The position numbers and the translations under genes are program-made. 64,000 nt of DNA, from contig NZ_OW711693.1 of NCBI RefSeq assembly GCF_940670685.1, positions 3,534,001-3,598,000 on the forward strand, written 5' to 3'. Each line of letters begins with the position of its first letter. Position 1 is the first letter of the stretch. The notes under the pieces were generated by a model. The model made no database searches, was not told the DNA's origin, and saw only the letters and a program-made list of their open reading frames with translations. Of the stretch, positions 1 through 64,000 are shown one piece after another. Source of the stretch: Anaeropeptidivorans aminofermentans. Its GTDB lineage: Bacteria > Bacillota > Clostridia > Lachnospirales > UBA5962.

Positions 1-34
1 ATAAGGGACTTCCATAAAGAATAACTTTTTTCAT
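1..34 (-). CDS. 5' end of an unidentified gene (partial)
   Basis: Only the first 11 codons are inside the window, reading MKKVILYGSPL on the minus strand. A strong ribosome site (GGGAGGT, complement of 41-47) sits 6-7 nt upstream of the ATG, so the start is convincing. The beginning resembles the first beta strand of glutaredoxin-like or flavodoxin-like proteins, but this is too short to name a family. Confidence 0.6.
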   Translation of the reverse strand, partial: MKKVILYGSPL

Positions 35-101
35 ATTTTTACCTCCCTGTGATTTTTCTTTTGTCTTAAAAAGAAAATATTATAGCTGAATTTAAATAAA
101 T

Positions 102-240
102 AATAGCATTGTCAATTTACTTTTCCCTAATTTGATAAGGAAAACTTATTAAAATTAAAAATCAAAGGCAATTTTAAATTTTAATATGTATACCCGTCTC
201 AATCCAAATGTTCCTTCGGCATAAAAGCAAATTGGCTATA
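102..240. repeat. Inverted-repeat element, family B, copy 1
   Basis: Begins ATAGCATTGTCAATTT and ends AAAAGCAAATTGGCTATA, so the ends form a TIR of the form TATA..TCAATTTGCTTT. The same ends occur at 21428-21509 and 59488-59570. The interior of this copy is longer and AT-rich. No coding capacity is seen. It is probably a small non-autonomous mobile element. Confidence 0.5.
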
Positions 241-559
241 ATCCTTTAGCTCAAGATACAGTGTTTTCTGAAAAGCCTATACTTTAAGCCTTATAAAGGA
301 GATTTCCCGCTTATTTAAATTAATTTTAACTATTTTGCAAAGCTTTTAAACTCTGCCCCTTCATCTTGAAACTATATTCGTATATCTGAATAAACGAAAT
401 AAGAGGGCATAATAACACCTTGTTTGCTTTTATCTAAGGGCAGCTTCTTATGCAAAAGATGATATTCTAAGCGAGTCTGAAAAATAATTCAGTTTTCAAT
501 ATATTACGCTTATAATTATATATCATTTGTGAAAGGCCGTCAATTACGCCCCTAGGCTT
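241..559. other. Non-coding AT-rich spacer
   Basis: No open reading frame with a credible ribosome site and no clear hairpin was found here. Confidence 0.5.
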
Positions 560-561
560 AA

Positions 562-617
562 AAGAAAAAGCAGGTCCGGCGAAAAGTTCTCCTTCTGCCG
601 TCCCTGCCTTTTCTTTT
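562..617 (-). terminator. Terminator downstream of the Met-rich microprotein gene
   Basis: AAAAGAAAAAGCAGG on the left pairs with CCTGCCTTTTCTTTT on the right with one mismatch. The arms themselves give U-rich ends in both directions. It starts 10 nt after the stop of the gene at 627-779, so it probably ends that transcript. Confidence 0.6.
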
Positions 618-626
618 ATTAAGGAT

Positions 627-779
627 CTAATTCGTTTCGCACATTCCCATCTGAAAACCGCCGCCTTGCATCATCATCAAAAGGAGCAGCATCATAAAGG
701 AGCTGTCCATGCTTCCGCCCTGCATCATCATCATGAGCAAAAGCATCATCATCATGTTGTTTCCTCCAAATCCGGGCAT
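627..779 (-). CDS. Methionine-rich low-complexity microprotein (50 aa)
   Basis: A 50-residue reading frame starts MPGFGGNN, continues MMMMLLLMMMMQGG and a second similar block (MMLLLLMMMQGGG), and ends MGMCETN. About 40% of residues are Met. The ATG is preceded by AAGGAGG (complement of 784-790) and the stop is followed by a hairpin, so it has all the marks of a real gene despite its size. The two Met/Leu blocks would be hydrophobic and could form a short amphipathic or membrane-associated segment, or bind copper(I) or haem through thioethers; none of this is shown. There is a single Cys near the C terminus. No family was recognised. Confidence 0.7.
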   Translation of the reverse strand: MPGFGGNNMMMMLLLMMMMQGGSMDSSFMMLLLLMMMQGGGFQMGMCETN

Positions 780-1137
780 ATAAAATCCTCCTTAATATTA
801 AATAGGCTTTACTACCCCTGAAAATAAAACTGGAAATATTTTCAGTTCGGTATACTTACATTCTATGAGCACCATAGTAAAAAATTGACAAATTAGAAAA
901 AATTTTATATCCCCGCAGCCGCAAGGCTTTGCACTATAAGGCTTAATGCCTTTCTGTGTCAAATCTCGTATTTTTTTCATATGATATATTCAGGAAAGAT
1001 GAAACACATTCCTTAAAGCACATTTTAAAACCATCGATTAATGTTTTTCAAGCTAAGTATTGATGTTTCAAAATATGCTTCGAAGTATGTTTTAAACCCG
1101 TAAATTGCTTAAGAAATAAAATGCCTTTTTATTAGCT

Positions 1138-1270
1138 TATGGTAAAACAAATAAATACTACACAAAACTTATATTCTGAATAATTCTAAAATATACAGTT
1201 CCCGAAGGAAAGCCGTGTTTTTGAATTATAAAGAATTGTCTTTTGTGGCTGTTTCTTTTGTTTTACTACA
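1138..1270. mobile_element. MITE-like element, family A2
   Basis: Ends TATGGTAAAACAAA and TTTGTTTTACTACA are inverted repeats. The interior carries the A2 core (ACAGTTCCCGAAGGAAAGCC then GTGTTTTTGAAT), which is shared with copies at 4071, 6916 and 16675. Non-coding. Confidence 0.75.
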
Positions 1271-1280
1271 AAATAGGCTC

Positions 1281-1735
1281 TATGGTGAAATAGTCTTAAG
1301 GAGGTAACAAAAACCTGTTTTTCATAAATGTCTTAAATATAAAAGAACGTTCACCTAGGCAGTGCCTGAAAATAGTCGAACCGCTGTAGAATAATAAATA
1401 AACTAAAGTTTATTTATTATTCTACAGCAGAAATACATTTTTCAGCTTTAAAGCTGAAAAAGTATTGTTTACAAGAAAATGTGAATTCGAATGGAACGGT
1501 CAAGAAGTCCGGTCACGCGCAGCGTGATTTTTGCGAAGCAAAAATTTTGAGAAGAGAGAAACGCAGAAATAGCAAGGCTGTTTCGAGTATTTTCGATGAT
1601 GAAGTCACGCTTTTATGGCAAAATAGACTTTTGTTTGGACTTTTCAGACACGCCCTAGCTTTACTGTAAGGGTTTTAGGTTTACTAAGTATAAAATATAC
1701 GGTTTTTGTTGCTGTAATTAAATTATTTTACTATA
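1281..1735. mobile_element. Long MITE-like element, family A1 variant with internal insert
   Basis: The left end TATGGTGAAATAG and the right end ATTATTTTACTATA match the A1 subtype, as do the inner blocks TTCATAAATGTCTTAAAT and AAAATATACGGTTTTTG. Compared with the 192-bp copy at 3754 this copy carries about 260 bp more in its middle. The extra DNA includes a perfect 22-bp palindrome (1383-1428) and a 62-codon frame (1481-1669) with no ribosome site. The segment looks like a nested or captured element rather than a gene. Confidence 0.65.
1383..1428. repeat. Perfect 22-bp inverted repeat with 2-nt loop
   Basis: GCTGTAGAATAATAAATAAACT is followed by AA and then its exact reverse complement. It lies inside the long A1 element. 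It is AT-rich and could extrude as a cruciform; it has no U-tract of the usual terminator kind. Confidence 0.85.
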
Positions 1736-1745
1736 AGCAGCGTCT

Positions 1746-1798
1746 GAAAATCTAAAAACCCACGGGAAGTTAAATTTCCAGGTTGTTTTTAGATTTTC
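1746..1798. repeat. 14-bp inverted repeat hairpin upstream of the protease gene
   Basis: GAAAATCTAAAAAC pairs exactly with GTTTTTAGATTTTC, with a nested smaller stem in the loop. It lies 11 bp after the long A1 element and about 85 bp before the protease start. It could be a terminator for upstream transcription or part of another mobile fragment. Confidence 0.55.
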
Positions 1799-1882
1799 GG
1801 CCCCTGCCATGAAACTTGAAATAACTTTTCTTAATTCTTTTCTTATGCAAAGGATTTATACACTTTTGAAAGGAGCATTGCC

Positions 1883-3040
1883 ATGGAGACAATAGAGCTT
1901 ATAGTAGAATGCGGTAATGACAGTGAAGCCGAAGAAAGAATAAGCCGCTTGGGCAGGGTGAAATACAGGCTCCCCATGATAAATTCTTATGTTCTTGAAA
2001 TAGAAAAATCTAAACTTCATCTGGTAAACGGCGTAAAGGGCGTAAAGGCAGTATATGATTCCAAAAGGATAACCGCCCAGATGAATACGGCAAGAAAATC
2101 TGTCAATGCAGATGCCGCCCAAGGCAGGGGCCTTACAGGCAGAGGAATCGCCATTGGGGTTTTAGATACAGGTGTCGGCCACTGCCGCGACCTTACAGAG
2201 CCCAAAGACCGGATACTTGTATTTAAGGATTTTATCAACGGGAAATCAAAAGCCTATGACGACAACGGCCACGGTACCCATGTTACCGGCATCATTGCGG
2301 GAAACGGGCTCGTTTCAAACGGGAAATACATGGGCATGGCTCCGGAGGCCAATATTGTTTCTGCCAAGGTCCTTGATGAGGAGGGGCGGGGAAGCACGGC
2401 AGAGGTTCTTGCAGGCCTTCAATGGCTTATGGACCAGAAGGAGCTTTATAATATCAGGATTATAAATTTATCCGTAGGAACCCCTGATAACGGAAGCGCC
2501 GACCCTCTTGTAAGAGCCGTTGAAGCCGCATGGGACGCAGGGATTATAGTAGTCGCCGCAGCAGGAAATAACGGGCCCAAATCATCTTCTGTAACCTCCC
2601 CGGGGATAAGCAGAAAAATAATAACCGTAGGCGCTTCCGACGACAATTCCTCCGTAACCATATGGGGAGACAATTGTGTGAATTTTTCAGGCCGGGGCCC
2701 TACCCATGAATGCATTGTGAAGCCTGATGTTCTTGCCCCCGGAACGGATATTATTTCCTGCCTTACCCCGGATATAGAAATCAAAAGCGACGACCCCGAA
2801 GACAGAAAAATAGTGGCCGGAGAATATTTAAGTCTAAGCGGAACCTCCATGTCCACCCCTATCGTAAGCGGGGCTATTGCGCTGCTTTTGCAAAAAAGCC
2901 CCGAGCTTACCCCCGACGACGTAAAATACATGCTGAAAAAAAGCGCACATAATTTAAACTATCCTATTAATCAGCAGGGCTTTGGACTTCTAGATGTAGA
3001 TAAATTAGTTTCCATGGAGGTAATGCATGTCAGAAAATAA
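1883..3040 (+). CDS. Subtilisin-like (S8) serine protease, probably intracellular
   Basis: The 385-residue protein has the complete subtilase triad: Asp95 in VLDTGVG, His130 in NGHGTHVTG and Ser322 in LSGTSMSTPIVSG, plus the oxyanion Asn in AAAGNNGP. There is no signal peptide; residues 1-75 look like a short N-terminal inhibitor or pro-region before the catalytic domain. The layout resembles AprX-type intracellular subtilases, so a cytoplasmic protein-degrading role is likely. The ATG at 1883 follows AAAGGAG by 7-8 nt. It overlaps the next gene by 14 bp, so the two are translationally linked. Substrate is unknown. Confidence 0.9.
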   Translation: METIELIVECGNDSEAEERISRLGRVKYRLPMINSYVLEIEKSKLHLVNGVKGVKAVYDSKRITAQMNTARKSVNADAAQGRGLTGRGIAIGVLDTGVGHCRDLTEPKDRILVFKDFINGKSKAYDDNGHGTHVTGIIAGNGLVSNGKYMGMAPEANIVSAKVLDEEGRGSTAEVLAGLQWLMDQKELYNIRIINLSVGTPDNGSADPLVRAVEAAWDAGIIVVAAAGNNGPKSSSVTSPGISRKIITVGASDDNSSVTIWGDNCVNFSGRGPTHECIVKPDVLAPGTDIISCLTPDIEIKSDDPEDRKIVAGEYLSLSGTSMSTPIVSGAIALLLQKSPELTPDDVKYMLKKSAHNLNYPINQQGFGLLDVDKLVSMEVMHVRK

Positions 3041-3548
3041 TATGTTTGAAATCGGAAAATTTGCCAAGGGCGGCCTTATGCCGCAAGATGATATCAATGA
3101 GGCTATGGCCCTTGTTGTAAACATGTTTAAAGAAAAGTATATCAGCAAATTCCAGAAGGAAATCGAAGACCGGAAGAAAAAAGTTATGACCAAGCCTTCA
3201 AAGGAAATGAAGCTGCTTCAAAGCCTTAAGGATTTTATGCCCGAGGAAAAAAAGAAAAATGCAGAAAGCATGATAGAAATGCTTTCTTTAATGGAAGCTA
3301 TTTCCGAAATGCAAAACGAAGCCACTCTGTTAAAAGAATCAAACGGCATGAAGCTTTCGGACCTGAATAAATATAATCTGGAAAACGTGGATAATTCAAT
3401 TCACACCGACGGAATTTACGAAATAGACAGAGAATGCCTTTTGTCAAGGCAAAAGCGGCCTTTCGGGCCGTTTCCAAGCATCATATGGGCGCTGGCATTA
3501 AGCAAAATGTCCGGTGAGTTTAAGGAAGAGCACCGTCAGCAAATTTAA
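3027..3548 (+). CDS. Unknown protein co-transcribed with the S8 protease (173 aa)
   Basis: A 173-residue Lys/Glu/Met-rich protein with a GGAGGT ribosome site inside the end of the protease gene. Residues 35-110 are strongly helical with many charged residues and are probably coiled. The C-terminal quarter changes character, with an aromatic, proline-containing stretch (RPFGPFPSIIWALALSKM) that might contact a membrane or partner. No signal peptide and no known domain was recognised. The overlap suggests a partner, inhibitor or substrate adaptor of the protease, which is inference from position only. Confidence 0.75.
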   Translation: MSENNMFEIGKFAKGGLMPQDDINEAMALVVNMFKEKYISKFQKEIEDRKKKVMTKPSKEMKLLQSLKDFMPEEKKKNAESMIEMLSLMEAISEMQNEATLLKESNGMKLSDLNKYNLENVDNSIHTDGIYEIDRECLLSRQKRPFGPFPSIIWALALSKMSGEFKEEHRQQI

Positions 3549-3566
3549 AAACTTGTGAATGAAAGA

Positions 3567-3603
3567 AAACGCGGGCTTAAAAATGATTTTTAACCTTGCG
3601 TTT
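3567..3603 (+). terminator. Imperfect hairpin after the protease operon
   Basis: AAACGC...TTAAAAA pairs with TTTTTAA...GCGTTT around a TGA loop, with two mismatches, 18 bp after the stop codon. The U-run is inside the stem rather than after it, so this is a weak terminator call. Confidence 0.4.
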
Positions 3604-3753
3604 ATATCATTTTCAAATTCGCTTAGGATAAGCATATTGGCAGGCCTTTATAAAAATCATTTGCCTTTATTTTAACCTGCTGAAAATTATTAGTAATAAT
3701 TTAAAACATTATTATATTTATTGGTATAATCTCTCCTTCTATAAATTTTATAA

Positions 3754-3945
3754 TATAGTAAATTTCACTGAAGGACGTAATAAAAATCTATTTTTCATAA
3801 ACGGCTTAAACATATGAAATATCTTTGTTGGCTATAAGGGGGCGTTCGCCTGAAAACACTTTAACAGTTTCCCTGTAAGTGTTTCCAGGTTCACTAAGCA
3901 TAAAATATACGGTTTTTATTACTGTTTCATTTGAAATTTACTATA
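3754..3945. mobile_element. MITE-like element, family A1 (192 bp)
   Basis: Ends TATAGTAAATTTCA and TGAAATTTACTATA are inverted repeats bounded by TA. The interior has CATAAACGGCTTAAAC and ATAAAATATACGG. A central block (GGCGTTCGCCTGAAAACAC) also occurs, inverted, in the copy at 19691. Confidence 0.8.
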
Positions 3946-4070
3946 TATGAAGTTTCCGAAATATAAAACTTGCACAGTTGGTTTTCTAATATTTAGGCTT
4001 ATAGAGTTAAAACCTTTAAATTTAGCCATAAAAATATATAGGAGTATTTATTTTATAGTTATATTTTAAA

Positions 4071-4211
4071 TATAAAGTAAATTTATCATGAGGAAGTAGC
4101 AAAAGCCTATTCCCTTAAGGCTCAAAAACACGGATTTCCTTCGGAAACGGTATATTTTTGAGCCTTCGTGAATATACGGCTTTGCTACTATTTAACTTTA
4201 AATTTACTATA
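4071..4211. mobile_element. MITE-like element, family A2 (141 bp)
   Basis: Ends TATAAAGTAAATTT and AAATTTACTATA. The core CACGGATTTCCTTCGGAAAC is shared with the outer element at 36333. Lies just upstream of the lysine riboswitch. Confidence 0.8.
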
Positions 4212-4302
4212 TCTCTCCTCTTTTTGCAGTTTTGAAATTAGTTTTTATTTACATTGACATCTTCATAAATAAATGATATATTTATGCAAATAAGATTATG
4301 AT

Positions 4303-4467
4303 GATAGAGGCGCAGTTTTTATCAGTATGCATTGAGGACGCTATAGGAGGCGGTTGATACTTGCTGAAAGGAAAAATTGCCGAAGATAGGTACAATCCTT
4401 TATGTATCTTTCTGGTTCCACGGGTTAACAGCTCTGGAATTGTCACCTGGATAGGTGGAGTGCTATC
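4303..4467 (+). promoter_or_regulatory. Lysine riboswitch (L box)
   Basis: The segment contains the conserved L-box signature in order: GATAGAGGCGC, CAGTATGCATTGAGGA, GCTGAAAGG, GCCGAAGAT, and the closing GGAGTGCTATC that pairs with the opening GATAG to make P1. Lysine riboswitches sense free lysine and typically end transcription when lysine is abundant. A strong terminator hairpin follows 25 nt later, and asd, the second step towards lysine and diaminopimelate, follows that. Transcriptional attenuation of asd by lysine is therefore the natural reading. Confidence 0.93.
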
Positions 4468-4492
4468 TGTAAAAGATTTTTTGATTTTTGCA

Positions 4493-4517
4493 GCCGGCAT
4501 ATGCCGGCTTTTTTGTT
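4493..4517 (+). terminator. Riboswitch expression-platform terminator
   Basis: The perfect hairpin GCCGGCATATGCCGGC is followed by TTTTTTGTT. It sits between the lysine aptamer and asd, and is expected to form in the lysine-bound state. Confidence 0.9.
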
Positions 4518-4657
4518 AAAAAACTTTAAATCCGTAAGGATAACTATAGCGCTTAGTCTAACCGGTTCAAAATTTCTGCTTAAGCTTCCGCTTTAAAGCT
4601 GAATTTTGCTTCATTAATCGAATAATTTCAATAGATAGATATTAAGGAGTGCTTTTT

Positions 4658-5662
4658 ATGAAAAAGGTAAATTTGGCAGTAGTTGGAGCAACCGGCATGG
4701 TAGGCCGTACAATGCTTAAGGTTCTTGAAGAAAGAAACTTTGAATTTGATCAGTTTTATGCATTTTCATCGAAGCGTTCAGCCGGTGAAAAGATTACATT
4801 TTTCGGTAAGGAATATACTGTTGAAGAATTAAAAGAAGATTCCTTTGACAGAGGCATAGATATCGCCCTCTTCTCCGCCGGAGGAGAAACAAGCAAGAAA
4901 TTTGCCCCTATCGCCGCCGCTAAAGGCTGTATAGTGGTAGATAACAGCTCCGCCTGGAGAATGGACGAGGAAGTTCCTTTAGTAATACCCGAGGTTAACC
5001 CTGAAGACGTTTTATGGAATAAGGGTATTATAGCAAACCCCAACTGCTCCACAACCCAAGCCGTTGTTGCGGCAAAGCCTTTACACGAAAAATATAAAAT
5101 CAAGAGAATCGTTTATTCTACTTACCAGTCTGTTTCCGGCTCAGGAGTAAAAGGCTTCAGGGATTTAGAAGAGGGCCTTAAAGGAAATCCGCCTACGAAT
5201 TACCCGAACCCCATAGCAAATAACTGCCTGCCCCATATAGACGTTTTTGAAGCAAACGGCTATACCAAAGAAGAGATGAAGATGGTTAATGAAACAAGAA
5301 AAATGCTTCATGAGCCTAATATGAGAGTAACGGCAACCACTGTAAGAGTGCCTGTGTTTAACTGCCACAGCGAATCCATCAACATCGAGTTTGAAAATCC
5401 CTTTGACCTTTGTGAGCTTAAGGAACTGCTTAAAAACGCTCCCGGGATTATAGTGGAAGATGATGTGGCAAATAATGTTTATCCTATGGCCATAAATGCA
5501 AATGGAAAAGACGAGGTTTTCGTAGGAAGAATCCGAAGAGATGAAAGCGTTGAAAACGGCGTAAACTTATGGGTAGTATCCGATAATTTAAGAAAAGGCG
5601 CTGCCACAAACGCTGTTCAGATAGCTCAATTAGTGGCAGAAAATATAAATAAAAAGTTATAA
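4658..5662 (+). CDS. asd: Aspartate-semialdehyde dehydrogenase
   Basis: NADPH-dependent enzyme reducing aspartyl phosphate to aspartate semialdehyde, feeding lysine, diaminopimelate, threonine and methionine. The 334-residue protein has the N-terminal nucleotide-binding motif GATGMVG (residues 10-16), the catalytic Cys130 in NPNCSTTQ and the later active-site His in NCHSESINIEF. Length is normal. The ATG at 4658 has AAGGAG 8 nt upstream; a GTG nine bases earlier overlaps that ribosome site and is rejected. The gene is preceded by a lysine riboswitch and terminator. dapA lies 343 bp downstream on the same strand. Confidence 0.96.
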   Translation: MKKVNLAVVGATGMVGRTMLKVLEERNFEFDQFYAFSSKRSAGEKITFFGKEYTVEELKEDSFDRGIDIALFSAGGETSKKFAPIAAAKGCIVVDNSSAWRMDEEVPLVIPEVNPEDVLWNKGIIANPNCSTTQAVVAAKPLHEKYKIKRIVYSTYQSVSGSGVKGFRDLEEGLKGNPPTNYPNPIANNCLPHIDVFEANGYTKEEMKMVNETRKMLHEPNMRVTATTVRVPVFNCHSESINIEFENPFDLCELKELLKNAPGIIVEDDVANNVYPMAINANGKDEVFVGRIRRDESVENGVNLWVVSDNLRKGAATNAVQIAQLVAENINKKL

Positions 5663-5751
5663 GCCGGGCTTTCTTTTTTCGGGGCATCTACACAAGCCCT
5701 TAAATAAAAATGCTTATTGATTTTCAAGTTTTAAATCTGCATTTAATTGAA

Positions 5752-5810
5752 TACAGTAAAACAAGTCAAGTAACTTCTATAGTAAAATAGATTTTTGTTA
5801 CTGCCTTATA
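5752..5810. mobile_element. Fragment of a family A element
   Basis: TACAGTAAAACAAG and the block TAGTAAAATAGATTTTTGTTACTG look like the two ends of an A element with the middle deleted, between asd and dapA. Confidence 0.4.
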
Positions 5811-6005
5811 TAATTTTTAAGCTGCAGAAATATTATATGGAGCAGACCGCCCCAACAAGAGAGCAAGCCAATTCCGCTGCTTGAAATTTAAAGGGGAAGC
5901 CTTGCTCCTTAAGATAAATAAATCTGCAAAAGTTTCTGCATTCTCATTTCCAAAATGCCTCGGAAGCATTTATAATAAAGAATAATAATTTACAGGGGGT
6001 TTATT

Positions 6006-6887
6006 ATGAGTATATTTAAAGGCTCGGGCGTAGCTATTGTAACGCCTTTCAATCAGGACGGAAGCATCAATTTTGAAGCATACGAAGGACTTGTAGAATT
6101 TCAAATAGAAAACGGAACAGACGCCATTATCGTCTGCGGAACAACAGGAGAATCTGCAACCCTCTCAACCGAAGAGCAAATATCTCTTGTGAAATTTACA
6201 GTAGAGAAAGTAAATAAAAGGGTTCCCGTAATCGCCGGGGCAGGCTCAAACAACACAAGCCACGCCGTAGAGCTTGCAAAGGGCGCCTATGAAGTAGGTG
6301 CAGACGCACTTCTTGCTGTTACGCCTTATTACAACAAGGCTACACAAAAAGGCCTTATCCTTCATTTTACAGCGATAGCGGAAAGCACACCCCTTCCGGT
6401 TATCCTTTATTCCGTAGCGTCAAGAACAGCAACGAATATCGAGCCTCAGACCTGTGTTGAGCTTGCGAAGGTTCCAAATATCGTAGCCATTAAGGAAGCC
6501 AGCAGCAATATAAGCCAGATTACTGAAATTGCATCTCTCGTAGGAGACAAAATGGATATCTACTCCGGAAACGACGATCAAATCGTTCCAATTCTTTCTT
6601 TAGGAGGCATAGGCGTTATATCTGTTCTCGCTAATATTGCCCCGAAAGACACTCATGATATCGTTGCGAAATATTTTGAAGGCGACTTAAAAGGAAGCCT
6701 TAAGCTTCAGCTTGATGCCATGGAATTAATTAAGGCTTTATTCTGTGAAGTAAACCCCATTCCTGTTAAGGAAGCCCTGAATATTATGGGCTTAAACGGC
6801 GGAGCTTACAGAAGCCCTATGTGCCCTATGGAAGATAAAAACAGAGAACGCCTTATCCGCACCATGAAGGATTACGGCCTTATATAA
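6006..6887 (+). CDS. dapA: 4-hydroxy-tetrahydrodipicolinate synthase
   Basis: Condenses aspartate semialdehyde with pyruvate, the first committed step to diaminopimelate and lysine. The 293-residue (beta/alpha)8 protein shows GTTGES (45-50), Tyr135 and the Schiff-base Lys163 in VAIKEASSN. It is full length and starts behind GGGGG. Around Tyr135 it reads ILYSVASRT where the family usually has YNVP.RT, so the proline after the active-site tyrosine is missing; the key Tyr and Lys are intact, so activity is still expected. It is placed between asd and dapB, with a mobile element between it and dapB. Confidence 0.95.
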   Translation: MSIFKGSGVAIVTPFNQDGSINFEAYEGLVEFQIENGTDAIIVCGTTGESATLSTEEQISLVKFTVEKVNKRVPVIAGAGSNNTSHAVELAKGAYEVGADALLAVTPYYNKATQKGLILHFTAIAESTPLPVILYSVASRTATNIEPQTCVELAKVPNIVAIKEASSNISQITEIASLVGDKMDIYSGNDDQIVPILSLGGIGVISVLANIAPKDTHDIVAKYFEGDLKGSLKLQLDAMELIKALFCEVNPIPVKEALNIMGLNGGAYRSPMCPMEDKNRERLIRTMKDYGLI

Positions 6888-6915
6888 TTGACACAAGGCT
6901 CACGTTTTTATCCGC

Positions 6916-7055
6916 TATAGTAAAACAATTAGATGAATGCTTCAAAAAACGTATATTCAAAATAATCCAAAAATGTACAATTTCCAAAGAAAACCTGTGT
7001 TTTTGAATAATGGAGAATAAGTCTTTTGCAGTTGCTTTGCTTTTGTTTTGCTATA
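6916..7055. mobile_element. MITE-like element, family A2 (140 bp), between dapA and dapB
   Basis: Ends TATAGTAAAACAA and TTGTTTTGCTATA are inverted repeats. The A2 core is present (ATGTACAATTTCC, GTGTTTTTGAAT). The insertion separates dapA from dapB. Confidence 0.8.
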
Positions 7056-7080
7056 AATATAAGATAACCGGAGGGTATAT

Positions 7081-7836
7081 ATGATTAATATAATTGTTCA
7101 CGGATTTATGGGAAAAATGGGCCAGGTCATCTTAAGACTTATAGATGAGGACGAAGGCCTTCATATAGCCGCAGGAATCGATCCGGGGGCAGACGAGAGC
7201 AGAGAATTTCCTACATTTAAAAATCTTTCGGACTGTGATGTACCTGCCGACGTAATCATTGACTTTTCAACTGCAAAGGCAATCCCTGCCCTTCTTGATT
7301 ATGTTAAGGAAAGAAAAATTCCTCTTGTGCTTTGCACTACGGGTCTCGACGAGGAAACCATAAGAAAAAGCGAAGAAGTGTCAAAGAATACTGCCGTATT
7401 CAGGTCCTATAATATGTCCCTGGGCATTAACCTTCTTGCAAGCATATTAGGAAAATACAGCAATATCTTAAAAAATGCAGGCTTTGATATAGAAATTATA
7501 GAAAAGCACCATAATCTAAAAATAGATGCTCCCAGCGGCACGGCTATTTTACTGGCAGATGCCGTGAATGACGGTCTTTCGGAAAAATGCGATTACGTAT
7601 ATGAAAGAGCCTCCAAAAGAGAAAGAAGAAGTAAAAATGAAATCGGTCTTCATTCCGTAAGGGGCGGCACCATCGTAGGAGAACACAGCGTAATATTCGC
7701 AGGCCTTGATGAGGTTATCGAACTTAAGCACAATGCCTATTCCAAAGAGGTTTTCGGAACCGGCGCCATTAACGCCGCGAAATTTATGGCAGGAAAGACA
7801 AACGGTATGTACAATATGGGGGATTTAATCAATTAG
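7081..7836 (+). CDS. dapB: 4-hydroxy-tetrahydrodipicolinate reductase
   Basis: NAD(P)H-dependent reduction of the DapA product on the way to meso-diaminopimelate and lysine. The 251-residue protein has the nucleotide-binding GFMGKMGQ at the N terminus and the family signature EIIEKHHNLKIDAPSGTA with catalytic histidines and the substrate-binding SGTA. It starts behind CGGAGGG. It completes an asd-dapA-dapB set on one strand; the later dap genes are not in the window. A bidirectional terminator follows the stop. Confidence 0.95.
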   Translation: MINIIVHGFMGKMGQVILRLIDEDEGLHIAAGIDPGADESREFPTFKNLSDCDVPADVIIDFSTAKAIPALLDYVKERKIPLVLCTTGLDEETIRKSEEVSKNTAVFRSYNMSLGINLLASILGKYSNILKNAGFDIEIIEKHHNLKIDAPSGTAILLADAVNDGLSEKCDYVYERASKRERRSKNEIGLHSVRGGTIVGEHSVIFAGLDEVIELKHNAYSKEVFGTGAINAAKFMAGKTNGMYNMGDLIN

Positions 7837-7875
7837 TTAGAATTTAATTAAATAGTTAGGGCTTAATATAAAAAT

Positions 7876-7906
7876 AAAAACCACCTTTTTAGGTGGTTTT
7901 TATAAA
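7876..7906. terminator. Bidirectional terminator after dapB
   Basis: Perfect 11-bp stem AAAAACCACCT / AGGTGGTTTTT with a TTTT loop. It has U-runs on both strands, so it can serve dapB (+) and the TIM-barrel gene ending at 8124 (-). Confidence 0.88.
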
Positions 7907-8020
7907 ATATAGATTTGCTTATTTTATTCTATCTTGATAGCCTAGGAATAGGCCCTATTCCCAAAGCAAAGCCTATGCCCTTGCTTTAGTTTGGAAAACT
8001 TTTTAAAAAGCAATAAAATT

Positions 8021-8118
8021 ATATATTTACTTTAACCAAAAAATGTACCGTTTCCCAAGCAAATCCGTATTCCTAAGTCTATAGCAGATAGGTTTTGTAC
8101 TGTTTAACTTCAATTCTA
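8021..8118. mobile_element. Degraded family A2 element
   Basis: Contains AAAATGTACCGTTTCCCAAG, AATCCGTATT and AGATAGGTTTTGTACTGTTT, matching the A2 interior, but both termini are eroded. Confidence 0.5.
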
Positions 8119-8123
8119 TTATA

Positions 8124-8957
8124 TTATACGGGCTTAATCTCTTTAAAGGCTTCGGTCTGTTTCTTTATTCCTGTTTCAGCGGCAAATCTTTCTATGCTGG
8201 AGGCACCGAAGAAACCATTTATACCTTTGGTATTTTCAATGATATATCTTGCGTCTTCAGGCTCAGCAATCGGACCGCCGTGGCATATCACCATAATATC
8301 AGGGTTTATTTCCCTTCCTGCATCGGCAATCTCTTGAACCTTCTTTACGCAGTCGTCAAGGGAAAGGGCTGTTTTTGCCCCGATGCTGCCCTTTGTGGTA
8401 AGACCCATATGGGCAACGAGAATATCAGCGCCTGCCCTCGCCATTTCCCTTGCCTGGTCAGGATCAAACACGTAAGGGGTGGTAAGAAGGTCAAGCTCAT
8501 GGGCAATGCGTATCATTTCAACCTCAAGGCCATATCCCATATCTGTTTCTTCAAGATTCTGGCGGAATACGCCGTCTATAAGCCCTACCGTAGGAAAGTT
8601 CTGAACGCCTGCAAAACCCATATCCTTAAGCTGCTTCAAGAAAACGTCCATAATGCGGAAGGGATCTGTTCCGCAAACCCCTGCAAGAACGGGGGTATGC
8701 TTTACAACAGGCAGAACCTCACTGCCCATATCCACAACAATCTGGTTTGCGTCGCCGTAAGAAAGAAGGCCTGCAAGAGAGCCTCTACCCGCCATACGGT
8801 AACGCCCTGAATTATATATAATCAGCATATCGGCGCCGCCTGCTTCGCTGCTTTTTGCCGTAATACCTGTGCCGGCACCTACCCCTACAAGAATATTGCC
8901 CTTCTCTGTTTCATCTCTGAATTTTTTAAGAATATCCTGACGAGTCATTTTATTCAT
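8124..8957 (-). CDS. TIM-barrel enzyme of the PEP-hydrolase-like family (Tm-1 C-terminal domain family)
   Basis: The 277-residue protein matches the single-domain TIM-barrel family called phosphoenolpyruvate hydrolase-like (PF09370). Signature stretches are [47 protein letters not shown] and [13 protein letters not shown]. The biochemical activity of most members is not firmly established. It starts 3 nt after the UPF0261 stop codon, so the two are translated from one message. The same domain is the N-terminal part of the regulator at 10375-11580. In plant Tm-1 this domain is fused to UPF0261. Function inferred by family only. Confidence 0.88.
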
Positions 8958-8960
8958 ATT

Positions 8961-10193
8961 TTATTCCCCTTTCTGTTCTCTGTTTTCTCCTTCAATTAAA
9001 TCAATAAGCTTCTGAGCCGCGGCCTTTGCAAATGCTTCATCGTTTATATTGTTTTCAAGCTCTATAATTTGAATTTTATTCTTATTTACAAGGTCTCTAA
9101 GAGTGTCAAAAAGCGCCGTATCTTCTTCCGCTCCGTAGAAAGGCTGCCCCGGTGCATCTATCATGGATACGCCCTTTAAAGGAAGCATAAGAACCGTTGG
9201 CGATTCCGCCCCGTTAAGCTTTTCCGCTATTTTTTCTCCCAGCTTTCTGTTTTCTTCGGTTGTCGTCCGCATTAATGTTACAGTGGGATTATGCTTATAA
9301 AGATTTCTGTTTTTGTAATGGGCTGGAACCGTATCATAAGGGCCGAAATTTACCATATCAAGAGCACCTACGGATACCACCTGAGGCGTTCCGCTTTTGC
9401 CTGCGGCTTCAAGACGGTTTTCCCCTGCCGCCAATACCCCGCCGAAAAGCTCATCACACCACTCTGTTGTGGTTAAGTCCAGAACGCCCTTAAAAAAGCC
9501 CTCTTCCGCTAATTTCTCCATTACCTTGCCGCCTGTTCCCGTTGCATGGAAGGTTAAAACCTCATAGCCTCTTTCTTCGAGATATTCTCTTGCAGTATTT
9601 ACGGCAGGTGTCGTAACGCCGAACATAGTAGCCGCAATCAAAGGCTTGTCTGATTTTTTCTCAGGGGTTTCAAACTGCACCATACCTGCGATTGCGTGGG
9701 CCGCGTTTACGAATATTTTATAGCTGATAGAATTGATTCCCGCTACGTCTACTATGGAAGGATACATGAAAATATCGCTGGAGCCTGTATAAACGGAAAC
9801 GTCACCCCCTGCTATGGTAGATACCATAACCTTGGGAACGCCTATGGGCAAAGCCCTCATTCCTGCTGTAGCAAGGGTAGTTCCGCCGGAGCCGCCGAAG
9901 GATATCACCCCATGGAAAAGCCCTTCATTATAGAGCTTAGGAAGCAGTATTTCCATACCTTTTGTCAATGCTTCCGTTGCGTAAGCCCTGTCCTTTCTTT
10001 CGGCAATTTCTTGAATATCGTAGCCTGCCGCCGCAGCTACTTCGCTGTTGGATATATCCGCCGGAACCGTAGGCTCAAAAACGCCCGTGTGAATCATAAG
10101 GGTTTTAAGGCCAAGGCCTTCTATAATTTCCCTTACGAAAGCAAATTCCGCACCCTTGGAGTCGAGGGTACCTAAAATAGCAACTGTTTTCAT
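8961..10193 (-). CDS. UPF0261 / Tm-1-like ATP-binding domain protein
   Basis: The 410-residue protein matches UPF0261 (PF06792), starting KTVAILGTLDSKGAEFAFVR and containing GVISFGGSGGTTLATAGMRAL and the later FHATGTGGKVMEKLAEEGFF, typical of its two Rossmann-like lobes. The homologous N-terminal domain of tomato Tm-1 binds ATP. The ATG at 10193 is chosen over a TTG one codon earlier because GGGGA is well spaced from it. It is upstream of, and nearly touching, the TIM-barrel gene, and downstream of the TIM-AraC regulator. Substrate unknown. Confidence 0.88.
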   Translation of the reverse strand: MKTVAILGTLDSKGAEFAFVREIIEGLGLKTLMIHTGVFEPTVPADISNSEVAAAAGYDIQEIAERKDRAYATEALTKGMEILLPKLYNEGLFHGVISFGGSGGTTLATAGMRALPIGVPKVMVSTIAGGDVSVYTGSSDIFMYPSIVDVAGINSISYKIFVNAAHAIAGMVQFETPEKKSDKPLIAATMFGVTTPAVNTAREYLEERGYEVLTFHATGTGGKVMEKLAEEGFFKGVLDLTTTEWCDELFGGVLAAGENRLEAAGKSGTPQVVSVGALDMVNFGPYDTVPAHYKNRNLYKHNPTVTLMRTTTEENRKLGEKIAEKLNGAESPTVLMLPLKGVSMIDAPGQPFYGAEEDTALFDTLRDLVNKNKIQIIELENNINDEAFAKAAAQKLIDLIEGENREQKGE

Positions 10194-10282
10194 CAATACA
10201 TCCCCTTTCCATAAATTAATATAAAATAACTGTTTTCCGTTTACTTCTCTTAAAGCATACTATTTAAGATTACATAAGTAAA

Positions 10283-10317
10283 TTAACATTTGTTAAATAA
10301 AAATGTATTAATGTTAA
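10283..10317. promoter_or_regulatory. Candidate operator for the TIM-AraC regulator
   Basis: An exact inverted repeat TTAACATT / AATGTTAA, 19 bp apart, lies in the 181-bp gap between the regulator gene and the UPF0261 start, with extra partial copies (TTGTTAAAT, TATTAATGT) inside. The position before the enzyme genes suits a binding site, but no binding is shown. Confidence 0.4.
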
Positions 10318-10374
10318 ATAGCAAAAAGTATTCATGTAGAATTACAAAGGATATTTTTGTTGAATATGCTTAAA

Positions 10375-11580
10375 TTACATTTTTCTTATTCTATCGCAGT
10401 ATGCCTTGGGGGTCATTTTCATAATTCTTTGAAATGTTCTTGAAAAATAGGAATAGTCTTTATATCCCACAGCCAAAGATACTTCGTAAAGGGGTATTTT
10501 TTCATGCTCAATAAGTTCACATGCTTTATTTATCCTATAGGAATTCAAATAAGAAGGAAACGTCAGACCTGTTTCTTCTTTAAAAAGATTGCTTAAGTGG
10601 GTTCTGGAAATTCCCGAGATAGACGCAAGGTCGGAAAATGAAATCTCCTTCATATAATGGGCGCAAACGTATTCCTTGACAAAATCAACATAATCGTTTC
10701 TTTTTATGCCTCTGAGCATTTTCTGCAAAAGCATGTCCTTATCATAATTTCCCGCTGTTTTAAATTCTCTTGTTTTTTCCGTTATGGCTATTTCGGAAGG
10801 GGTCCTTTCAAAGGCTGAGCCGCCTATATATCCCTGGGCCGCCGTTTTGCCATATATATATTCCACATCCATGGGGGTATGGACAGGGCCGCCGTATACC
10901 ATTTTCAATGCTTGGGGCCTTATTTTGTCACACAAATTGAATATTTCTTCCGCAAGCCTTGCTCCCGCTTCGAGGGACAATACCTTTTTCGCCCCCAGCT
11001 CCCCGCCTCTTGTAAGGCCCAGATGCACACATATGACGTCTGCACCGGCATGAAGCATTTTTACGGCCTGCTCACAGTCAAAAACAAACGCAAGCGTAAA
11101 TATCCCCATTAAGCTTGCAATCCTTATGGCTTCTACCTCCAAATCATAGCTTATCCCCTGCTCTTCTATGGCTTCACGGAACTTTCCGTCTATCAGTCCG
11201 ACGGTAGGATAATTATTTATTCCCGTAAATCCTGCTTCATATATTTTCTTTATATACTGTTCCATAATGATGGAAGGGTCTGCGGCATTAAGGCCGAATA
11301 TGACAGGAATCTCCCGAACTGCCGGCACAAGCTCTTTGGAACCGAAATCCATTACAAGCTTGTTTGAATTTGTAAAAGGCATATATCCGGCCAAGGAACC
11401 TTGTCCCATCTGGCGGAATCTTCCGGAGCTAAGGGCAAGAATCATATCTGCCCCGCCCCTTCTCGCTCTTTTGGCCGCAAGCCCTGAGCCGCAGGCAACC
11501 CCTATAAGGTGCATGGAAACCTTTATCTGACGCCTTAAGTTTTCCAAAATGATATTTCTCTCAAATTCCCATGAATGCAT
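10375..11580 (-). CDS. One-component regulator: PEP-hydrolase-like TIM barrel fused to AraC DNA-binding domain
   Basis: The 401-residue protein has two parts. Residues about 20-280 are a second copy of the PF09370 TIM barrel ([54 protein letters not shown]). Residues about 300-400 are an AraC-type double helix-turn-helix (FSDLASISGISRTHLSNLFK, then VGYKDYSYFSRTFQ). The ATG at 11580 has AGGAG 9-10 nt upstream; a TTG 13 codons earlier lacks one. It is encoded just upstream of the UPF0261 and TIM-barrel genes on the same strand, so it probably senses their substrate or product through the barrel and controls them. Confidence 0.9.
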   Translation of the reverse strand: MHSWEFERNIILENLRRQIKVSMHLIGVACGSGLAAKRARRGGADMILALSSGRFRQMGQGSLAGYMPFTNSNKLVMDFGSKELVPAVREIPVIFGLNAADPSIIMEQYIKKIYEAGFTGINNYPTVGLIDGKFREAIEEQGISYDLEVEAIRIASLMGIFTLAFVFDCEQAVKMLHAGADVICVHLGLTRGGELGAKKVLSLEAGARLAEEIFNLCDKIRPQALKMVYGGPVHTPMDVEYIYGKTAAQGYIGGSAFERTPSEIAITEKTREFKTAGNYDKDMLLQKMLRGIKRNDYVDFVKEYVCAHYMKEISFSDLASISGISRTHLSNLFKEETGLTFPSYLNSYRINKACELIEHEKIPLYEVSLAVGYKDYSYFSRTFQRIMKMTPKAYCDRIRKM

Positions 11581-11785
11581 TTTTATCTTCTCCTGAAAGC
11601 TTCCGAAATATGTTTTCAAACATGCTCCGGTAAGATGAAAGCCGCTGAATAAAGTTTATAGTTAACAAATTGAAAACATGTTTATATGCTATATAAGGCG
11701 CTCCTGTAAAATTAATAAGTTTAGGCCTGCTTTTACTGTATAAGCGAGCAGATAAAAGCGGCGGTGTTTAGCCAAATAAATAATT

Positions 11786-11911
11786 TATAGCAAAACAAGA
11801 TTAAGGTAGGAACAAAAACCTATTTTTCATAAACGGCTTAAAATATAGAATTGCTATTTTAAGCCATTCAAATATACGATTTTTGTTACCCTACTTTATT
11901 GTTTCGCTATA
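11786..11911. mobile_element. MITE-like element, family A1 (126 bp)
   Basis: Ends TATAGCAAAACAA and TTGTTTCGCTATA. Interior TTCATAAACGGCTTAAAATA and AAGCCATTCAAATATACG form the typical A1 stem. Confidence 0.8.
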
Positions 11912-12741
11912 GTTATGATTATAACTTATCTGCCGGGAGCCGATGACAAAGAATGGCTTAAGATGTGCCCTTAACCTAATAGGAATACGCCCTGGTTTAA
12001 AACGCTTCTCAAAGTATTTAATGTCTAAAAATCATTTCTTAAATGCTTTTCCTTTTATTTTACCATACTTTTCCCTTTGTACATTATTTTTTCAAGTACA
12101 TAATAATTCAAAAATCTACTGTGCATTTTTAAAATTAATTTACAATTTTATAAATTAATATATATTTATTTGACATAAGCATGTTATTTTTTAGGCCTTA
12201 AATAATAAAACCTTACAATTTTTCTTTTAAGAAGCTGCTTGTACCAAGACCATATATCAAAATTAGCATGTTGTTTCTTATCCTTTTTAAGATAATGGTT
12301 AATAAACGCCTATGATTTAGCCTTCATATGATAAAAAACTACAGTGAAAAATACAAGACCTTATCATAGAATAAAAATAAATAAGCGCTTATCATTGAAA
12401 CTTTCCAGCTTCTGTCTGTCATTTTATTTCTATAATTTTAAAATATACTTTTGTGTTTTTTATGGAATACAATACAGGCCTTTCTTTATGCAGCGGCTAA
12501 ATACGTATCGCAGGAATATTCTGATTTATAACATAAAAATATATTATTCCTGCATTTTTTATATCTATAAAACAGGTTTTTAATAAAACAGACAGTAGGC
12601 TTTATTTATGGGGTTTATGTTTTTTACATCCACATTTTACTTGCAGAGATAAAAAGCTATGCATGTCTTATGATGTGCTTTTAAGAGCATTTATCTGCTG
12701 AGCAGGGCTTGCAGATTATTTTATTTAAGAGGAGGAGTATT
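11912..12741. other. AT-rich non-coding spacer
   Basis: Short frames at 11943-12158 and 12344-12583 exist, but lack ribosome sites and have poly-Ile/Tyr/Phe composition typical of AT-rich noise. No structured RNA was recognised. The promoter of the esterase gene should lie near the right edge. Confidence 0.5.
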
Positions 12742-13464
12742 ATGGATACAGGAAATTTTAAGGAATTTACGGTAGAAGGCAGAACATGTTTTGCATATGT
12801 GCCTGAAACGGAGCCTTCAAAGAAAGTTCCCGTTGTTCTTGTCAATGACGGAAAGAAAGTTCTAAACGACATCGGCGAATGGCTTTTAGAAGCGAAGCCC
12901 GAATATATTGTGGTGGCAATAGAACCGCTGGACAGATGGGACGATTATTCCCCGTGGCCCGAAAAGGCCCCGGAGGGCATGGGCCATGACTTCGGCGGAA
13001 AAGCCGGAGCATATCTTAATTGGATTAAGCTTAGCCTTATGCCGTATCTTGAGAAAAATTATCCTATAAATATGGACTTTTCCCATAAGGCAATGCTTGG
13101 CTATTCCTTCGGGGCGCTGGCGGCTAATTATTCAATGCTTACAGAAAAGGAATACGGGGTTATATTAAGCTGCTCGGCCTCCTACTGGTATCCTGATTTT
13201 ATCGAATATATGAGGCTTCATAAGGTTTCGGAGCCTTATCCTGCCGTTTATATGTCCGTAGGGGATAAAGAAGGGGCCCAGGACATCGGAAAAATTATCA
13301 GCAATCAGCTTAAAAACACCAAGCTTGCAAAAGAAATTCTTGAAAAGGAGCTTCCTGCGGAAAATCTGTATTTTACATATCAGGAAGGGGACCACATGGA
13401 TAACGTGGTGGAAAGGCTTAAAGACGCTTTAATTTGGTACGGAAATTATATCAATAGGAATTAA
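12742..13464 (+). CDS. Alpha/beta-hydrolase esterase (enterochelin-esterase-like)
   Basis: The 240-residue protein has the esterase nucleophile elbow GYSFGA with Ser122, preceded by the usual strand AMLGYSFG, and a late His in EGDHMDNV that would complete the triad. It resembles the putative esterase family (PF00756) that includes siderophore esterases. There is no signal peptide. The ATG at 12742 has GAGGAGG upstream. An MFS transporter gene starts 14 bp after its stop, so the pair is an operon. Release of iron from an imported ester siderophore is possible given the ABC uptake genes at 21.5-27 kb, but other ester substrates fit equally well. Confidence 0.8.
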   Translation: MDTGNFKEFTVEGRTCFAYVPETEPSKKVPVVLVNDGKKVLNDIGEWLLEAKPEYIVVAIEPLDRWDDYSPWPEKAPEGMGHDFGGKAGAYLNWIKLSLMPYLEKNYPINMDFSHKAMLGYSFGALAANYSMLTEKEYGVILSCSASYWYPDFIEYMRLHKVSEPYPAVYMSVGDKEGAQDIGKIISNQLKNTKLAKEILEKELPAENLYFTYQEGDHMDNVVERLKDALIWYGNYINRN

Positions 13465-13478
13465 GGGGGATTTAATAT

Positions 13479-14930
13479 ATGGAATTATTAGTAAATGATC
13501 CGACAGTTCAGAAAAAACGCTGGTACTTATTGATTATTGTAGGCATCGTCACCGCAATGTCTTCCTTTGCACTAAATGCCATAAATATAGCGCTTCCAAA
13601 CATTGTATCGGATTACGGCATTACAGGCCTTGATGTTGCCTGGGTTCAGACGGCTTTTATCCTAACAAGCACCTGTCTTGTTGTATTTTTAGGAAGAACA
13701 GGCGACTCCTACGGAAAAATCCGCCAGTTTAAAATAAGTATACTTATTTTAACCATAGGGCTTTTCTTAGGCGGAATTAAAGGTTCTTTTGAGCTTCTTA
13801 TTTTTTCAAGAGTTCTTCAGGGCATCGGCTCCGCTTTGTCCATGTCCGTAAACTTTGCCATTGCAACTGAAATATTTCCTGAGCATGAAAGAGGAAAAGC
13901 TTTAGGCATCGTAGGCGCCTTTCTTTCCGGCGGCGGTATTTTCGGCCCTGTTTTCAGCGGAATGGTTCTTGAAAGATGGGGATACCATATTATATTCTGG
14001 TTCGGCGTTCCCGTGGGAATCATTGCGGCAATCATGGCCTATACCATGATGCCTAAAGACAGAATTTTATCAGGCAAAAAAGTTGATTATATCGGCTTTG
14101 TTCTTTTGGCAGCAATGATTATCTGCTTCTTCTTCGGTGTAGACGCGGCCAAATCTCAGGGATTTTTAGGCACCAAATCTCTTTTACTTATTGCAGGCTT
14201 TGTAATTTCTTTAGTTTTATTTATAAGCTATGAAAAGAAAGCGGATAATCCCTTAATAAAATTAAGCATTATTAAAAACAGGTCCATGGCCATATATCTA
14301 TTAAGCTTATTCCTTATCTATACAACTTCCGCTTTTCATTCCTATATGATGCCCTTTTATCTGCGTCAGGCATTGGCTATCCCTGCGGCTCAAGCCTCAC
14401 TTATGACGGTAGTGATCTCTATTTCCATAACCGTAGTATCCCCCTATGCCGGAAAGTTCTCCGATAAATACGGTGCTAAGAATATGATACTCATAGGCGC
14501 TACTTTAATTGCAGTTTCCCAGCTTGCCTATGTTTTCTTCGGTTTGGGAACAAGCTCAGCCCTCCTTATCGCAACATTTATCCTCACAGGTATAGGAAGC
14601 GGCGTGTTCCAGACCCCGAATAACGCAATGATTATGTCTCAAGTTCCAAAAGAGCAGTTGGGCCTTGCAAGCGGCATGGCTGTTCTTACAAGAAATCTTG
14701 CCTTAACATCAGGAAGCCTTTTTGCCTCACGTATACTTTTTTCCGCCATGAGCTCCATTTCAGGCCAGACCGTAGAGTCTTATCTTCCTGATAATCCGGA
14801 ACTATTCATTTCCGGAATGCATGTCGTATATTTTGTAACATTCGTTTTCTGTGCGGCTGCTTTTGTTATGGTGCTGATTGATAAAATGAAATCTAAAGAT
14901 ACGGAAAACACAGCTCAAAAGGCTAAATAA
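13479..14930 (+). CDS. MFS transporter, drug/multi-substrate exporter type (DHA2-like)
   Basis: The 483-residue integral membrane protein has about 14 hydrophobic segments. It carries the MFS motif A region in the first loop (GRTGDSYGKIRQFK), the motif C-like GAFLSGGGIFGPVFSG in helix 5 and a second motif A-like GKFSDKYGAKN after helix 8, which fits the 14-helix EmrB/QacA group of proton-driven exporters. RBS AAGGGGG. It follows the esterase at 14 bp. Export of a metabolite handled by the esterase is likely but the substrate is unknown. A 6-bp hairpin (AAGCAT/ATGCTT) follows the stop but lacks a U-run. Confidence 0.88.
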   Translation: MELLVNDPTVQKKRWYLLIIVGIVTAMSSFALNAINIALPNIVSDYGITGLDVAWVQTAFILTSTCLVVFLGRTGDSYGKIRQFKISILILTIGLFLGGIKGSFELLIFSRVLQGIGSALSMSVNFAIATEIFPEHERGKALGIVGAFLSGGGIFGPVFSGMVLERWGYHIIFWFGVPVGIIAAIMAYTMMPKDRILSGKKVDYIGFVLLAAMIICFFFGVDAAKSQGFLGTKSLLLIAGFVISLVLFISYEKKADNPLIKLSIIKNRSMAIYLLSLFLIYTTSAFHSYMMPFYLRQALAIPAAQASLMTVVISISITVVSPYAGKFSDKYGAKNMILIGATLIAVSQLAYVFFGLGTSSALLIATFILTGIGSGVFQTPNNAMIMSQVPKEQLGLASGMAVLTRNLALTSGSLFASRILFSAMSSISGQTVESYLPDNPELFISGMHVVYFVTFVFCAAAFVMVLIDKMKSKDTENTAQKAK

Positions 14931-15050
14931 ACAAAAGCATTTTACGATGCTTTCGGGAATATCGGGGTATATGGCAAGCCATCTTCTATATGTCCCCTTA
15001 GAATGCTTATTCTATAAAAAGTTTTTGTATATACCCAGCATATAAAACAC

Positions 15051-15122
15051 AATATAACGCATATATGGCTTCGATTATTTTTTAAAAAAGCAGGATTTCA
15101 TATACCATATATGCGTTATATT
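15051..15122. repeat. Perfect 18-bp inverted repeat with 36-nt loop
   Basis: AATATAACGCATATATGG at 15051-15068 is exactly reverse-complemented at 15105-15122. It sits between the MFS and M20 genes. The arms do not match the family A or B ends. It may be a terminator-like structure, an operator or the ends of a tiny element. Confidence 0.8.
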
Positions 15123-15239
15123 TATATAGCCGCCAAACCTGAAAACCTATTCATTTATTATAAGGAGATATTTAAATTAATATAAGTCTGTTTTACAGCT
15201 TAAAATATATCCAAATATCTTGCATATAAGGAGTCCGAT

Positions 15240-16673
15240 ATGATAAAAGAAAAACAAAAAATTATAGAATTAATAGATGAAAAGCTTCATAAGCTTAAAT
15301 CCGCAAGCGATAAAATATGGAAATATGCAGAAGTTCGGTTTGATACAAAAAAATCTGCCGGGCTTTTCATAGAAATTCTCAATGAAGAAGGTTTTTCGGT
15401 GGAAAAGGAGCCGGGCGGCATCATCAACTCCTTTATAGCGTCCTTCGGCCATGGAAAACCTGTTATCGGCATATTGGCGGAATACGATGCTCTCGGCAGC
15501 ATGAATCAGGTTGCCGACTGCGAATACAAAAAAAGCAGCAGTGAAAATACGCCCGGCCATGGCTGCGGTCATAACCTTCTGGGAACAGGTTCCCTCGGGG
15601 CAGCAACAGCCCTTAAGGATTACATGGAGATTCATCATCTAAACGGAACCATAAAGCTTTTCGGCTGCCCCGCGGAAGAAAGCGGATACGGAAAAGCATA
15701 TATGGCAAAGGCCGGCCTTTTTTCAGAGCTTGACGCTGCGCTTTCGTGGCACCCTGCCGATATATCAAGCGGCTGGGCCGAAGGCACTCTGGCAGTGCTT
15801 CAGGCTTACTTTAAATTTAAGGGGATATCGGCTCACGCAGCCTCGGCACCCTTTATGGGAAGGAGTGCTTTAGATGCTGCTGAAATAATGAATATAGGCA
15901 CTAATTATCTAAGAGAGCATGTTCCTGATTTTACAAGGATACATTACGCCTATATAGATGCCGGAGGAGAATCTGCAAATGTTGTTCCGGCGTCCTCAAA
16001 GCTCCACTATTTTATAAGAGCGCCCAAGCAGGAGACGGTTGAAAACATATATAAACGACTTTGCAAAATCGCCCAGGGAGCCTCATTGATTACGGAAACA
16101 GAAGTTGAAATATCCGTTGATTCTGCCTGTATGAACTATATCCCAAATATGGTTCTTTCAAGGCTTATGTATGATAATTTTAAAGAAATAAGCCCCATAG
16201 ACTTTACGGAAAAAGATTATGAATATGCAAAAAGATACCATAAAGGCTTAAATGAAAATCAAATTTCTTCTTTGAGAGACAGGCTCAAAGCCGCGTTTAA
16301 GGATAAACCGGAGGATTGGATAAGCGAAATGCTTGAAAGCCCCTTAAATCCTTATCTGCCTGAAATGGCCGACGGCGGCCTTGGCATGATGTCTACGGAC
16401 GTGGGGGACGTAAGCTGGATAGTTCCTACAGGCCAGGTAAATATCGCCTGCGAACCTCATGGCACAACCCCTCATTCATGGCAGTGGGTGGCAAACGGCT
16501 TATCAGGCATCGCTCATAAGGGCATCGAATATTCCGCCAAAGTCATTGCAATGACGGGCCTTGATATTTTAATGCACCCTGAAATAATAGAAAAAGCCCT
16601 TGAAGAGCATCATAAAAATTTATCCGGCAAAGCATACCATTCTTTAATCCCTAACGGAAAGCTGCCTGAATAA
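15240..16673 (+). CDS. M20 family amidohydrolase, AbgB-like
   Basis: The 477-residue protein matches the M20D/AbgB group (p-aminobenzoyl-glutamate hydrolase B and relatives). Metal-site motifs are visible: EYDAL (81-85), HGCGH (107-111) and CPAEESG with Glu146/147. The dimerisation domain and the C-terminal DVGDVSWIVP...PHGTTPHSWQW stretch are present. The reaction is hydrolysis of an N-acyl or amide-linked amino acid in the cytoplasm. RBS AAGGAG. No transporter gene directly adjoins it, and a mobile element follows the stop by one base. Confidence 0.88.
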   Translation: MIKEKQKIIELIDEKLHKLKSASDKIWKYAEVRFDTKKSAGLFIEILNEEGFSVEKEPGGIINSFIASFGHGKPVIGILAEYDALGSMNQVADCEYKKSSSENTPGHGCGHNLLGTGSLGAATALKDYMEIHHLNGTIKLFGCPAEESGYGKAYMAKAGLFSELDAALSWHPADISSGWAEGTLAVLQAYFKFKGISAHAASAPFMGRSALDAAEIMNIGTNYLREHVPDFTRIHYAYIDAGGESANVVPASSKLHYFIRAPKQETVENIYKRLCKIAQGASLITETEVEISVDSACMNYIPNMVLSRLMYDNFKEISPIDFTEKDYEYAKRYHKGLNENQISSLRDRLKAAFKDKPEDWISEMLESPLNPYLPEMADGGLGMMSTDVGDVSWIVPTGQVNIACEPHGTTPHSWQWVANGLSGIAHKGIEYSAKVIAMTGLDILMHPEIIEKALEEHHKNLSGKAYHSLIPNGKLPE

Positions 16674-16674
16674 A

Positions 16675-16813
16675 TATAGTAAATTTAAAGTTAAATAGTA
16701 GCGAAGCCGTATATTCACACAGGCTCAAAAATGTACCGTTTCCGAAGGAAATCCGTGTTTTTGGGCCTGATGGGAATAGGCTTTTGCTACTTCTTTATAC
16801 GAAATTTACTATA
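16675..16813. mobile_element. MITE-like element, family A2, best-preserved copy (139 bp)
   Basis: Ends TATAGTAAATTTAAAG and CGAAATTTACTATA, bounded by TA. Interior ATGTACCGTTTCCGAAGGAA, then GTGTTTTTGGGCC, forms the A2 stem. It starts 1 bp after the M20 stop codon. Confidence 0.85.
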
Positions 16814-17261
16814 TATTTACATTAGGGCATGTTTTGAAACCCAAGAACTATGCATTTTTATTATTTGGTGATAAAACTTCAAACAGAAAAAATTAAGAAA
16901 CACCATTATTTTCTATTTGAAATTTTATATTTATCTTCTAAAAATGTATCTTTAGAAATTTCAAAACATACTCTGGGGCGTGTTTGCAAATAGGAAGGCC
17001 GGCTGAATTTTGGCTTTTGCAGACATGCCCTAAAAGAAATTTGACTGGGAGAATGAATAAAATTAAAATAGAGTAAATAGATTATTTTCCTTAAAAATCC
17101 CTTTGGGCTTTTGTCTGCTTTTAAGAAGCATAGCAAAGCAAATAAATAATGCTGCAAAATATATCGGAGCAATTTGAAAATGGACTGTTTTTAAATTATA
17201 GTAAATCATTTTTTGCGGCTGTCTTATCTTTTTTACTTTATTTAGCGTCCGGGAGGATTCT
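16814..17261. other. Non-coding spacer before the AraC-GH39 regulator
   Basis: AT-rich. A partial family A end (TATAGTAAATCATTTTTTGC to TTTTTTACTTTATTTAG) lies at about 17198-17244. No gene is supported. Confidence 0.45.
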
Positions 17262-19541
17262 ATGAAAACAATTTCAACCTTGGAGTTTTTTAATTTTAAA
17301 AGAAGAAGGCTTGCCATATCAAATAATTACGCCATTATTCTGGTTATAACAGGTTCCATAGAAATAGAGCATAATAATACCATCTACCATCTTTCGGAAG
17401 ACGATATTTTTGTGCTTAATCCTTATGACGAAACCGCCTTTTTCTCTTTGGAATACAATATTGTTTTAATGCTTATCATAGACCGGAACAAAATAGAAGA
17501 GATGGTTGAAGAAAGCTGGGCGCTTAAATATATTTCAGATATATCGAGCGTTTCCGAAGAACGCCGCCTTATCCATATACGAAAAGAAATACTCAATATC
17601 ATAAGAGCCTTTTATGAAAAAAGAAATTATTATGAAATGTATGTCAACCAAATTACATTAGGCCTTATCAATTATCTGTCGGATAAGTTTGCAGACGATT
17701 CCGTATCTAAAGATATTATCCAGGGCAAAATAGAGGATAAAAGAATAACGGATATTTTAAACTATATCAATAAAAATTATTTTAAGGACCTTTCTTTAAA
17801 CGATATCTCCAAAGAGCATTATATTTCTTTGCCTCATTTGTCCCGTATCTTTAAAAAACAGGTAGGCCTTACATTTACAGACTATTTAAACGAAGTAAGG
17901 CTTAAAAACATCATGACGGAACTCCCCCGCTCCGATGAATCCATACTGAAGATCGTTTTATCTCATGGGTTTTCAAACCTTAAATCCTTCTACAATGTTT
18001 ACAACAAGCATTACGATACCCCGCCTTCAGCTTACAGGCAAAACAGCACCCCTTTGCATAAAAAATCCACGGAAGAAAACGATTTTCAGATACTCGCCAT
18101 AGATAAGGCCATAAATCAGCTGAGCAAAAAGCTTGTTTTATCCACAGGCCAGATAATAAATCCCCAGACAACAAAATATTTATCCCTTAACATCGGCACA
18201 AGCAGAAACTCAGGGCTTTCCATAGCAAAAAAAATAATAAAGGCGGGCTATGGCAATATCCAGATAACATCTACCATTAAAGAAGAAATTGAGGAGCTTA
18301 ACGAAAGAATCGGCTTTGACTACATACTTTTCGCTCTTAACGCGGAAAAATTGGAAAGCCCTAATTTAAAATCCAAAAGAAAGCTTGACCTTTTTCTCTG
18401 GCTTGATTTTGTTCTGGCCCAGAGGCTTATCCCCATATTCAGGCTGGAATTTAAACCAAAAGAAAGCAGAAACTTCATAAACTTCTTCATAGAATGCAGC
18501 AACCGCTACGGAAACCGCCAGATGGAAAACTGGCATATACTCTTTGAATTTGCTTCGTCAAAGGATAACGAAACAGACTGTATGCTTAATGAATATTTCA
18601 TCATGTATAAAAGGCTTAAATTCCTTAACCCCTATATAAAATTAGGCATAGACAGCATATCCTCTCTTAATGAAGGCGGTACCCGTATCTTCAGCTATAT
18701 TTACAATAATCTGGTACGCCTTTGCTGTGAACCTGATTTTGTAACCTATTCCGCCATTTATTCGGAAATGAACGATATAAGGGAAAAAGATGAAAACTTT
18801 TATCAGGAAATAAACCGCTATCCCAAAAAGGTGCTTGAAAGGCTGAATTTTCTTTTACGCTCCTTGACGGAAAAAGAGCCTGAAATATTTCTTGACGAGT
18901 GGAATACTTTATCCAGCAGCAATGAAGTAGTCGCAGGCACTTTCTACAGGACGGCCTTGATTACAAAAAGTATATTGGACCTTTCCGATAAAGTATCCGC
19001 CATAAGCTTCTGGCTAAGCGCCGGCATTGAAAACGTGGGCAAGGATTCTCTCTGCCTCTATCTTTATGGGCTGCTTAAAAAGCCCGTATTCTTTCTTTTG
19101 GAGCTTATAAATAAAATAGGCGACGAAATACTTTTATATGATAACGATATCCTTCTTTCTAAAAACAACGACGAATACCAGCTTTTGCTTATGAACCCTT
19201 GTTATATAGACCCCAGCTATTCCATCGATAAATACATCATAGACAATAACAGAATAAGTCTTTCCATAGTCCTCAGAGGCTTTGAAAAGGAAAACAGGGA
19301 ATATGCCATAAAAAAATATACCCTCGACAAAGACCATGGGGGCATTTATAATGAGCAGCTTAAATTGGGAAGCATTGAAGAATTCGATAATGAATTCCAG
19401 TCTTATCTGGAAAGAATCGTTACGCCTAAAATAGAAATAATAAAAGAAGAAATAAATTATGAATTCACTGTAAACACAAATCTAACGATAAACGCCATTG
19501 AAATATATAATTTCAAAAAGCTGAATACCATTTTTATGTAA
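17262..19541 (+). CDS. AraC family regulator with C-terminal GH39-like barrel
   Basis: The 759-residue protein has an N-terminal cupin-like sensor (about 20-90), an AraC double helix-turn-helix in the middle (about 165-265; LNDISKEHYISLPHLSRIFK, then SHGFSNLKSFYNVYNKHY) and a long C-terminal domain like GH39 beta-xylosidase barrels. The GH39 nucleophile region is present (FLDEWNT, Glu546). The acid/base region reads WHILFEFASS where active enzymes have a WNEP motif, so it is probably a sugar sensor rather than an enzyme. RBS GGGAGG. Similar regulators control sugar uptake or hydrolase genes; its target is not obvious here. Confidence 0.88.
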   Translation: MKTISTLEFFNFKRRRLAISNNYAIILVITGSIEIEHNNTIYHLSEDDIFVLNPYDETAFFSLEYNIVLMLIIDRNKIEEMVEESWALKYISDISSVSEERRLIHIRKEILNIIRAFYEKRNYYEMYVNQITLGLINYLSDKFADDSVSKDIIQGKIEDKRITDILNYINKNYFKDLSLNDISKEHYISLPHLSRIFKKQVGLTFTDYLNEVRLKNIMTELPRSDESILKIVLSHGFSNLKSFYNVYNKHYDTPPSAYRQNSTPLHKKSTEENDFQILAIDKAINQLSKKLVLSTGQIINPQTTKYLSLNIGTSRNSGLSIAKKIIKAGYGNIQITSTIKEEIEELNERIGFDYILFALNAEKLESPNLKSKRKLDLFLWLDFVLAQRLIPIFRLEFKPKESRNFINFFIECSNRYGNRQMENWHILFEFASSKDNETDCMLNEYFIMYKRLKFLNPYIKLGIDSISSLNEGGTRIFSYIYNNLVRLCCEPDFVTYSAIYSEMNDIREKDENFYQEINRYPKKVLERLNFLLRSLTEKEPEIFLDEWNTLSSSNEVVAGTFYRTALITKSILDLSDKVSAISFWLSAGIENVGKDSLCLYLYGLLKKPVFFLLELINKIGDEILLYDNDILLSKNNDEYQLLLMNPCYIDPSYSIDKYIIDNNRISLSIVLRGFEKENREYAIKKYTLDKDHGGIYNEQLKLGSIEEFDNEFQSYLERIVTPKIEIIKEEINYEFTVNTNLTINAIEIYNFKKLNTIFM

Positions 19542-19601
19542 ATAAAATATACGTCAGTGTTGTATTTCATAATGTACCTTAGATTAATTCAATAAAATAC
19601 A

Positions 19602-19626
19602 AAGACAGCCCTAAGGGCTGTTTTTA
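19602..19626 (+). terminator. Terminator after the AraC-GH39 gene
   Basis: CAGCCCTAAGGGCTG hairpin followed by TTTTTATT, 61 bp after the stop codon. Confidence 0.85.
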
Positions 19627-19690
19627 TTGTAAAAAGCCGCCGGAATGACATTTAGAACTTATCCCTGCGGCTTTATTTTAAGCTGTTATA

Positions 19691-19906
19691 TATAGTGAAA
19701 CAGTTTAATTGCAGTAACAAAATCGTATATTTTATCCTTAGTGAACCTGAAAACACTTAAAAAATGTTTTCAGGCGAACGTCCCCTTATAGTCAACAAAT
19801 ATCTTTTCAGCTTTATTGACTATAAATGGCTTAATGTAAACGTTTCTACTATATTAAACCATTTATGAAAAATAGATTTTTGACCGCCTTAAAGCTATTT
19901 TACTAT
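19691..19906. mobile_element. Long MITE-like element, family A1 (216 bp)
   Basis: Ends TATAGTGAAACAG and AGCTATTTTACTAT. The inside carries GAACCTGAAAACACTT and TTTTCAGGCGAACGTCCCC, the inverse of the central block in the copy at 3754, plus the A1 TTATGAAAAATAGATTTTTG block. Confidence 0.75.
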
Positions 19907-20004
19907 GCTTATTGAATTTTAAAATATGCTTTTTAGCTAATAAGTTTCCCTCAATACTTATAGTAAATGCACTTTATGTTTTCAGGTTCATCTATTATAA
20001 AGGC

Positions 20005-20976
20005 TTAAAGCCCGAATGTCTTTCTGAATGCGCTTGGGGTTATGCCGTGGATATCCTTAAACGCAGCGGCGAACTTAGCAGGGTTTTCATATCCGCATCG
20101 GGCAGCAATATTCTTTATATTAAGCTCGTCGTTTGCAAGCATCTGCATAGCCCTTTTCATTACTGCCTCTCTAATATAAGCATATAAGGTCATATTATAG
20201 AGGCTTTTAAACGCTATCCGCAGCTTGCTTTCGCTCATTTCGGCCAGGCAGCAAAACTCTTCCGTAGACGGAGGGTCAAGAGGGTTTTTATCGATTCTTT
20301 CTTTCACACGATAAAGTTTCATTTCATCGTTCCATGTTACATAATGGCGCCGTACCCGCTTATGCTTTTCCCTCTCCATATTATGGGCAAAAAGGCTTAT
20401 AAGCTCTATTGCCTTGCAAAGATAAGCGGGAACAGGCAGGCGGTTTCCCCGCACCCCCCAGCGTATCTGTTCCATTACCAGCATAACGTTGGGGCTATCT
20501 ACATGGCCGGGCTTCCATTTTTTTGCGTCACTTACCCGAATAGGATAAGAAAACTTATTAGCCTTCAGAAAATTTTCAATACAGGAGTCAAAAATAAGCA
20601 CGCTTGTAAAGCAGGCATGGGTTTGTGCAGGAATCACCATGCGAAGAGGCTTTCCGTCACTTATTATAAGCTGGGTAAAAGGCATAAGCTCTTTAGCCGG
20701 TTTACCCCTTTGAGTAAATGTAATTTTACCGCAATCGACGCAGAAAATCCAAAGATAAGGCTGCCCCGTATGAATGGTATAGTCTAGTTTTTTATCGGTA
20801 GTAAACCATGCGCTTGCGGCAAACAGGCCGTCGGTAGGGTTCATTTCTGAAATCCACCCGTTTTTCCATGTGCCCGGCAAAGCATAGCTTGAATAACAGC
20901 CGTGGCGGCTTATTGAAAAACCGAAGTTTTCCGCCCATGCACCCCAGCCCAGCCTGTATTCGTCGGTATAGCTCAA
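20005..20976 (-). CDS. AraC family regulator, PchR/YbtA-like
   Basis: The 323-residue protein has a C-terminal AraC domain (about 220-320; STEEFCCLAEMSESKLRIAF and AARCGYENPAKFAAAFKDIH, ending GITPSAFRKTF) preceded by a cupin-like ligand domain. The LRIAFKSLYNMTLYAYIRE pattern is that of siderophore-responsive PchR/YbtA regulators. The start is TTG at 20976, supported by AAGGAGG 7 nt upstream. It is divergent from the siderophore-type ABC operon that begins at 21537, so it most likely activates that operon when the iron chelate is present. Confidence 0.85.
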   Translation of the reverse strand: MSYTDEYRLGWGAWAENFGFSISRHGCYSSYALPGTWKNGWISEMNPTDGLFAASAWFTTDKKLDYTIHTGQPYLWIFCVDCGKITFTQRGKPAKELMPFTQLIISDGKPLRMVIPAQTHACFTSVLIFDSCIENFLKANKFSYPIRVSDAKKWKPGHVDSPNVMLVMEQIRWGVRGNRLPVPAYLCKAIELISLFAHNMEREKHKRVRRHYVTWNDEMKLYRVKERIDKNPLDPPSTEEFCCLAEMSESKLRIAFKSLYNMTLYAYIREAVMKRAMQMLANDELNIKNIAARCGYENPAKFAAAFKDIHGITPSAFRKTFGL

Positions 20977-21375
20977 AAATAACCCTCCTTGAATTTACTT
21001 TTATAAGTTTAAGTATATCACCATAAATCAATGAACTTCAACTAGGGCTTGTTCCTACTATATAAGCGTGCAGACAAAAGAGAGCATATTTAGCCAAAAG
21101 GCGGTGCATACTGGAAGATGTCTGCTAAGAGGTACTGATAAAGTATGGCGTAATAATGCACTTTTAGATACCTGCTTAGATTTGTGGGAATACCCTCTAA
21201 TATATAATCCAAAATGTGATATTAATAATCCTAAAATATACGGCTAAAACACAAAAATTCTAATTCGATCCCTTTATATAGGCTATTTTTAAGCATACAT
21301 AATAATATCTGAGTTCCTGCTATAACCCTGCGGCACAGATTGACAGCAAAAGTAAAGCATGGTAGGATAATGCAC
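20977..21375. other. Non-coding divergent intergenic region
   Basis: AT-rich with no supported gene. It should contain the promoter of the minus-strand AraC gene. Confidence 0.4.
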
Positions 21376-21395
21376 AGGTTAGCTCAGCCTAACTT
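21376..21395. promoter_or_regulatory. Candidate metal-regulator operator (DtxR-like palindrome)
   Basis: AGGTTAGCTCAGCCTAACTT has half-sites AGGTTAG and CCTAACTT, resembling DtxR/IdeR boxes (TTAGGTTAGSCTAACCTAA) but with wider spacing. It lies between the AraC gene and the ABC operon. It could equally be the AraC site. Confidence 0.35.
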
Positions 21396-21421
21396 ATTTC
21401 GGCAGCGCGCGCCGAAATTTT
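21396..21421 (+). terminator. GC-rich hairpin upstream of the ABC operon
   Basis: ATTTCGGC and GCCGAAAT pair around AGCGCGC, followed by TTTTA. It may be an attenuator or a terminator in the leader of the uptake operon. Confidence 0.45.
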
Positions 21422-21427
21422 ACTATA

Positions 21428-21509
21428 TATAGCATTGTCAATTTGCTTTCTCTTATTTTATGGCTTCTAAAGCTAAATGCCTGGGCGGCATAAAAGCAAA
21501 TTGATTATA
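21428..21509. repeat. Inverted-repeat element, family B, copy 2 (82 bp)
   Basis: TATAGCATTGTCAATTTGCT at the left and AAAAGCAAATTGATTATA at the right; the ends are inverted repeats. It lies in the leader of the siderophore uptake operon, 28 bp before the binding-protein start. Confidence 0.6.
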
Positions 21510-21536
21510 CAATATCAATATCAAGGAGACATGATA

Positions 21537-22557
21537 ATGAAAAAGCTTGCTAAATTTCTCATACCGGCCATTTTATGTATGGCCATGCCCTTAATAGTCT
21601 CAGGCTGTCAAAATAAAAACTCCGCCTCTTCGGAAACGCCGGCTCAGGCCTCCGAAGCGCCCTCAACTGAACCCACTCCAAAAGAAAAAGCCCTCTCTGA
21701 AAGCGAAGAAGCACCGGCTGCCCGCACCGTAACTACCGTTATGGGCGATGTGGAAGTACCGTCAAACCCTCAGAGGGTGGTTGTAAACTGGTATGCAGGC
21801 GATGTTTTTGCTCTTGATTTAAATGTTGTAGGCTATTATTGCTGGGCGCAGGAATCCATGCCCTTTTATGATAAGATGATGGCTACCACAGCAATTGAAA
21901 ACTGGGAGCCGGAAGAAGTTATGGCTTTAGAGCCCGACCTTATCGTTACATATAAAGAAGAAGATTTTGATAAATTTAAAAGCATTGCTCCCGTTATCGT
22001 CGTAAGGGGAAGCGATATGAACTCCCTCGAAAGAGTTCAGTTCCTTGGCAAAGCAACGGGAACGGAAGATAAAGCCGAAGAAGTTCTCAACGTTTTTGAA
22101 ACAAAGCTTGAAGATGCAAAAAAATTATTAAGCGGTGAACAATTTTCAGGAAAAACCTTTACAATCAATGAAGACTGGGGTTCAACAGGCTCCTGGGCAG
22201 GCATTGCCTTTGAAAGATCCTCAAGGGGCGGAACCCTTGTTTTTTAAATACCTTGGAATGAAGCTTCCCGAAAAGATAGAAGCACTTATCGACCAGTCCG
22301 GTGACAGGGATTACGCTCTTTTAAGCTACGAAGTTGCCCATGAGTATTTCGGCGACTATATCATATGGTTTGACCAGGAGGGCAGCGAATCTGAATATAA
22401 AAAGACTGAAATCTGGAACAGCATCCCTGCCGTAACCAATGAAAATATTATAACTATACCCGGCGAAAAGCTTGGCATGTTCTATTTTTCGGATATATTA
22501 AGCTTAACGGCGGAAATCGACTATATTGTAGACGCTATTAATCACTTGGCAAAATAA
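21537..22557 (+). pseudogene. Siderophore ABC substrate-binding lipoprotein, frameshifted
   Basis: The gene encodes a lipoprotein of the iron-chelate binding family: signal peptide KKLAKFLIPAILCMAMPL, lipobox LIVSGC, an Ala/Glu/Pro linker, then PQRVVVNWYAGDVFALDLN and GKATGTEDKAEEVL typical of FepB/FhuD-like proteins. The frame is open to a stop at 22245-22247 and continues in another frame from there to 22557 (KYLGMKLPEKIEALI...DYIVDAINHLAK). The break falls in a run of six T at 22240-22245; five T would restore one frame of about 340 codons. Start ATG 21537 is 8 nt from AAGGAG. It may be a real lesion, polymerase slippage or a sequencing error. Confidence 0.85.
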
Positions 22558-22576
22558 ACCGAAAGGAAACTGAACT

Positions 22577-23599
22577 ATGGAGCAATCCCCAGCAAAGTCT
22601 CGCGGCGCGGCGCGTTTCACCTTGTATATGCTTCTGGGAGTGGTATTTCTCTTGCTGATGGCGGCCGCGTCGATTAGTTTCGGCGCCGCCGATATGCGGT
22701 TATCTACGGCATGGGGAGCAGTTTTTAATTTTAACCCCTCTTTAACAGAGCATCAGATTATCCAGTCTCTTCGCTTTCCCCGCACTGCGGCGGATATTAT
22801 CGTCGGATGCAGCCTTGCAATGTGCGGTGCATTAATGCAGGGCACGACGAGAAATCCCCTTGCGGATTCCGGCCTTATGGGCATAAGCAGCGGCGCAACC
22901 TTTGCCATAGCCCTGGCAATGGCATTTTTGCCTGAACGGACCTATGGCCAGACTATGCTTTTCGCATGTATGGGCGCAGCAATAACCACTGGAATGACTT
23001 ATTTTATAGCATCCTTAGGAAAACGCGGAATGACGCCTCAGCGTCTTGTTCTGGGCGGTATTTCCGTTTCCATGCTTTTTGGTGCTTTCAGCCAGTATAT
23101 CTCAATTAAATATAAATTAGGCCAGGCCCTTGCTTATTGGACGGCAGGCGGAACCGCCGGAGCAAAATGGAGCGAATTGGCCGTTTCCGCACCTTTTTTT
23201 GTTGCGGCTGTTTTGGCTGCCGTTGCCCTTTCTCCGTCTGTTACCGTTATGAGCCTGGGAGAAGACGTTGCAACGGGGCTGGGGCTTAAAACCCGGTTTG
23301 TGAAAGGAATTTCCACTTTAATCGTCCTCATTCTTACAGGCCTCTCCGTTATCGTTGTAGGCCCCGTAAGCTTCGTGGGGCTTATTACACCCCATATTGT
23401 CCGCTATCTTGTAGGGGTTGACTACCGCTATATAATTCCTGCATCGGGGCTTTACGGCGCCCTTCTTACGGTATCGGCGGATCTTCTTGGAAGGCTTATA
23501 AACAAGCCTTATGAAACCCCCATAAGCGTTATTTTCGCCGTGGTAGGCGTTCCTTATTTCCTTTATCTTGCCCGTAAGCAAAGGAGGGAATTTGAATGA
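22577..23599 (+). CDS. FecCD-type iron-siderophore ABC permease (first)
   Basis: The 340-residue membrane protein of the BtuC/FecCD family has about 9-10 membrane helices and the signatures RFPRTAADIIVGCSLAMCGA, MQGTTRNPLADSGLMGISSG and GPVSFVGLITPHIVRYL, the cytoplasmic coupling region. It forms the import channel with the second permease. RBS GAAAGGA. It overlaps the second permease gene by 4 bp (ATGA). It lies directly after the frameshifted binding-protein gene. Confidence 0.93.
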   Translation: MEQSPAKSRGAARFTLYMLLGVVFLLLMAAASISFGAADMRLSTAWGAVFNFNPSLTEHQIIQSLRFPRTAADIIVGCSLAMCGALMQGTTRNPLADSGLMGISSGATFAIALAMAFLPERTYGQTMLFACMGAAITTGMTYFIASLGKRGMTPQRLVLGGISVSMLFGAFSQYISIKYKLGQALAYWTAGGTAGAKWSELAVSAPFFVAAVLAAVALSPSVTVMSLGEDVATGLGLKTRFVKGISTLIVLILTGLSVIVVGPVSFVGLITPHIVRYLVGVDYRYIIPASGLYGALLTVSADLLGRLINKPYETPISVIFAVVGVPYFLYLARKQRREFE

Positions 23600-24609
23600 A
23601 ACCCCAGCGTTTTATCATTAAAAGGGGCCTGTACGTAATTTTCATTTTGCTGCTGATTATGCTTGTAATCGCTATTATAAGCATGAATTCCGGTAAAATG
23701 AATCTTTCTCCCATGGAGGTTTTAAATGTTATCCTTGGGAAAGGAAATGAAAAGCAAAATTTAATCGTTTATGAGTTCCGGCTTCCCCGTATTGTTCTTT
23801 CCGTTCTTGTAGGCATCGGCATGGGGGCTTCCGGCTGTATTATGCAGAGCCTTCTGAGAAATGATATGGCAAGCCCCGGTACTTTAGGCATAAGCTCCGG
23901 CTCAGGGCTTTTTGTATTAATTTTCGTCGTGGCTTTTTCTGCTAAAGGCATATCCTCGGCGGTAGCGCTGCCGCTTTTGTCTTTTGTGGGCGGAATGACG
24001 GCGGCGGCCCTTATCTTTCTGCTTTCCTACAGGAAGGGAAAGGATATTTCCCCCACGGGGCTTATTTTAACAGGCGTTGCCCTTTCAAGCGGTTACGGGG
24101 CGTTAACTACCTTGCTTACCTTAAAGCTTGACCAGAACCAGATGGACTTTATGCAGAGATGGAGCGCGGGAAGCCTATGGGGAGACGAATGGCGCTATCT
24201 TATTATCCTTGTTCCCTGGACCCTGATTTTTACCGCCTATTCCATTTATAAGGCAAGGGTTCTTAATACGCTTACTCTTGGCAATCAGACGGCCACCGGT
24301 CTTGGGGTCGCGGTGAAAAAGGAATTTTTAGGCTTGTCGATTGCCGCTGTTGCTTTGTCTTCAGGAAGCGTTTCTCTCGGGGGGAATTTCTTCTTTATAG
24401 GCATGATTTCCCCCCATATGGCAAGAAAGCTTGTAGGGCCAAATCATAAGCTTTTGCTTCCCGCATCCTGTCTTACGGGAGCAATTATTGTACTGCTTGC
24501 GGATACCATAACCCGAACCATAAGCCTGGGTACAGACGTGCCTACAGGCATCATAATCACCGTACTCAGTACGCCGTATTTCCTGTATTTGCTTGCCAAG
24601 GCAAATTAA
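23596..24609 (+). CDS. FecCD-type iron-siderophore ABC permease (second)
   Basis: The 337-residue FecCD-family protein shows YEFRLPRIVLSVLVGIGMGA, MQSLLRNDMASPGTLGISSG and GNFFFIGMISPHMARKLVG. It pairs with the preceding permease to make a heterodimeric channel. The ATG overlaps the stop of the first permease, so translation is coupled. Confidence 0.93.
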   Translation: MKPQRFIIKRGLYVIFILLLIMLVIAIISMNSGKMNLSPMEVLNVILGKGNEKQNLIVYEFRLPRIVLSVLVGIGMGASGCIMQSLLRNDMASPGTLGISSGSGLFVLIFVVAFSAKGISSAVALPLLSFVGGMTAAALIFLLSYRKGKDISPTGLILTGVALSSGYGALTTLLTLKLDQNQMDFMQRWSAGSLWGDEWRYLIILVPWTLIFTAYSIYKARVLNTLTLGNQTATGLGVAVKKEFLGLSIAAVALSSGSVSLGGNFFFIGMISPHMARKLVGPNHKLLLPASCLTGAIIVLLADTITRTISLGTDVPTGIIITVLSTPYFLYLLAKAN

Positions 24610-24638
24610 GGCGCCGTAATCCAATCAGGGAGGTTTTT

Positions 24639-25460
24639 ATGAACAGTATTACAACAGAAAATTTAGATATTGCCTATGATGAGGAGCTTATTGTAAAGGC
24701 ATTGGACATGAGTATTCCGAAGGGAAAAATCACTTCCATCATAGGCCCCAACGGCTGCGGAAAATCTACGGTTCTAAAGGCCGTAGGCCGTATATTAAAG
24801 CCTAAAAATGGCTTTGTATATTTAAGCGGAGACGATATATGCAAACTTTCAACCAAGGATATAGCAAAGAAAATGGCTATCCTTCCTCAAACCCCTACGG
24901 CCCCCAGTGGTCTTACCGTAAGCGAGCTGGTGGCCTACGGCCGTTTTCCCCATCAAAAAGGCTTTGGAAAGCTTACCCCGGAGGATAAAAAAATAGTTCA
25001 ATGGGCCCTTTCAGTAACCAAGCTTGCGGACTTTACCCATCGCGAGGTGGATACCCTTTCAGGGGGCCAGAGGCAGAGGGTATGGATAGCGATGGCTTTA
25101 GCGCAGCAGACGGATTTGATTTTACTTGACGAACCTACAACTTATCTTGACCTTGCCCATCAGCTTGAAGTGCTGGAGCTTTTATATGATTTAAACCGCA
25201 GGCAGGGCTGTACCATAGCAATGGTATTGCATGATTTAAATCTTGCGGCAAGGTTTTCCGACTATATGATTGCAATCCGAAACGGAAATATCATTAAGCG
25301 GGGGAGCCCTGAGGAGGTTATAACACCGGAAGTTCTTAAAGAAGCTTTCTCCATTAATGCCGAAATCGTCAAGGTCCCCCGAACGGGAAGGCCCGTATGT
25401 GTTACGTACGACCTTCTGTTTTCCGATCAGCTCTCTGAAAAGGAGGATATTGCCGTATGA
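24639..25460 (+). CDS. Iron-siderophore ABC transporter ATPase (FepC-like)
   Basis: The 273-residue ATPase has Walker A GPNGCGKST (36-44), a Q-loop (ILPQTP), signature LSGGQRQR, Walker B LILLDEPTTYLDL and the switch His in VLHDLNLAARF. It powers import through the FecCD pair. RBS GGGAGG. It overlaps the next gene by 4 bp. Confidence 0.94.
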   Translation: MNSITTENLDIAYDEELIVKALDMSIPKGKITSIIGPNGCGKSTVLKAVGRILKPKNGFVYLSGDDICKLSTKDIAKKMAILPQTPTAPSGLTVSELVAYGRFPHQKGFGKLTPEDKKIVQWALSVTKLADFTHREVDTLSGGQRQRVWIAMALAQQTDLILLDEPTTYLDLAHQLEVLELLYDLNRRQGCTIAMVLHDLNLAARFSDYMIAIRNGNIIKRGSPEEVITPEVLKEAFSINAEIVKVPRTGRPVCVTYDLLFSDQLSEKEDIAV

Positions 25461-27181
25461 AAACCACGTTGCGGGTATTTCAAGAGGCAAAGAAATACCG
25501 GCTGCTTTTTTTCATCGCTTTTGTTGCCCTTATTCTATCGACTGTGGCAGGCTTTTACACACCCTGGGCACTCAGAGAGCTGACTAGTCTCGCTACGGAA
25601 GGAAGCGATGATTTTGCCGCCCAATCCTTGCGCATAGGCCTTCTTCTTTTGCTGGCAACGGCTTTGCAGGCCGCCGGAAATTCCCTCTCGGGTTACCTTA
25701 ACCATTATGCCGCCCTCCATTATGTTTCAGATCTCCGTTCAAGGCTTTACAGCAAGCTCCAGAACATGAGCCTTCGTTATTTCCATAAAAGCCGCACGGG
25801 GGATTTAACGGCAAGGGTTGCTTCCGATGCGCTGAATGCGGAAATCCTTCTTGCCCATGTGATTCCCGATTTTCTTTTTAATATCCTTACTTTCATAGGC
25901 GTCGGAGCCCTGCTTACTGCAATCAATTGGAAGCTTGCTTTAATGAGCCTTGTTACAATCCCTTTTCTTCTGGGGATTACCATTTGGCAGAGCCGCCATG
26001 TTTCCCCCACGTGGAAAGAAAATTCCAGGGTTCGGGGAGAGCTTGCGGGAACCGTTCAGGATAATCTTTCCGGCATAAAGGAAATACAGATTTTCAACCA
26101 GCAGGCCCATGAGGAAAAAAAGGTCGCAAAGCTTTCCTTGCAGCACAGCATGACATACCTGCGGGCAAGCTTTTTCTTTGAAACAACATATCCTTTACTT
26201 TCCTTCATTACGGCTTTAGGTACTGTAATTGTGGTGGTATACGGAGGTTACCTTTTAAGCATAAGAGAAATCGCCATCGCCGATATTGTAGGCTTTGTCA
26301 TGTATCTTTCCATGTTTTACAACCCTGTAAAAAGCATTTCCGGCCTTGTTGAAAGAGGCGGAGAAGCGGCGGCAGGCTGTAAGCGTGTTTTTGAAGTAAT
26401 CGATGATGCTCCAGACGTTAAGGAAAAGAAAAACGCCCAAACACTCTCCAGCGTAAAGGGAGAAATACACCTCAAAGATTTATCCTTTGCCTATAACGAG
26501 GAAATCCCAGTGCTGGAAAATATCAATCTTACAATAAAGGCCGGCCAGAAAGTAGCGCTTGTGGGTACAACCGGGGTTGGGAAATCCACCATAGCAAATT
26601 TAATCAACAGATTTTATGACCCCCAGCAGGGCGCCGTATTGATAGATGGGGTGGACATTCGGGACGTTACTTTGCAAAGCCTCAGGGATAACATTTCCAT
26701 GGTGCTTCAGGATACCTTCCTTTTTAACGGAACCGTATATGAAAATATCCTTTACGGCTGGAAAGATGCATCTGAAGAGGATGTAATGAACGCCGCAAAA
26801 GCAGCCAATGCTCATGATTTTATCATAAAAATGGAAAATGGCTATGATACTGTAATCGGTGAAAGGGGTATCCGGCTTTCCGGCGGCCAGAAGCAGCGAA
26901 TTTCCATCGCCAGAGCAATTTTACGCAACTCCCCTATATTGATTCTTGACGAGGCCACATCAGCCCTAGACACTAAAACAGAGCAGGAAATACAGGCAGC
27001 CCTGGATGAAATTTCAAAAGACCGCACGACGCTTGTAATCGCCCACAGGCTTTCAACGATACGCAGCGCCAATCAGATTGCGGTTCTGGACGGAACCGGT
27101 ATCGTAGAGCTGGGCAGCCACAAAGAATTAATTGCCCGAAACGGCATTTACGCCTATCTTCACAAAGTACAGGCGTCTTAA
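25457..27181 (+). CDS. ABC exporter-fold half-transporter (permease-ATPase fusion)
   Basis: The 574-residue protein has six membrane helices (about 15-310) fused to an ATPase with Walker A GTTGVGKST, signature RLSGGQKQR, Walker B ILILDEATSALD and H-loop IAHRLST. This is the MsbA-like type IV fold usually used for export. It is the last gene of a siderophore-uptake operon and is translationally coupled to the FepC-like ATPase. In Yersinia YbtPQ and mycobacterial IrtAB, exporter-fold ABC proteins act in siderophore import, so either siderophore import/processing or export is possible. It would act as a homodimer, since no partner gene is present. Confidence 0.9.
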   Translation: MKTTLRVFQEAKKYRLLFFIAFVALILSTVAGFYTPWALRELTSLATEGSDDFAAQSLRIGLLLLLATALQAAGNSLSGYLNHYAALHYVSDLRSRLYSKLQNMSLRYFHKSRTGDLTARVASDALNAEILLAHVIPDFLFNILTFIGVGALLTAINWKLALMSLVTIPFLLGITIWQSRHVSPTWKENSRVRGELAGTVQDNLSGIKEIQIFNQQAHEEKKVAKLSLQHSMTYLRASFFFETTYPLLSFITALGTVIVVVYGGYLLSIREIAIADIVGFVMYLSMFYNPVKSISGLVERGGEAAAGCKRVFEVIDDAPDVKEKKNAQTLSSVKGEIHLKDLSFAYNEEIPVLENINLTIKAGQKVALVGTTGVGKSTIANLINRFYDPQQGAVLIDGVDIRDVTLQSLRDNISMVLQDTFLFNGTVYENILYGWKDASEEDVMNAAKAANAHDFIIKMENGYDTVIGERGIRLSGGQKQRISIARAILRNSPILILDEATSALDTKTEQEIQAALDEISKDRTTLVIAHRLSTIRSANQIAVLDGTGIVELGSHKELIARNGIYAYLHKVQAS

Positions 27182-27365
27182 AATACTTATGTATATCAAT
27201 CCGCAGCAACTGATTAGGATACTTTATTAAATAATGGGGTAGTTAAACAGCTTTAATCAGTAATAAAATTATTTTACTATAAGTGCAAAAAACACTCTGT
27301 GGCACAGTGATTTTTGAGTTTTTCTCTGCTGCCATTTCATGCAAATAATACTGTAAACCTATTCT
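27182..27365. mobile_element. Spacer with a family A end fragment
   Basis: AGTAATAAAATTATTTTACT (ending ATA at 27282) matches the right end of A1 elements. The left part is missing. The rest is AT-rich and non-coding. Confidence 0.35.
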
Positions 27366-27396
27366 AAAGCGGAAGGCTCAGCCTTCCGCTTTTTTA
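27366..27396 (+). terminator. Terminator after the ABC operon
   Basis: AGCGGAAG and CTTCCGCT pair around a short loop, followed by TTTTTT. It lies about 185 bp after the last ABC gene and before the GntR gene. Confidence 0.85.
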
Positions 27397-27474
27397 ATAA
27401 AAATCTCTCCCTCTTATTTGTGCTAAAACACCAATTTAATAAAATCCAATAAATTTCAATTGACATGGCCTTCA

Positions 27475-27527
27475 AGATGTATTATTGTGTAATAAATAAC
27501 ATGTATTATATTGTATTATTAAGAAAC
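27475..27527. promoter_or_regulatory. Candidate GntR operator/promoter region
   Basis: Two near-identical AT-rich direct repeats, ATGTATTATTGTGTAATA and ATGTATTATATTGTATTA, lie immediately upstream of the GntR gene. TGTATTA-type repeats of this kind suit autoregulation by a GntR/HutC protein. Confidence 0.45.
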
Positions 27528-27536
27528 GGGGATTTT

Positions 27537-28268
27537 ATGAAAAATTTAGAGTCTGTAAGTATAACTCCCTTGTATCAGCAGCTTTGCGATACCTTAAAGG
27601 AACAGATAAAGGCCGGCAAATATAAGGCCGGTGACAAGATTCCTTCTGAAGACCAGCTCAGCAAAATGTATAAAATAAGCCGTATTACCGTTCGAAACGC
27701 CCTTCAGCATCTGGCAGATGAAAACATGCTTGTAAAACGGAAAGGAAAAGGCACCTTCGTAGCCGAGCCCGTCATTATAGAAAGCATGTCCGCAGGCAAC
27801 AGTTTCACCAAGTCCTGCTTACAGATAAACGCCGTTCCCAGCACTAAAATCATTTCCATGTCAAAGCAGCATGCCGGCAAAAAAATAGCAGAGATTCTTG
27901 AAACAAGCCCTGAAGACTTTATTATATGCATTAAACGCCTCAGGCTTATCGATAATATGGCCGCTATTTTTGAAGTGGATTATTTCACAAAGGATTATGA
28001 TTTTTTAATTCAAGAAGATTTTACAGGAACTTCTCTTTTGGAATTTATAAGAAAAAATACAGGCATAAGGGCAGAAGGCATCGAAGACATTTATGAAGTA
28101 AGGCATGCTTCAAAAGAGCATGCAGAATATCTGGACTGCAAGGTAGGGACCCCTCTTTTGCAGGTAAGCCAGACTGTCTTTATGGCAGAAGGAAAGAAAC
28201 TTTATTATAACGAGCAGTATATCCGAAGCGACAGATATAAATATGCCATACGGTCTAAAATTAATTAG
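27537..28268 (+). CDS. GntR/HutC family transcriptional regulator
   Basis: The 243-residue protein has an N-terminal winged helix (PLYQQLCDTLKEQIKAGKY, PSEDQLSKMYKISRITVRNA, KRKGKGTFVAEP) and a C-terminal UTRA ligand domain (about 90-240). HutC-type members sense sugar phosphates or similar small molecules. The ATG at 27537 follows a weak GGGGA. It is the first gene of the mannose-type PTS operon, with EIIA starting 11 bp later, and so is its likely local repressor. Confidence 0.92.
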   Translation: MKNLESVSITPLYQQLCDTLKEQIKAGKYKAGDKIPSEDQLSKMYKISRITVRNALQHLADENMLVKRKGKGTFVAEPVIIESMSAGNSFTKSCLQINAVPSTKIISMSKQHAGKKIAEILETSPEDFIICIKRLRLIDNMAAIFEVDYFTKDYDFLIQEDFTGTSLLEFIRKNTGIRAEGIEDIYEVRHASKEHAEYLDCKVGTPLLQVSQTVFMAEGKKLYYNEQYIRSDRYKYAIRSKIN

Positions 28269-28279
28269 GCAGGTGAAAA

Positions 28280-28696
28280 ATGAGAACTATTATTTTAGCC
28301 TCTCATGGAGGCTTTGGAAAAGGCATGCTGGAATCGGCGAAGATGATTTTGGGAGAAGGCACTGGAAACATAAGAGCCTATGCCATGTATCCGGGAGACA
28401 GCGCCGAGGATTATGCCAAGGAACTTGAAAAGGAAATCTTAGAAAACCCTGATACAGAATACGTCATCATGGCGGATTTATTCGGGGCAAGCGTATGCAC
28501 TGCAATGACGGGCCTTACAAAATATAAAAACGCAGTATTGTTTTCGGGAATGAGCTTTACCATGCTTTTAGAATTATTAACCTCTTTTCCCGAAGCTCTT
28601 ACGGAAGAAGATATTTTAAGACTTATAAATTCCGCAAGAGAAGGCATAAAAAATATAGATGTTAAAGAAGCAAACGACGAAACGGAGGACTTTTAG
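28280..28696 (+). CDS. PTS mannose-family EIIA
   Basis: The 138-residue cytoplasmic phosphocarrier of the mannose/fructose/sorbose PTS family has the phosphorylated His9 in ILASHGGFGKG and the ADLFGASVCTAM core. It takes phosphate from HPr and passes it to EIIB (29441). The stop codon shares one base with the GTG start of the next gene. Confidence 0.92.
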   Translation: MRTIILASHGGFGKGMLESAKMILGEGTGNIRAYAMYPGDSAEDYAKELEKEILENPDTEYVIMADLFGASVCTAMTGLTKYKNAVLFSGMSFTMLLELLTSFPEALTEEDILRLINSAREGIKNIDVKEANDETEDF

Positions 28697-29448
28697 TGGA
28701 GACAGACAGAAATATCCTTTCCATATTTCCTGTGGTAAAGCCTATTATCGGCATGATCCATCTTAAAGGAGACACGGAAAAAGATATATTTGAAAGAGCA
28801 AAAAGAGAAGTAAGCATTATGGCTGAAAACAGCGTAGACGGCATTATGCTTGAAAATTATTACGGCAATTATTATGACCTTGAACGGATTCTTGATTATG
28901 TAAGCACGCAGAAGCTTCCTGTGCCTTACGGGGTTAACTGCCTGAATGTAGACGCTTTGGGCTTTGAGCTTGCCAATCGCTATCAGGCCTCTTTTTTACA
29001 GCTGGACTCTGTTATAGGCCATGTAAAGCCAAGAGATGATGCGTCTTTGGAAGCGTTTTTCAATCTCTACAGGAAAAACTGCGATGCTTTTGTCATCGGC
29101 GGCGTAAGATTTAAATACCAGCCTGTCCTTTCCGAAAGAAGTGTAGAAGAAGATTTGATTCTGGCCATGAAAAGATGCGATGCCATAGCCGTAACAGGAA
29201 ATGCCACCGGAGAAGAAACCTCTTTAGATAAAATTCAATATTTCCGTGAAATAATAGGGGATTTCCCCCTTGTAATAGCCGCCGGAGTGACCTCAGAAAA
29301 CGCCGAAGAACAGCTTTCTTTCGGAGATATGGCAATTATCGGAAGCTATTTTAAAGATAATTATAAGGATTTCGGAGATGTTTCAGAAGAGCATGTCAGA
29401 AATTTTATGAATACAATAAAGGAATTAAGGAGGAGATGGAGTGATTAA
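28696..29448 (+). CDS. BtpA/SgcQ family TIM-barrel protein
   Basis: The 250-residue protein matches the BtpA family (PF03437): KPIIGMIHLKGD at the N terminus, then VDGIMLENYYG, PYGVNCLNVDA and VTGNATGEETSLDKIQYF. BtpA was named for photosystem I stability in cyanobacteria; E. coli SgcQ is encoded in a PTS operon. The enzymatic role is unproven but a sugar-phosphate-related TIM-barrel function is likely. It starts at GTG behind CGGAGGA and overlaps EIIA by 1 and EIIB by 8 bp, so it is tightly embedded in the PTS operon. Confidence 0.88.
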   Translation: METDRNILSIFPVVKPIIGMIHLKGDTEKDIFERAKREVSIMAENSVDGIMLENYYGNYYDLERILDYVSTQKLPVPYGVNCLNVDALGFELANRYQASFLQLDSVIGHVKPRDDASLEAFFNLYRKNCDAFVIGGVRFKYQPVLSERSVEEDLILAMKRCDAIAVTGNATGEETSLDKIQYFREIIGDFPLVIAAGVTSENAEEQLSFGDMAIIGSYFKDNYKDFGDVSEEHVRNFMNTIKELRRRWSD

Positions 29449-29911
29449 ATTAGTAAGGGTAGACCACAGGCTTGTACACGGGCAGGTAGCTTTTGCATGG
29501 ACGAAGTTCCTAAACGCCGACTGTATCTTGGTAGCAAGCGATGCCCTGATGAAAGATGAGCTTAAAATGGCAGGCCTTCGCATGGCAAAGCCCTCAGGGG
29601 TAAAGCTTGTGATGAAAAGCATTGAAGATTCAGCAGAAGCGCTGAATTCCGGCGTAACAGATAAGTATAAGCTTATGATTTTATGCGAGTCTGTTGAAGA
29701 TATTTACAGGCTTGCCGCAAAAACAAACTGTATTACCGCCATCAATCTGGGCGGCATGAAATCCGGTGAAAACCGCAGGCAGATTTCAAAGGCCGTTCAT
29801 GTATCTGATGAAGACATTGCCTTAATAAAAGAACTTATGGATAAAGGCATTGCCGTTTCAGTTCAGATGGTTCCAGACGACACCCAAACAGATGTCGCAA
29901 AACTTATATAG
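29441..29911 (+). CDS. PTS mannose-family EIIB
   Basis: The 156-residue phosphocarrier begins IKLVRVDHRLVHGQV, with the phosphorylated His13 in the VHGQV motif typical of mannose-family EIIB. It transfers phosphate from EIIA to the sugar bound by EIIC/EIID. Start GTG at 29441 with GGAGA upstream. Confidence 0.92.
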   Translation: MIKLVRVDHRLVHGQVAFAWTKFLNADCILVASDALMKDELKMAGLRMAKPSGVKLVMKSIEDSAEALNSGVTDKYKLMILCESVEDIYRLAAKTNCITAINLGGMKSGENRRQISKAVHVSDEDIALIKELMDKGIAVSVQMVPDDTQTDVAKLI

Positions 29912-29920
29912 GAGGGCCCC

Positions 29921-30685
29921 ATGGATATCGTGCAAACCTTACTTATTGTTTTAATTGCCTTTTTTGCCTACATGCATAGCTACGTAGGCTCCACAATGCA
30001 TAACCGCCCTATTATTATAGCCCCTTTAGTAGGCCTTGTTTTAGGTGATTTACAAACGGGAATCATGATAGGCGCAACCTTAGAGCTTGTATTTATGGGG
30101 GCCTTTCCCGTAGGCGCAAGCAACCCGCCGGATTTCGTATCAGGGGCTATTATCTCCACAGCCTACGTTATCATGACCGGTCAGGACGTTACGGCGGCTG
30201 TAGTTTTAGCCGTTCCCATTGCAACCTTAGTTTTATTAATTGATAATGTACAGATGACTGTCCTTTTAACATGGGCATCCCACATAGCCGATAAATTTGC
30301 CAAGAACGGCGATATTAAAGGCGTCGAAAGAGTTCAGATTATCGCCGGTATCGGCAATAAAATCATTCTTTCCCTCATTGTAGGCCTCGGCTTTGTCCTT
30401 GGGGTTCCCGCAATCGAAAAAATATTACAGCATGTTCCTGAATTCGTAACAAGAGGCCTTGATGTTGCCGCAGGTCTTATTCCCGCCATCGGTTTTGCCA
30501 TGCTTGCAAGAATGATGCTTACAAAAAGCATGGTTCCTTATTTAATCCTTGGCTTTATCCTTGTGGCATACTTAAATGTTCCTATTATAGGCGTGGCATT
30601 ATTCGGATTGGTAGCCGCCCTTATATACATCAACAAAAGCAGTGAAGCAGTAAAGGAGGCGGCATACGATGACAACGAATTCTAA
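29921..30685 (+). CDS. PTS mannose-family EIIC
   Basis: The 254-residue membrane subunit of the sugar channel (ManY-like) has signatures HNRPIIIAPLVGLVLGDLQTG and LELVFMGAFPVGASNPPDF. RBS GGAGGG. It overlaps the EIID gene by 17 bp. Confidence 0.93.
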   Translation: MDIVQTLLIVLIAFFAYMHSYVGSTMHNRPIIIAPLVGLVLGDLQTGIMIGATLELVFMGAFPVGASNPPDFVSGAIISTAYVIMTGQDVTAAVVLAVPIATLVLLIDNVQMTVLLTWASHIADKFAKNGDIKGVERVQIIAGIGNKIILSLIVGLGFVLGVPAIEKILQHVPEFVTRGLDVAAGLIPAIGFAMLARMMLTKSMVPYLILGFILVAYLNVPIIGVALFGLVAALIYINKSSEAVKEAAYDDNEF

Positions 30686-31505
30686 TACTACTACTCTCTC
30701 CCCTGAAAGTAAAATTACAAGGAAGGATTTCTGGAGCTGTTTTTTCCGCTCTTTAACCTTGGACTCCTCATGGAATTACGAGCGTATGCAAAACCTTGCC
30801 TTTGCTTATATGATGGCTCCTGTTATAAGGCGTTTGTATCCCGATAAGGAAGAAAGGGCCCAGGCTCTGGAACGCCATCTTGAATTTATGTCCGTAACTC
30901 CTCATATCTGTACCTTGCTTGTGGGAATCGCAGGAGCAATGGAAGAAGAAAACGCTAAAAACCCCGATTTTGACCCTACCAGCATAAACGCCGTAAAATC
31001 AAGCTTAATGGGGCCTATGGCAGGCATCGGCGATGCATTTTTCTGGGGAACCTTAAAGCTTATTGCAGCAGGCGTGGGTATCTCCTTAGCCTCTCAAGGA
31101 AATATTTTAGGCCCTATTTTATTCTTCCTCATTATAAACGTTCCTCATTTTATTTTAAGATATATCTGCCTGGATAAGGGCTTCAAATACGGTTCAAAAT
31201 TTTTCAAGGATTTAAGCATGTCCAATATCGTATCTAAAATAACAGAAGCCGCATCCATCTTAGGCCTTATGGTAATCGGCGGCATGACGGCGGCAAACGT
31301 ATATTTTGAGCTTCCTATTATGATCGGAAGCGGCGAATGGGCAGAGCCCCTCCAGTCTTACCTTGACAGCATCATGCCCTGTTTAATTCCCGCATCTGTA
31401 TTCGTGCTTCTTTACTGGCTTATCGGTAAAAAAGTAAAAACAACGACGATTCTTCTTGCCATGATTGCTATTTGTATCTTATTGGCGGCTTTTGGAATCG
31501 TTTAG
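30669..31505 (+). CDS. PTS mannose-family EIID
   Basis: The 278-residue ManZ-like subunit shows TRKDFWSCFFRSLTLDSSWN, LEFMSVTPHICTLLVGI and SSLMGPMAGIGDAFFWGTLK, the family core, and C-terminal membrane helices. With EIIC it forms the translocation channel. AAGGAGG precedes the ATG inside the EIIC gene. It is the last gene of this operon. Confidence 0.93.
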   Translation: MTTNSNTTTLSPESKITRKDFWSCFFRSLTLDSSWNYERMQNLAFAYMMAPVIRRLYPDKEERAQALERHLEFMSVTPHICTLLVGIAGAMEEENAKNPDFDPTSINAVKSSLMGPMAGIGDAFFWGTLKLIAAGVGISLASQGNILGPILFFLIINVPHFILRYICLDKGFKYGSKFFKDLSMSNIVSKITEAASILGLMVIGGMTAANVYFELPIMIGSGEWAEPLQSYLDSIMPCLIPASVFVLLYWLIGKKVKTTTILLAMIAICILLAAFGIV

Positions 31506-31537
31506 AAAAAGAACCTTACTCATCTGCATATGTTCAT

Positions 31538-31578
31538 AATAAAAGAAGGCTTCCTGAGAAGCCTTCTTTTATTATGCA
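31538..31578. terminator. Terminator after the mannose-type PTS operon
   Basis: A perfect 16-bp stem (AATAAAAGAAGGCTTC and its complement) around CTGA. A/T-rich arms make it usable in both directions. Confidence 0.88.
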
Positions 31579-31604
31579 TGCAGAGCGTAAATTCCTTATA
31601 AAAA

Positions 31605-31864
31605 AGTAACCAAAACCGATTCACTGTAGACGCAAAAACATGAGTTTCTTTCGGAAACATAATCAATAAAAACTTATTTAACTTTAAAACTGAATATTTT
31701 AAACTTAAATAAGTATGTACCGCAATAGATAATGAAGCTTTTAAGATATAAAACTATAAAAAACAATTTCATAAAATACGGATTATTATATGCCATATAA
31801 ACCGTATTTTTGAGCTATTATGAATACAGGGGTTTTGTTACGTTTGAACTTTAAATGCACTATA
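31605..31864. mobile_element. Family A2 element interrupted by other DNA
   Basis: The left A2 half (GTAACCAAAACC to TTTCTTTCGGAAACAT) and the right half (TTTTTGAGCTATTATGAATA to AAATGCACTATA) are separated by about 150 bp that contains CTTATTTAACTTTAA / TTAAACTTAAATAAG, itself an inverted repeat. This is a nested insertion in the region between the two convergent PTS operons. Confidence 0.6.
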
Positions 31865-31915
31865 GAAAATAAAACAAATATGGCTTAAATTAAACTGATT
31901 TACAATCCAATTCCT

Positions 31916-33052
31916 TTATCTTATCATTTCTTCCCCAAGGCAATAAGTCTGCTTCACGTTATAATCATCGTCCATAACAACAATATCTGCGTCTAATCCG
32001 GACACTATCTGCCCCTTCTTTTTATCTGCCCCTATAAGCTGGGCAGGATAAAGGCTTGCAGATAATAGGGCATGTTCAATGGAAACCATGGCTTCTTCCA
32101 CTAAAAGCTTTATGCCCCTATTTATCTTTAAAGAGCTGCCGGCTATGGTATCTGTACCTAAAATCCTTGCCGTGCCCTTTTCATCTATTTCAATTTTTCT
32201 TCCTTCGTGTTCATAAATGCCCTTCCCAAGGCCCTTGGCCATTAAAGAGTCTGTAATAAGCACCATTTTGGTATTGTTTCGTGCTTTAAATAAAACATTG
32301 ATAACACTGGGGTGAACGTGCTGCCCGTCCCCTATGATTTCCGCAAAGGTATTTGAAGCCATTAAAGCCCCTACCACCCCCGGCTCTCTGTGATGCAAGC
32401 CGAGCATGGCGTTAAAGCTGTGGGTAAAGCTTGTAACTCCGTTTGCTACGGCTAAAACCGCTTCTTCATATTTCGCTCCGGAGTGGCCTAAGGAAACTGC
32501 AATATTATTTTTCACGGCATACTTTGTAAGTTCAAAATCCTTATCATGTTCACAAGCCATAGTTATATAGCGTATCGTATTTCCTGAAACCGCCTGAAAT
32601 TCTTTAAACACTTCTACAGACGGCGGCAGAACAATATCCGGTTCATTGGCCCCTCTGAATTTTTCATCAAAAAAAGGTCCTTCTAAGTGAATCCCTAAAA
32701 TTTCAGCCCCTTTCATCTTCATATCCTTTGCTTCCCGAAGGCTTTTCAGGGCTTTGATAATCGTCTCCTTAGGGTTGGGAGACGTCGTGGGAAGAAAGGC
32801 TGTTACCCCCTCCTCGGGAAGCCTTGAAACCCACTGTTTTATGCCTGAAGGCTCCCCTTCCTCTGCAGAATATCCATATGCGCCGTGGGTATGTACATCA
32901 ATAAATCCGGGAACAATCCTATCTTCCCCGTAGTCTCGATCGGGCTTTTCTTTTCCGTAGGGCAGAACGGACTTTATCTTTTTATCTTCTATTTCAATTT
33001 GTGCCTTTATAAACTGCCCTGCTATAAAAACTCTTCTGCTTTGAATAATCAT
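31916..33052 (-). CDS. nagA: N-acetylglucosamine-6-phosphate deacetylase
   Basis: Hydrolyses GlcNAc-6-P to GlcN-6-P and acetate. The 378-residue amidohydrolase has GFIDVHTHGAYG, the metal-ligand Glu in GIHLEGPFF, His in VSLGHSGAKYEEA, THSFNAM and the catalytic Asp in ITDSLMAKG. Length is typical. It is the last gene of the minus-strand cluster with the SIS protein and ascorbate-type PTS, separated from the SIS gene by a mobile element. This argues that the PTS imports an N-acetylated sugar or a related compound. Confidence 0.93.
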   Translation of the reverse strand: MIIQSRRVFIAGQFIKAQIEIEDKKIKSVLPYGKEKPDRDYGEDRIVPGFIDVHTHGAYGYSAEEGEPSGIKQWVSRLPEEGVTAFLPTTSPNPKETIIKALKSLREAKDMKMKGAEILGIHLEGPFFDEKFRGANEPDIVLPPSVEVFKEFQAVSGNTIRYITMACEHDKDFELTKYAVKNNIAVSLGHSGAKYEEAVLAVANGVTSFTHSFNAMLGLHHREPGVVGALMASNTFAEIIGDGQHVHPSVINVLFKARNNTKMVLITDSLMAKGLGKGIYEHEGRKIEIDEKGTARILGTDTIAGSSLKINRGIKLLVEEAMVSIEHALLSASLYPAQLIGADKKKGQIVSGLDADIVVMDDDYNVKQTYCLGEEMIR

Positions 33053-33074
33053 ATGGCCGCCCCTTTCATTGATT

Positions 33075-33205
33075 TATAGTAAATTTCAAATGAAACAGTA
33101 ATAAAAATCATATATTTTGAGTGGCTTAAACACAGGGATTCTATATGTTTAAGCGGTTTATGAAAAATAGATTTTTACTGCTTCCTTCTGTGAAATTCAC
33201 TATAT
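33075..33205. mobile_element. MITE-like element, family A1 (131 bp)
   Basis: Ends TATAGTAAATTTCAAATG and TGAAATTCACTATA. The interior stem GGCTTAAACAC...GTTTAAGCGG is typical of A1. It lies between nagA and the SIS gene. Confidence 0.85.
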
Positions 33206-33264
33206 ATTCTTATAACAATTATATAAAGGGTTGCAGATGACCGCAACCCTTTATATTGCTGATA

Positions 33265-34005
33265 CTATATATAATGTATTTGTTCCTGATATTTTGAAAA
33301 AATCCGATGATCCCTTTCCGGATCCTGAATATTATTGGCACTCATGAAAACAGGGGGCTCTATTCCGTCTGCCGCGCAAAGCTCTGCAAAGCCCGATACA
33401 ATCATATTGACAATAACTGCACCAGTGGCGGTAGAGGCAGCGCCGGCTTTTACCCCGCTGCCATCAACCGTTACACAGGCGTCTCCTATTTCGCCGCAAT
33501 TATCTATGATAATATCCCCGAATTCATAAAGGTTCTTTCCCGCGCTATGGCGGCTTTTTACTGCCTTTGAATATGTAAGGCTCGTTATTACAATAAGCTT
33601 TACCCCCATATTCTTTGCTTCCATAGCCATGTCTATGGTTACGGCATTTCTCCCTGAAACGGAGTGAATAAGAAGCACATCGCCTTCCTTAATCTTCGTA
33701 TTTTTTAATATAATGTTTCCGAAGCCTTCAAGCCTCTCCATATGAGACGTTATGGTAAAGGGCATGGTATTTAGCATTAAGGTAGGATTAAACACAGGGT
33801 TTGCAACCATAAGCCCCCCTGCCCTGCCGTAAAACTCCTCTGTTATAATACCTGCATGGGAAGCGCCGAAAGCAAAGATGCTCTTTCCTTCTTTAAATGC
33901 CGAATACAGAAGCTCTGCGGCATTTTGGATATTTTCTGCCTGGGTATCTTTTATTTGGGTAATTAAACTTAATACATGCTCAAGGTATTCCAAATGCTTT
34001 CTCAT
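33265..34005 (-). CDS. SIS domain sugar isomerase-like protein
   Basis: The 246-residue SIS-domain protein of the UPF0309 type has an FAFGASHAGIITEEFYGRAGG phosphosugar-binding segment and GDVLLIHSVSGRN with the Ser-rich loop. SIS proteins bind or isomerise phosphosugars. It overlaps the EIIC gene by 4 bp and is followed by nagA, so it probably works on the sugar phosphate delivered by this PTS. Confidence 0.88.
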   Translation of the reverse strand: MRKHLEYLEHVLSLITQIKDTQAENIQNAAELLYSAFKEGKSIFAFGASHAGIITEEFYGRAGGLMVANPVFNPTLMLNTMPFTITSHMERLEGFGNIILKNTKIKEGDVLLIHSVSGRNAVTIDMAMEAKNMGVKLIVITSLTYSKAVKSRHSAGKNLYEFGDIIIDNCGEIGDACVTVDGSGVKAGAASTATGAVIVNMIVSGFAELCAADGIEPPVFMSANNIQDPERDHRIFSKYQEQIHYI

Positions 34006-35288
34006 CTTGGTACCCCCCTAAGAATAAGCCCTTCTATAATGGCCCAAAGGGAGAAATCCTGCCCGGCGTTACTGATAAGCCATCCTGCAATGGTGTTTTC
34101 AACGAAAGGAAGGGACCAGCCCATAAGAAGCACCAGAACGATTCCGCTTACAGCCGCCGAGATATAGGCCCCTCTCCGACCGCCTCTTGCATTTCCTACT
34201 ACGGCAGCCGTGCCGCATTCAAAAAAGCAGGTGATTACAACAGGCACAACCGTATACTTAAATAAGTTAAGGGAAGAACAAGCAATAATCATAATGACGG
34301 AAGAAGCCATGGAAATCAGAAAGCCTATCATAACCGCATTAGGGGCATAAGGGAAAAGCAAAGGGCAATCGTATGCCGGAATGGCATTGGGGATAATCTT
34401 TTCCTGAATGCCGGTAAAGGCGGGAACGATTTCCGCAATCATCATACGAACCCCAAGGAGTAAAACCGTAAGACCGGCGCCGAAAGTAAGGCCGGAGGTC
34501 ACAATGAACTTAAACAATCCGTTTGTTTCCGTAAGGCCGTAAAGCTCGCCGTAATTGATACCTATAATCATATACATTACTGTAAGCACAATATAAGTAA
34601 GCATGATTACGATAGAGCCTGTTATGGCAACTTCTTTTAAAAACCGCATATTTTTCGGCATTTCTATATCTTCCGTGGATTTTGACTTGTCACCGAATTT
34701 TCCTGCTAAAAATCCTCCTATAAGAACAAACACCGTGCTGGGGTGGCCCAAAGTAAAGGAGTCGTCTCCCGTGACATCTTTAATATAAGGCCGTACAAGG
34801 TTCGGAGCGATTACATAATAGGCCGCCGTCGTAAGAGAAGCAATCACAAGCAAGGGAACGCCCTGAAAGCCTGCCGTTACGCCTACGGCTACAAATACAA
34901 AGGGGAACCAGTAGAGCATATGGCCTGTAAGAAATACAGCCTTCCATTTTGTAAACCGAGCCACCAGAAGGTTTAAAAGAAAACCGAATATCATGGCAAC
35001 CCCGATTTCAAAGCCGTATTGTTCCATATAAACGCCTGCGTCCATAGAAGGCGCTACCGATGCAGCAGGGTTTAAAGCCGCAATGGACCCTGCCAGGGGA
35101 ACGAGGCTATTTACTAATATGCCTGCTCCCTGTTGAAGAATGATTACGCCGATTGCCGTTTTAAATGTTCCCGACATAATGTCTGTAAAGCTTTTCTTTT
35201 GCAGCAGCAAGCCAACCAAGGCAATAAGGGCTAGAAATATGGCGGCTACGCCGAAAATCTGATTAATCAAGAAATTAAGAATACCCAT
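34002..35288 (-). CDS. PTS ascorbate-family EIIC (UlaA-like)
   Basis: The 428-residue membrane protein of the SgaT/UlaA family has about 11 membrane segments: LINQIFGVAAIFLALIALVG at the N terminus, TGHMLYWFPFVFVAVGVTAG, DSFTLGHPSTVFVLIGGFLA and GNARGGRRGAYISAAVSG. It is the sugar channel of the second PTS. Although the family is named for ascorbate, the neighbouring NagA and SIS genes suggest a different substrate. Confidence 0.92.
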   Translation of the reverse strand: MGILNFLINQIFGVAAIFLALIALVGLLLQKKSFTDIMSGTFKTAIGVIILQQGAGILVNSLVPLAGSIAALNPAASVAPSMDAGVYMEQYGFEIGVAMIFGFLLNLLVARFTKWKAVFLTGHMLYWFPFVFVAVGVTAGFQGVPLLVIASLTTAAYYVIAPNLVRPYIKDVTGDDSFTLGHPSTVFVLIGGFLAGKFGDKSKSTEDIEMPKNMRFLKEVAITGSIVIMLTYIVLTVMYMIIGINYGELYGLTETNGLFKFIVTSGLTFGAGLTVLLLGVRMMIAEIVPAFTGIQEKIIPNAIPAYDCPLLFPYAPNAVMIGFLISMASSVIMIIACSSLNLFKYTVVPVVITCFFECGTAAVVGNARGGRRGAYISAAVSGIVLVLLMGWSLPFVENTIAGWLISNAGQDFSLWAIIEGLILRGVPR

Positions 35289-35298
35289 TGCGATCCTC

Positions 35299-35583
35299 CT
35301 ATCTGTTTTCTAAAAATGCCTGAAGCTTCTCCTTGATTTCCTTCTGATTTACAAAGCTTTTGATTATCACTATAGGAACATGGACTCTGCCCTGGAGGTT
35401 TTCCGCCAAGTCACTTGAAGTAAAAATAACGTCACAGGCCGCTCCGCAAGCCGATGAAATATCCCCCGTAAACACAGTTGCCTCAATGCCCATTTCCTTT
35501 AAAACTCCTTGAATCTTAATTTTGAGTAAAGTAGAAGACCCAACCCCAAAACCACATATAGCTTGAATTGTAAGCTCACTCAT
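35299..35583 (-). CDS. PTS ascorbate/lactose-type EIIB
   Basis: The 94-residue phosphocarrier has the phospho-Cys10 in IQAICGFGVGSST, the P-loop-like motif of UlaB/SgcB proteins. It passes phosphate from EIIA to the sugar at EIIC. RBS GGAGG. It lies 10 bp upstream of EIIC. Confidence 0.92.
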   Translation of the reverse strand: MSELTIQAICGFGVGSSTLLKIKIQGVLKEMGIEATVFTGDISSACGAACDVIFTSSDLAENLQGRVHVPIVIIKSFVNQKEIKEKLQAFLENR

Positions 35584-35614
35584 ATTCCTCCACCTCCTTA
35601 AAATATCTATTCAC

Positions 35615-36058
35615 TTAAAGCCCTTCCCCGTTTATGATGGCGTAAAGCTCTTCTATGGATGTGCTTGTTATCAATCTTTGGCAGGTTTTTTCATTGCTTA
35701 TTGCCTCAGCAACACGGCTTAAAGAATCAATATGCTTCCTGGGCTCTGTGGCGCATAGTCCAAACATGAGATATACAGGATCATTGTTTGAATTAAAAAT
35801 AACCGGCTTTTTAAACACTGTAAGCACAAGGTCATCTTTTAAAACATGTTTTCCTGCCGCGGCATGGGCAAGCGCGATATTCGGTGCAATCACTATATAT
35901 GGCCCAAGCTCTAAAACAGCGTTTATCATTGCTTGAATATACCCTTCCTTAATAGAGCCAAGCCGCATCATGAGATTTCCGCATATGTTTAAGGCCTCCT
36001 CCCAGCTCCTTTCTTCCCCGTCTATTAGTAATCCTTCTTTCCTTATGATTTCAGCCAT
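35615..36058 (-). CDS. PTS EIIA, fructose/mannitol/ascorbate type
   Basis: The 147-residue PTS_EIIA type-2 domain has the phosphorylated His65 in APNIALAHAAA and the EGYIQAMINAVLELGPYIV helix. It is the first gene of the minus-strand sugar operon (EIIA-EIIB-EIIC-SIS-NagA). RBS GGAGAA. Confidence 0.92.
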   Translation of the reverse strand: MAEIIRKEGLLIDGEERSWEEALNICGNLMMRLGSIKEGYIQAMINAVLELGPYIVIAPNIALAHAAAGKHVLKDDLVLTVFKKPVIFNSNNDPVYLMFGLCATEPRKHIDSLSRVAEAISNEKTCQRLITSTSIEELYAIINGEGL

Positions 36059-36091
36059 CGTTATTCTCCTGACTTTTTAAATTTTACTTTG

Positions 36092-36221
36092 TATAGTAAA
36101 ACAATAAGATTACAGTAACAAAAACCGTATATTTTGAATGGCTTAATAGAAAGGGTTCTATTATATTAAGCCGTTTATGAAAAATAGGCTTTTGTTCCTA
36201 CTTTAAAGTTGTTTTACTGTA
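36092..36221. mobile_element. MITE-like element, family A1 (130 bp)
   Basis: Ends TATAGTAAAACAA and TTGTTTTACTGTA. A1 stem GGCTTAATAGAA...TATTAAGCCG. It lies just upstream of the EIIA start, where the operon promoter should be. Confidence 0.85.
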
Positions 36222-36411
36222 ATATGTATATTATTTCTCTTAAGCCCTTATACTGGATTGCCCCTTAAATAGACAAATTTTAATTTATAATTTCTAAGCC
36301 TCTGGCCTCCGCAATTAAAAATAGCAGCTTACTATAGTAAATTCATCATGAAGAAGCAGCAAAAGCCTATTCCCATCAGGCTCAAAAACACGGATTTCCT
36401 TCGGAAACATA

Positions 36412-36481
36412 GTGAAATTGCTTTTATACCATAACAGATATAAGCCTTTTAATATATAAAATCAAATAAAGGCAATTTCAC
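36412..36481. repeat. Short inverted-repeat segment (family C)
   Basis: GTGAAATTGCTTTTATA at the left and AAAGGCAATTTCAC at the right are inverted repeats, 70 bp in all. It is nested inside the A2 element. Only one copy was seen. Confidence 0.5.
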
Positions 36482-36505
36482 AAAGGCGCTTTATTATATT
36501 TCTTC

Positions 36506-36635
36506 TATAGTTAAATAGTTTAATTACAGTAATAAAAATCGTATATTTTGAATGGCTTAATATAAGCGTTTCTATTATATTAAGCCGTTTATGAAAAATA
36601 GATTTTTGTTACTTCCTGAAGGATATTTTACTCTA
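36506..36635. mobile_element. MITE-like element, family A1 (130 bp), nested
   Basis: TATAGTTAAATAG to GATATTTTACTCTA, with the A1 stem GGCTTAATATAA...TATTAAGCCG. It is inserted inside the A2 element 36333-36699, so it is the younger insertion. Confidence 0.8.
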
Positions 36636-36830
36636 AAACGCATTTTTGAGCCTTCGTGAATATACGGCTTTGCTACTATTTAACTTTAAATTTACTATAT
36701 ATGAATAAACCGTGAAAATACAATTTGTGAATCTAGTCTAATTGACTTTTAATATCAGAGAGTGCTACACTAATATCAGATTTTGTATAAACTTGTCGGT
36801 AATACTATGAGCATCACGGGCCGTAGGAAT

Positions 36831-36966
36831 TAAAGTAAATTTCTCATAAAGAAGGAACAAAAGCCTATTCACTATAGACCAAAAACGCGAGTTTCCCTTG
36901 GAAACAGTACAGTTTTAAACCTAAGTGAGCATACCGCTTTGTTACTTTAACTTTAAATTTACTATA
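36831..36966. mobile_element. MITE-like element, family A2 (136 bp), upstream of cas3
   Basis: Ends TAAAGTAAATTTCTC and TTTAAATTTACTATA. The A2 core reads GAGTTTCCCTTGGAAACAGT. It lies about 100 bp upstream of the cas3 start. Confidence 0.75.
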
Positions 36967-37064
36967 ACTACTGAGACAGCAAATGTATAAAGATAGGACC
37001 TCTATCCTTTAGGCATTTGCTGTTTTTTATAATCAGCCTTCTAAAATATAAAGGAGGGGATAAA

Positions 37065-39236
37065 TTGTATATTGCCCATACAAGAGAAGACGGAAAAGAA
37101 CAGTCTCTATTGAACCATTTAACAGAAACTGCAAAGCTTGCGAAGGATTTTGCGTCTTCCTTCCATTCAGGAGAATTAGCCTATCAAATGGGCCTTGCCC
37201 ACGATTTAGGAAAATACTCAAAGGAGTTTCAAGACAGGATTAAAGGCATCTCTGCCGCTCAGGTAGACCATTCCACCTCCGGCGGTATAGAATTAAACAA
37301 GATTTTTAAAAATATCATTCCTGTTTACGGGGTTTTAGGCCATCATTCAGGGCTTCCTAACGGGGGCTCCAAGGCAGTGGGGCTTAATAATCCCGATTCT
37401 ACTCTTTATGGCCGCCTGAATAAGAAAAATCTGCCGGATTATTTGGCCTATAAAAATGAAATCAATCTTTCCAATGCGCCTTGGCCTAATTTCAAACCGT
37501 CTCAGGATATGGGCTTTACCATGGCCTTTTTTATCAGAATGCTTTATTCCGCCCTTGTGGACGCTGATTATTTAGATACGGAAAGCTTCATGTCTCAAGG
37601 AGAAGTTCAGCGTTCCGGCTTTGATTCCATAGATGTTTTAAAAGAACGGTTTGATCGCTTCATTCAGCGTACTCCAAGAGAAAAAAGCCCCATCAATATG
37701 AAAAGAAATGAGATTTTAGAAGACTGCCTCTCAGCTTCGGGCAAAGAAAAAGGCCTTTTTTCCCTCACGGTTCCCACGGGCGGCGGAAAGACCATCTCTT
37801 CTCTTGGCTTTGCCCTGCATCATGCCAAAAATCATCATCTGAAACGCATTGTATACGTAATACCGTTCACTTCAATCATTGATCAAAACGCAAAGGTAAT
37901 TGCATCTATTGTCAATGAATCAGAAGGTATCAATAATGTCATTGAGCACCATTCAAACATTCTCTATCCCAATGAGGAAAATAAAAAAGACTATAAATAC
38001 CTTGCTGCGGAAAACTGGGATGCGCCGATTATCGTCACCACCAATGTTCAGTTTTTTGAATCTCTTTTTGCCCATAGAAGCGCTAAATGCAGGAAGCTTC
38101 ACAATCTGGCAGAAAGCGTTATTATCTTTGACGAAGCCCAAATGCTCCCCATTCCTTTTTTAAAGCCCTGCATACGGGCCATGGAAGAGCTTATAAGAAA
38201 TTATAATACGACGGCGGTTTTATGTACGGCTACCCAGCCGTCTCTCGGCCCTATATTCAGTAAAGATATTACCCCGACGGAAATCTGTAAGGACCCGAAA
38301 GCCCTTTACAGCTTTTTCAGAAGAGCCACTTTAAAAAATATCGGTAAAATCAGCGAAGAAGATTTAATTCAAAACCTTAAAGAGAAAAAACAGGTGCTCT
38401 GCATTGTAAACACAAGAAAGCACGCCCAAGAGCTTTATAAAAAGCTTGATAACGCCTTTCATCTTTCCACCCTCCTGTTTCCTGCCCACAGGAAGAAAGT
38501 CCTTGAAGAAATCAAGGACTGCTTAAAAAACGGCGAAGCGTGCAGAGTCATCTCCACAAGCTTAATTGAAGCCGGGGTGGATTTGGACTTTCCCTTTGTC
38601 TACAGGGAAAAAGCTGGCCTTGATTCCGTCATTCAGGCGGCAGGCCGCTGCAATCGGGAAGGAAAACATAGCCCCAATGAAAGCATTACCTATATCTTTC
38701 AATCGGAGGATTATAAAATCCCTGCCCCTATGGCAATCGCTTCCCAAGGCTTCAATGAGGCTGCAAAAAAGCACGGGGATTTAGGCAGCCCCGAAGCCAT
38801 TCAATTGTACTTTGATTCCATATACACCATTCAGGGACAAAAACTTGACCAAAAAAACATTATAAACCGCCTGAACGAAGGCTGGAAAGAAGCGGGAAGC
38901 ATCCCCTTCCGGGATATTTCAGAAGATTTTCTCATGATTGAAAATCATACTTATACAATATTTATCCCCTTTGGAGAGGAGGCGGCAGACCTTTTAAAAA
39001 GACTTCAATTTGGCGAAAGAAACAGAAGCCTTTTAAGGAAAATAAATCAGTATAGTGTGAATATTTATGAAAACCATTTAAATTTACTTCTCAATAACGG
39101 TATGGTGGAATATTTAGATCAAAAAAACTCAAAGGACGTGGGAGACGGCCTATTTATACTCACAGACCCTACCGCCTATGATGATAAATCAGGCTTAAAG
39201 CTTGCCCCCGATACGGGAAACGGTATTTTTTTATAA
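37065..39236 (+). CDS. cas3: Type I-C CRISPR helicase-nuclease Cas3
   Basis: The 723-residue protein unwinds and degrades DNA bound by Cascade. The N-terminal HD nuclease has His18 and the HD pair His46-Asp47 (GLAHDLGK). The helicase has Walker A VPTGGGKT (237-243), DEAQ (355-358), the SAT-like CTATQPS and motif VI QAAGRCNREG. The start is TTG at 37065, because AAGGAGG sits 7 nt upstream and the sequence MYIAHTREDG matches I-C Cas3 proteins; the longer frame has no ribosome site. It is the first gene of the cas operon. Confidence 0.96.
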   Translation: MYIAHTREDGKEQSLLNHLTETAKLAKDFASSFHSGELAYQMGLAHDLGKYSKEFQDRIKGISAAQVDHSTSGGIELNKIFKNIIPVYGVLGHHSGLPNGGSKAVGLNNPDSTLYGRLNKKNLPDYLAYKNEINLSNAPWPNFKPSQDMGFTMAFFIRMLYSALVDADYLDTESFMSQGEVQRSGFDSIDVLKERFDRFIQRTPREKSPINMKRNEILEDCLSASGKEKGLFSLTVPTGGGKTISSLGFALHHAKNHHLKRIVYVIPFTSIIDQNAKVIASIVNESEGINNVIEHHSNILYPNEENKKDYKYLAAENWDAPIIVTTNVQFFESLFAHRSAKCRKLHNLAESVIIFDEAQMLPIPFLKPCIRAMEELIRNYNTTAVLCTATQPSLGPIFSKDITPTEICKDPKALYSFFRRATLKNIGKISEEDLIQNLKEKKQVLCIVNTRKHAQELYKKLDNAFHLSTLLFPAHRKKVLEEIKDCLKNGEACRVISTSLIEAGVDLDFPFVYREKAGLDSVIQAAGRCNREGKHSPNESITYIFQSEDYKIPAPMAIASQGFNEAAKKHGDLGSPEAIQLYFDSIYTIQGQKLDQKNIINRLNEGWKEAGSIPFRDISEDFLMIENHTYTIFIPFGEEAADLLKRLQFGERNRSLLRKINQYSVNIYENHLNLLLNNGMVEYLDQKNSKDVGDGLFILTDPTAYDDKSGLKLAPDTGNGIFL

Positions 39237-39246
39237 GGAGGTACTT

Positions 39247-39909
39247 ATGGGATATGGATTTAAAATAGAAGTATGGGGAGATTACGCCCTGTTTTCAAGG
39301 CCCGAATTAAAAGTAGAAAGAGTTAGCTACGACGTCATCACGCCGTCTTCCGCAAGGGCAATATTAGAAGCCGTTTTGTGGAAGCCGGCAATCAAATACG
39401 TCATCGATAAAATCTACGTTTTAAACCCTATTAAATATGTAAACATCAGAAGAAACGAAGTCAATGATAAATTAAGTGCAAGAAATGTAAAAACCGTTAT
39501 GGCCTCCCCGGAAAAGGGAGAACGGCTTTTTCTGCATACAGGCTCTGCCATTGCTCAAAGGTCCTCTTTAATTTTAAAGGACGTACGGTATGTCATAGAA
39601 GCCCATTTTGAAATGACGGAAAATGCCGGCCCCGAAGACAGCCCTGAAAAATTCTATGCCATGATTTGCAGAAGGCTTAGAAACGGTCAATGCTTCCACA
39701 CCCCTTATTTCGGGTGCAGAGAGTTTCCCGTAAATTTCAGTCTCTGGGAAGAAGAAGAAATTAAAACCGCCCATAAAGGCACAAAAGACTTAGGCCTTAT
39801 GCTCTACGATATGGATTATACCGGAGAAGGAGGCCCTATGCCTTGTTTCTTCAGGGCAATCATGGAAAACGGCGAAATCAGCCTGAAAGACTGTGAGGTG
39901 TTCCGATGA
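39247..39909 (+). CDS. cas5c: Type I-C Cas5 (crRNA-processing endonuclease, Cas5d)
   Basis: The 220-residue protein begins GYGFKIEVWGDYALFSRPE, the I-C Cas5 N terminus with a RAMP fold. In I-C systems, which lack Cas6, Cas5 cuts the pre-crRNA and stays on the 5' handle. ATG at 39247 with AAGGAGG overlapping the cas3 stop. It overlaps cas8c by 4 bp. Confidence 0.95.
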   Translation: MGYGFKIEVWGDYALFSRPELKVERVSYDVITPSSARAILEAVLWKPAIKYVIDKIYVLNPIKYVNIRRNEVNDKLSARNVKTVMASPEKGERLFLHTGSAIAQRSSLILKDVRYVIEAHFEMTENAGPEDSPEKFYAMICRRLRNGQCFHTPYFGCREFPVNFSLWEEEEIKTAHKGTKDLGLMLYDMDYTGEGGPMPCFFRAIMENGEISLKDCEVFR

Positions 39910-41663
39910 TTTTAAACCGCTTGGTAGATTATTATGAGGGAAAATTAAAAAAGGGGGAAGCCCCTGAAGCCGGCTGGGAAATGGCCGATGCCCATCTTGC
40001 CATTGTGCTTTCAGATAAAGGAGAGGTTGAAAATATCCTTCCCCTTTTAAACGAAGACATCAAAAAAATAGGCGGAAAAGAAAAGACTGTTTTAGTTCCT
40101 TATGAATTTAAGCTGCCCTTAAGGATCGTCCGTTCCTCGGGAGTGGAAGCCAATTTCTTATCGGATAATGCTTCTTATATCCTCGGCTATGACGGAAAAA
40201 GCAAGCCTGAAAAGAACAAAGAAAAGTTCAAGGACGCTAAAAAACTTCATCTAAAGCTTCTGCAAGAATCAAGCAATCCTTCCGCTAAGGCCCTCTGCCT
40301 ATTTTTTAGTCAGTGGGATATTGAAAAGGCCAAAGATAATCCTTTTATTAAGGAGAACATAAAGCTCATCGAAGAAGGCAGAAATATGGTCTTTCTCCAT
40401 GACGGCAAATTCATTCATGAAAACCCGGAAATCAGGAAAATATGGGATGATTATTATAATAATAATGAAGGCTTAGAAGAAAAGGTATGTCTTGTTTCAG
40501 GCAAAAAAGAACCTATTGCGAGGCTCCATGGAAAAATCAAAGGCCTTCCCGGGGCCCAGTCCGCCGGCGCTAATTTAATCAGCCAAAACGCCGAAGCCTT
40601 TATTTCCTACAATATAAAAGAAAGCCTCCCCGGAGCCCCCGTGGGAAAATACAGTGCCTTTTCTTATGTTACAGCTATGAATATGCTGATTGCCGACAGA
40701 GACAGAAGAATTATGCTGGGGGATATCATGCTTCTTTATTGGGCGGAGGACGCAGAGGAAGCAGCTGCCGATACCTTTAGCTTCTGTTTTAACCCGCCGG
40801 AAGAAAGCGATAATCATAAGCTTACGGAAATATTCAAACGGGTAGATAATAAGCTCCCTGTTTCAGGGGTTTCTCTTGATAAGAAATTTTATATCCTGGG
40901 CATCGCCCCCAATGCGGCAAGGGTCTCTGTCTCTTTGTTTATTGAAAATGATTTCGGCAGTATTCTTTCAAATATTGCCGACCATTATAAGAGGCTTGAA
41001 ATTCAAAAGCCTTCCTTTGAAAAAAGAGAGTTCCTAACCCCTTATGCCATATTAAACGAAACCATCAATAAAAACAGCAAAAACGCAAAGCCCAACCCCC
41101 AGCATGTCGCAGGCTTAACAAGAGCCATTTTACTTGGAGAACGATACCCTTACGCCCTTTATCAAGCCATAATCCAAAGAGTAAGAGCCGAACAGGGAAG
41201 CAGAAAAATAAATTATCCAAAGGCGGCCATGATTAAGGCCTGCCTTACACAATATTTACCTAAAGAAGAAAGGGAGGTATTAAAAATGTCTTTAAACGAA
41301 GAAAGCGGTAAAAAGCCTTATATCTTAGGCAGACTTTTTGCAATTCTTGAAGAAATTCAACAAACAGCCAGCCCCGCAATTAATACTACCATCAAAGACA
41401 AATATTTTAATTCTGCATGTGCGAATCCCTATATTGCTTTTCCTCCGCTTTTGAAGCTTTCTCAGGCTCATTTGTCAAAAATAGGTGGAAATACAGAAGT
41501 TAGCTTCAATATAAAGATACAGAAGATTCTACAAAGACTAAACCCTGATGACAGCCCTTTTCCTAAAGTTCTAGATCTAAATGACCAAGGGCTTTTTATT
41601 CTCGGCTATTATTATCAAGCCCAATTTCATTATAAAAATTACCCCAAAAAGGAGGAAATTTAA
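39906..41663 (+). CDS. cas8c: Type I-C Cascade large subunit Cas8c
   Basis: The 585-residue Csd1 family protein starts ILNRLVDYYEGK and has the conserved CLVSGKKEPIARLHGKIKGL and GAQSAGANLISQNAEAF stretch. It recognises the PAM and carries the internally translated small subunit in other I-C systems; a candidate internal start with AAAGGGAGGTATTAAAAATG upstream occurs at about 41286. Its ATG overlaps the cas5 stop. Confidence 0.95.
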   Translation: MILNRLVDYYEGKLKKGEAPEAGWEMADAHLAIVLSDKGEVENILPLLNEDIKKIGGKEKTVLVPYEFKLPLRIVRSSGVEANFLSDNASYILGYDGKSKPEKNKEKFKDAKKLHLKLLQESSNPSAKALCLFFSQWDIEKAKDNPFIKENIKLIEEGRNMVFLHDGKFIHENPEIRKIWDDYYNNNEGLEEKVCLVSGKKEPIARLHGKIKGLPGAQSAGANLISQNAEAFISYNIKESLPGAPVGKYSAFSYVTAMNMLIADRDRRIMLGDIMLLYWAEDAEEAAADTFSFCFNPPEESDNHKLTEIFKRVDNKLPVSGVSLDKKFYILGIAPNAARVSVSLFIENDFGSILSNIADHYKRLEIQKPSFEKREFLTPYAILNETINKNSKNAKPNPQHVAGLTRAILLGERYPYALYQAIIQRVRAEQGSRKINYPKAAMIKACLTQYLPKEEREVLKMSLNEESGKKPYILGRLFAILEEIQQTASPAINTTIKDKYFNSACANPYIAFPPLLKLSQAHLSKIGGNTEVSFNIKIQKILQRLNPDDSPFPKVLDLNDQGLFILGYYYQAQFHYKNYPKKEEI

Positions 41664-41664
41664 T

Positions 41665-42552
41665 ATGAACCCTATTCAAAACAAATATGATTTTGTAGTT
41701 TTATTCGACGTGGAAAACGGAAACCCCAACGGCGACCCGGACGCAGGCAATATGCCGAGAGTTGATCCTGAAACGGGCCTTGGCATTGTAACAGACGTGT
41801 GCTTAAAAAGAAAAATACGCAATTATGTGGAAACCGTAAAGGAAGAAGCAGAAGGCTATAAGATTTACATAAAAGATACGGTACCATTGAACACAAGCGA
41901 TAAGTTGGCTTATGCCCATATTGAAAGTGACACGGAAAGGGCTAAAGAGGCTAAAAAAAATAAAGCTGTTTTAGACTTAATGGTACGGGATTTTATGTGT
42001 AAAAACTTCTTTGATATTCGTACCTTCGGCGCCGTCATGACAACCTTCGTAAAGGATTCCTTAAACTGCGGTCAGGTTCGAGGGCCTGTACAATTAGGCT
42101 TTGCAAGAAGTTTAGACCCTATTGTTCCCCAGGAAATAACAATCACACGAATTGCTATCACCACAGAAAAAGACGCGGCAAACAAAACCACAGAAATGGG
42201 CAAAAAACACATTGTACCTTACGGCCTTTACAGAGCAGAGGGCTTTGTATCTGCAAACCTTGCAAGAAAGGTCACAGGGTTTTCAGAAGCGGATTTAAAT
42301 CTCCTTTGGGAAGCGATTATCAATATGTTTGAGCATGACCATTCGGCCGCCAGAGGAAAAATGGCCGTTCGTGAGCTGATTGTATTTAAACATGAATCGG
42401 AAATCGGAAATGCTCCTTCCTATAAGCTTTTCGATTTAATTGACGTGAAGCTAAAGGATGAAAATAAGCCCCCGAGAGCATTTACTGACTATTCCGTAAA
42501 TATCCGTGAAGAAAACCTTCCCCAAGGCGTTCAAATTCAAAGGATGATTTAA
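41665..42552 (+). CDS. cas7c: Type I-C Cascade backbone Cas7 (Csd2)
   Basis: The 295-residue RAMP backbone subunit contains FVVLFDVENGNPNGDPDAGN, VTDVCLKRKIRNYV and IRTFGAVM, the Csd2 hallmarks. Several copies line the crRNA spacer. ATG at 41665, one base after the cas8c stop, with AAGGAGG. Confidence 0.96.
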   Translation: MNPIQNKYDFVVLFDVENGNPNGDPDAGNMPRVDPETGLGIVTDVCLKRKIRNYVETVKEEAEGYKIYIKDTVPLNTSDKLAYAHIESDTERAKEAKKNKAVLDLMVRDFMCKNFFDIRTFGAVMTTFVKDSLNCGQVRGPVQLGFARSLDPIVPQEITITRIAITTEKDAANKTTEMGKKHIVPYGLYRAEGFVSANLARKVTGFSEADLNLLWEAIINMFEHDHSAARGKMAVRELIVFKHESEIGNAPSYKLFDLIDVKLKDENKPPRAFTDYSVNIREENLPQGVQIQRMI

Positions 42553-42554
42553 TT

Positions 42555-43196
42555 TTGGAAAATTATTTAATGATTTCAGGTATACAGCATTACGCCTTTT
42601 GTAAAAGACAGTGGGCATTAATCCATATCGAAAACCAATGGGCCGAAAATGCCCTTACGGTTCAGGGTCTATTAATGCATGAAAAGGCACACAGCGACAC
42701 TACGGAAATAAAAGACGGAAAGATTATCGCAAGAGGTCTTCATATTGCTTCCCACAAGCTTAAGGTGACAGGCATTTGCGATGTCGTTGAATTTCATCAG
42801 GACGAAAATGGCATAAGCCTATTTAACTACAAAGGCTCATATACTCCCATACCCGTAGAATACAAAAAAGGACGGCCCAAAGAGCATAATGCCGATAGAC
42901 TGCAGTTATGCTCTCAGGCCATCTGTCTTGAAGAAATGCTCCTTACGGAAATACCCAAAGGCTATTTATTCTACGGGGAGCCTCACAGGAGAACGGAAGT
43001 CATTTTCAGTAGTGCGCTTCGCTCAGAGGTAAACGCAACCTTTGAGGAAATGCGCGCCTTATATAAAAGGGGCCACGTCCCGAAGGTCAAGAAAACGCCC
43101 AAATGCACCGCCTGCTCTTTGAAAGATACTTGCCTGCCGGATTTAGATAATAGGCCTTCCGCAAGCAGTTATTTAAAGCACGAACTTTTTCGTTGA
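42555..43196 (+). CDS. cas4: Cas4 nuclease for spacer acquisition
   Basis: The 213-residue RecB-like nuclease has four Fe-S cysteines: Cys16 (FCKRQW), Cys184, Cys187 and Cys193 (KCTACSLKDTC), and nuclease motifs around VEYKKGRPK. Cas4 trims prespacers and checks the PAM end with Cas1-Cas2. The likely start is TTG at 42555 behind AAAGGA, 2 bp after cas7; ATG at 42570 is an alternative. It is the last gene before a 968-bp gap. Confidence 0.94.
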   Translation: MENYLMISGIQHYAFCKRQWALIHIENQWAENALTVQGLLMHEKAHSDTTEIKDGKIIARGLHIASHKLKVTGICDVVEFHQDENGISLFNYKGSYTPIPVEYKKGRPKEHNADRLQLCSQAICLEEMLLTEIPKGYLFYGEPHRRTEVIFSSALRSEVNATFEEMRALYKRGHVPKVKKTPKCTACSLKDTCLPDLDNRPSASSYLKHELFR

Positions 43197-43457
43197 TTAT
43201 ATTTTTGCACTGGGCATAGGGTTTTGCTGCAAAGACAATTATTTCACTGACATTTGAATAAGTAAAAGTTTGGTCTATGGGGATTATAGTACGTTTAATA
43301 TAGCAAGCTCAATTTTCATATCCTTTCCTGATTCTATTTTAGGATATTTTTCAAGATGAAATGTATGTATTTTTATCCAAAGAAACAAAGACTGTTTTCG
43401 GCAGTTTATACAAGACTAAAAACCTTGAAATACGGCACCTTTTCCTTAAAGAATATT

Positions 43458-43593
43458 TATAGTAAGCTTGAAATTAAACAGTAATAAAACCGTATATTCA
43501 TATAGATTCAAGACTGTACTGCTTCCTGCCCAACTCCGTGCTTTTAGTCTTCAATAATCAAGTTTTTTACTACTTCATAAGAAATTTATTGTA
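43458..43593. mobile_element. MITE-like element, family A2, between cas4 and cas1
   Basis: TATAGTAAGCTTGAAATT to AAGAAATTTATTGTA; the right end is slightly eroded. Interior GTACTGCTTCC and CTCCGTGCTTTTAG is a diverged A2 core. Confidence 0.75.
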
Positions 43594-43650
43594 TCTTTCA
43601 AATTTAGGCAAACAAATTAAAAAGTTATTTAAAGAGCGTGCTTTTTATCA

Positions 43651-43686
43651 GGGCATATTTGCAGAAATAAAAATATGCCCTCTTTT
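43651..43686 (+). terminator. Hairpin terminator in the cas4-cas1 gap
   Basis: GGGCATATTT pairs with AAATATGCCC, followed by TCTTTT. It would separate the interference operon (cas3 to cas4) from cas1-cas2. Confidence 0.7.
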
Positions 43687-43919
43687 CAAAATGAAAAGAC
43701 ACTAAACTTAGAGCCCGGCGCTTAGCTTTACAGATACCCTGGGAATTTAGGAAATATAGGTTTGAATTTCTAGAATAAATCAGAGCTTCGTTTTAAGGCA
43801 AAAACTTTTAAAACAAGACCTCCATCATACCCACAATTGAATTCAAATTAGGCGGAAGTAATTTTTATTTTGTCGGGCTCTTTGTCCTTTAGGTGAAAGC
43901 TTCTAAGCCCCACGGTTTA

Positions 43920-43951
43920 GGTCTGTTAGGCAAATACCTAAGGCGCAGACC
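43920..43951. repeat. Two-part hairpin upstream of cas1
   Basis: GGTCTG and CAGACC enclose TTAGG CAAATA CCTAA, giving a 6-bp plus 5-bp stem. Together with the rest of 43687-44164 (no gene seen) this forms the leader of cas1-cas2. A similar TTAGG/CCTAA pair is at 45600-45618. Confidence 0.5.
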
Positions 43952-44164
43952 CATTTTCCTCAGCCGTATACTGTGGCTTCATATGGATTTTCAGTATAGC
44001 CGGATTTATATTTTATCTGAATTTTTATTATAAAAAGTTTAAAAATTTTTCATAGAATTTAACCTTTTAAAACTTAATTTACTATATGCTTTATATTAAA
44101 ATCTTATTTTCACTCTATAAAAATACCCTTCAACCATTTTCAAATGCTCCTAAGGAGACTTTTC

Positions 44165-45196
44165 ATGAGAAAAATGATGAATACCCTTTATATCACTTCC
44201 CCTGATTCTTATTTGGGTCTTGACGGGGAAACAATTATTGTAAAACGGGAGGATTTAGACGATATCCGTATTCCCCTTCATAATATCGAATCCGTTTTAG
44301 CCTTCGGATATACCGGCGCAAGCCCTGCCCTTATGGGGGCTTTGGCGGAAAGAAATATTTCCCTTTGCTTCCTTACGCAAAACGGCAGATTTCTATCCCG
44401 AATCATCGGTGAAAGCCACGGAAACATTCTTCTAAGAAAAGAGCAATACCGAATATCCGACGATGAGCCTCGTTCCCTTGAAATCGCAAAGCAAATTATT
44501 TCCACAAAAATCCATAACAGCAGATGGATTATAGAAAGGGCAATCAGAGACTATCCCCTGCGCCTTGATATAGAAAAGCTTAAAAACAGATCTCTATACT
44601 TGCAGGATATGATTTCCCAGGCTCAATCTTCCAAGAGCTTGGAAGAACTTAGAGGCATTGAAGGAAAATCCGCCAGCAGCTATTTCGGCGTATTCGATGA
44701 TTTAATCTTACAGCAGAAGGATCACTTCTTCTTTAAGAGCAGAAGCAGAAGGCCCCCTCTTGATAATATGAATGCAATGCTTTCCTTTGGCTACACCCTT
44801 CTCGCAAATGATACGGCTGCTGCTTTAGAGTCTGTAGGCTTGGATGCTTATGCAGGCTTTTTACACCGTGACAGACCGGGAAGGATTTCCCTCGCTCTGG
44901 ATATTATGGAAGAATTCAGAGGGCCTTTGGTAGAGCGAATGGTAATAAGCATGATTAATAAAAAAGTAGTTTCAGGCAAGGGCTTTATAAAAGAGGAAAG
45001 CGGCGGTATAATCATGACAAAGGATACCAGAGACATATTTTTAAAAACCTGGCAGGAGCGCAAAAAAGAAATCATCACCCACCCCTTTTTAAAAGAAAAA
45101 ATGGAATGGGGATTAGTCCCATATGCTCAGGCCCTGTTACTGGCCCGTTTTATCCGAAAAGATTTAGACGCCTATCCGGTTTTCCTATGGAAGTGA
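44165..45196 (+). CDS. cas1: CRISPR integrase Cas1 (type I-C)
   Basis: The 343-residue protein starts RKMMNTLYITSPDSYLGLDG, typical of I-C Cas1, with the active-site region HRDRPGRISLALDIMEEFRG. With Cas2 it inserts new spacers at the leader end. ATG at 44165 with AAGGAG 8 nt upstream. It is separated from cas4 by a gap with a terminator and a MITE, so it probably has its own promoter. Confidence 0.96.
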   Translation: MRKMMNTLYITSPDSYLGLDGETIIVKREDLDDIRIPLHNIESVLAFGYTGASPALMGALAERNISLCFLTQNGRFLSRIIGESHGNILLRKEQYRISDDEPRSLEIAKQIISTKIHNSRWIIERAIRDYPLRLDIEKLKNRSLYLQDMISQAQSSKSLEELRGIEGKSASSYFGVFDDLILQQKDHFFFKSRSRRPPLDNMNAMLSFGYTLLANDTAAALESVGLDAYAGFLHRDRPGRISLALDIMEEFRGPLVERMVISMINKKVVSGKGFIKEESGGIIMTKDTRDIFLKTWQERKKEIITHPFLKEKMEWGLVPYAQALLLARFIRKDLDAYPVFLWK

Positions 45197-45205
45197 GGTT
45201 TTCTT

Positions 45206-45496
45206 ATGATGGTTTTAATAACTTACGACGTAAATACCCAAACGGAAAGCGGCCGTAAAAGGCTCCGGCAAGTAGCAAAACAATGTGAAAACTATGGTAT
45301 AAGAGTTCAAAACTCCGTATTTGAATGTGTCTTGGACAACGCCCAGTGGCTTCTTGTAAAAAATACCCTTGAAAAGATTATTGATAAAAATAAAGACAGC
45401 CTACGATATTATTATCTGGGTAATAAATATCAAACTAAAATAGAGCATATAGGAGCAAAAGCGGCTATCCAAGTAGAAGATACATTGATACTCTAA
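45206..45496 (+). CDS. cas2: CRISPR integration subunit Cas2
   Basis: The 96-residue protein reads MMVLITYDVNTQTESGRKRL with the conserved Asp in the first beta strand. It bridges two Cas1 dimers in the integrase. It lies 9 bp after cas1, and the array leader follows. Confidence 0.96.
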   Translation: MMVLITYDVNTQTESGRKRLRQVAKQCENYGIRVQNSVFECVLDNAQWLLVKNTLEKIIDKNKDSLRYYYLGNKYQTKIEHIGAKAAIQVEDTLIL

Positions 45497-45841
45497 GATA
45501 TTTTTAAAATAATCAAGCCGGCAAAAACATTAAACATTTTTTAGAAAAAAGCATGCCTTAAGTATTTTAAATATATCCTATGGATTAAAATTTCAAAACT
45601 TAGGTAACCCTTGCCTAAAGCAATCAAGCAACTGAAGGTATTCACACATAAAATTGCAGCGTACATTTAAAGTGCGAACCTCCATCAGTATCAAAAACCC
45701 CAGAGCTTTCGCACCAGATTTTTATATAAAAATATAATCCTCTGTCTATAAATCTTTATTTTCACAAGTATTTTTTAACATGTTTTTATAATTTGTATAA
45801 AATAGAATTAGAAATAAGTAGTATTTTTGTGTAGTTTTGCT
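45497..45841 (+). promoter_or_regulatory. CRISPR leader
   Basis: A 345-bp AT-rich non-coding stretch between cas2 and the first repeat. It should carry the array promoter and the integration signals. A TATAAT at 45787-45792 is a possible -10, with TTCACA at 45761 rather far upstream. The inverted repeat TTAGG / CCTAA is at 45600-45618. Confidence 0.75.
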
Positions 45842-48800
45842 GTCGTCTCTCACAGAGAGACGTGGATTGAAATAGATAAAAAAACAGAAATAACAAGGGG
45901 GATAATGTCGTCTCTCACAGAGAGACGTGGATTGAAATACACCCCCTCTTATTTAGCGTTTAAACGCCCCTGTCGTCTCTCACAGAGAGACGTGGATTGA
46001 AATTTGCTTCCATTTGCATCACTGGAAATTTAATCTTGTCGTCTCTCACAGAGAGACGTGGATTGAAATTCATTTTTCACACCCCCTCTTATTTGCTCTT
46101 TAGTCGTCTCTCACAGAGAGACGTGGATTGAAATCGCCTTCTGGTCGGCGTTCATTTTGGCCAGCTTTTGTCGTCTCTCACAGAGAGACGTGGATTGAAA
46201 TACCAGAACAATACAGGATTGTTGAAGTTGAGGTAGTCGTCTCTCACAGAGAGACGTGGATTGAAATATTTTTGCGACAGCTTACAAAAGGTGCATGAGC
46301 GTCGTCTCTCACAGAGAGACGTGGATTGAAATGTCGTTATGACAGGCATCGCAGAGACTTATCAAGTCGTCTCTCACAGAGAGACGTGGATTGAAATAAT
46401 TCAGGTTACTACAACAGCGGAAACTGCAACAGGTCGTCTCTCACAGAGAGACGTGGATTGAAATCTTAAGGTTTAAATATGTGAACCATAGGGCTGCAGT
46501 CGTCTCTCACAGAGAGACGTGGATTGAAATCTTTGCCACAAAGATATTTAGACACGCACCCCAGTCGTCTCTCACAGAGAGACGTGGATTGAAATACGGT
46601 GGTTAGGAGGTAACGAAAATAGAATTAGAGTCGTCTCTCACAGAGAGACGTGGATTGAAATAGGACGTGTGGGATATGAGAGGTATTATCCAAAATGTCG
46701 TCTCTCACAGAGAGACGTGGATTGAAATTTGATACATATAATTTTATTGTTGAAATCTTAAGTCGTCTCTCACAGAGAGACGTGGATTGAAATCGGCATC
46801 TCCGACAGCCTTTTTACCCCACATTTTGTCGTCTCTCACAGAGAGACGTGGATTGAAATAATGCCGTCACGTTGTAATATTGCATTCCGCAGAGTCGTCT
46901 CTCACAGAGAGACGTGGATTGAAATAGGCGTATCGGATTTTTGTAAAATCAAATCCGGCGTCGTCTCTCACAGAGAGACGTGGATTGAAATTCATTTTTC
47001 ACACCCCCTCTTATTTGCTCTTTAGTCGTCTCTCACAGAGAGACGTGGATTGAAATACGTTGGTTGAGGAGATGCATCATCTGCCGAGGTCGTCTCTCAC
47101 AGAGAGACGTGGATTGAAATTTAAAAACCTTGGGCAAAGCCAGGACAAGGCTAATGTCGTCTCTCACAGAGAGACGTGGATTGAAATAAGCTCAACCGAT
47201 ACAACAAAGCCCTTTGTCCTTGTCGTCTCTCACAGAGAGACGTGGATTGAAATAAACGGCAAAAGGCTTGTTGTTACCTCCTTAGACGTCGTCTCTCACA
47301 GAGAGACGTGGATTGAAATTTTTGCTAAGGCCGTGTTTTCCTCCCATGCAGCAGTCGTCTCTCACAGAGAGACGTGGATTGAAATTCCTTTTTACATTAA
47401 AAAAGCACCCAAAAGGGCGGTCGTCTCTCACAGAGAGACGTGGATTGAAATATGAGCCGCTGAGCCCCTGAGAAGTGTATCTCTTGTCGTCTCTCACAGA
47501 GAGACGTGGATTGAAATCGCAAGCGAACTAAGAAAAGTTGCTGACGACTTAGTCGTCTCTCACAGAGAGACGTGGATTGAAATCCTTATAGCTATATAAT
47601 CAGCGGCCCGGAAAAAGGTCGTCTCTCACAGAGAGACGTGGATTGAAATTCCTAATTGAGGGCTGGGGGAAAGGTTCAGTGATGTCGTCTCTCACAGAGA
47701 GACGTGGATTGAAATTTTAGTAAGATTGGCAGCCTCTCTTAGAGTTTTTGTCGTCTCTCACAGAGAGACGTGGATTGAAATAGGATTTAGTCACGGATGT
47801 AATTCTTCCCACTATCGTCGTCTCTCACAGAGAGACGTGGATTGAAATCGCACGAGAGGGGGTTAAAAGATGAACGTGCAATCGTCGTCTCTCACAGAGA
47901 GACGTGGATTGAAATCTTAATATTGTTTTTATCGCTTATAAAATAAAAGGTCGTCTCTCACAGAGAGACGTGGATTGAAATCTAAGGCCTGTAAGCTTCC
48001 AATAAATAAAAATTGCGTCGTCTCTCACAGAGAGACGTGGATTGAAATCCAAAATGATAAAATTTAGCGAAAGGAGGGCCTTTGTCGTCTCTCACAGAGA
48101 GACGTGGATTGAAATACCTTTAAACCCCTTAATCTTTTCCGTAGCTTTGTCGTCTCTCACAGAGAGACGTGGATTGAAATTTTTGTTAACGCTCTTTTTG
48201 AAGACACAAAAGGTCGTCTCTCACAGAGAGACGTGGATTGAAATATTTAAGCCGGCTCTTGCTGTTTTTACAGCCTTAGGTCGTCTCTCACAGAGAGACG
48301 TGGATTGAAATATGGCGAGCTGTTTAATGCCCTTATATCCCAAGGTCGTCTCTCACAGAGAGACGTGGATTGAAATTTAACATCCTCGGACCCACCCTTA
48401 TGCGTGCATCGTCGTCTCTCACAGAGAGACGTGGATTGAAATGCGGATATGCGCTATCGTCGGGGGAAATTTTTCCGTCGTCTCTCACAGAGAGACGTGG
48501 ATTGAAATAAAATGATACTTTTTAAGTCATTATTTATATTATGTCGTCTCTCACAGAGAGACGTGGATTGAAATTATGCCGTTTAAAGTGTTGGTGTCTG
48601 TGGCGTAAGTCGTCTCTCACAGAGAGACGTGGATTGAAATCAGTGTCATAGCCCTTTTATAGTGATTACAACTCGTCGTCTCTCACAGAGAGACGTGGAT
48701 TGAAATTTTATGCGTCAAATCCAATTGTCCACAAAGGGAGGTCGTCTCTCACAGAGAGACGTGGATTGAAATTGTTTTAGCACCTTGACCGCCGCCGTTA

Positions 48801-51800
48801 GCTGATGTCGTCTCTCACAGAGAGACGTGGATTGAAATTTTTGCCACCTCGCGATACAGCCATTCAAATTCCGTCGTCTCTCACAGAGAGACGTGGATTG
48901 AAATCTTTTTGTCGTGCAGGGCTGGGGTATGTATGTAGTCGTCTCTCACAGAGAGACGTGGATTGAAATCTGCCATTCGGGCAATCACAATATGCTAAAA
49001 ACTCGTCGTCTCTCACAGAGAGACGTGGATTGAAATAATCCGATAGGATAAATGACAAGCAGCAGTTCCGTCGTCTCTCACAGAGAGACGTGGATTGAAA
49101 TATGCTTTTAAAGATGGCGATGCTAAATACATTACGTCGTCTCTCACAGAGAGACGTGGATTGAAATTTGCTTTGACGGCACCCTGAACCCTGAATATCC
49201 AGTCGTCTCTCACAGAGAGACGTGGATTGAAATTATGGGCTTATAAGCTTCAAATATCTTTAAATCCGTCGTCTCTCACAGAGAGACGTGGATTGAAATA
49301 TCACCGTGAGTAAATTCGTCCTCGCCTTCGAGGGTCGTCTCTCACAGAGAGACGTGGATTGAAATTAAAAGCTCTTCGGCAAACTGGCCGAATGTTATCG
49401 TCGTCTCTCACAGAGAGACGTGGATTGAAATATGGACAAAGCTATGGCAGAAGTCGGCCCCGAAAGTCGTCTCTCACAGAGAGACGTGGATTGAAATATT
49501 TTTATCTCTCCTTTTTATTTGCTTTCCTTTAGTCGTCTCTCACAGAGAGACGTGGATTGAAATTTTGTCGTAAAGAGTATTGTAATCAATATCTTTGTCG
49601 TCTCTCACAGAGAGACGTGGATTGAAATTATTTTTCCGGATTTCAAGGTTACAAGGTAGTAGTCGTCTCTCACAGAGAGACGTGGATTGAAATAATATGT
49701 CTTTTGGAGAGTTTTATCACTTTGCCGTCGTCTCTCACAGAGAGACGTGGATTGAAATTTAGGCAGAGCAATCCCCTCGGCGGGGTTTTTGATGTCGTCT
49801 CTCACAGAGAGACGTGGATTGAAATGCAATGCTACGGCTGGGGATATTGAAAATTATAAGTCGTCTCTCACAGAGAGACGTGGATTGAAATACGTGTAAA
49901 GAGGCTTTGAGTTCTTTTCCGCATGACGTCGTCTCTCACAGAGAGACGTGGATTGAAATAGGAGCTTTATTTCTTTTTCCGGGCCGCTGATTGTCGTCTC
50001 TCACAGAGAGACGTGGATTGAAATACACCTGCGCCCAAGGATTGTTAACTCCTGCCCTAGTCGTCTCTCACAGAGAGACGTGGATTGAAATCCGTTAGTG
50101 ATTTGGCGGTATCTTATATAACTGGGTCGTCTCTCACAGAGAGACGTGGATTGAAATTGCAATAAAAAAGCACCCGGAGGGGGTGCTGAATAAGTCGTCT
50201 CTCACAGAGAGACGTGGATTGAAATAGGCGTTCCTTTGTACGTAACCCCCGCCGCTGTGGTCGTCTCTCACAGAGAGACGTGGATTGAAATTTTTTAGTG
50301 TGCCAAATCCGTATTGACCCTTTTTGTCGTCTCTCACAGAGAGACGTGGATTGAAATACACTAAATACAGGATTAAGAGAAGGAGAACTGCTGTCGTCTC
50401 TCACAGAGAGACGTGGATTGAAATATAGCCATACTCATTCCATGTCTTGATTTGCGCTGTCGTCTCTCACAGAGAGACGTGGATTGAAATAGCCCGGAGA
50501 GAATGAGCTGATATTTACTTCTGAGTCGTCTCTCACAGAGAGACGTGGATTGAAATCTGAAGGTTTTACTCCTAAATACCGTTCTGATGGCGTCGTCTCT
50601 CACAGAGAGACGTGGATTGAAATTAAAGATAATTGTGCAACTATTACAATCGCAAGAGTCGTCTCTCACAGAGAGACGTGGATTGAAATAAGGGAAGCCG
50701 CTATTCAGGAATTGGCCGATAGAAGTCGTCTCTCACAGAGAGACGTGGATTGAAATAGGAGCAAAGGGAGGGTTAATATGACCCCTTTAGTCGTCTCTCA
50801 CAGAGAGACGTGGATTGAAATTCAATACGCAAAAGAAACTTGAGAAGAAAGACAGGTCGTCTCTCACAGAGAGACGTGGATTGAAATTCCTTTATTTTTT
50901 TTATATAAAAAAATCTACCCGTCGTCTCTCACAGAGAGACGTGGATTGAAATCGTATTCGTGCCGGTTGATTGTTTCCACGATTCGGTCGTCTCTCACAG
51001 AGAGACGTGGATTGAAATAGTCTCTTTTGTATCAAATATCTTGGCCTTATACGTCGTCTCTCACAGAGAGACGTGGATTGAAATATGGACAAAGCTATGG
51101 CAGAAGTCGGCCCCGAAGTCGTCTCTCACAGAGAGACGTGGATTGAAATCGTATTCGTGCCGGTTGATTGTTTCCACGATTCGGGTCGTCTCTCACAGAG
51201 AGACGTGGATTGAAATTAGTTGTCCGCAAAGAGTATTTTCAGGGTCCTTGGTCGTCTCTCACAGAGAGACGTGGATTGAAATTCCGGCTTATACGGGCAC
51301 TCTTGTTGAGACGCGGGCGTCGTCTCTCACAGAGAGACGTGGATTGAAATTAAATATTTCTCTATATCTCTCTGCGCTTTTGAGTCGTCTCTCACAGAGA
51401 GACGTGGATTGAAATCATGTGCTTATTGTTGACGAGTTTACGCCTGTATGTCGTCTCTCACAGAGAGACGTGGATTGAAATCCTTGCTTTTGCCATGTTC
51501 TTCGTTTGAGAGATGTCGTCTCTCACAGAGAGACGTGGATTGAAATGCTAAATACTCCCGGTAAAGCCAAAACGGGGTGAGGTCGTCTCTCACAGAGAGA
51601 CGTGGATTGAAATGCATTAGTTTAAGTTGTCTAGGAGGTGGCAGCTAGTCGTCTCTCACAGAGAGACGTGGATTGAAATAATGTTTACAGACCTTAAATC
51701 AGCTGGCATTACGTCGTCTCTCACAGAGAGACGTGGATTGAAATATATCAATCACGCTCCTTATATTTAATCCCGTAGTCGTCTCTCACAGAGAGACGTG

Positions 51801-54800
51801 GATTGAAATCCTGGCAAGCCTGCTCATGCTTATGCTGTTAATGTCGTCTCTCACAGAGAGACGTGGATTGAAATAAAGGTATCCATTGTGCACCCTCCAC
51901 AAATTACGTCGTCTCTCACAGAGAGACGTGGATTGAAATCCTGGCAAGCCTGCTCATGCTTATGCTGTTAATGTCGTCTCTCACAGAGAGACGTGGATTG
52001 AAATGATAATTTCTAAATAAAAGGACAAGCCTAAAGAGTCGTCTCTCACAGAGAGACGTGGATTGAAATAGCTCCTCATATTTATAGAGCAGGGCATAAT
52101 ACATGTCGTCTCTCACAGAGAGACGTGGATTGAAATTCGGTTCTATAGCTTGATAAGTACCACCTTCGCAGTCGTCTCTCACAGAGAGACGTGGATTGAA
52201 ATCACGTAGCCGTTGCCGCCATCACCGCCCCAATACCGTCGTCTCTCACAGAGAGACGTGGATTGAAATAAAAGAATTTCCTAAATAACAAAGACAATTT
52301 TTTGTCGTCTCTCACAGAGAGACGTGGATTGAAATCGGCGGAGCCGGAGCAGCCGCAATCTATAAAAAGGTCGTCTCTCACAGAGAGACGTGGATTGAAA
52401 TTTTTGAGTTATGATTTTAAACACGAAGGCAGAAAGTCGTCTCTCACAGAGAGACGTGGATTGAAATTACTTTAAATTTCATAATTTACCCCTCCATTTC
52501 CATCGTCTCTCACAGAGAGACGTGGATTGAAATAGGCTTTCAGCGGCGAACCTAAGGACGGCTTGAGTCGTCTCTCACAGAGAGACGTGGATTGAAATTA
52601 TAAAAGTGTGGTAAAATCTCCCTAGAGGGGAGTCGTCTCTCACAGAGAGACGTGGATTGAAATCGTCAATCTCTCACACTCCTTTAACCTTTACCTCGTC
52701 GTCTCTCACAGAGAGACGTGGATTGAAATCTCAGCGCAGACGGCTATAAAGGCGCTATTTGTCGTCGTCTCTCACAGAGAGACGTGGATTGAAATTGTAT
52801 TTAAGTAGGTACATTGATTGTCTGAATGTGTCGTCTCTCACAGAGAGACGTGGATTGAAATTCTTTTTTGTATTCCGTTAATTATTTCTGAAACTGTCGT
52901 CTCTCACAGAGAGACGTGGATTGAAATCTTAAGGTTTAAATACTTTGGCCCTACAAACACAGTCGTCTCTCACAGAGAGACGTGGATTGAAATAAGAATA
53001 GCCGTTCTTATGGCTTCCGCTGCAAAAGTCGTCTCTCACAGAGAGACGTGGATTGAAATAAGTTTTTTTATTTTACGTTGAAGGTCATTTGCTTGTCGTC
53101 TCTCACAGAGAGACGTGGATTGAAATAGACCGAAGGAAGACGAAACCTATTATTACATGTCGTCTCTCACAGAGAGACGTGGATTGAAATTCCGAGAGGT
53201 AGAATACGGCTTTTTTCGTTATGTCGTCTCTCACAGAGAGACGTGGATTGAAATTGTTGAAGTTCAAAACTTGTATCAGAGTAATCTGAAAGAGTCGTCT
53301 CTCACAGAGAGACGTGGATTGAAATTGTTGTCTGCATATCTGCAACATGCCTTACTAACGTCGTCTCTCACAGAGAGACGTGGATTGAAATTTTACGTGT
53401 CAAATCTAATTGACCGCAAAGGGAGCGTCGTCTCTCACAGAGAGACGTGGATTGAAATTTAATTTCCTCGAATTTGGCTAGAATTCTGTCTTTGTCGTCT
53501 CTCACAGAGAGACGTGGATTGAAATTTTGCCAATCTCAAATTGATACCCTCTGCATTGCGTCGTCTCTCACAGAGAGACGTGGATTGAAATCAAAAAGCT
53601 TTGCGCCCTCAACGGATAAGCGGGGTCGTCTCTCACAGAGAGACGTGGATTGAAATCTTGAGGTACTTAAGCAAAGTATCTTCATTTTTGTCGTCTCTCA
53701 CAGAGAGACGTGGATTGAAATAATGATTTTAGTCGCTGCAATGTACGCCACGGGGGGTCGTCTCTCACAGAGAGACGTGGATTGAAATAGAATTAAGCCT
53801 TAATAAAATCTTTATTGAGTTTTGTCGTCTCTCACAGAGAGACGTGGATTGAAATAATCATTTTACATACATGGTGGTATTCTTGCATCGTCGTCTCTCA
53901 CAGAGAGACGTGGATTGAAATCAGCGTGATATTAAGTGGGCGATAAAAAACAAATGTCGTCTCTCACAGAGAGACGTGGATTGAAATCCTAAGGGATTCC
54001 AACCTGCTCTTTATACAGCCGTCGTCTCTCACAGAGAGACGTGGATTGAAATACTGTCACCCGTCAGACGATACAAAAACCTGCTGTCGTCTCTCACAGA
54101 GAGACGTGGATTGAAATACACAGAAGCTTTATTATTGCAGGAACTAAGAAGTCGTCTCTCACAGAGAGACGTGGATTGAAATTTAGCAACCATTGAGTTT
54201 TAGAGGTATCAATTACGTCGTCTCTCACAGAGAGACGTGGATTGAAATAAGGGGCAAACACTAGCAATATTGAATAGCCCTTGTCGTCTCTCACAGAGAG
54301 ACGTGGATTGAAATTTTTGGTTGATGGGCTTTCTGATGGCAAAGATTTAGTCGTCTCTCACAGAGAGACGTGGATTGAAATTATTTTGGTAGTCTGTAGC
54401 GTTATCGTTATAAGGTCGTCTCTCACAGAGAGACGTGGATTGAAATTAAAACTCAACAACTTATATATGATTATAACGCCGTCGTCTCTCACAGAGAGAC
54501 GTGGATTGAAATCCCTACTGAGAAAGTTATCGAACAAATAACTTCGTCGTCTCTCACAGAGAGACGTGGATTGAAATTTAGCAAAAAAATAAGCTTGATA
54601 CTTTTCTGTTGTCGTCTCTCACAGAGAGACGTGGATTGAAATTTAAAATTTTTGTTAATAAATTATTGACGTGTTTGTCGTCTCTCACAGAGAGACGTGG
54701 ATTGAAATCTAAGTAGTAGCTTTAGAAATATTAAATTAATAAGTCGTCTCTCACAGAGAGACGTGGATTGAAATAAATATCCCAGCCATTAAACTTGATT

Positions 54801-56818
54801 GTATGGAGTCGTCTCTCACAGAGAGACGTGGATTGAAATGCCTTTACCGGCCGGCGAATGTCGCTGTAATGAGTCGTCTCTCACAGAGAGACGTGGATTG
54901 AAATTTGCAGCTCTTAATCTCTTGGCAAATATAGCTTTGTCGTCTCTCACAGAGAGACGTGGATTGAAATTGCGTCTTTTACCTGTAATACAAAATTAGC
55001 TCTAGTCGTCTCTCACAGAGAGACGTGGATTGAAATTAATGCTCTGGAGAGTATAAGTTCCCTAGCTGTAGTCGTCTCTCACAGAGAGACGTGGATTGAA
55101 ATTAAAAGTAGGGGGTCTGCTGTACTTATATCTGTGTCGTCTCTCACAGAGAGACGTGGATTGAAATTGCTTTCAGATTATATTGAAGATTGCCAAACTC
55201 GGGTCGTCTCTCACAGAGAGACGTGGATTGAAATTCTGTACCTGCGAAATTTACAGTTTTTCCCGAAAGTCGTCTCTCACAGAGAGACGTGGATTGAAAT
55301 CGTTTGGAACTTATCTTTTAACACAGTTAGACGAGTCGTCTCTCACAGAGAGACGTGGATTGAAATTGAATGTAGAAATGATAAACCAAGATAGTGTACG
55401 TCGTCTCTCACAGAGAGACGTGGATTGAAATTTCCGAAGGAAAACTCTCAGGACATGCGCTGCGTCGTCTCTCACAGAGAGACGTGGATTGAAATCCACT
55501 CCTTTAGAGACGATATCCGAACAGCTAAAGTCGTCTCTCACAGAGAGACGTGGATTGAAATAACGTCTCTTGCTATTTTTACAAGCTTATTCTGTGTCGT
55601 CTCTCACAGAGAGACGTGGATTGAAATTGTTTACGTTAAAACGAATCTGTCTTGGTTTGATGTCGTCTCTCACAGAGAGACGTGGATTGAAATCTTAGCT
55701 TTTATGATGGCTAACTTCTTCAGATCGTGTCGTCTCTCACAGAGAGACGTGGATTGAAATTAACTCTTCTTCCGGGGAAACCTCTGATAATCCTTGTCGT
55801 CTCTCACAGAGAGACGTGGATTGAAATATTCTGTGTCCACCGATTATTTATTAGGTATTACGTCGTCTCTCACAGAGAGACGTGGATTGAAATTTTTTAG
55901 TGGAAATCTCTTTATTATGAATAAGTCGTCGTCTCTCACAGAGAGACGTGGATTGAAATCAATGCCTTTTCTGCGGCTTCGCGGGTGTATATCGTCGTCT
56001 CTCACAGAGAGACGTGGATTGAAATCAAGGGAAATTATACCATAAAAAGAAAGGACCGTAGTCGTCTCTCACAGAGAGACGTGGATTGAAATATCTTAAA
56101 TAATTGACTTATCCCTGAAAATATTCGTCGTCTCTCACAGAGAGACGTGGATTGAAATTAAATCTTCTAGCGATGCCTCTGTCGAGATGATTGTCGTCTC
56201 TCACAGAGAGACGTGGATTGAAATTATGCTATCCGTTGATTGCTGATAGCTTTTTTCACCGTCGTCTCTCACAGAGAGACGTGGATTGAAATTAAATCTT
56301 CTAGCGATGCCTCTGTCGAGATGATTGTCGTCTCTCACAGAGAGACGTGGATTGAAATCTTATCATAGGCAAGTGTGGCTTCATTAGCCGGGGTCGTCTC
56401 TCACAGAGAGACGTGGATTGAAATTCTCGGGAGATGATGCATTTCTTCAACTAGCGTTGTCGTCTCTCACAGAGAGACGTGGATTGAAATATATCTATGA
56501 TAATTGTGCGCCTATAGCCTTTTTGGTCGTCTCTCACAGAGAGACGTGGATTGAAATATTTATCTTAATTTTATATTGTTCTACATTTTTGTCGTCTCTC
56601 ACAGAGAGACGTGGATTGAAATCTTTTCATCACCGTGAGTAACTGTATTTATACTCGTCGTCTCTCACAGAGAGACGTGGATTGAAATCCTACCGGCAGG
56701 GGAAATTGCCGGACCTATGTGGTCGTCTCTCGCAGAGAGACGTGGATTGAAATTCACCAGACCTTATGAGTTGTGCCGGATTTCTGGTCATCTCTCACAG
56801 AAATACGTGGATTGAAAT
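45842..56818 (+). CRISPR. Type I-C CRISPR array, 167 repeats and 166 spacers
   Basis: The 32-nt repeat starts GTCGTCTCTCAC and ends GTGGATTGAAAT; CGTCTCTC and GAGAGACG form an 8-bp stem around ACA. Counted by eye, there are 167 repeats with spacers of 32-39 nt, mostly 33-35. Nearly all repeats are identical. Exceptions are A for G at the first base of the repeat at 52502, one change at 56722 (CTCGCAGAG) and three changes at 56787, all consistent with the leader lying at the cas2 side. Several spacers are duplicated. Long reading frames here are repeat artefacts. Confidence 0.97.
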
Positions 56819-56842
56819 AGGTAAGAAATAAAGGAGTAGATG

Positions 56843-58060
56843 ATGTTACGCTGTGTCGTCTCTCGCAGGGAGAATAATATGAAGAAAATTACGGTATTTA
56901 TAGTAATAATTTTGTTATTGGCAGCCTGCAGAAGCAAAGACGCAGAGTTTGATGTTTCAAAAACCATGAAAGGAAAATGGGTGTCTTATATCAGCTCTAT
57001 TAACGGAGATTTAATATTAAATATTTATAATGACGGTGAAAACAAAAAGATGCTTATGTCAAGTGAAAAGTTCGAGCTTCAAGGCATTGTTCCCTTTTCC
57101 TGTGAACTGGAGGAGGACCATTTAAAATTCACTATGAATTCCGATGAAAGCCATCGCATTGCCATAGATCTTAAGATGACCGAAACAGGGGATTTAAAAG
57201 GTAATTTTACTCAGTACGGAAATACCAAAGATATATTTTTTAAAAAGATTTCGGATATCCCTGATGAATATGAAGCGCCAGATCCATTTAACAATATGAC
57301 AGCAGAAGAAAGAATTCATTTATTAAAGGAGTATAGCGAATATGAAAAAGGCGGTGAAAGGCCTCTATTTATAGTAAAAACCGGCGAAAAATTAAAATAT
57401 GAAGATATTATCAATGAATATGGCCTTGATGAAAAAACCAAAGGTCTTGAGGATACAGCTCTTATGATAGCGCTTTTAAACTGGGTATGCGATAATTTTA
57501 ATCATGACGGCTTTTCTGGCCTTCCGGAAAATTCGGATATCTCTGCCTTAATTGAATTCCATCAAAAAAACGACGGAATAAACTGCCGGGGGCTTTCATT
57601 AATTTTAGCTGAAATCCTCAGAGCCTACGGTATAGATGCAAGGCATGTTACCTGCATGCCTGAGGAAGAGCCTTTTATAGACTGTCATGTGGTAGTTCAC
57701 GCTTATTCAGCCGAACTTCACCAATGGGTAATGCTTGACCCCAGCAACAGGCTTATCCTTATGGACGAAGAGGAAAATTATATTGATCTTTGGTCCCTAC
57801 GGAACTCTTACATAGACGGAAGCAAAATTACGGCACTTAACTTAACAGGAAAAGATATTCAGGATTCAGAACTAAAATATTATTTGGAATATATGGCGAA
57901 AAATACATTTCGTTTTGAAATGGATTCTGTATTCGATTACGCTTCCGATGGGATGCAGAATAAAACAATATATAATCTCATACCAAAAGGATACAAAACT
58001 ATAAGAAGGGGAGCAACTGCCATAACAGACCCTGAATATTTCTGGGCTCTTCCGGAGTAA
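56843..58060 (+). CDS. Lipoprotein with transglutaminase-like domain
   Basis: The precursor has a signal peptide (KKITVFIVIILLLAAC) with a lipobox ending at Cys. An N-terminal beta-rich part (about 30-140) precedes a transglutaminase-like cysteine-peptidase fold: Cys in NDGINCRGLSLILAEILRAY, His in DCHVVVHAYSAE and Asp in HQWVMLDPSNR. Such proteins act on proteins or peptidoglycan at the outer face of the membrane. Two starts are possible: ATG at 56843 (AAGGAG 6 nt upstream), reading through a CRISPR repeat remnant, or ATG at 56879 with GGGAGA supplied by that remnant. The second gives a normal signal peptide. Confidence 0.85.
   Translation: MLRCVVSRRENNMKKITVFIVIILLLAACRSKDAEFDVSKTMKGKWVSYISSINGDLILNIYNDGENKKMLMSSEKFELQGIVPFSCELEEDHLKFTMNSDESHRIAIDLKMTETGDLKGNFTQYGNTKDIFFKKISDIPDEYEAPDPFNNMTAEERIHLLKEYSEYEKGGERPLFIVKTGEKLKYEDIINEYGLDEKTKGLEDTALMIALLNWVCDNFNHDGFSGLPENSDISALIEFHQKNDGINCRGLSLILAEILRAYGIDARHVTCMPEEEPFIDCHVVVHAYSAELHQWVMLDPSNRLILMDEEENYIDLWSLRNSYIDGSKITALNLTGKDIQDSELKYYLEYMAKNTFRFEMDSVFDYASDGMQNKTIYNLIPKGYKTIRRGATAITDPEYFWALPE
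56855..56873 (+). repeat. Truncated CRISPR repeat remnant
   Basis: GTCGTCTCTCGCAGGGAGA matches the first 19 nt of the repeat with two changes, then similarity ends. It lies 36 nt after the last recognisable repeat and within the 5' region of the next gene. Confidence 0.75.
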
Positions 58061-58221
58061 AGCCTTCAGCAAGCAGGCATAAAGCCATAAGTATAGCCAA
58101 ATATCTCTTTGTTACATTATATTGCCTTCAGCAGAAACTTCCTTTTTAAAAATGCCGCCATTAAAGATACCCGCCTTTTACTGATTATATTGTTCACACT
58201 CTGAGTAATCATGATTTTATT

Positions 58222-58351
58222 TATAGTAAATTTCACATAAGGATGTAATAAAAATCTATTTTTCATAAACGGCTTAAACATATGGAACCCCTATATTTAA
58301 GCCATTCAAAACATACGATTTTTATTACTGTTTAATTTGAAATTGACTATA
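58222..58351. mobile_element. MITE-like element, family A1 (130 bp)
   Basis: Ends TATAGTAAATTTCACAT and TTTGAAATTGACTATA; A1 stem ATAAACGGCTTAAACAT...ATTTAAGCCATTC. Confidence 0.85.
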
Positions 58352-58900
58352 GCCCAAGCTTTTTTGCTGTTTTGCAGATTTTCGTGAACCTTTCTTTTCC
58401 ATAGTCTTTATTGCGCTCATCAGCGCAGACGGTATATCCCATGCGGCGGCCCCTGCATTTAATTAGACTAATTTATACGGCAGGTCAATTATACCAAAGA
58501 CAGAGATACAAACAGCAATATAAATATTTGCAGTACCTTTTTCTTTGGCAGCTCTTTAAAAATGCTTCTTATACTGATTTAAATTTAAAAAACGCCTTTT
58601 ATTCTAAGGTTAAATAATTTTCCTTAGTCCTTATATTAAATTGATTAGGGGTAAGTTAATTTAATATCCTATTGTCTTTATCTATTCTTCTCCTAAGATT
58701 CATGCCCTTATACAAAGCTACCCTATGATTGACGTCTGTATTTTCTTACGGAATTTTGAAATACGGTTTGCACATTTTATCATAGGCCTTTTAACAAAAC
58801 ATCAGATATAATTGAAACTTTTCTTTCAGATTAATAAGCTTGCTTAAGCCGCAATTTTATTAAAAAATACTATTTTTACTATCATATCAATAAAAAAGGA
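58352..58900. other. Non-coding spacer
   Basis: The short frame at 58411-58617 has no ribosome site. No RNA gene was recognised. Confidence 0.45.
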
Positions 58901-58901
58901 A

Positions 58902-58938
58902 TTAAAAATAAAAAAGGACGGAAATATCCCCGTCCTTT
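58902..58938 (-). terminator. Terminator for the small minus-strand gene at 59073
   Basis: AAAGGACGG pairs with CCGTCCTTT. On the minus strand the stem is followed by a U-rich run (complement of AAAAATAAAAA). Confidence 0.75.
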
Positions 58939-59072
58939 AAATTGTTTATAAGATACATAATTTACCGGCTAAAGCATTCGGTAAATTTCAAAACCCTTTT
59001 TATCTGCCATACCATAAGAACTTAGCATATGATTCTTGCTTTCAGAAGCATGTCCAAATTTTTAATCTCATA

Positions 59073-59258
59073 TTATGATAAGTCTTCAATAAAGCTTTTA
59101 ATCTTTTGAGCGTGCTTTGCTTCGCTTTCTGCATATGCGTGAAAATACTTTCTCAAATGTTCACTATCCATATTTTCTGAAAAGTGCATGAAGTCACGGA
59201 CTCTTTCCTGTGTGTCTAAAAGGGTTTTCTTTAAATAATCCTGTGTAGACATTTCCAT
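59073..59258 (-). CDS. Small helical protein, unknown (61 aa)
   Basis: A 61-residue, strongly charged, helical protein with GAGGTGAT 8-9 nt before the ATG and a terminator about 130 bp downstream. It has several His/Glu positions (LRKYFHAYAESEAKHAQKIK) that recall one ferritin-like helix pair. No family is certain. Confidence 0.7.
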   Translation of the reverse strand: MEMSTQDYLKKTLLDTQERVRDFMHFSENMDSEHLRKYFHAYAESEAKHAQKIKSFIEDLS

Positions 59259-59487
59259 AGTATCACCTCAATATCTATTTTTGCTGAATTTCTTAATATT
59301 ATGCATTGGTTTATGTAAAATAAAAAGGCAGAAGCCATTTTCAGCACGAAGACAAATATTAGCCATAAGGACCCTCCCCTAAAAGCTCTACGGGCTTGCG
59401 CCTATATCCTTTTTTAAATTTCTTGGTATAAAATAATCTCCTCAGGGCCTATGATTTAAATCTTTTTTATACTTGAATTCATATGAA

Positions 59488-59570
59488 TAATAGCATCATC
59501 AATTGCCTTTCTCTTATCTTATGCCCGCTATAACCAAATACTGATAGGGTCATAAAACAAATTGACGATA
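59488..59570. repeat. Inverted-repeat element, family B, copy 3
   Basis: TAATAGCATCATCAATTGCC at the left and AAAACAAATTGACGATA at the right match the ends of the copies at 102 and 21428. Confidence 0.5.
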
Positions 59571-59622
59571 AATCATAAGCCCTGTGAAGAAAATAGTTTT
59601 TTCACACCTTTAGCAAAAGGCA

Positions 59623-59760
59623 TATAGCAAACTTAAAATGAAAGAGAAACAAAATCATATAGCTGCATTGCCTCAAAAATATACTGTTTTCGGGAAAACC
59701 TGTGTTTTTAAGGCTATTGTAAATAGGAATTTGTTCCTTCTTTATAAGAAATCTACTATA
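59623..59760. mobile_element. MITE-like element, family A2 (138 bp)
   Basis: Ends TATAGCAAACTTAAAATG and AAGAAATCTACTATA, with the A2 core ATACTGTTTTCGGGAAAACC and GTGTTTTTAAGG. Confidence 0.8.
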
Positions 59761-59782
59761 AAGCACCTTCAGCGGCAGCCTT

Positions 59783-59932
59783 TTATTTATTGCTTTGAAA
59801 ACCATCTTTTTTTATGGACTGCTTTTTAGCATTTTTTCCTTCACCATCTAAAGCATCGTTAGCAAAGGTAGGGCCGCCTTTAGATTTTTCCTTTCGTACT
59901 TCCTTAGGGTCAATTTGAGAATCTTTTGGCAT
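59783..59932 (-). CDS. Small hydrophilic protein, unknown (49 aa)
   Basis: 49 residues, MPKDSQIDPKEVRKEK..., rich in Lys and polar residues and likely disordered. The ATG at 59932 follows AGGAGG by 8 nt. It lies 25 bp after the 58-aa gene, so the two form a small operon. The composition recalls small DNA-binding or spore-core type proteins, but no family signature was recognised. Confidence 0.7.
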   Translation of the reverse strand: MPKDSQIDPKEVRKEKSKGGPTFANDALDGEGKNAKKQSIKKDGFQSNK

Positions 59933-59957
59933 AGTAAAACCTCCTGATTTATTCCTT

Positions 59958-60134
59958 TTAAATATCGCCCCTAAGCAGATTATCTGCGTAGTGTCTAAGG
60001 CTTTCAAAAGAATTTACATTGTTTCCCCGGGAGCTTATATGCTCTCTTACATAATCGGGCAATGAATTAAAAAAGTTTTTTGCTTCCGCATCGTCTTCCA
60101 AAAGGCTTTGCAGACTGCTGTATTTTGCTGACAT
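59958..60134 (-). CDS. Small conserved-type protein, unknown (58 aa)
   Basis: 58 residues starting MSAKYSSLQSLLEDDAEAKN, with FFNSLPDYVREHISSRG and SFESLRHYADNLLRGD. The pattern of short amphipathic helices and the LPDYVRE motif look like a small conserved clostridial protein. GAGGTGAT precedes the ATG by 5-6 nt. It is upstream of, and near, the 49-aa gene. Confidence 0.75.
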   Translation of the reverse strand: MSAKYSSLQSLLEDDAEAKNFFNSLPDYVREHISSRGNNVNSFESLRHYADNLLRGDI

Positions 60135-60511
60135 ATAATCACCTCATCAATAGAATTCGCATTATTTTAAGGATTATGCATGAAGCTTATATTTTTATAG
60201 TACTGTATATTAAAGCGTATTTGAAAAGTCCAGACCGGAGTCATTTTGCTATGGAAAAGAGACTTCATCACCAAAAGGTCTTTGCTTTACAGGTCGGTTC
60301 CAGCCTTAATCTGCTGTTTTTTTGATTATGCCAATCTGCAAAATACGCTATGCCGTCTTAACCCAGAGCGGCAAAACCTTATCTGATATTTTTAGTGTAC
60401 ATAAAAAGTACCATCAATACTTTCTGCAGTTTTCTCAAAGGGTTTTGTTCTGCAAGATACTGTTTATAATAATTAAATTCAAGACACATTCTTTGACCTT
60501 GCCACTTAAAA

Positions 60512-60754
60512 TCATTTTTTTATAAAACATTCTGTGGTTTGGCGATACACTGTAGGGATATTTAACGAAGATGAATTGGTGCCTGAAAAATCTAACCCTA
60601 AAGCATAATTTTTCCCATCAAATGGATTAAAATCCAAGTTACTAAAATCAAAATCTTGTTCAGTGTTTTTTATAGGTGCTGCCTGATTGATTTTATGAGC
60701 ATATTGTGATATTCTTAAACAGTTGGCAATGCCGATATTGTTTAGAACTGAAAT
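60512..60754 (-). pseudogene. Possible coding remnant, unknown
   Basis: One minus-strand frame is open for 80 codons from a stop at 60755-60757 to a stop at 60512, and reads like protein (NNIGIANCLRISQYAHKINQ, then DFDFSNLDFNPFDGKNYALG). No ATG, GTG or TTG with a ribosome site begins it, so it is more likely the 3' part of a degraded gene. Family not recognised. Confidence 0.35.
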
Positions 60755-61024
60755 TTATTTATTGGTATCCGTATCAGTTTAATTATCTTTTGGTTTCTTA
60801 AGATTTCAGATAATTAAATGAATAAAGCATGGATAAGGTTTCCAAAGAAAGGGGCGATGTTTTGTGAGAGCGATAAAATTAGATAGGGTGACAATTTCAT
60901 AGGGCATTATTTTTGTGCCGTAATTTACCTTTTTGTATTCTGACAAGCATATGGGCTATTTTCAAGCATACATACAGGGTGTGCTTTTTTTGTGCCCAAA
61001 ATTAAACCTTTATTGGGAGGAACT
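60755..61024. other. Non-coding region upstream of rsgA
   Basis: AT-rich; no hairpin or small gene is supported. The rsgA promoter should be here. Confidence 0.4.
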
Positions 61025-62071
61025 ATGATTAATATTGAAGATTACGGATTTGAATATAAAGATGTTATTGAAGCGTCGGATATTCCGGCAAGGATTACTG
61101 CAGTCCATAAGGAACGTTATACTATGGTCTGCAAATACGGTGAAATAAAGGGCATACTGAAATCAGGATTATATTTTAACGGTTCTTATGCGGATTTTCC
61201 CGCAGTAGGAGACTTTGTTTTAATAAATTACAACGATAAAGGCGATAGCCTTATTATTAAAACATTGCCCAGAAAATCTTATTTTACAAGGAGCAATAAT
61301 TTCGGAAAGCTTGGGGAACAGGCTATCGCCGCCAATTTTGACTATGTGTTTATACTGATGTCTTTAAATAAGGATTTTAATATCGCAAGGCTTGAACGCT
61401 ATATGGCGATAGCATGGCAAAGCGGCGGAATACCCGGGGTTATATTGACAAAGGCAGATTTATGCCAAGATGCCGAAAGCTATGTCGCCGAAGCGGAAAG
61501 TTCGGCCCCGGGAGTTGATGTTATCTCTGTAAGCGCCTTAACAAGAGACGGCATAGATCGGATAAAAAGCCTATTAAAACCCCGTAAAACGGCAATTTTT
61601 CTCGGCTCTTCAGGGGTCGGAAAATCTACTCTTATAAACTGCATAGCCGAAGAAGAACTGATGAAGACCGGAGACATACGGCAGGAGGATTCAAAAGGAA
61701 GGCATACCACCACTTACAGGCAGTTAATCATGACCAAGGAAAAATTCATGATTATAGATACCCCCGGCATGAGGGAAATAGGCCTATGGGATGCTATGGA
61801 AGGTTTAAGTGAAGCCTTTTTAGACATATCTGCTTTAGAAAAAAGCTGCCGTTTTTCTGACTGCACCCATACAAAGGAGCCAGGCTGTGCTATTATTGAA
61901 GCCTTGGAAAATGGAAGCTTAAGCCCTGACAGATGGAAAAACTATCAAAAACTTAAAAATGAAAATCTTCGAAGCGAAGACAAAATGGCCTATTTGAGAA
62001 TGTGGAGAGAAAAAATAAGAACCATGGAAAAAAGCCAGCGGCATGCCTATAAGAATAGAAACAAAAGATAA
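61025..62071 (+). CDS. rsgA: Ribosome small-subunit-dependent GTPase A
   Basis: The 348-residue late-stage 30S assembly GTPase has an N-terminal OB fold (about 15-80), a circularly permuted GTPase with G4 (ILTKADL) before G1 (GSSGVGKST) and G3 (DTPGMRE), and a C-terminal zinc site in CRFSDCTHTKEPGCAI. Length is slightly longer than the common ~300 residues, with a C-terminal basic tail (KSQRHAYKNRNKR). ATG at 61025 with GGGAGGA. Stand-alone gene. Confidence 0.95.
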   Translation: MINIEDYGFEYKDVIEASDIPARITAVHKERYTMVCKYGEIKGILKSGLYFNGSYADFPAVGDFVLINYNDKGDSLIIKTLPRKSYFTRSNNFGKLGEQAIAANFDYVFILMSLNKDFNIARLERYMAIAWQSGGIPGVILTKADLCQDAESYVAEAESSAPGVDVISVSALTRDGIDRIKSLLKPRKTAIFLGSSGVGKSTLINCIAEEELMKTGDIRQEDSKGRHTTTYRQLIMTKEKFMIIDTPGMREIGLWDAMEGLSEAFLDISALEKSCRFSDCTHTKEPGCAIIEALENGSLSPDRWKNYQKLKNENLRSEDKMAYLRMWREKIRTMEKSQRHAYKNRNKR

Positions 62072-62074
62072 TCA

Positions 62075-62108
62075 AATCCCCGGTGAAATTATTTTGCCGG
62101 GGGTTCTT
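62075..62108 (+). terminator. Terminator after rsgA
   Basis: CCCCGG and CCGGGG pair around TGAAATTATTTTG, followed by GTTCTTATTT. It lies just after the stop codon. Confidence 0.7.
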
Positions 62109-62616
62109 ATTTATATTTGTAAGTACAGCGGAAACATGTTACTATGTTTTATGAATATAAGGGATTAAGCATAAAACTTATGAAAAGCTTTAAAGAAGGT
62201 AAAAATCGATTCCATACAATCGCACTTCTTGATAATTTCATTAAAAAGTGAAGTTATCTACAGTAATTTGCTTAAACAATGAAAATATCAGATTGCCGGC
62301 TATTGCTGTAATTATGCAAGGCACGCAGACTTAATTAAATAAAGATAAAAATCTATTTTCCATGATTTAAAAAGATGGATTGACTTAGGAAATATAATGG
62401 AATTATGTTTTCATAATAAGAAATGCTGTGCGGAAACATGTAAATTCATAGAAAAGCTGTTTTACATAATATTATTTATACGAAGTAAAGATGAAAAGTT
62501 GTACAAGGATAGCTTGCAAATAGCCTTTTAAAAGGGCATTTTCTCATTGTTAACAAGCAAGTTCTTATCTTTGTTAATAAGGTTTATATTTTTAGGAATA
62601 TATTTATAAATGAAAT
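62109..62616. other. Non-coding AT-rich spacer
   Basis: No supported gene or structured RNA. Confidence 0.4.
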
Positions 62617-62727
62617 TATAGTAAATTTCCTATGAAATAATAACCGAATGATGTTGGCATTCGCCCAACAGGCATCATCTTCGAAGGCCGAAACCTGCAA
62701 CTATTGTTTCAGTTTAAATTGATTATA
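62617..62727. mobile_element. Diverged family A element (111 bp)
   Basis: TATAGTAAATTTCCTATGAA to TTCAGTTTAAATTGATTATA. The ends match family A, but the middle has GATGTTGGCATTCGCCC and GGCATCATC instead of the A1 or A2 core. Confidence 0.6.
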
Positions 62728-62759
62728 AACAAGCATTCATTTTTATCTGAATTATAGTA

Positions 62760-62897
62760 TATAGTAAATTTAAAATTAAATAGTAAGAAAGCCGTATATT
62801 TATGCAGACTCAAGAATATACCGTTTCCGAAGGAAACCTGTGTTTTTGAATCTATAGTGAATAGGTTTTGTTGCTTCTTTATGGGAAATTTACTATA
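62760..62897. mobile_element. MITE-like element, family A2 (138 bp)
   Basis: TATAGTAAATTTAAAATT to GGAAATTTACTATA, with ATACCGTTTCCGAAGGAAAC. Very similar to the copy at 16675. Confidence 0.85.
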
Positions 62898-62977
62898 ACC
62901 ATAGCTTCTACCTATATATTTTCCTTTGAGAAATGCAGGAGTAAACAAATCAAAATATTATTTTACGGAAGGGTCAT

Positions 62978-63841
62978 ATGAATAAAAAATATATTAAAGG
63001 GTATTTATTTGTATTCATAGCGGCGGTGCTCTGGAGCTTATCCGGCGTTCTTATAAAAACCGTTCATGCAAGCGCTATCTGGATTTCTCTTATACGGTCT
63101 GTTGTTGCTTCATTTCTGCTGTTTCCGTTTTTCTTGAGAAAAAAAGTTGAGCCTGTTAAATATCTCATCATAACGGGAGTATTGTATTTTATATTTATAA
63201 GCGTCTTTACCATAACCACAAAAATAGGAAGCTCTGCAATGGCAGTAGCCATGCAGTATTCTGCCCCTATATATCTTATGGCCTATGAAGCCATAAAGGA
63301 TAAAAAAATCCAGCCTCGAAAAATCCCTGTATTTATTCTTTTTCTTATAGGCATTATCCTATGTGTTTTAGACGGCTTAAATGCGGCTTCTCCTCTTTCT
63401 ATTTTAACGGGAATCATCGTAGGCATTTCATTTCTGCTATATAGCATTAATTTAAAAAACATAAATAAAGGCAGTGCTTTAGGAATTGTGGGCGGTGTAA
63501 ACCTTGTATCCGTAATATTTTTTCTTTCAGCGCTTCCTTTTGACCTAAACCCCATGCCTAAGGGTATATCCGATATTATGCCTATTGTTTTTGCCGGAAT
63601 ATTTATATCGGCGGTATCCTATGCCGTATATGGAGAAGGCCTTAAAAAAATCCCCGTTGAATCAGCTCTTATAATTGCAATGGCAGAACCTCTGCTGAAT
63701 CCTGTATGGGTGTATTGGGCAACAGAATATATCCCGCCTTTATTTACAATACTGGGCCTTCTATTTATCCTCATAGGGGTATGTGTATCTATTTATCTTC
63801 CTGGGGATAAGACAATCGAAAAGGAAGAAGAAATTATATAA
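62978..63841 (+). CDS. DMT superfamily (EamA) transporter
   Basis: The 287-residue membrane protein has ten hydrophobic helices in two EamA repeats (about 8-140 and 150-280); the start LFVFIAAVLWSLSGVLIK and AVSYAVYGEGLKKIPVESA are typical. EamA exporters commonly release amino acids or metabolites; the substrate is unknown. The ATG follows GGAAGG. An A2 element ends 80 bp upstream. Confidence 0.9.
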   Translation: MNKKYIKGYLFVFIAAVLWSLSGVLIKTVHASAIWISLIRSVVASFLLFPFFLRKKVEPVKYLIITGVLYFIFISVFTITTKIGSSAMAVAMQYSAPIYLMAYEAIKDKKIQPRKIPVFILFLIGIILCVLDGLNAASPLSILTGIIVGISFLLYSINLKNINKGSALGIVGGVNLVSVIFFLSALPFDLNPMPKGISDIMPIVFAGIFISAVSYAVYGEGLKKIPVESALIIAMAEPLLNPVWVYWATEYIPPLFTILGLLFILIGVCVSIYLPGDKTIEKEEEII

Positions 63842-63852
63842 AAACTAAAAAT

Positions 63853-63903
63853 ATAAAAGGCTTTCTTTTATGCTATTTGCAGAGAGAAGGCCTTTTATTT
63901 TTT
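63853..63903 (+). terminator. Terminator after the EamA gene
   Basis: ATAAAAGGC pairs with GCCTTTTAT, followed by a T-run, 12 bp after the stop codon. Confidence 0.8.
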
Positions 63904-64000
63904 CATTTTTTATTATGTGGAATACCTTCTGTACCCCTCGTGCAAAGATTAACAGCAAAGCTTCCTTTAAGCCCTTTTTCTGTTATGCTATTACTCTGTG

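Follow-up and report, generated by a model that had tools for sequence, protein, structure and literature searches.

The lengths of type I-C CRISPR arrays have been surveyed before: 164 of them hold a median of 30 and a mean of 43 spacers, with a third quartile of 56, a maximum of 318 and a geometric parameter of 0.023 for the fitted lengths, and the maximum for class 1 is 481 spacers (PMC5575924). One metagenomic array has even 1,131 spacers (PMC8026048). For the I-C system of Xanthomonas oryzae, TTC has been reported as the PAM (PMC8406640). Moreover, a solitary repeat carried by a mobile element can act as an RNA anti-CRISPR (Racr), also for type I-C (PMC10651486).

We analyzed a window of 64,000 nucleotides from Anaeropeptidivorans aminofermentans (contig NZ_OW711693.1, positions 3,534,001 to 3,598,000), whose genome consists of one contig of 3.757 Mb. 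Coordinates below are those of the window unless called genome positions. The window contains an array of 166 spacers. By the geometric fit of the survey (PMC5575924), at least 166 spacers are expected in about 2% of I-C arrays, and the surveyed lengths agree with the first-pass annotation, which had stated that most arrays hold far fewer. We also compared the array with the loci around the 80 closest relatives of its Cas1 in one-per-species genomes. Complete arrays beside these relatives hold 32 repeats at the median and at most 94. The array described here is the longest in this set, and the runner-up is a Robinsoniella locus with at least 143 repeats.

A complete type I-C locus

The cas genes lie upstream of the array on the plus strand. 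They begin with cas3, which encodes the HD nuclease-helicase of type I-C (37017..39236; PADLOC Cas3c, E 1.9e-224), followed by cas5c, whose product is the crRNA-processing subunit in I-C (39202..39909; Cas5c, E 3e-67), cas8c/csd1, which encodes the large subunit and is the I-C signature (39906..41663; Cas8c, E 6e-143), and cas7c/csd2 (41581..42552; Cas7c, E 7e-109). As the profile match opens only at residue 35, cas7c probably starts further downstream than 41581. The adaptation genes are cas4c (42555..43196; Cas4c, E 3e-88; Pfam PF01930), cas1c (44144..45196; Cas1c, E 4e-150) and cas2c (45206..45496; Cas2c, E 2e-44). All seven products score best with a c-type PADLOC model, in a nearly full-length match, which upholds the earlier assignment to subtype I-C. 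Because the operon cas3-cas5c-cas8c-cas7c-cas4c-cas1c-cas2c is complete, the locus is a complete type I-C CRISPR-Cas system. By the best PADLOC models the signature gene cas8c occurs together with cas5c, cas7c and cas3, c-type cas4, cas1 and cas2 adjoin the array, and no cas6 was seen among the ORFs between cas3 and cas2, as expected of an I-C operon. Furthermore, the repeat forms a stable hairpin (8 bp, -11.3 kcal/mol in a computed fold) and has the conserved 3' end GTGGATTGAAAT, and the PAM, as detailed below, is 5'-TTC.

Adaptation modules are usually compact, but here cas4c and cas1c stand 947 bp apart (43197..44143, plus strand). No ORF of more than 55 amino acids was found in this gap, and a copy of a MITE-like dispersed repeat lies inside it (about 43450-43610). 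The repeat is about 130-140 bp long and has the inverted ends TATAGTAAATTT...AAATTTACTATA. Further copies are found in the window at 4073-4211, 16675-16813, 33075-33204, 36831-36966, 58222-58351 and 62760-62897. It is very abundant: its left end has 322 matches in the genome, and a reversed control has none.

A long array of nearly identical repeats

Direct parsing of the window places the array at 45842..56818 on the plus strand, where the 32-nt repeat GTCGTCTCTCACAGAGAGACGTGGATTGAAAT occurs 167 times and encloses 166 spacers. This is the very count proposed in the first-pass annotation, and not one well below 160. When up to three mismatches are allowed, the repeat occurs 168 times in forward and once in reverse orientation in the whole genome, and only two of these copies lie outside the array. 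A chance origin of the array is excluded. Most spacers are 33-35 nt long, with a range of 32-36 nt and a single exception of 39 nt; 163 of the 166 are distinct in sequence, and their G+C content (39.9%) is close to that of the window (40.1%).

Identical repeats make up 164 of the 167, so that the earlier description of nearly all repeats as identical stands. Two of the deviating copies are at the cas2-distal end (repeat 166 with one mismatch, repeat 167 with three). It had been claimed that decay is confined to the end far from cas2; this is true of these two repeats, but overlooks repeat 102 (52502), which carries one mismatch in the middle of the array. The polarity of the array, with intact repeats on the cas2 side and decay distally, was described correctly. 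The interval between cas2c and the first repeat (45497..45841, plus strand) is, from its position beside the intact repeats and opposite the decayed end, the presumed leader. After a last spacer unit of 36 nt, a 19-nt remnant of a truncated, mutated 168th repeat follows (56855..56873, plus strand). This remnant runs into the start of a lipoprotein gene (56855-56890), which encodes a transglutaminase-like domain and takes its GGGAG ribosome-binding-like motif from the repeat.

Spacers match two phages

Two phages with matching sites were found among viral contigs. Phage A (IMG/VR 3300021326_000029) was reached via a tail protein of a tail-gene module in the host genome that is described below. 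It contains protospacers for spacers 41 (one mismatch), 74 (two) and 147 (two), each preceded by TTC, and a diverged site for spacer 71 (eight mismatches), also with TTC before it. Phage B, represented by two contigs with an identical capsid (3300021326_000037 and 3300021318_000029), was reached by a codon-degenerate search with spacer 55/80. Its protospacers for spacers 31 (no mismatch), 32 (one), 55/80 (one) and 8 (four) all have TTC, as does a diverged site for spacer 158 (seven mismatches). Spacer 26 matches phage B perfectly (L166:8511, in one of its two contigs), but its site is preceded by TAA, and three relatives have CAA there; the site may be an escape variant or stem from off-PAM capture. 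Thus, TTC is found beside eight of the nine spacers that match phages A and B with at most four mismatches, spacer 26 being the exception and spacers 55 and 80 being counted apart although they share one site. The reversed-spacer control gave no match at up to six mismatches in 404 kb. Independent PAM evidence is found inside the array: spacer 2 begins within spacer 4, and spacer 53 within spacer 164, in both cases right after TTC.

At least eight spacers match two phages, and the array records real infections, in line with the first-pass annotation, which had called it a long record of the mobile DNA met by the lineage. Contact with the lineages of phages A and B has been long-lasting, with recurrent capture along most of the array. 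Moreover, contigs of both phages are present in metagenomes 3300021318 and 3300021326, which suggests that they share a habitat with the host.

In total, about 10 of the 166 spacers are assigned. Blastn searches of phage and plasmid records with words of 11 gave only weak or chance-level matches and nothing convincing; the match of spacer 5 to a gene of Lactobacillus-group phages (93.5% over 31 nt, E 0.04) was not counted. A shallow search of 392 genomes of the order, in which two candidates were scored per genome, returned repeat-only matches and, for spacer 24, one that resembles a terminator. Viral contigs were also scanned for exact or codon-degenerate matches to spacers 44/115, 27/63, 19/161 and 2/4, and none was found.

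Spacers 41 and 71 also weakly match the tail-gene module of the host, 11-14 kb beyond the array. The module (genome positions about 3601500-3611700) encodes a tape measure protein, Dit and minor and major tail proteins, and no head genes were seen upstream of it. Its Dit is 78% identical to that of phage A, and the module, which is related to phage A, is either a decayed prophage or a tail-like bacteriocin. The module sites homologous to spacers 41 and 71 have TTT and TTA instead of TTC. PAM loss under self-immunity was considered and rejected: only 29 of 71 aligned TTC (41%) are conserved between the module and phage A, at which level two losses are unremarkable, and the changes at the two sites are therefore no evidence of selection.

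Duplicated spacers and the origin of array length

Five pairs of spacers are identical (4 and 18, 91 and 93, 157 and 159) or differ by one base (55 and 80, 78 and 81); the distances within them are, in array order, 14, 25, 3, 2 and 2 units. Such pairs could arise if the length were an assembly artefact, in which a shorter array was duplicated by wrong joining at repeats. A mis-join would, however, repeat blocks of spacers, and among the 166 no two neighbouring spacers occur together a second time: the duplicates are always single. The assembly duplication that the first-pass annotation had named as a ground for refutation is not seen. The number of distinct spacers and the assembly of the genome into one contig also speak against it. 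We thus regard a duplication of the array during assembly as unlikely on strong, if not final, grounds, and a length made by wrong joining as highly improbable. How the duplicates arose is a separate matter. In pairs 55/80 and 78/81 the PAM-side start is common and the one-base difference is at the far end, for which the simplest reading is that one phage site was captured twice, independently, by a ruler that varies slightly. An indel of a single base within a short run (GAA/GAAA, CG/CGG) at the PAM-distal end is a possible alternative to ruler variation. Recombination between repeats, in place of re-capture, is a less likely but still plausible source of the duplicates. It would suit pairs 91/93 and 157/159, which are identical and two units apart, since such an A-B-A pattern could come from unequal exchange plus one deletion. 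It accounts less well for pairs 55/80 and 78/81, in which the difference is exactly one base and lies at the PAM-distal end, where ruler variation falls, and both spacers 55 and 80 are matched by phage sequence. Spacers 44 and 115 derive from one site and have diverged, and the same is true of spacers 19 and 161. Read as codons by eye, the members of each pair differ by mostly synonymous changes (SLCGQLDLT-H/R-K; TLVEEMHHLPR), and the lineage has therefore met related phages more than once.

The first-pass annotation had also argued that uniform repeats imply either recent growth or homogenisation of the array, and this is not supported in that form. At face value, the 164 identical repeats would favor a recent phase of rapid growth or array-wide gene conversion. 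But 26 I-C arrays of at least 30 repeats, located near related Cas1 genes, have a median of 97% identical repeats, and in several of them the value is 100%. The 98% of the present array is ordinary, and since it matches this usual median, neither a recent burst nor homogenisation is needed. Acquisition at the leader end copies the leader-proximal repeat, and repeats are uniform by default because one repeat is copied in this way. Furthermore, matches to phages A and B with at most four mismatches begin at spacer 8 and continue up to spacer 147, which argues for recurrent contact and not a single episode; such a spread is better explained by accumulation over a long time than by a single recent burst. 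Unusual uniformity caused by rapid growth or gene conversion is therefore unlikely.

Related repeats outside the array

A decayed, inverted mini-array with four recognisable repeats and a partial one lies on the minus strand at genome positions 3598675-3598906, just outside the window and some 8 kb past the main array. Elsewhere, a lone I-C repeat is found at genome positions 2014144-2014175. It is identical to the array repeat at 29 of 32 positions, keeps the hairpin and precedes a serine recombinase (Resolvase/Recombinase) gene by 144 bp. This recombinase gene and a shortened UDP-GlcNAc carboxyvinyltransferase (murA-type) gene overlap at their ends. A tail-protein fragment is also found beside the lone repeat, and a possible degenerate second repeat end was noticed by eye 35 nt upstream of it.

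A lone I-C repeat with a hairpin near a recombinase gene resembles the solitary repeat units described as Racr (PMC10651486). Unlike these, it has no promoter-like excess and is not conserved, and no acr gene was identified. Racr repeats are located just downstream of a promoter, and a consensus scan upstream of the lone repeat found no more promoter-like sites than in shuffled sequences. We also considered whether the repeat is conserved together with its recombinase, and rejected this, since it was not found beside 29 homologous recombinases. It is thus improbable that the lone repeat serves a mobile element as an RNA anti-CRISPR or as a crRNA-like regulator that blunts the immunity of this array. 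It is no less likely to be the remnant of a decayed array, and we prefer this reading because there is neither a promoter signal nor conservation beside the 29 recombinases.

Discussion

Taken together, the sequence data very probably describe a single complete and likely active type I-C locus, whose long array would be the result of net accumulation. Full-length cas genes, the polarity of the array, TTC at protospacers, the origin of many spacers from two phages and near-duplicate spacers with a common PAM-side end are seen directly. From what is known of I-C systems, Cas4, Cas1 and Cas2 would capture TTC-adjacent fragments and add them to the array at its cas2/leader end. Since the first repeat would be copied each time, repeats would remain identical, with decay limited to the old end. 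Cas5c would cut the transcript at the repeat hairpin, a complex of Cas5c, Cas7 and Cas8c would hold the guides, and Cas3 would degrade TTC-flanked targets. The length of the array would then reflect net accumulation over long contact with the same phage lineages. The perfect match of spacer 26 at a site without TTC, the distance between cas4c and cas1c, which is unlike a compact operon, and the small share of assigned spacers count against this reading.

The array is a well-preserved, polarised record of infection that ties a clostridial-type bacterium to two phages from the same two metagenomes. It can be used to assign hosts to viral contigs and to infer PAM and ruler. It does not challenge the present understanding of CRISPR.

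In gene set and order, in the position of the array downstream of cas2, in a 32-nt repeat ending in GTGGATTGAAAT, in spacers of 33-35 nt and in the TTC PAM, the locus is the same as type I-C systems of Bacillota and related bacteria. It differs from type I-C in general by an array that exceeds the published median of 30 spacers (PMC5575924), and by the gap with a MITE-like repeat between cas4 and cas1. Compared to other very long CRISPR arrays, in contrast, it is surpassed by the published extremes of 318 spacers for I-C, 481 for class 1 and 1,131 in a metagenome. The array is thus unusually long, yet not exceptional, and familiar in kind.
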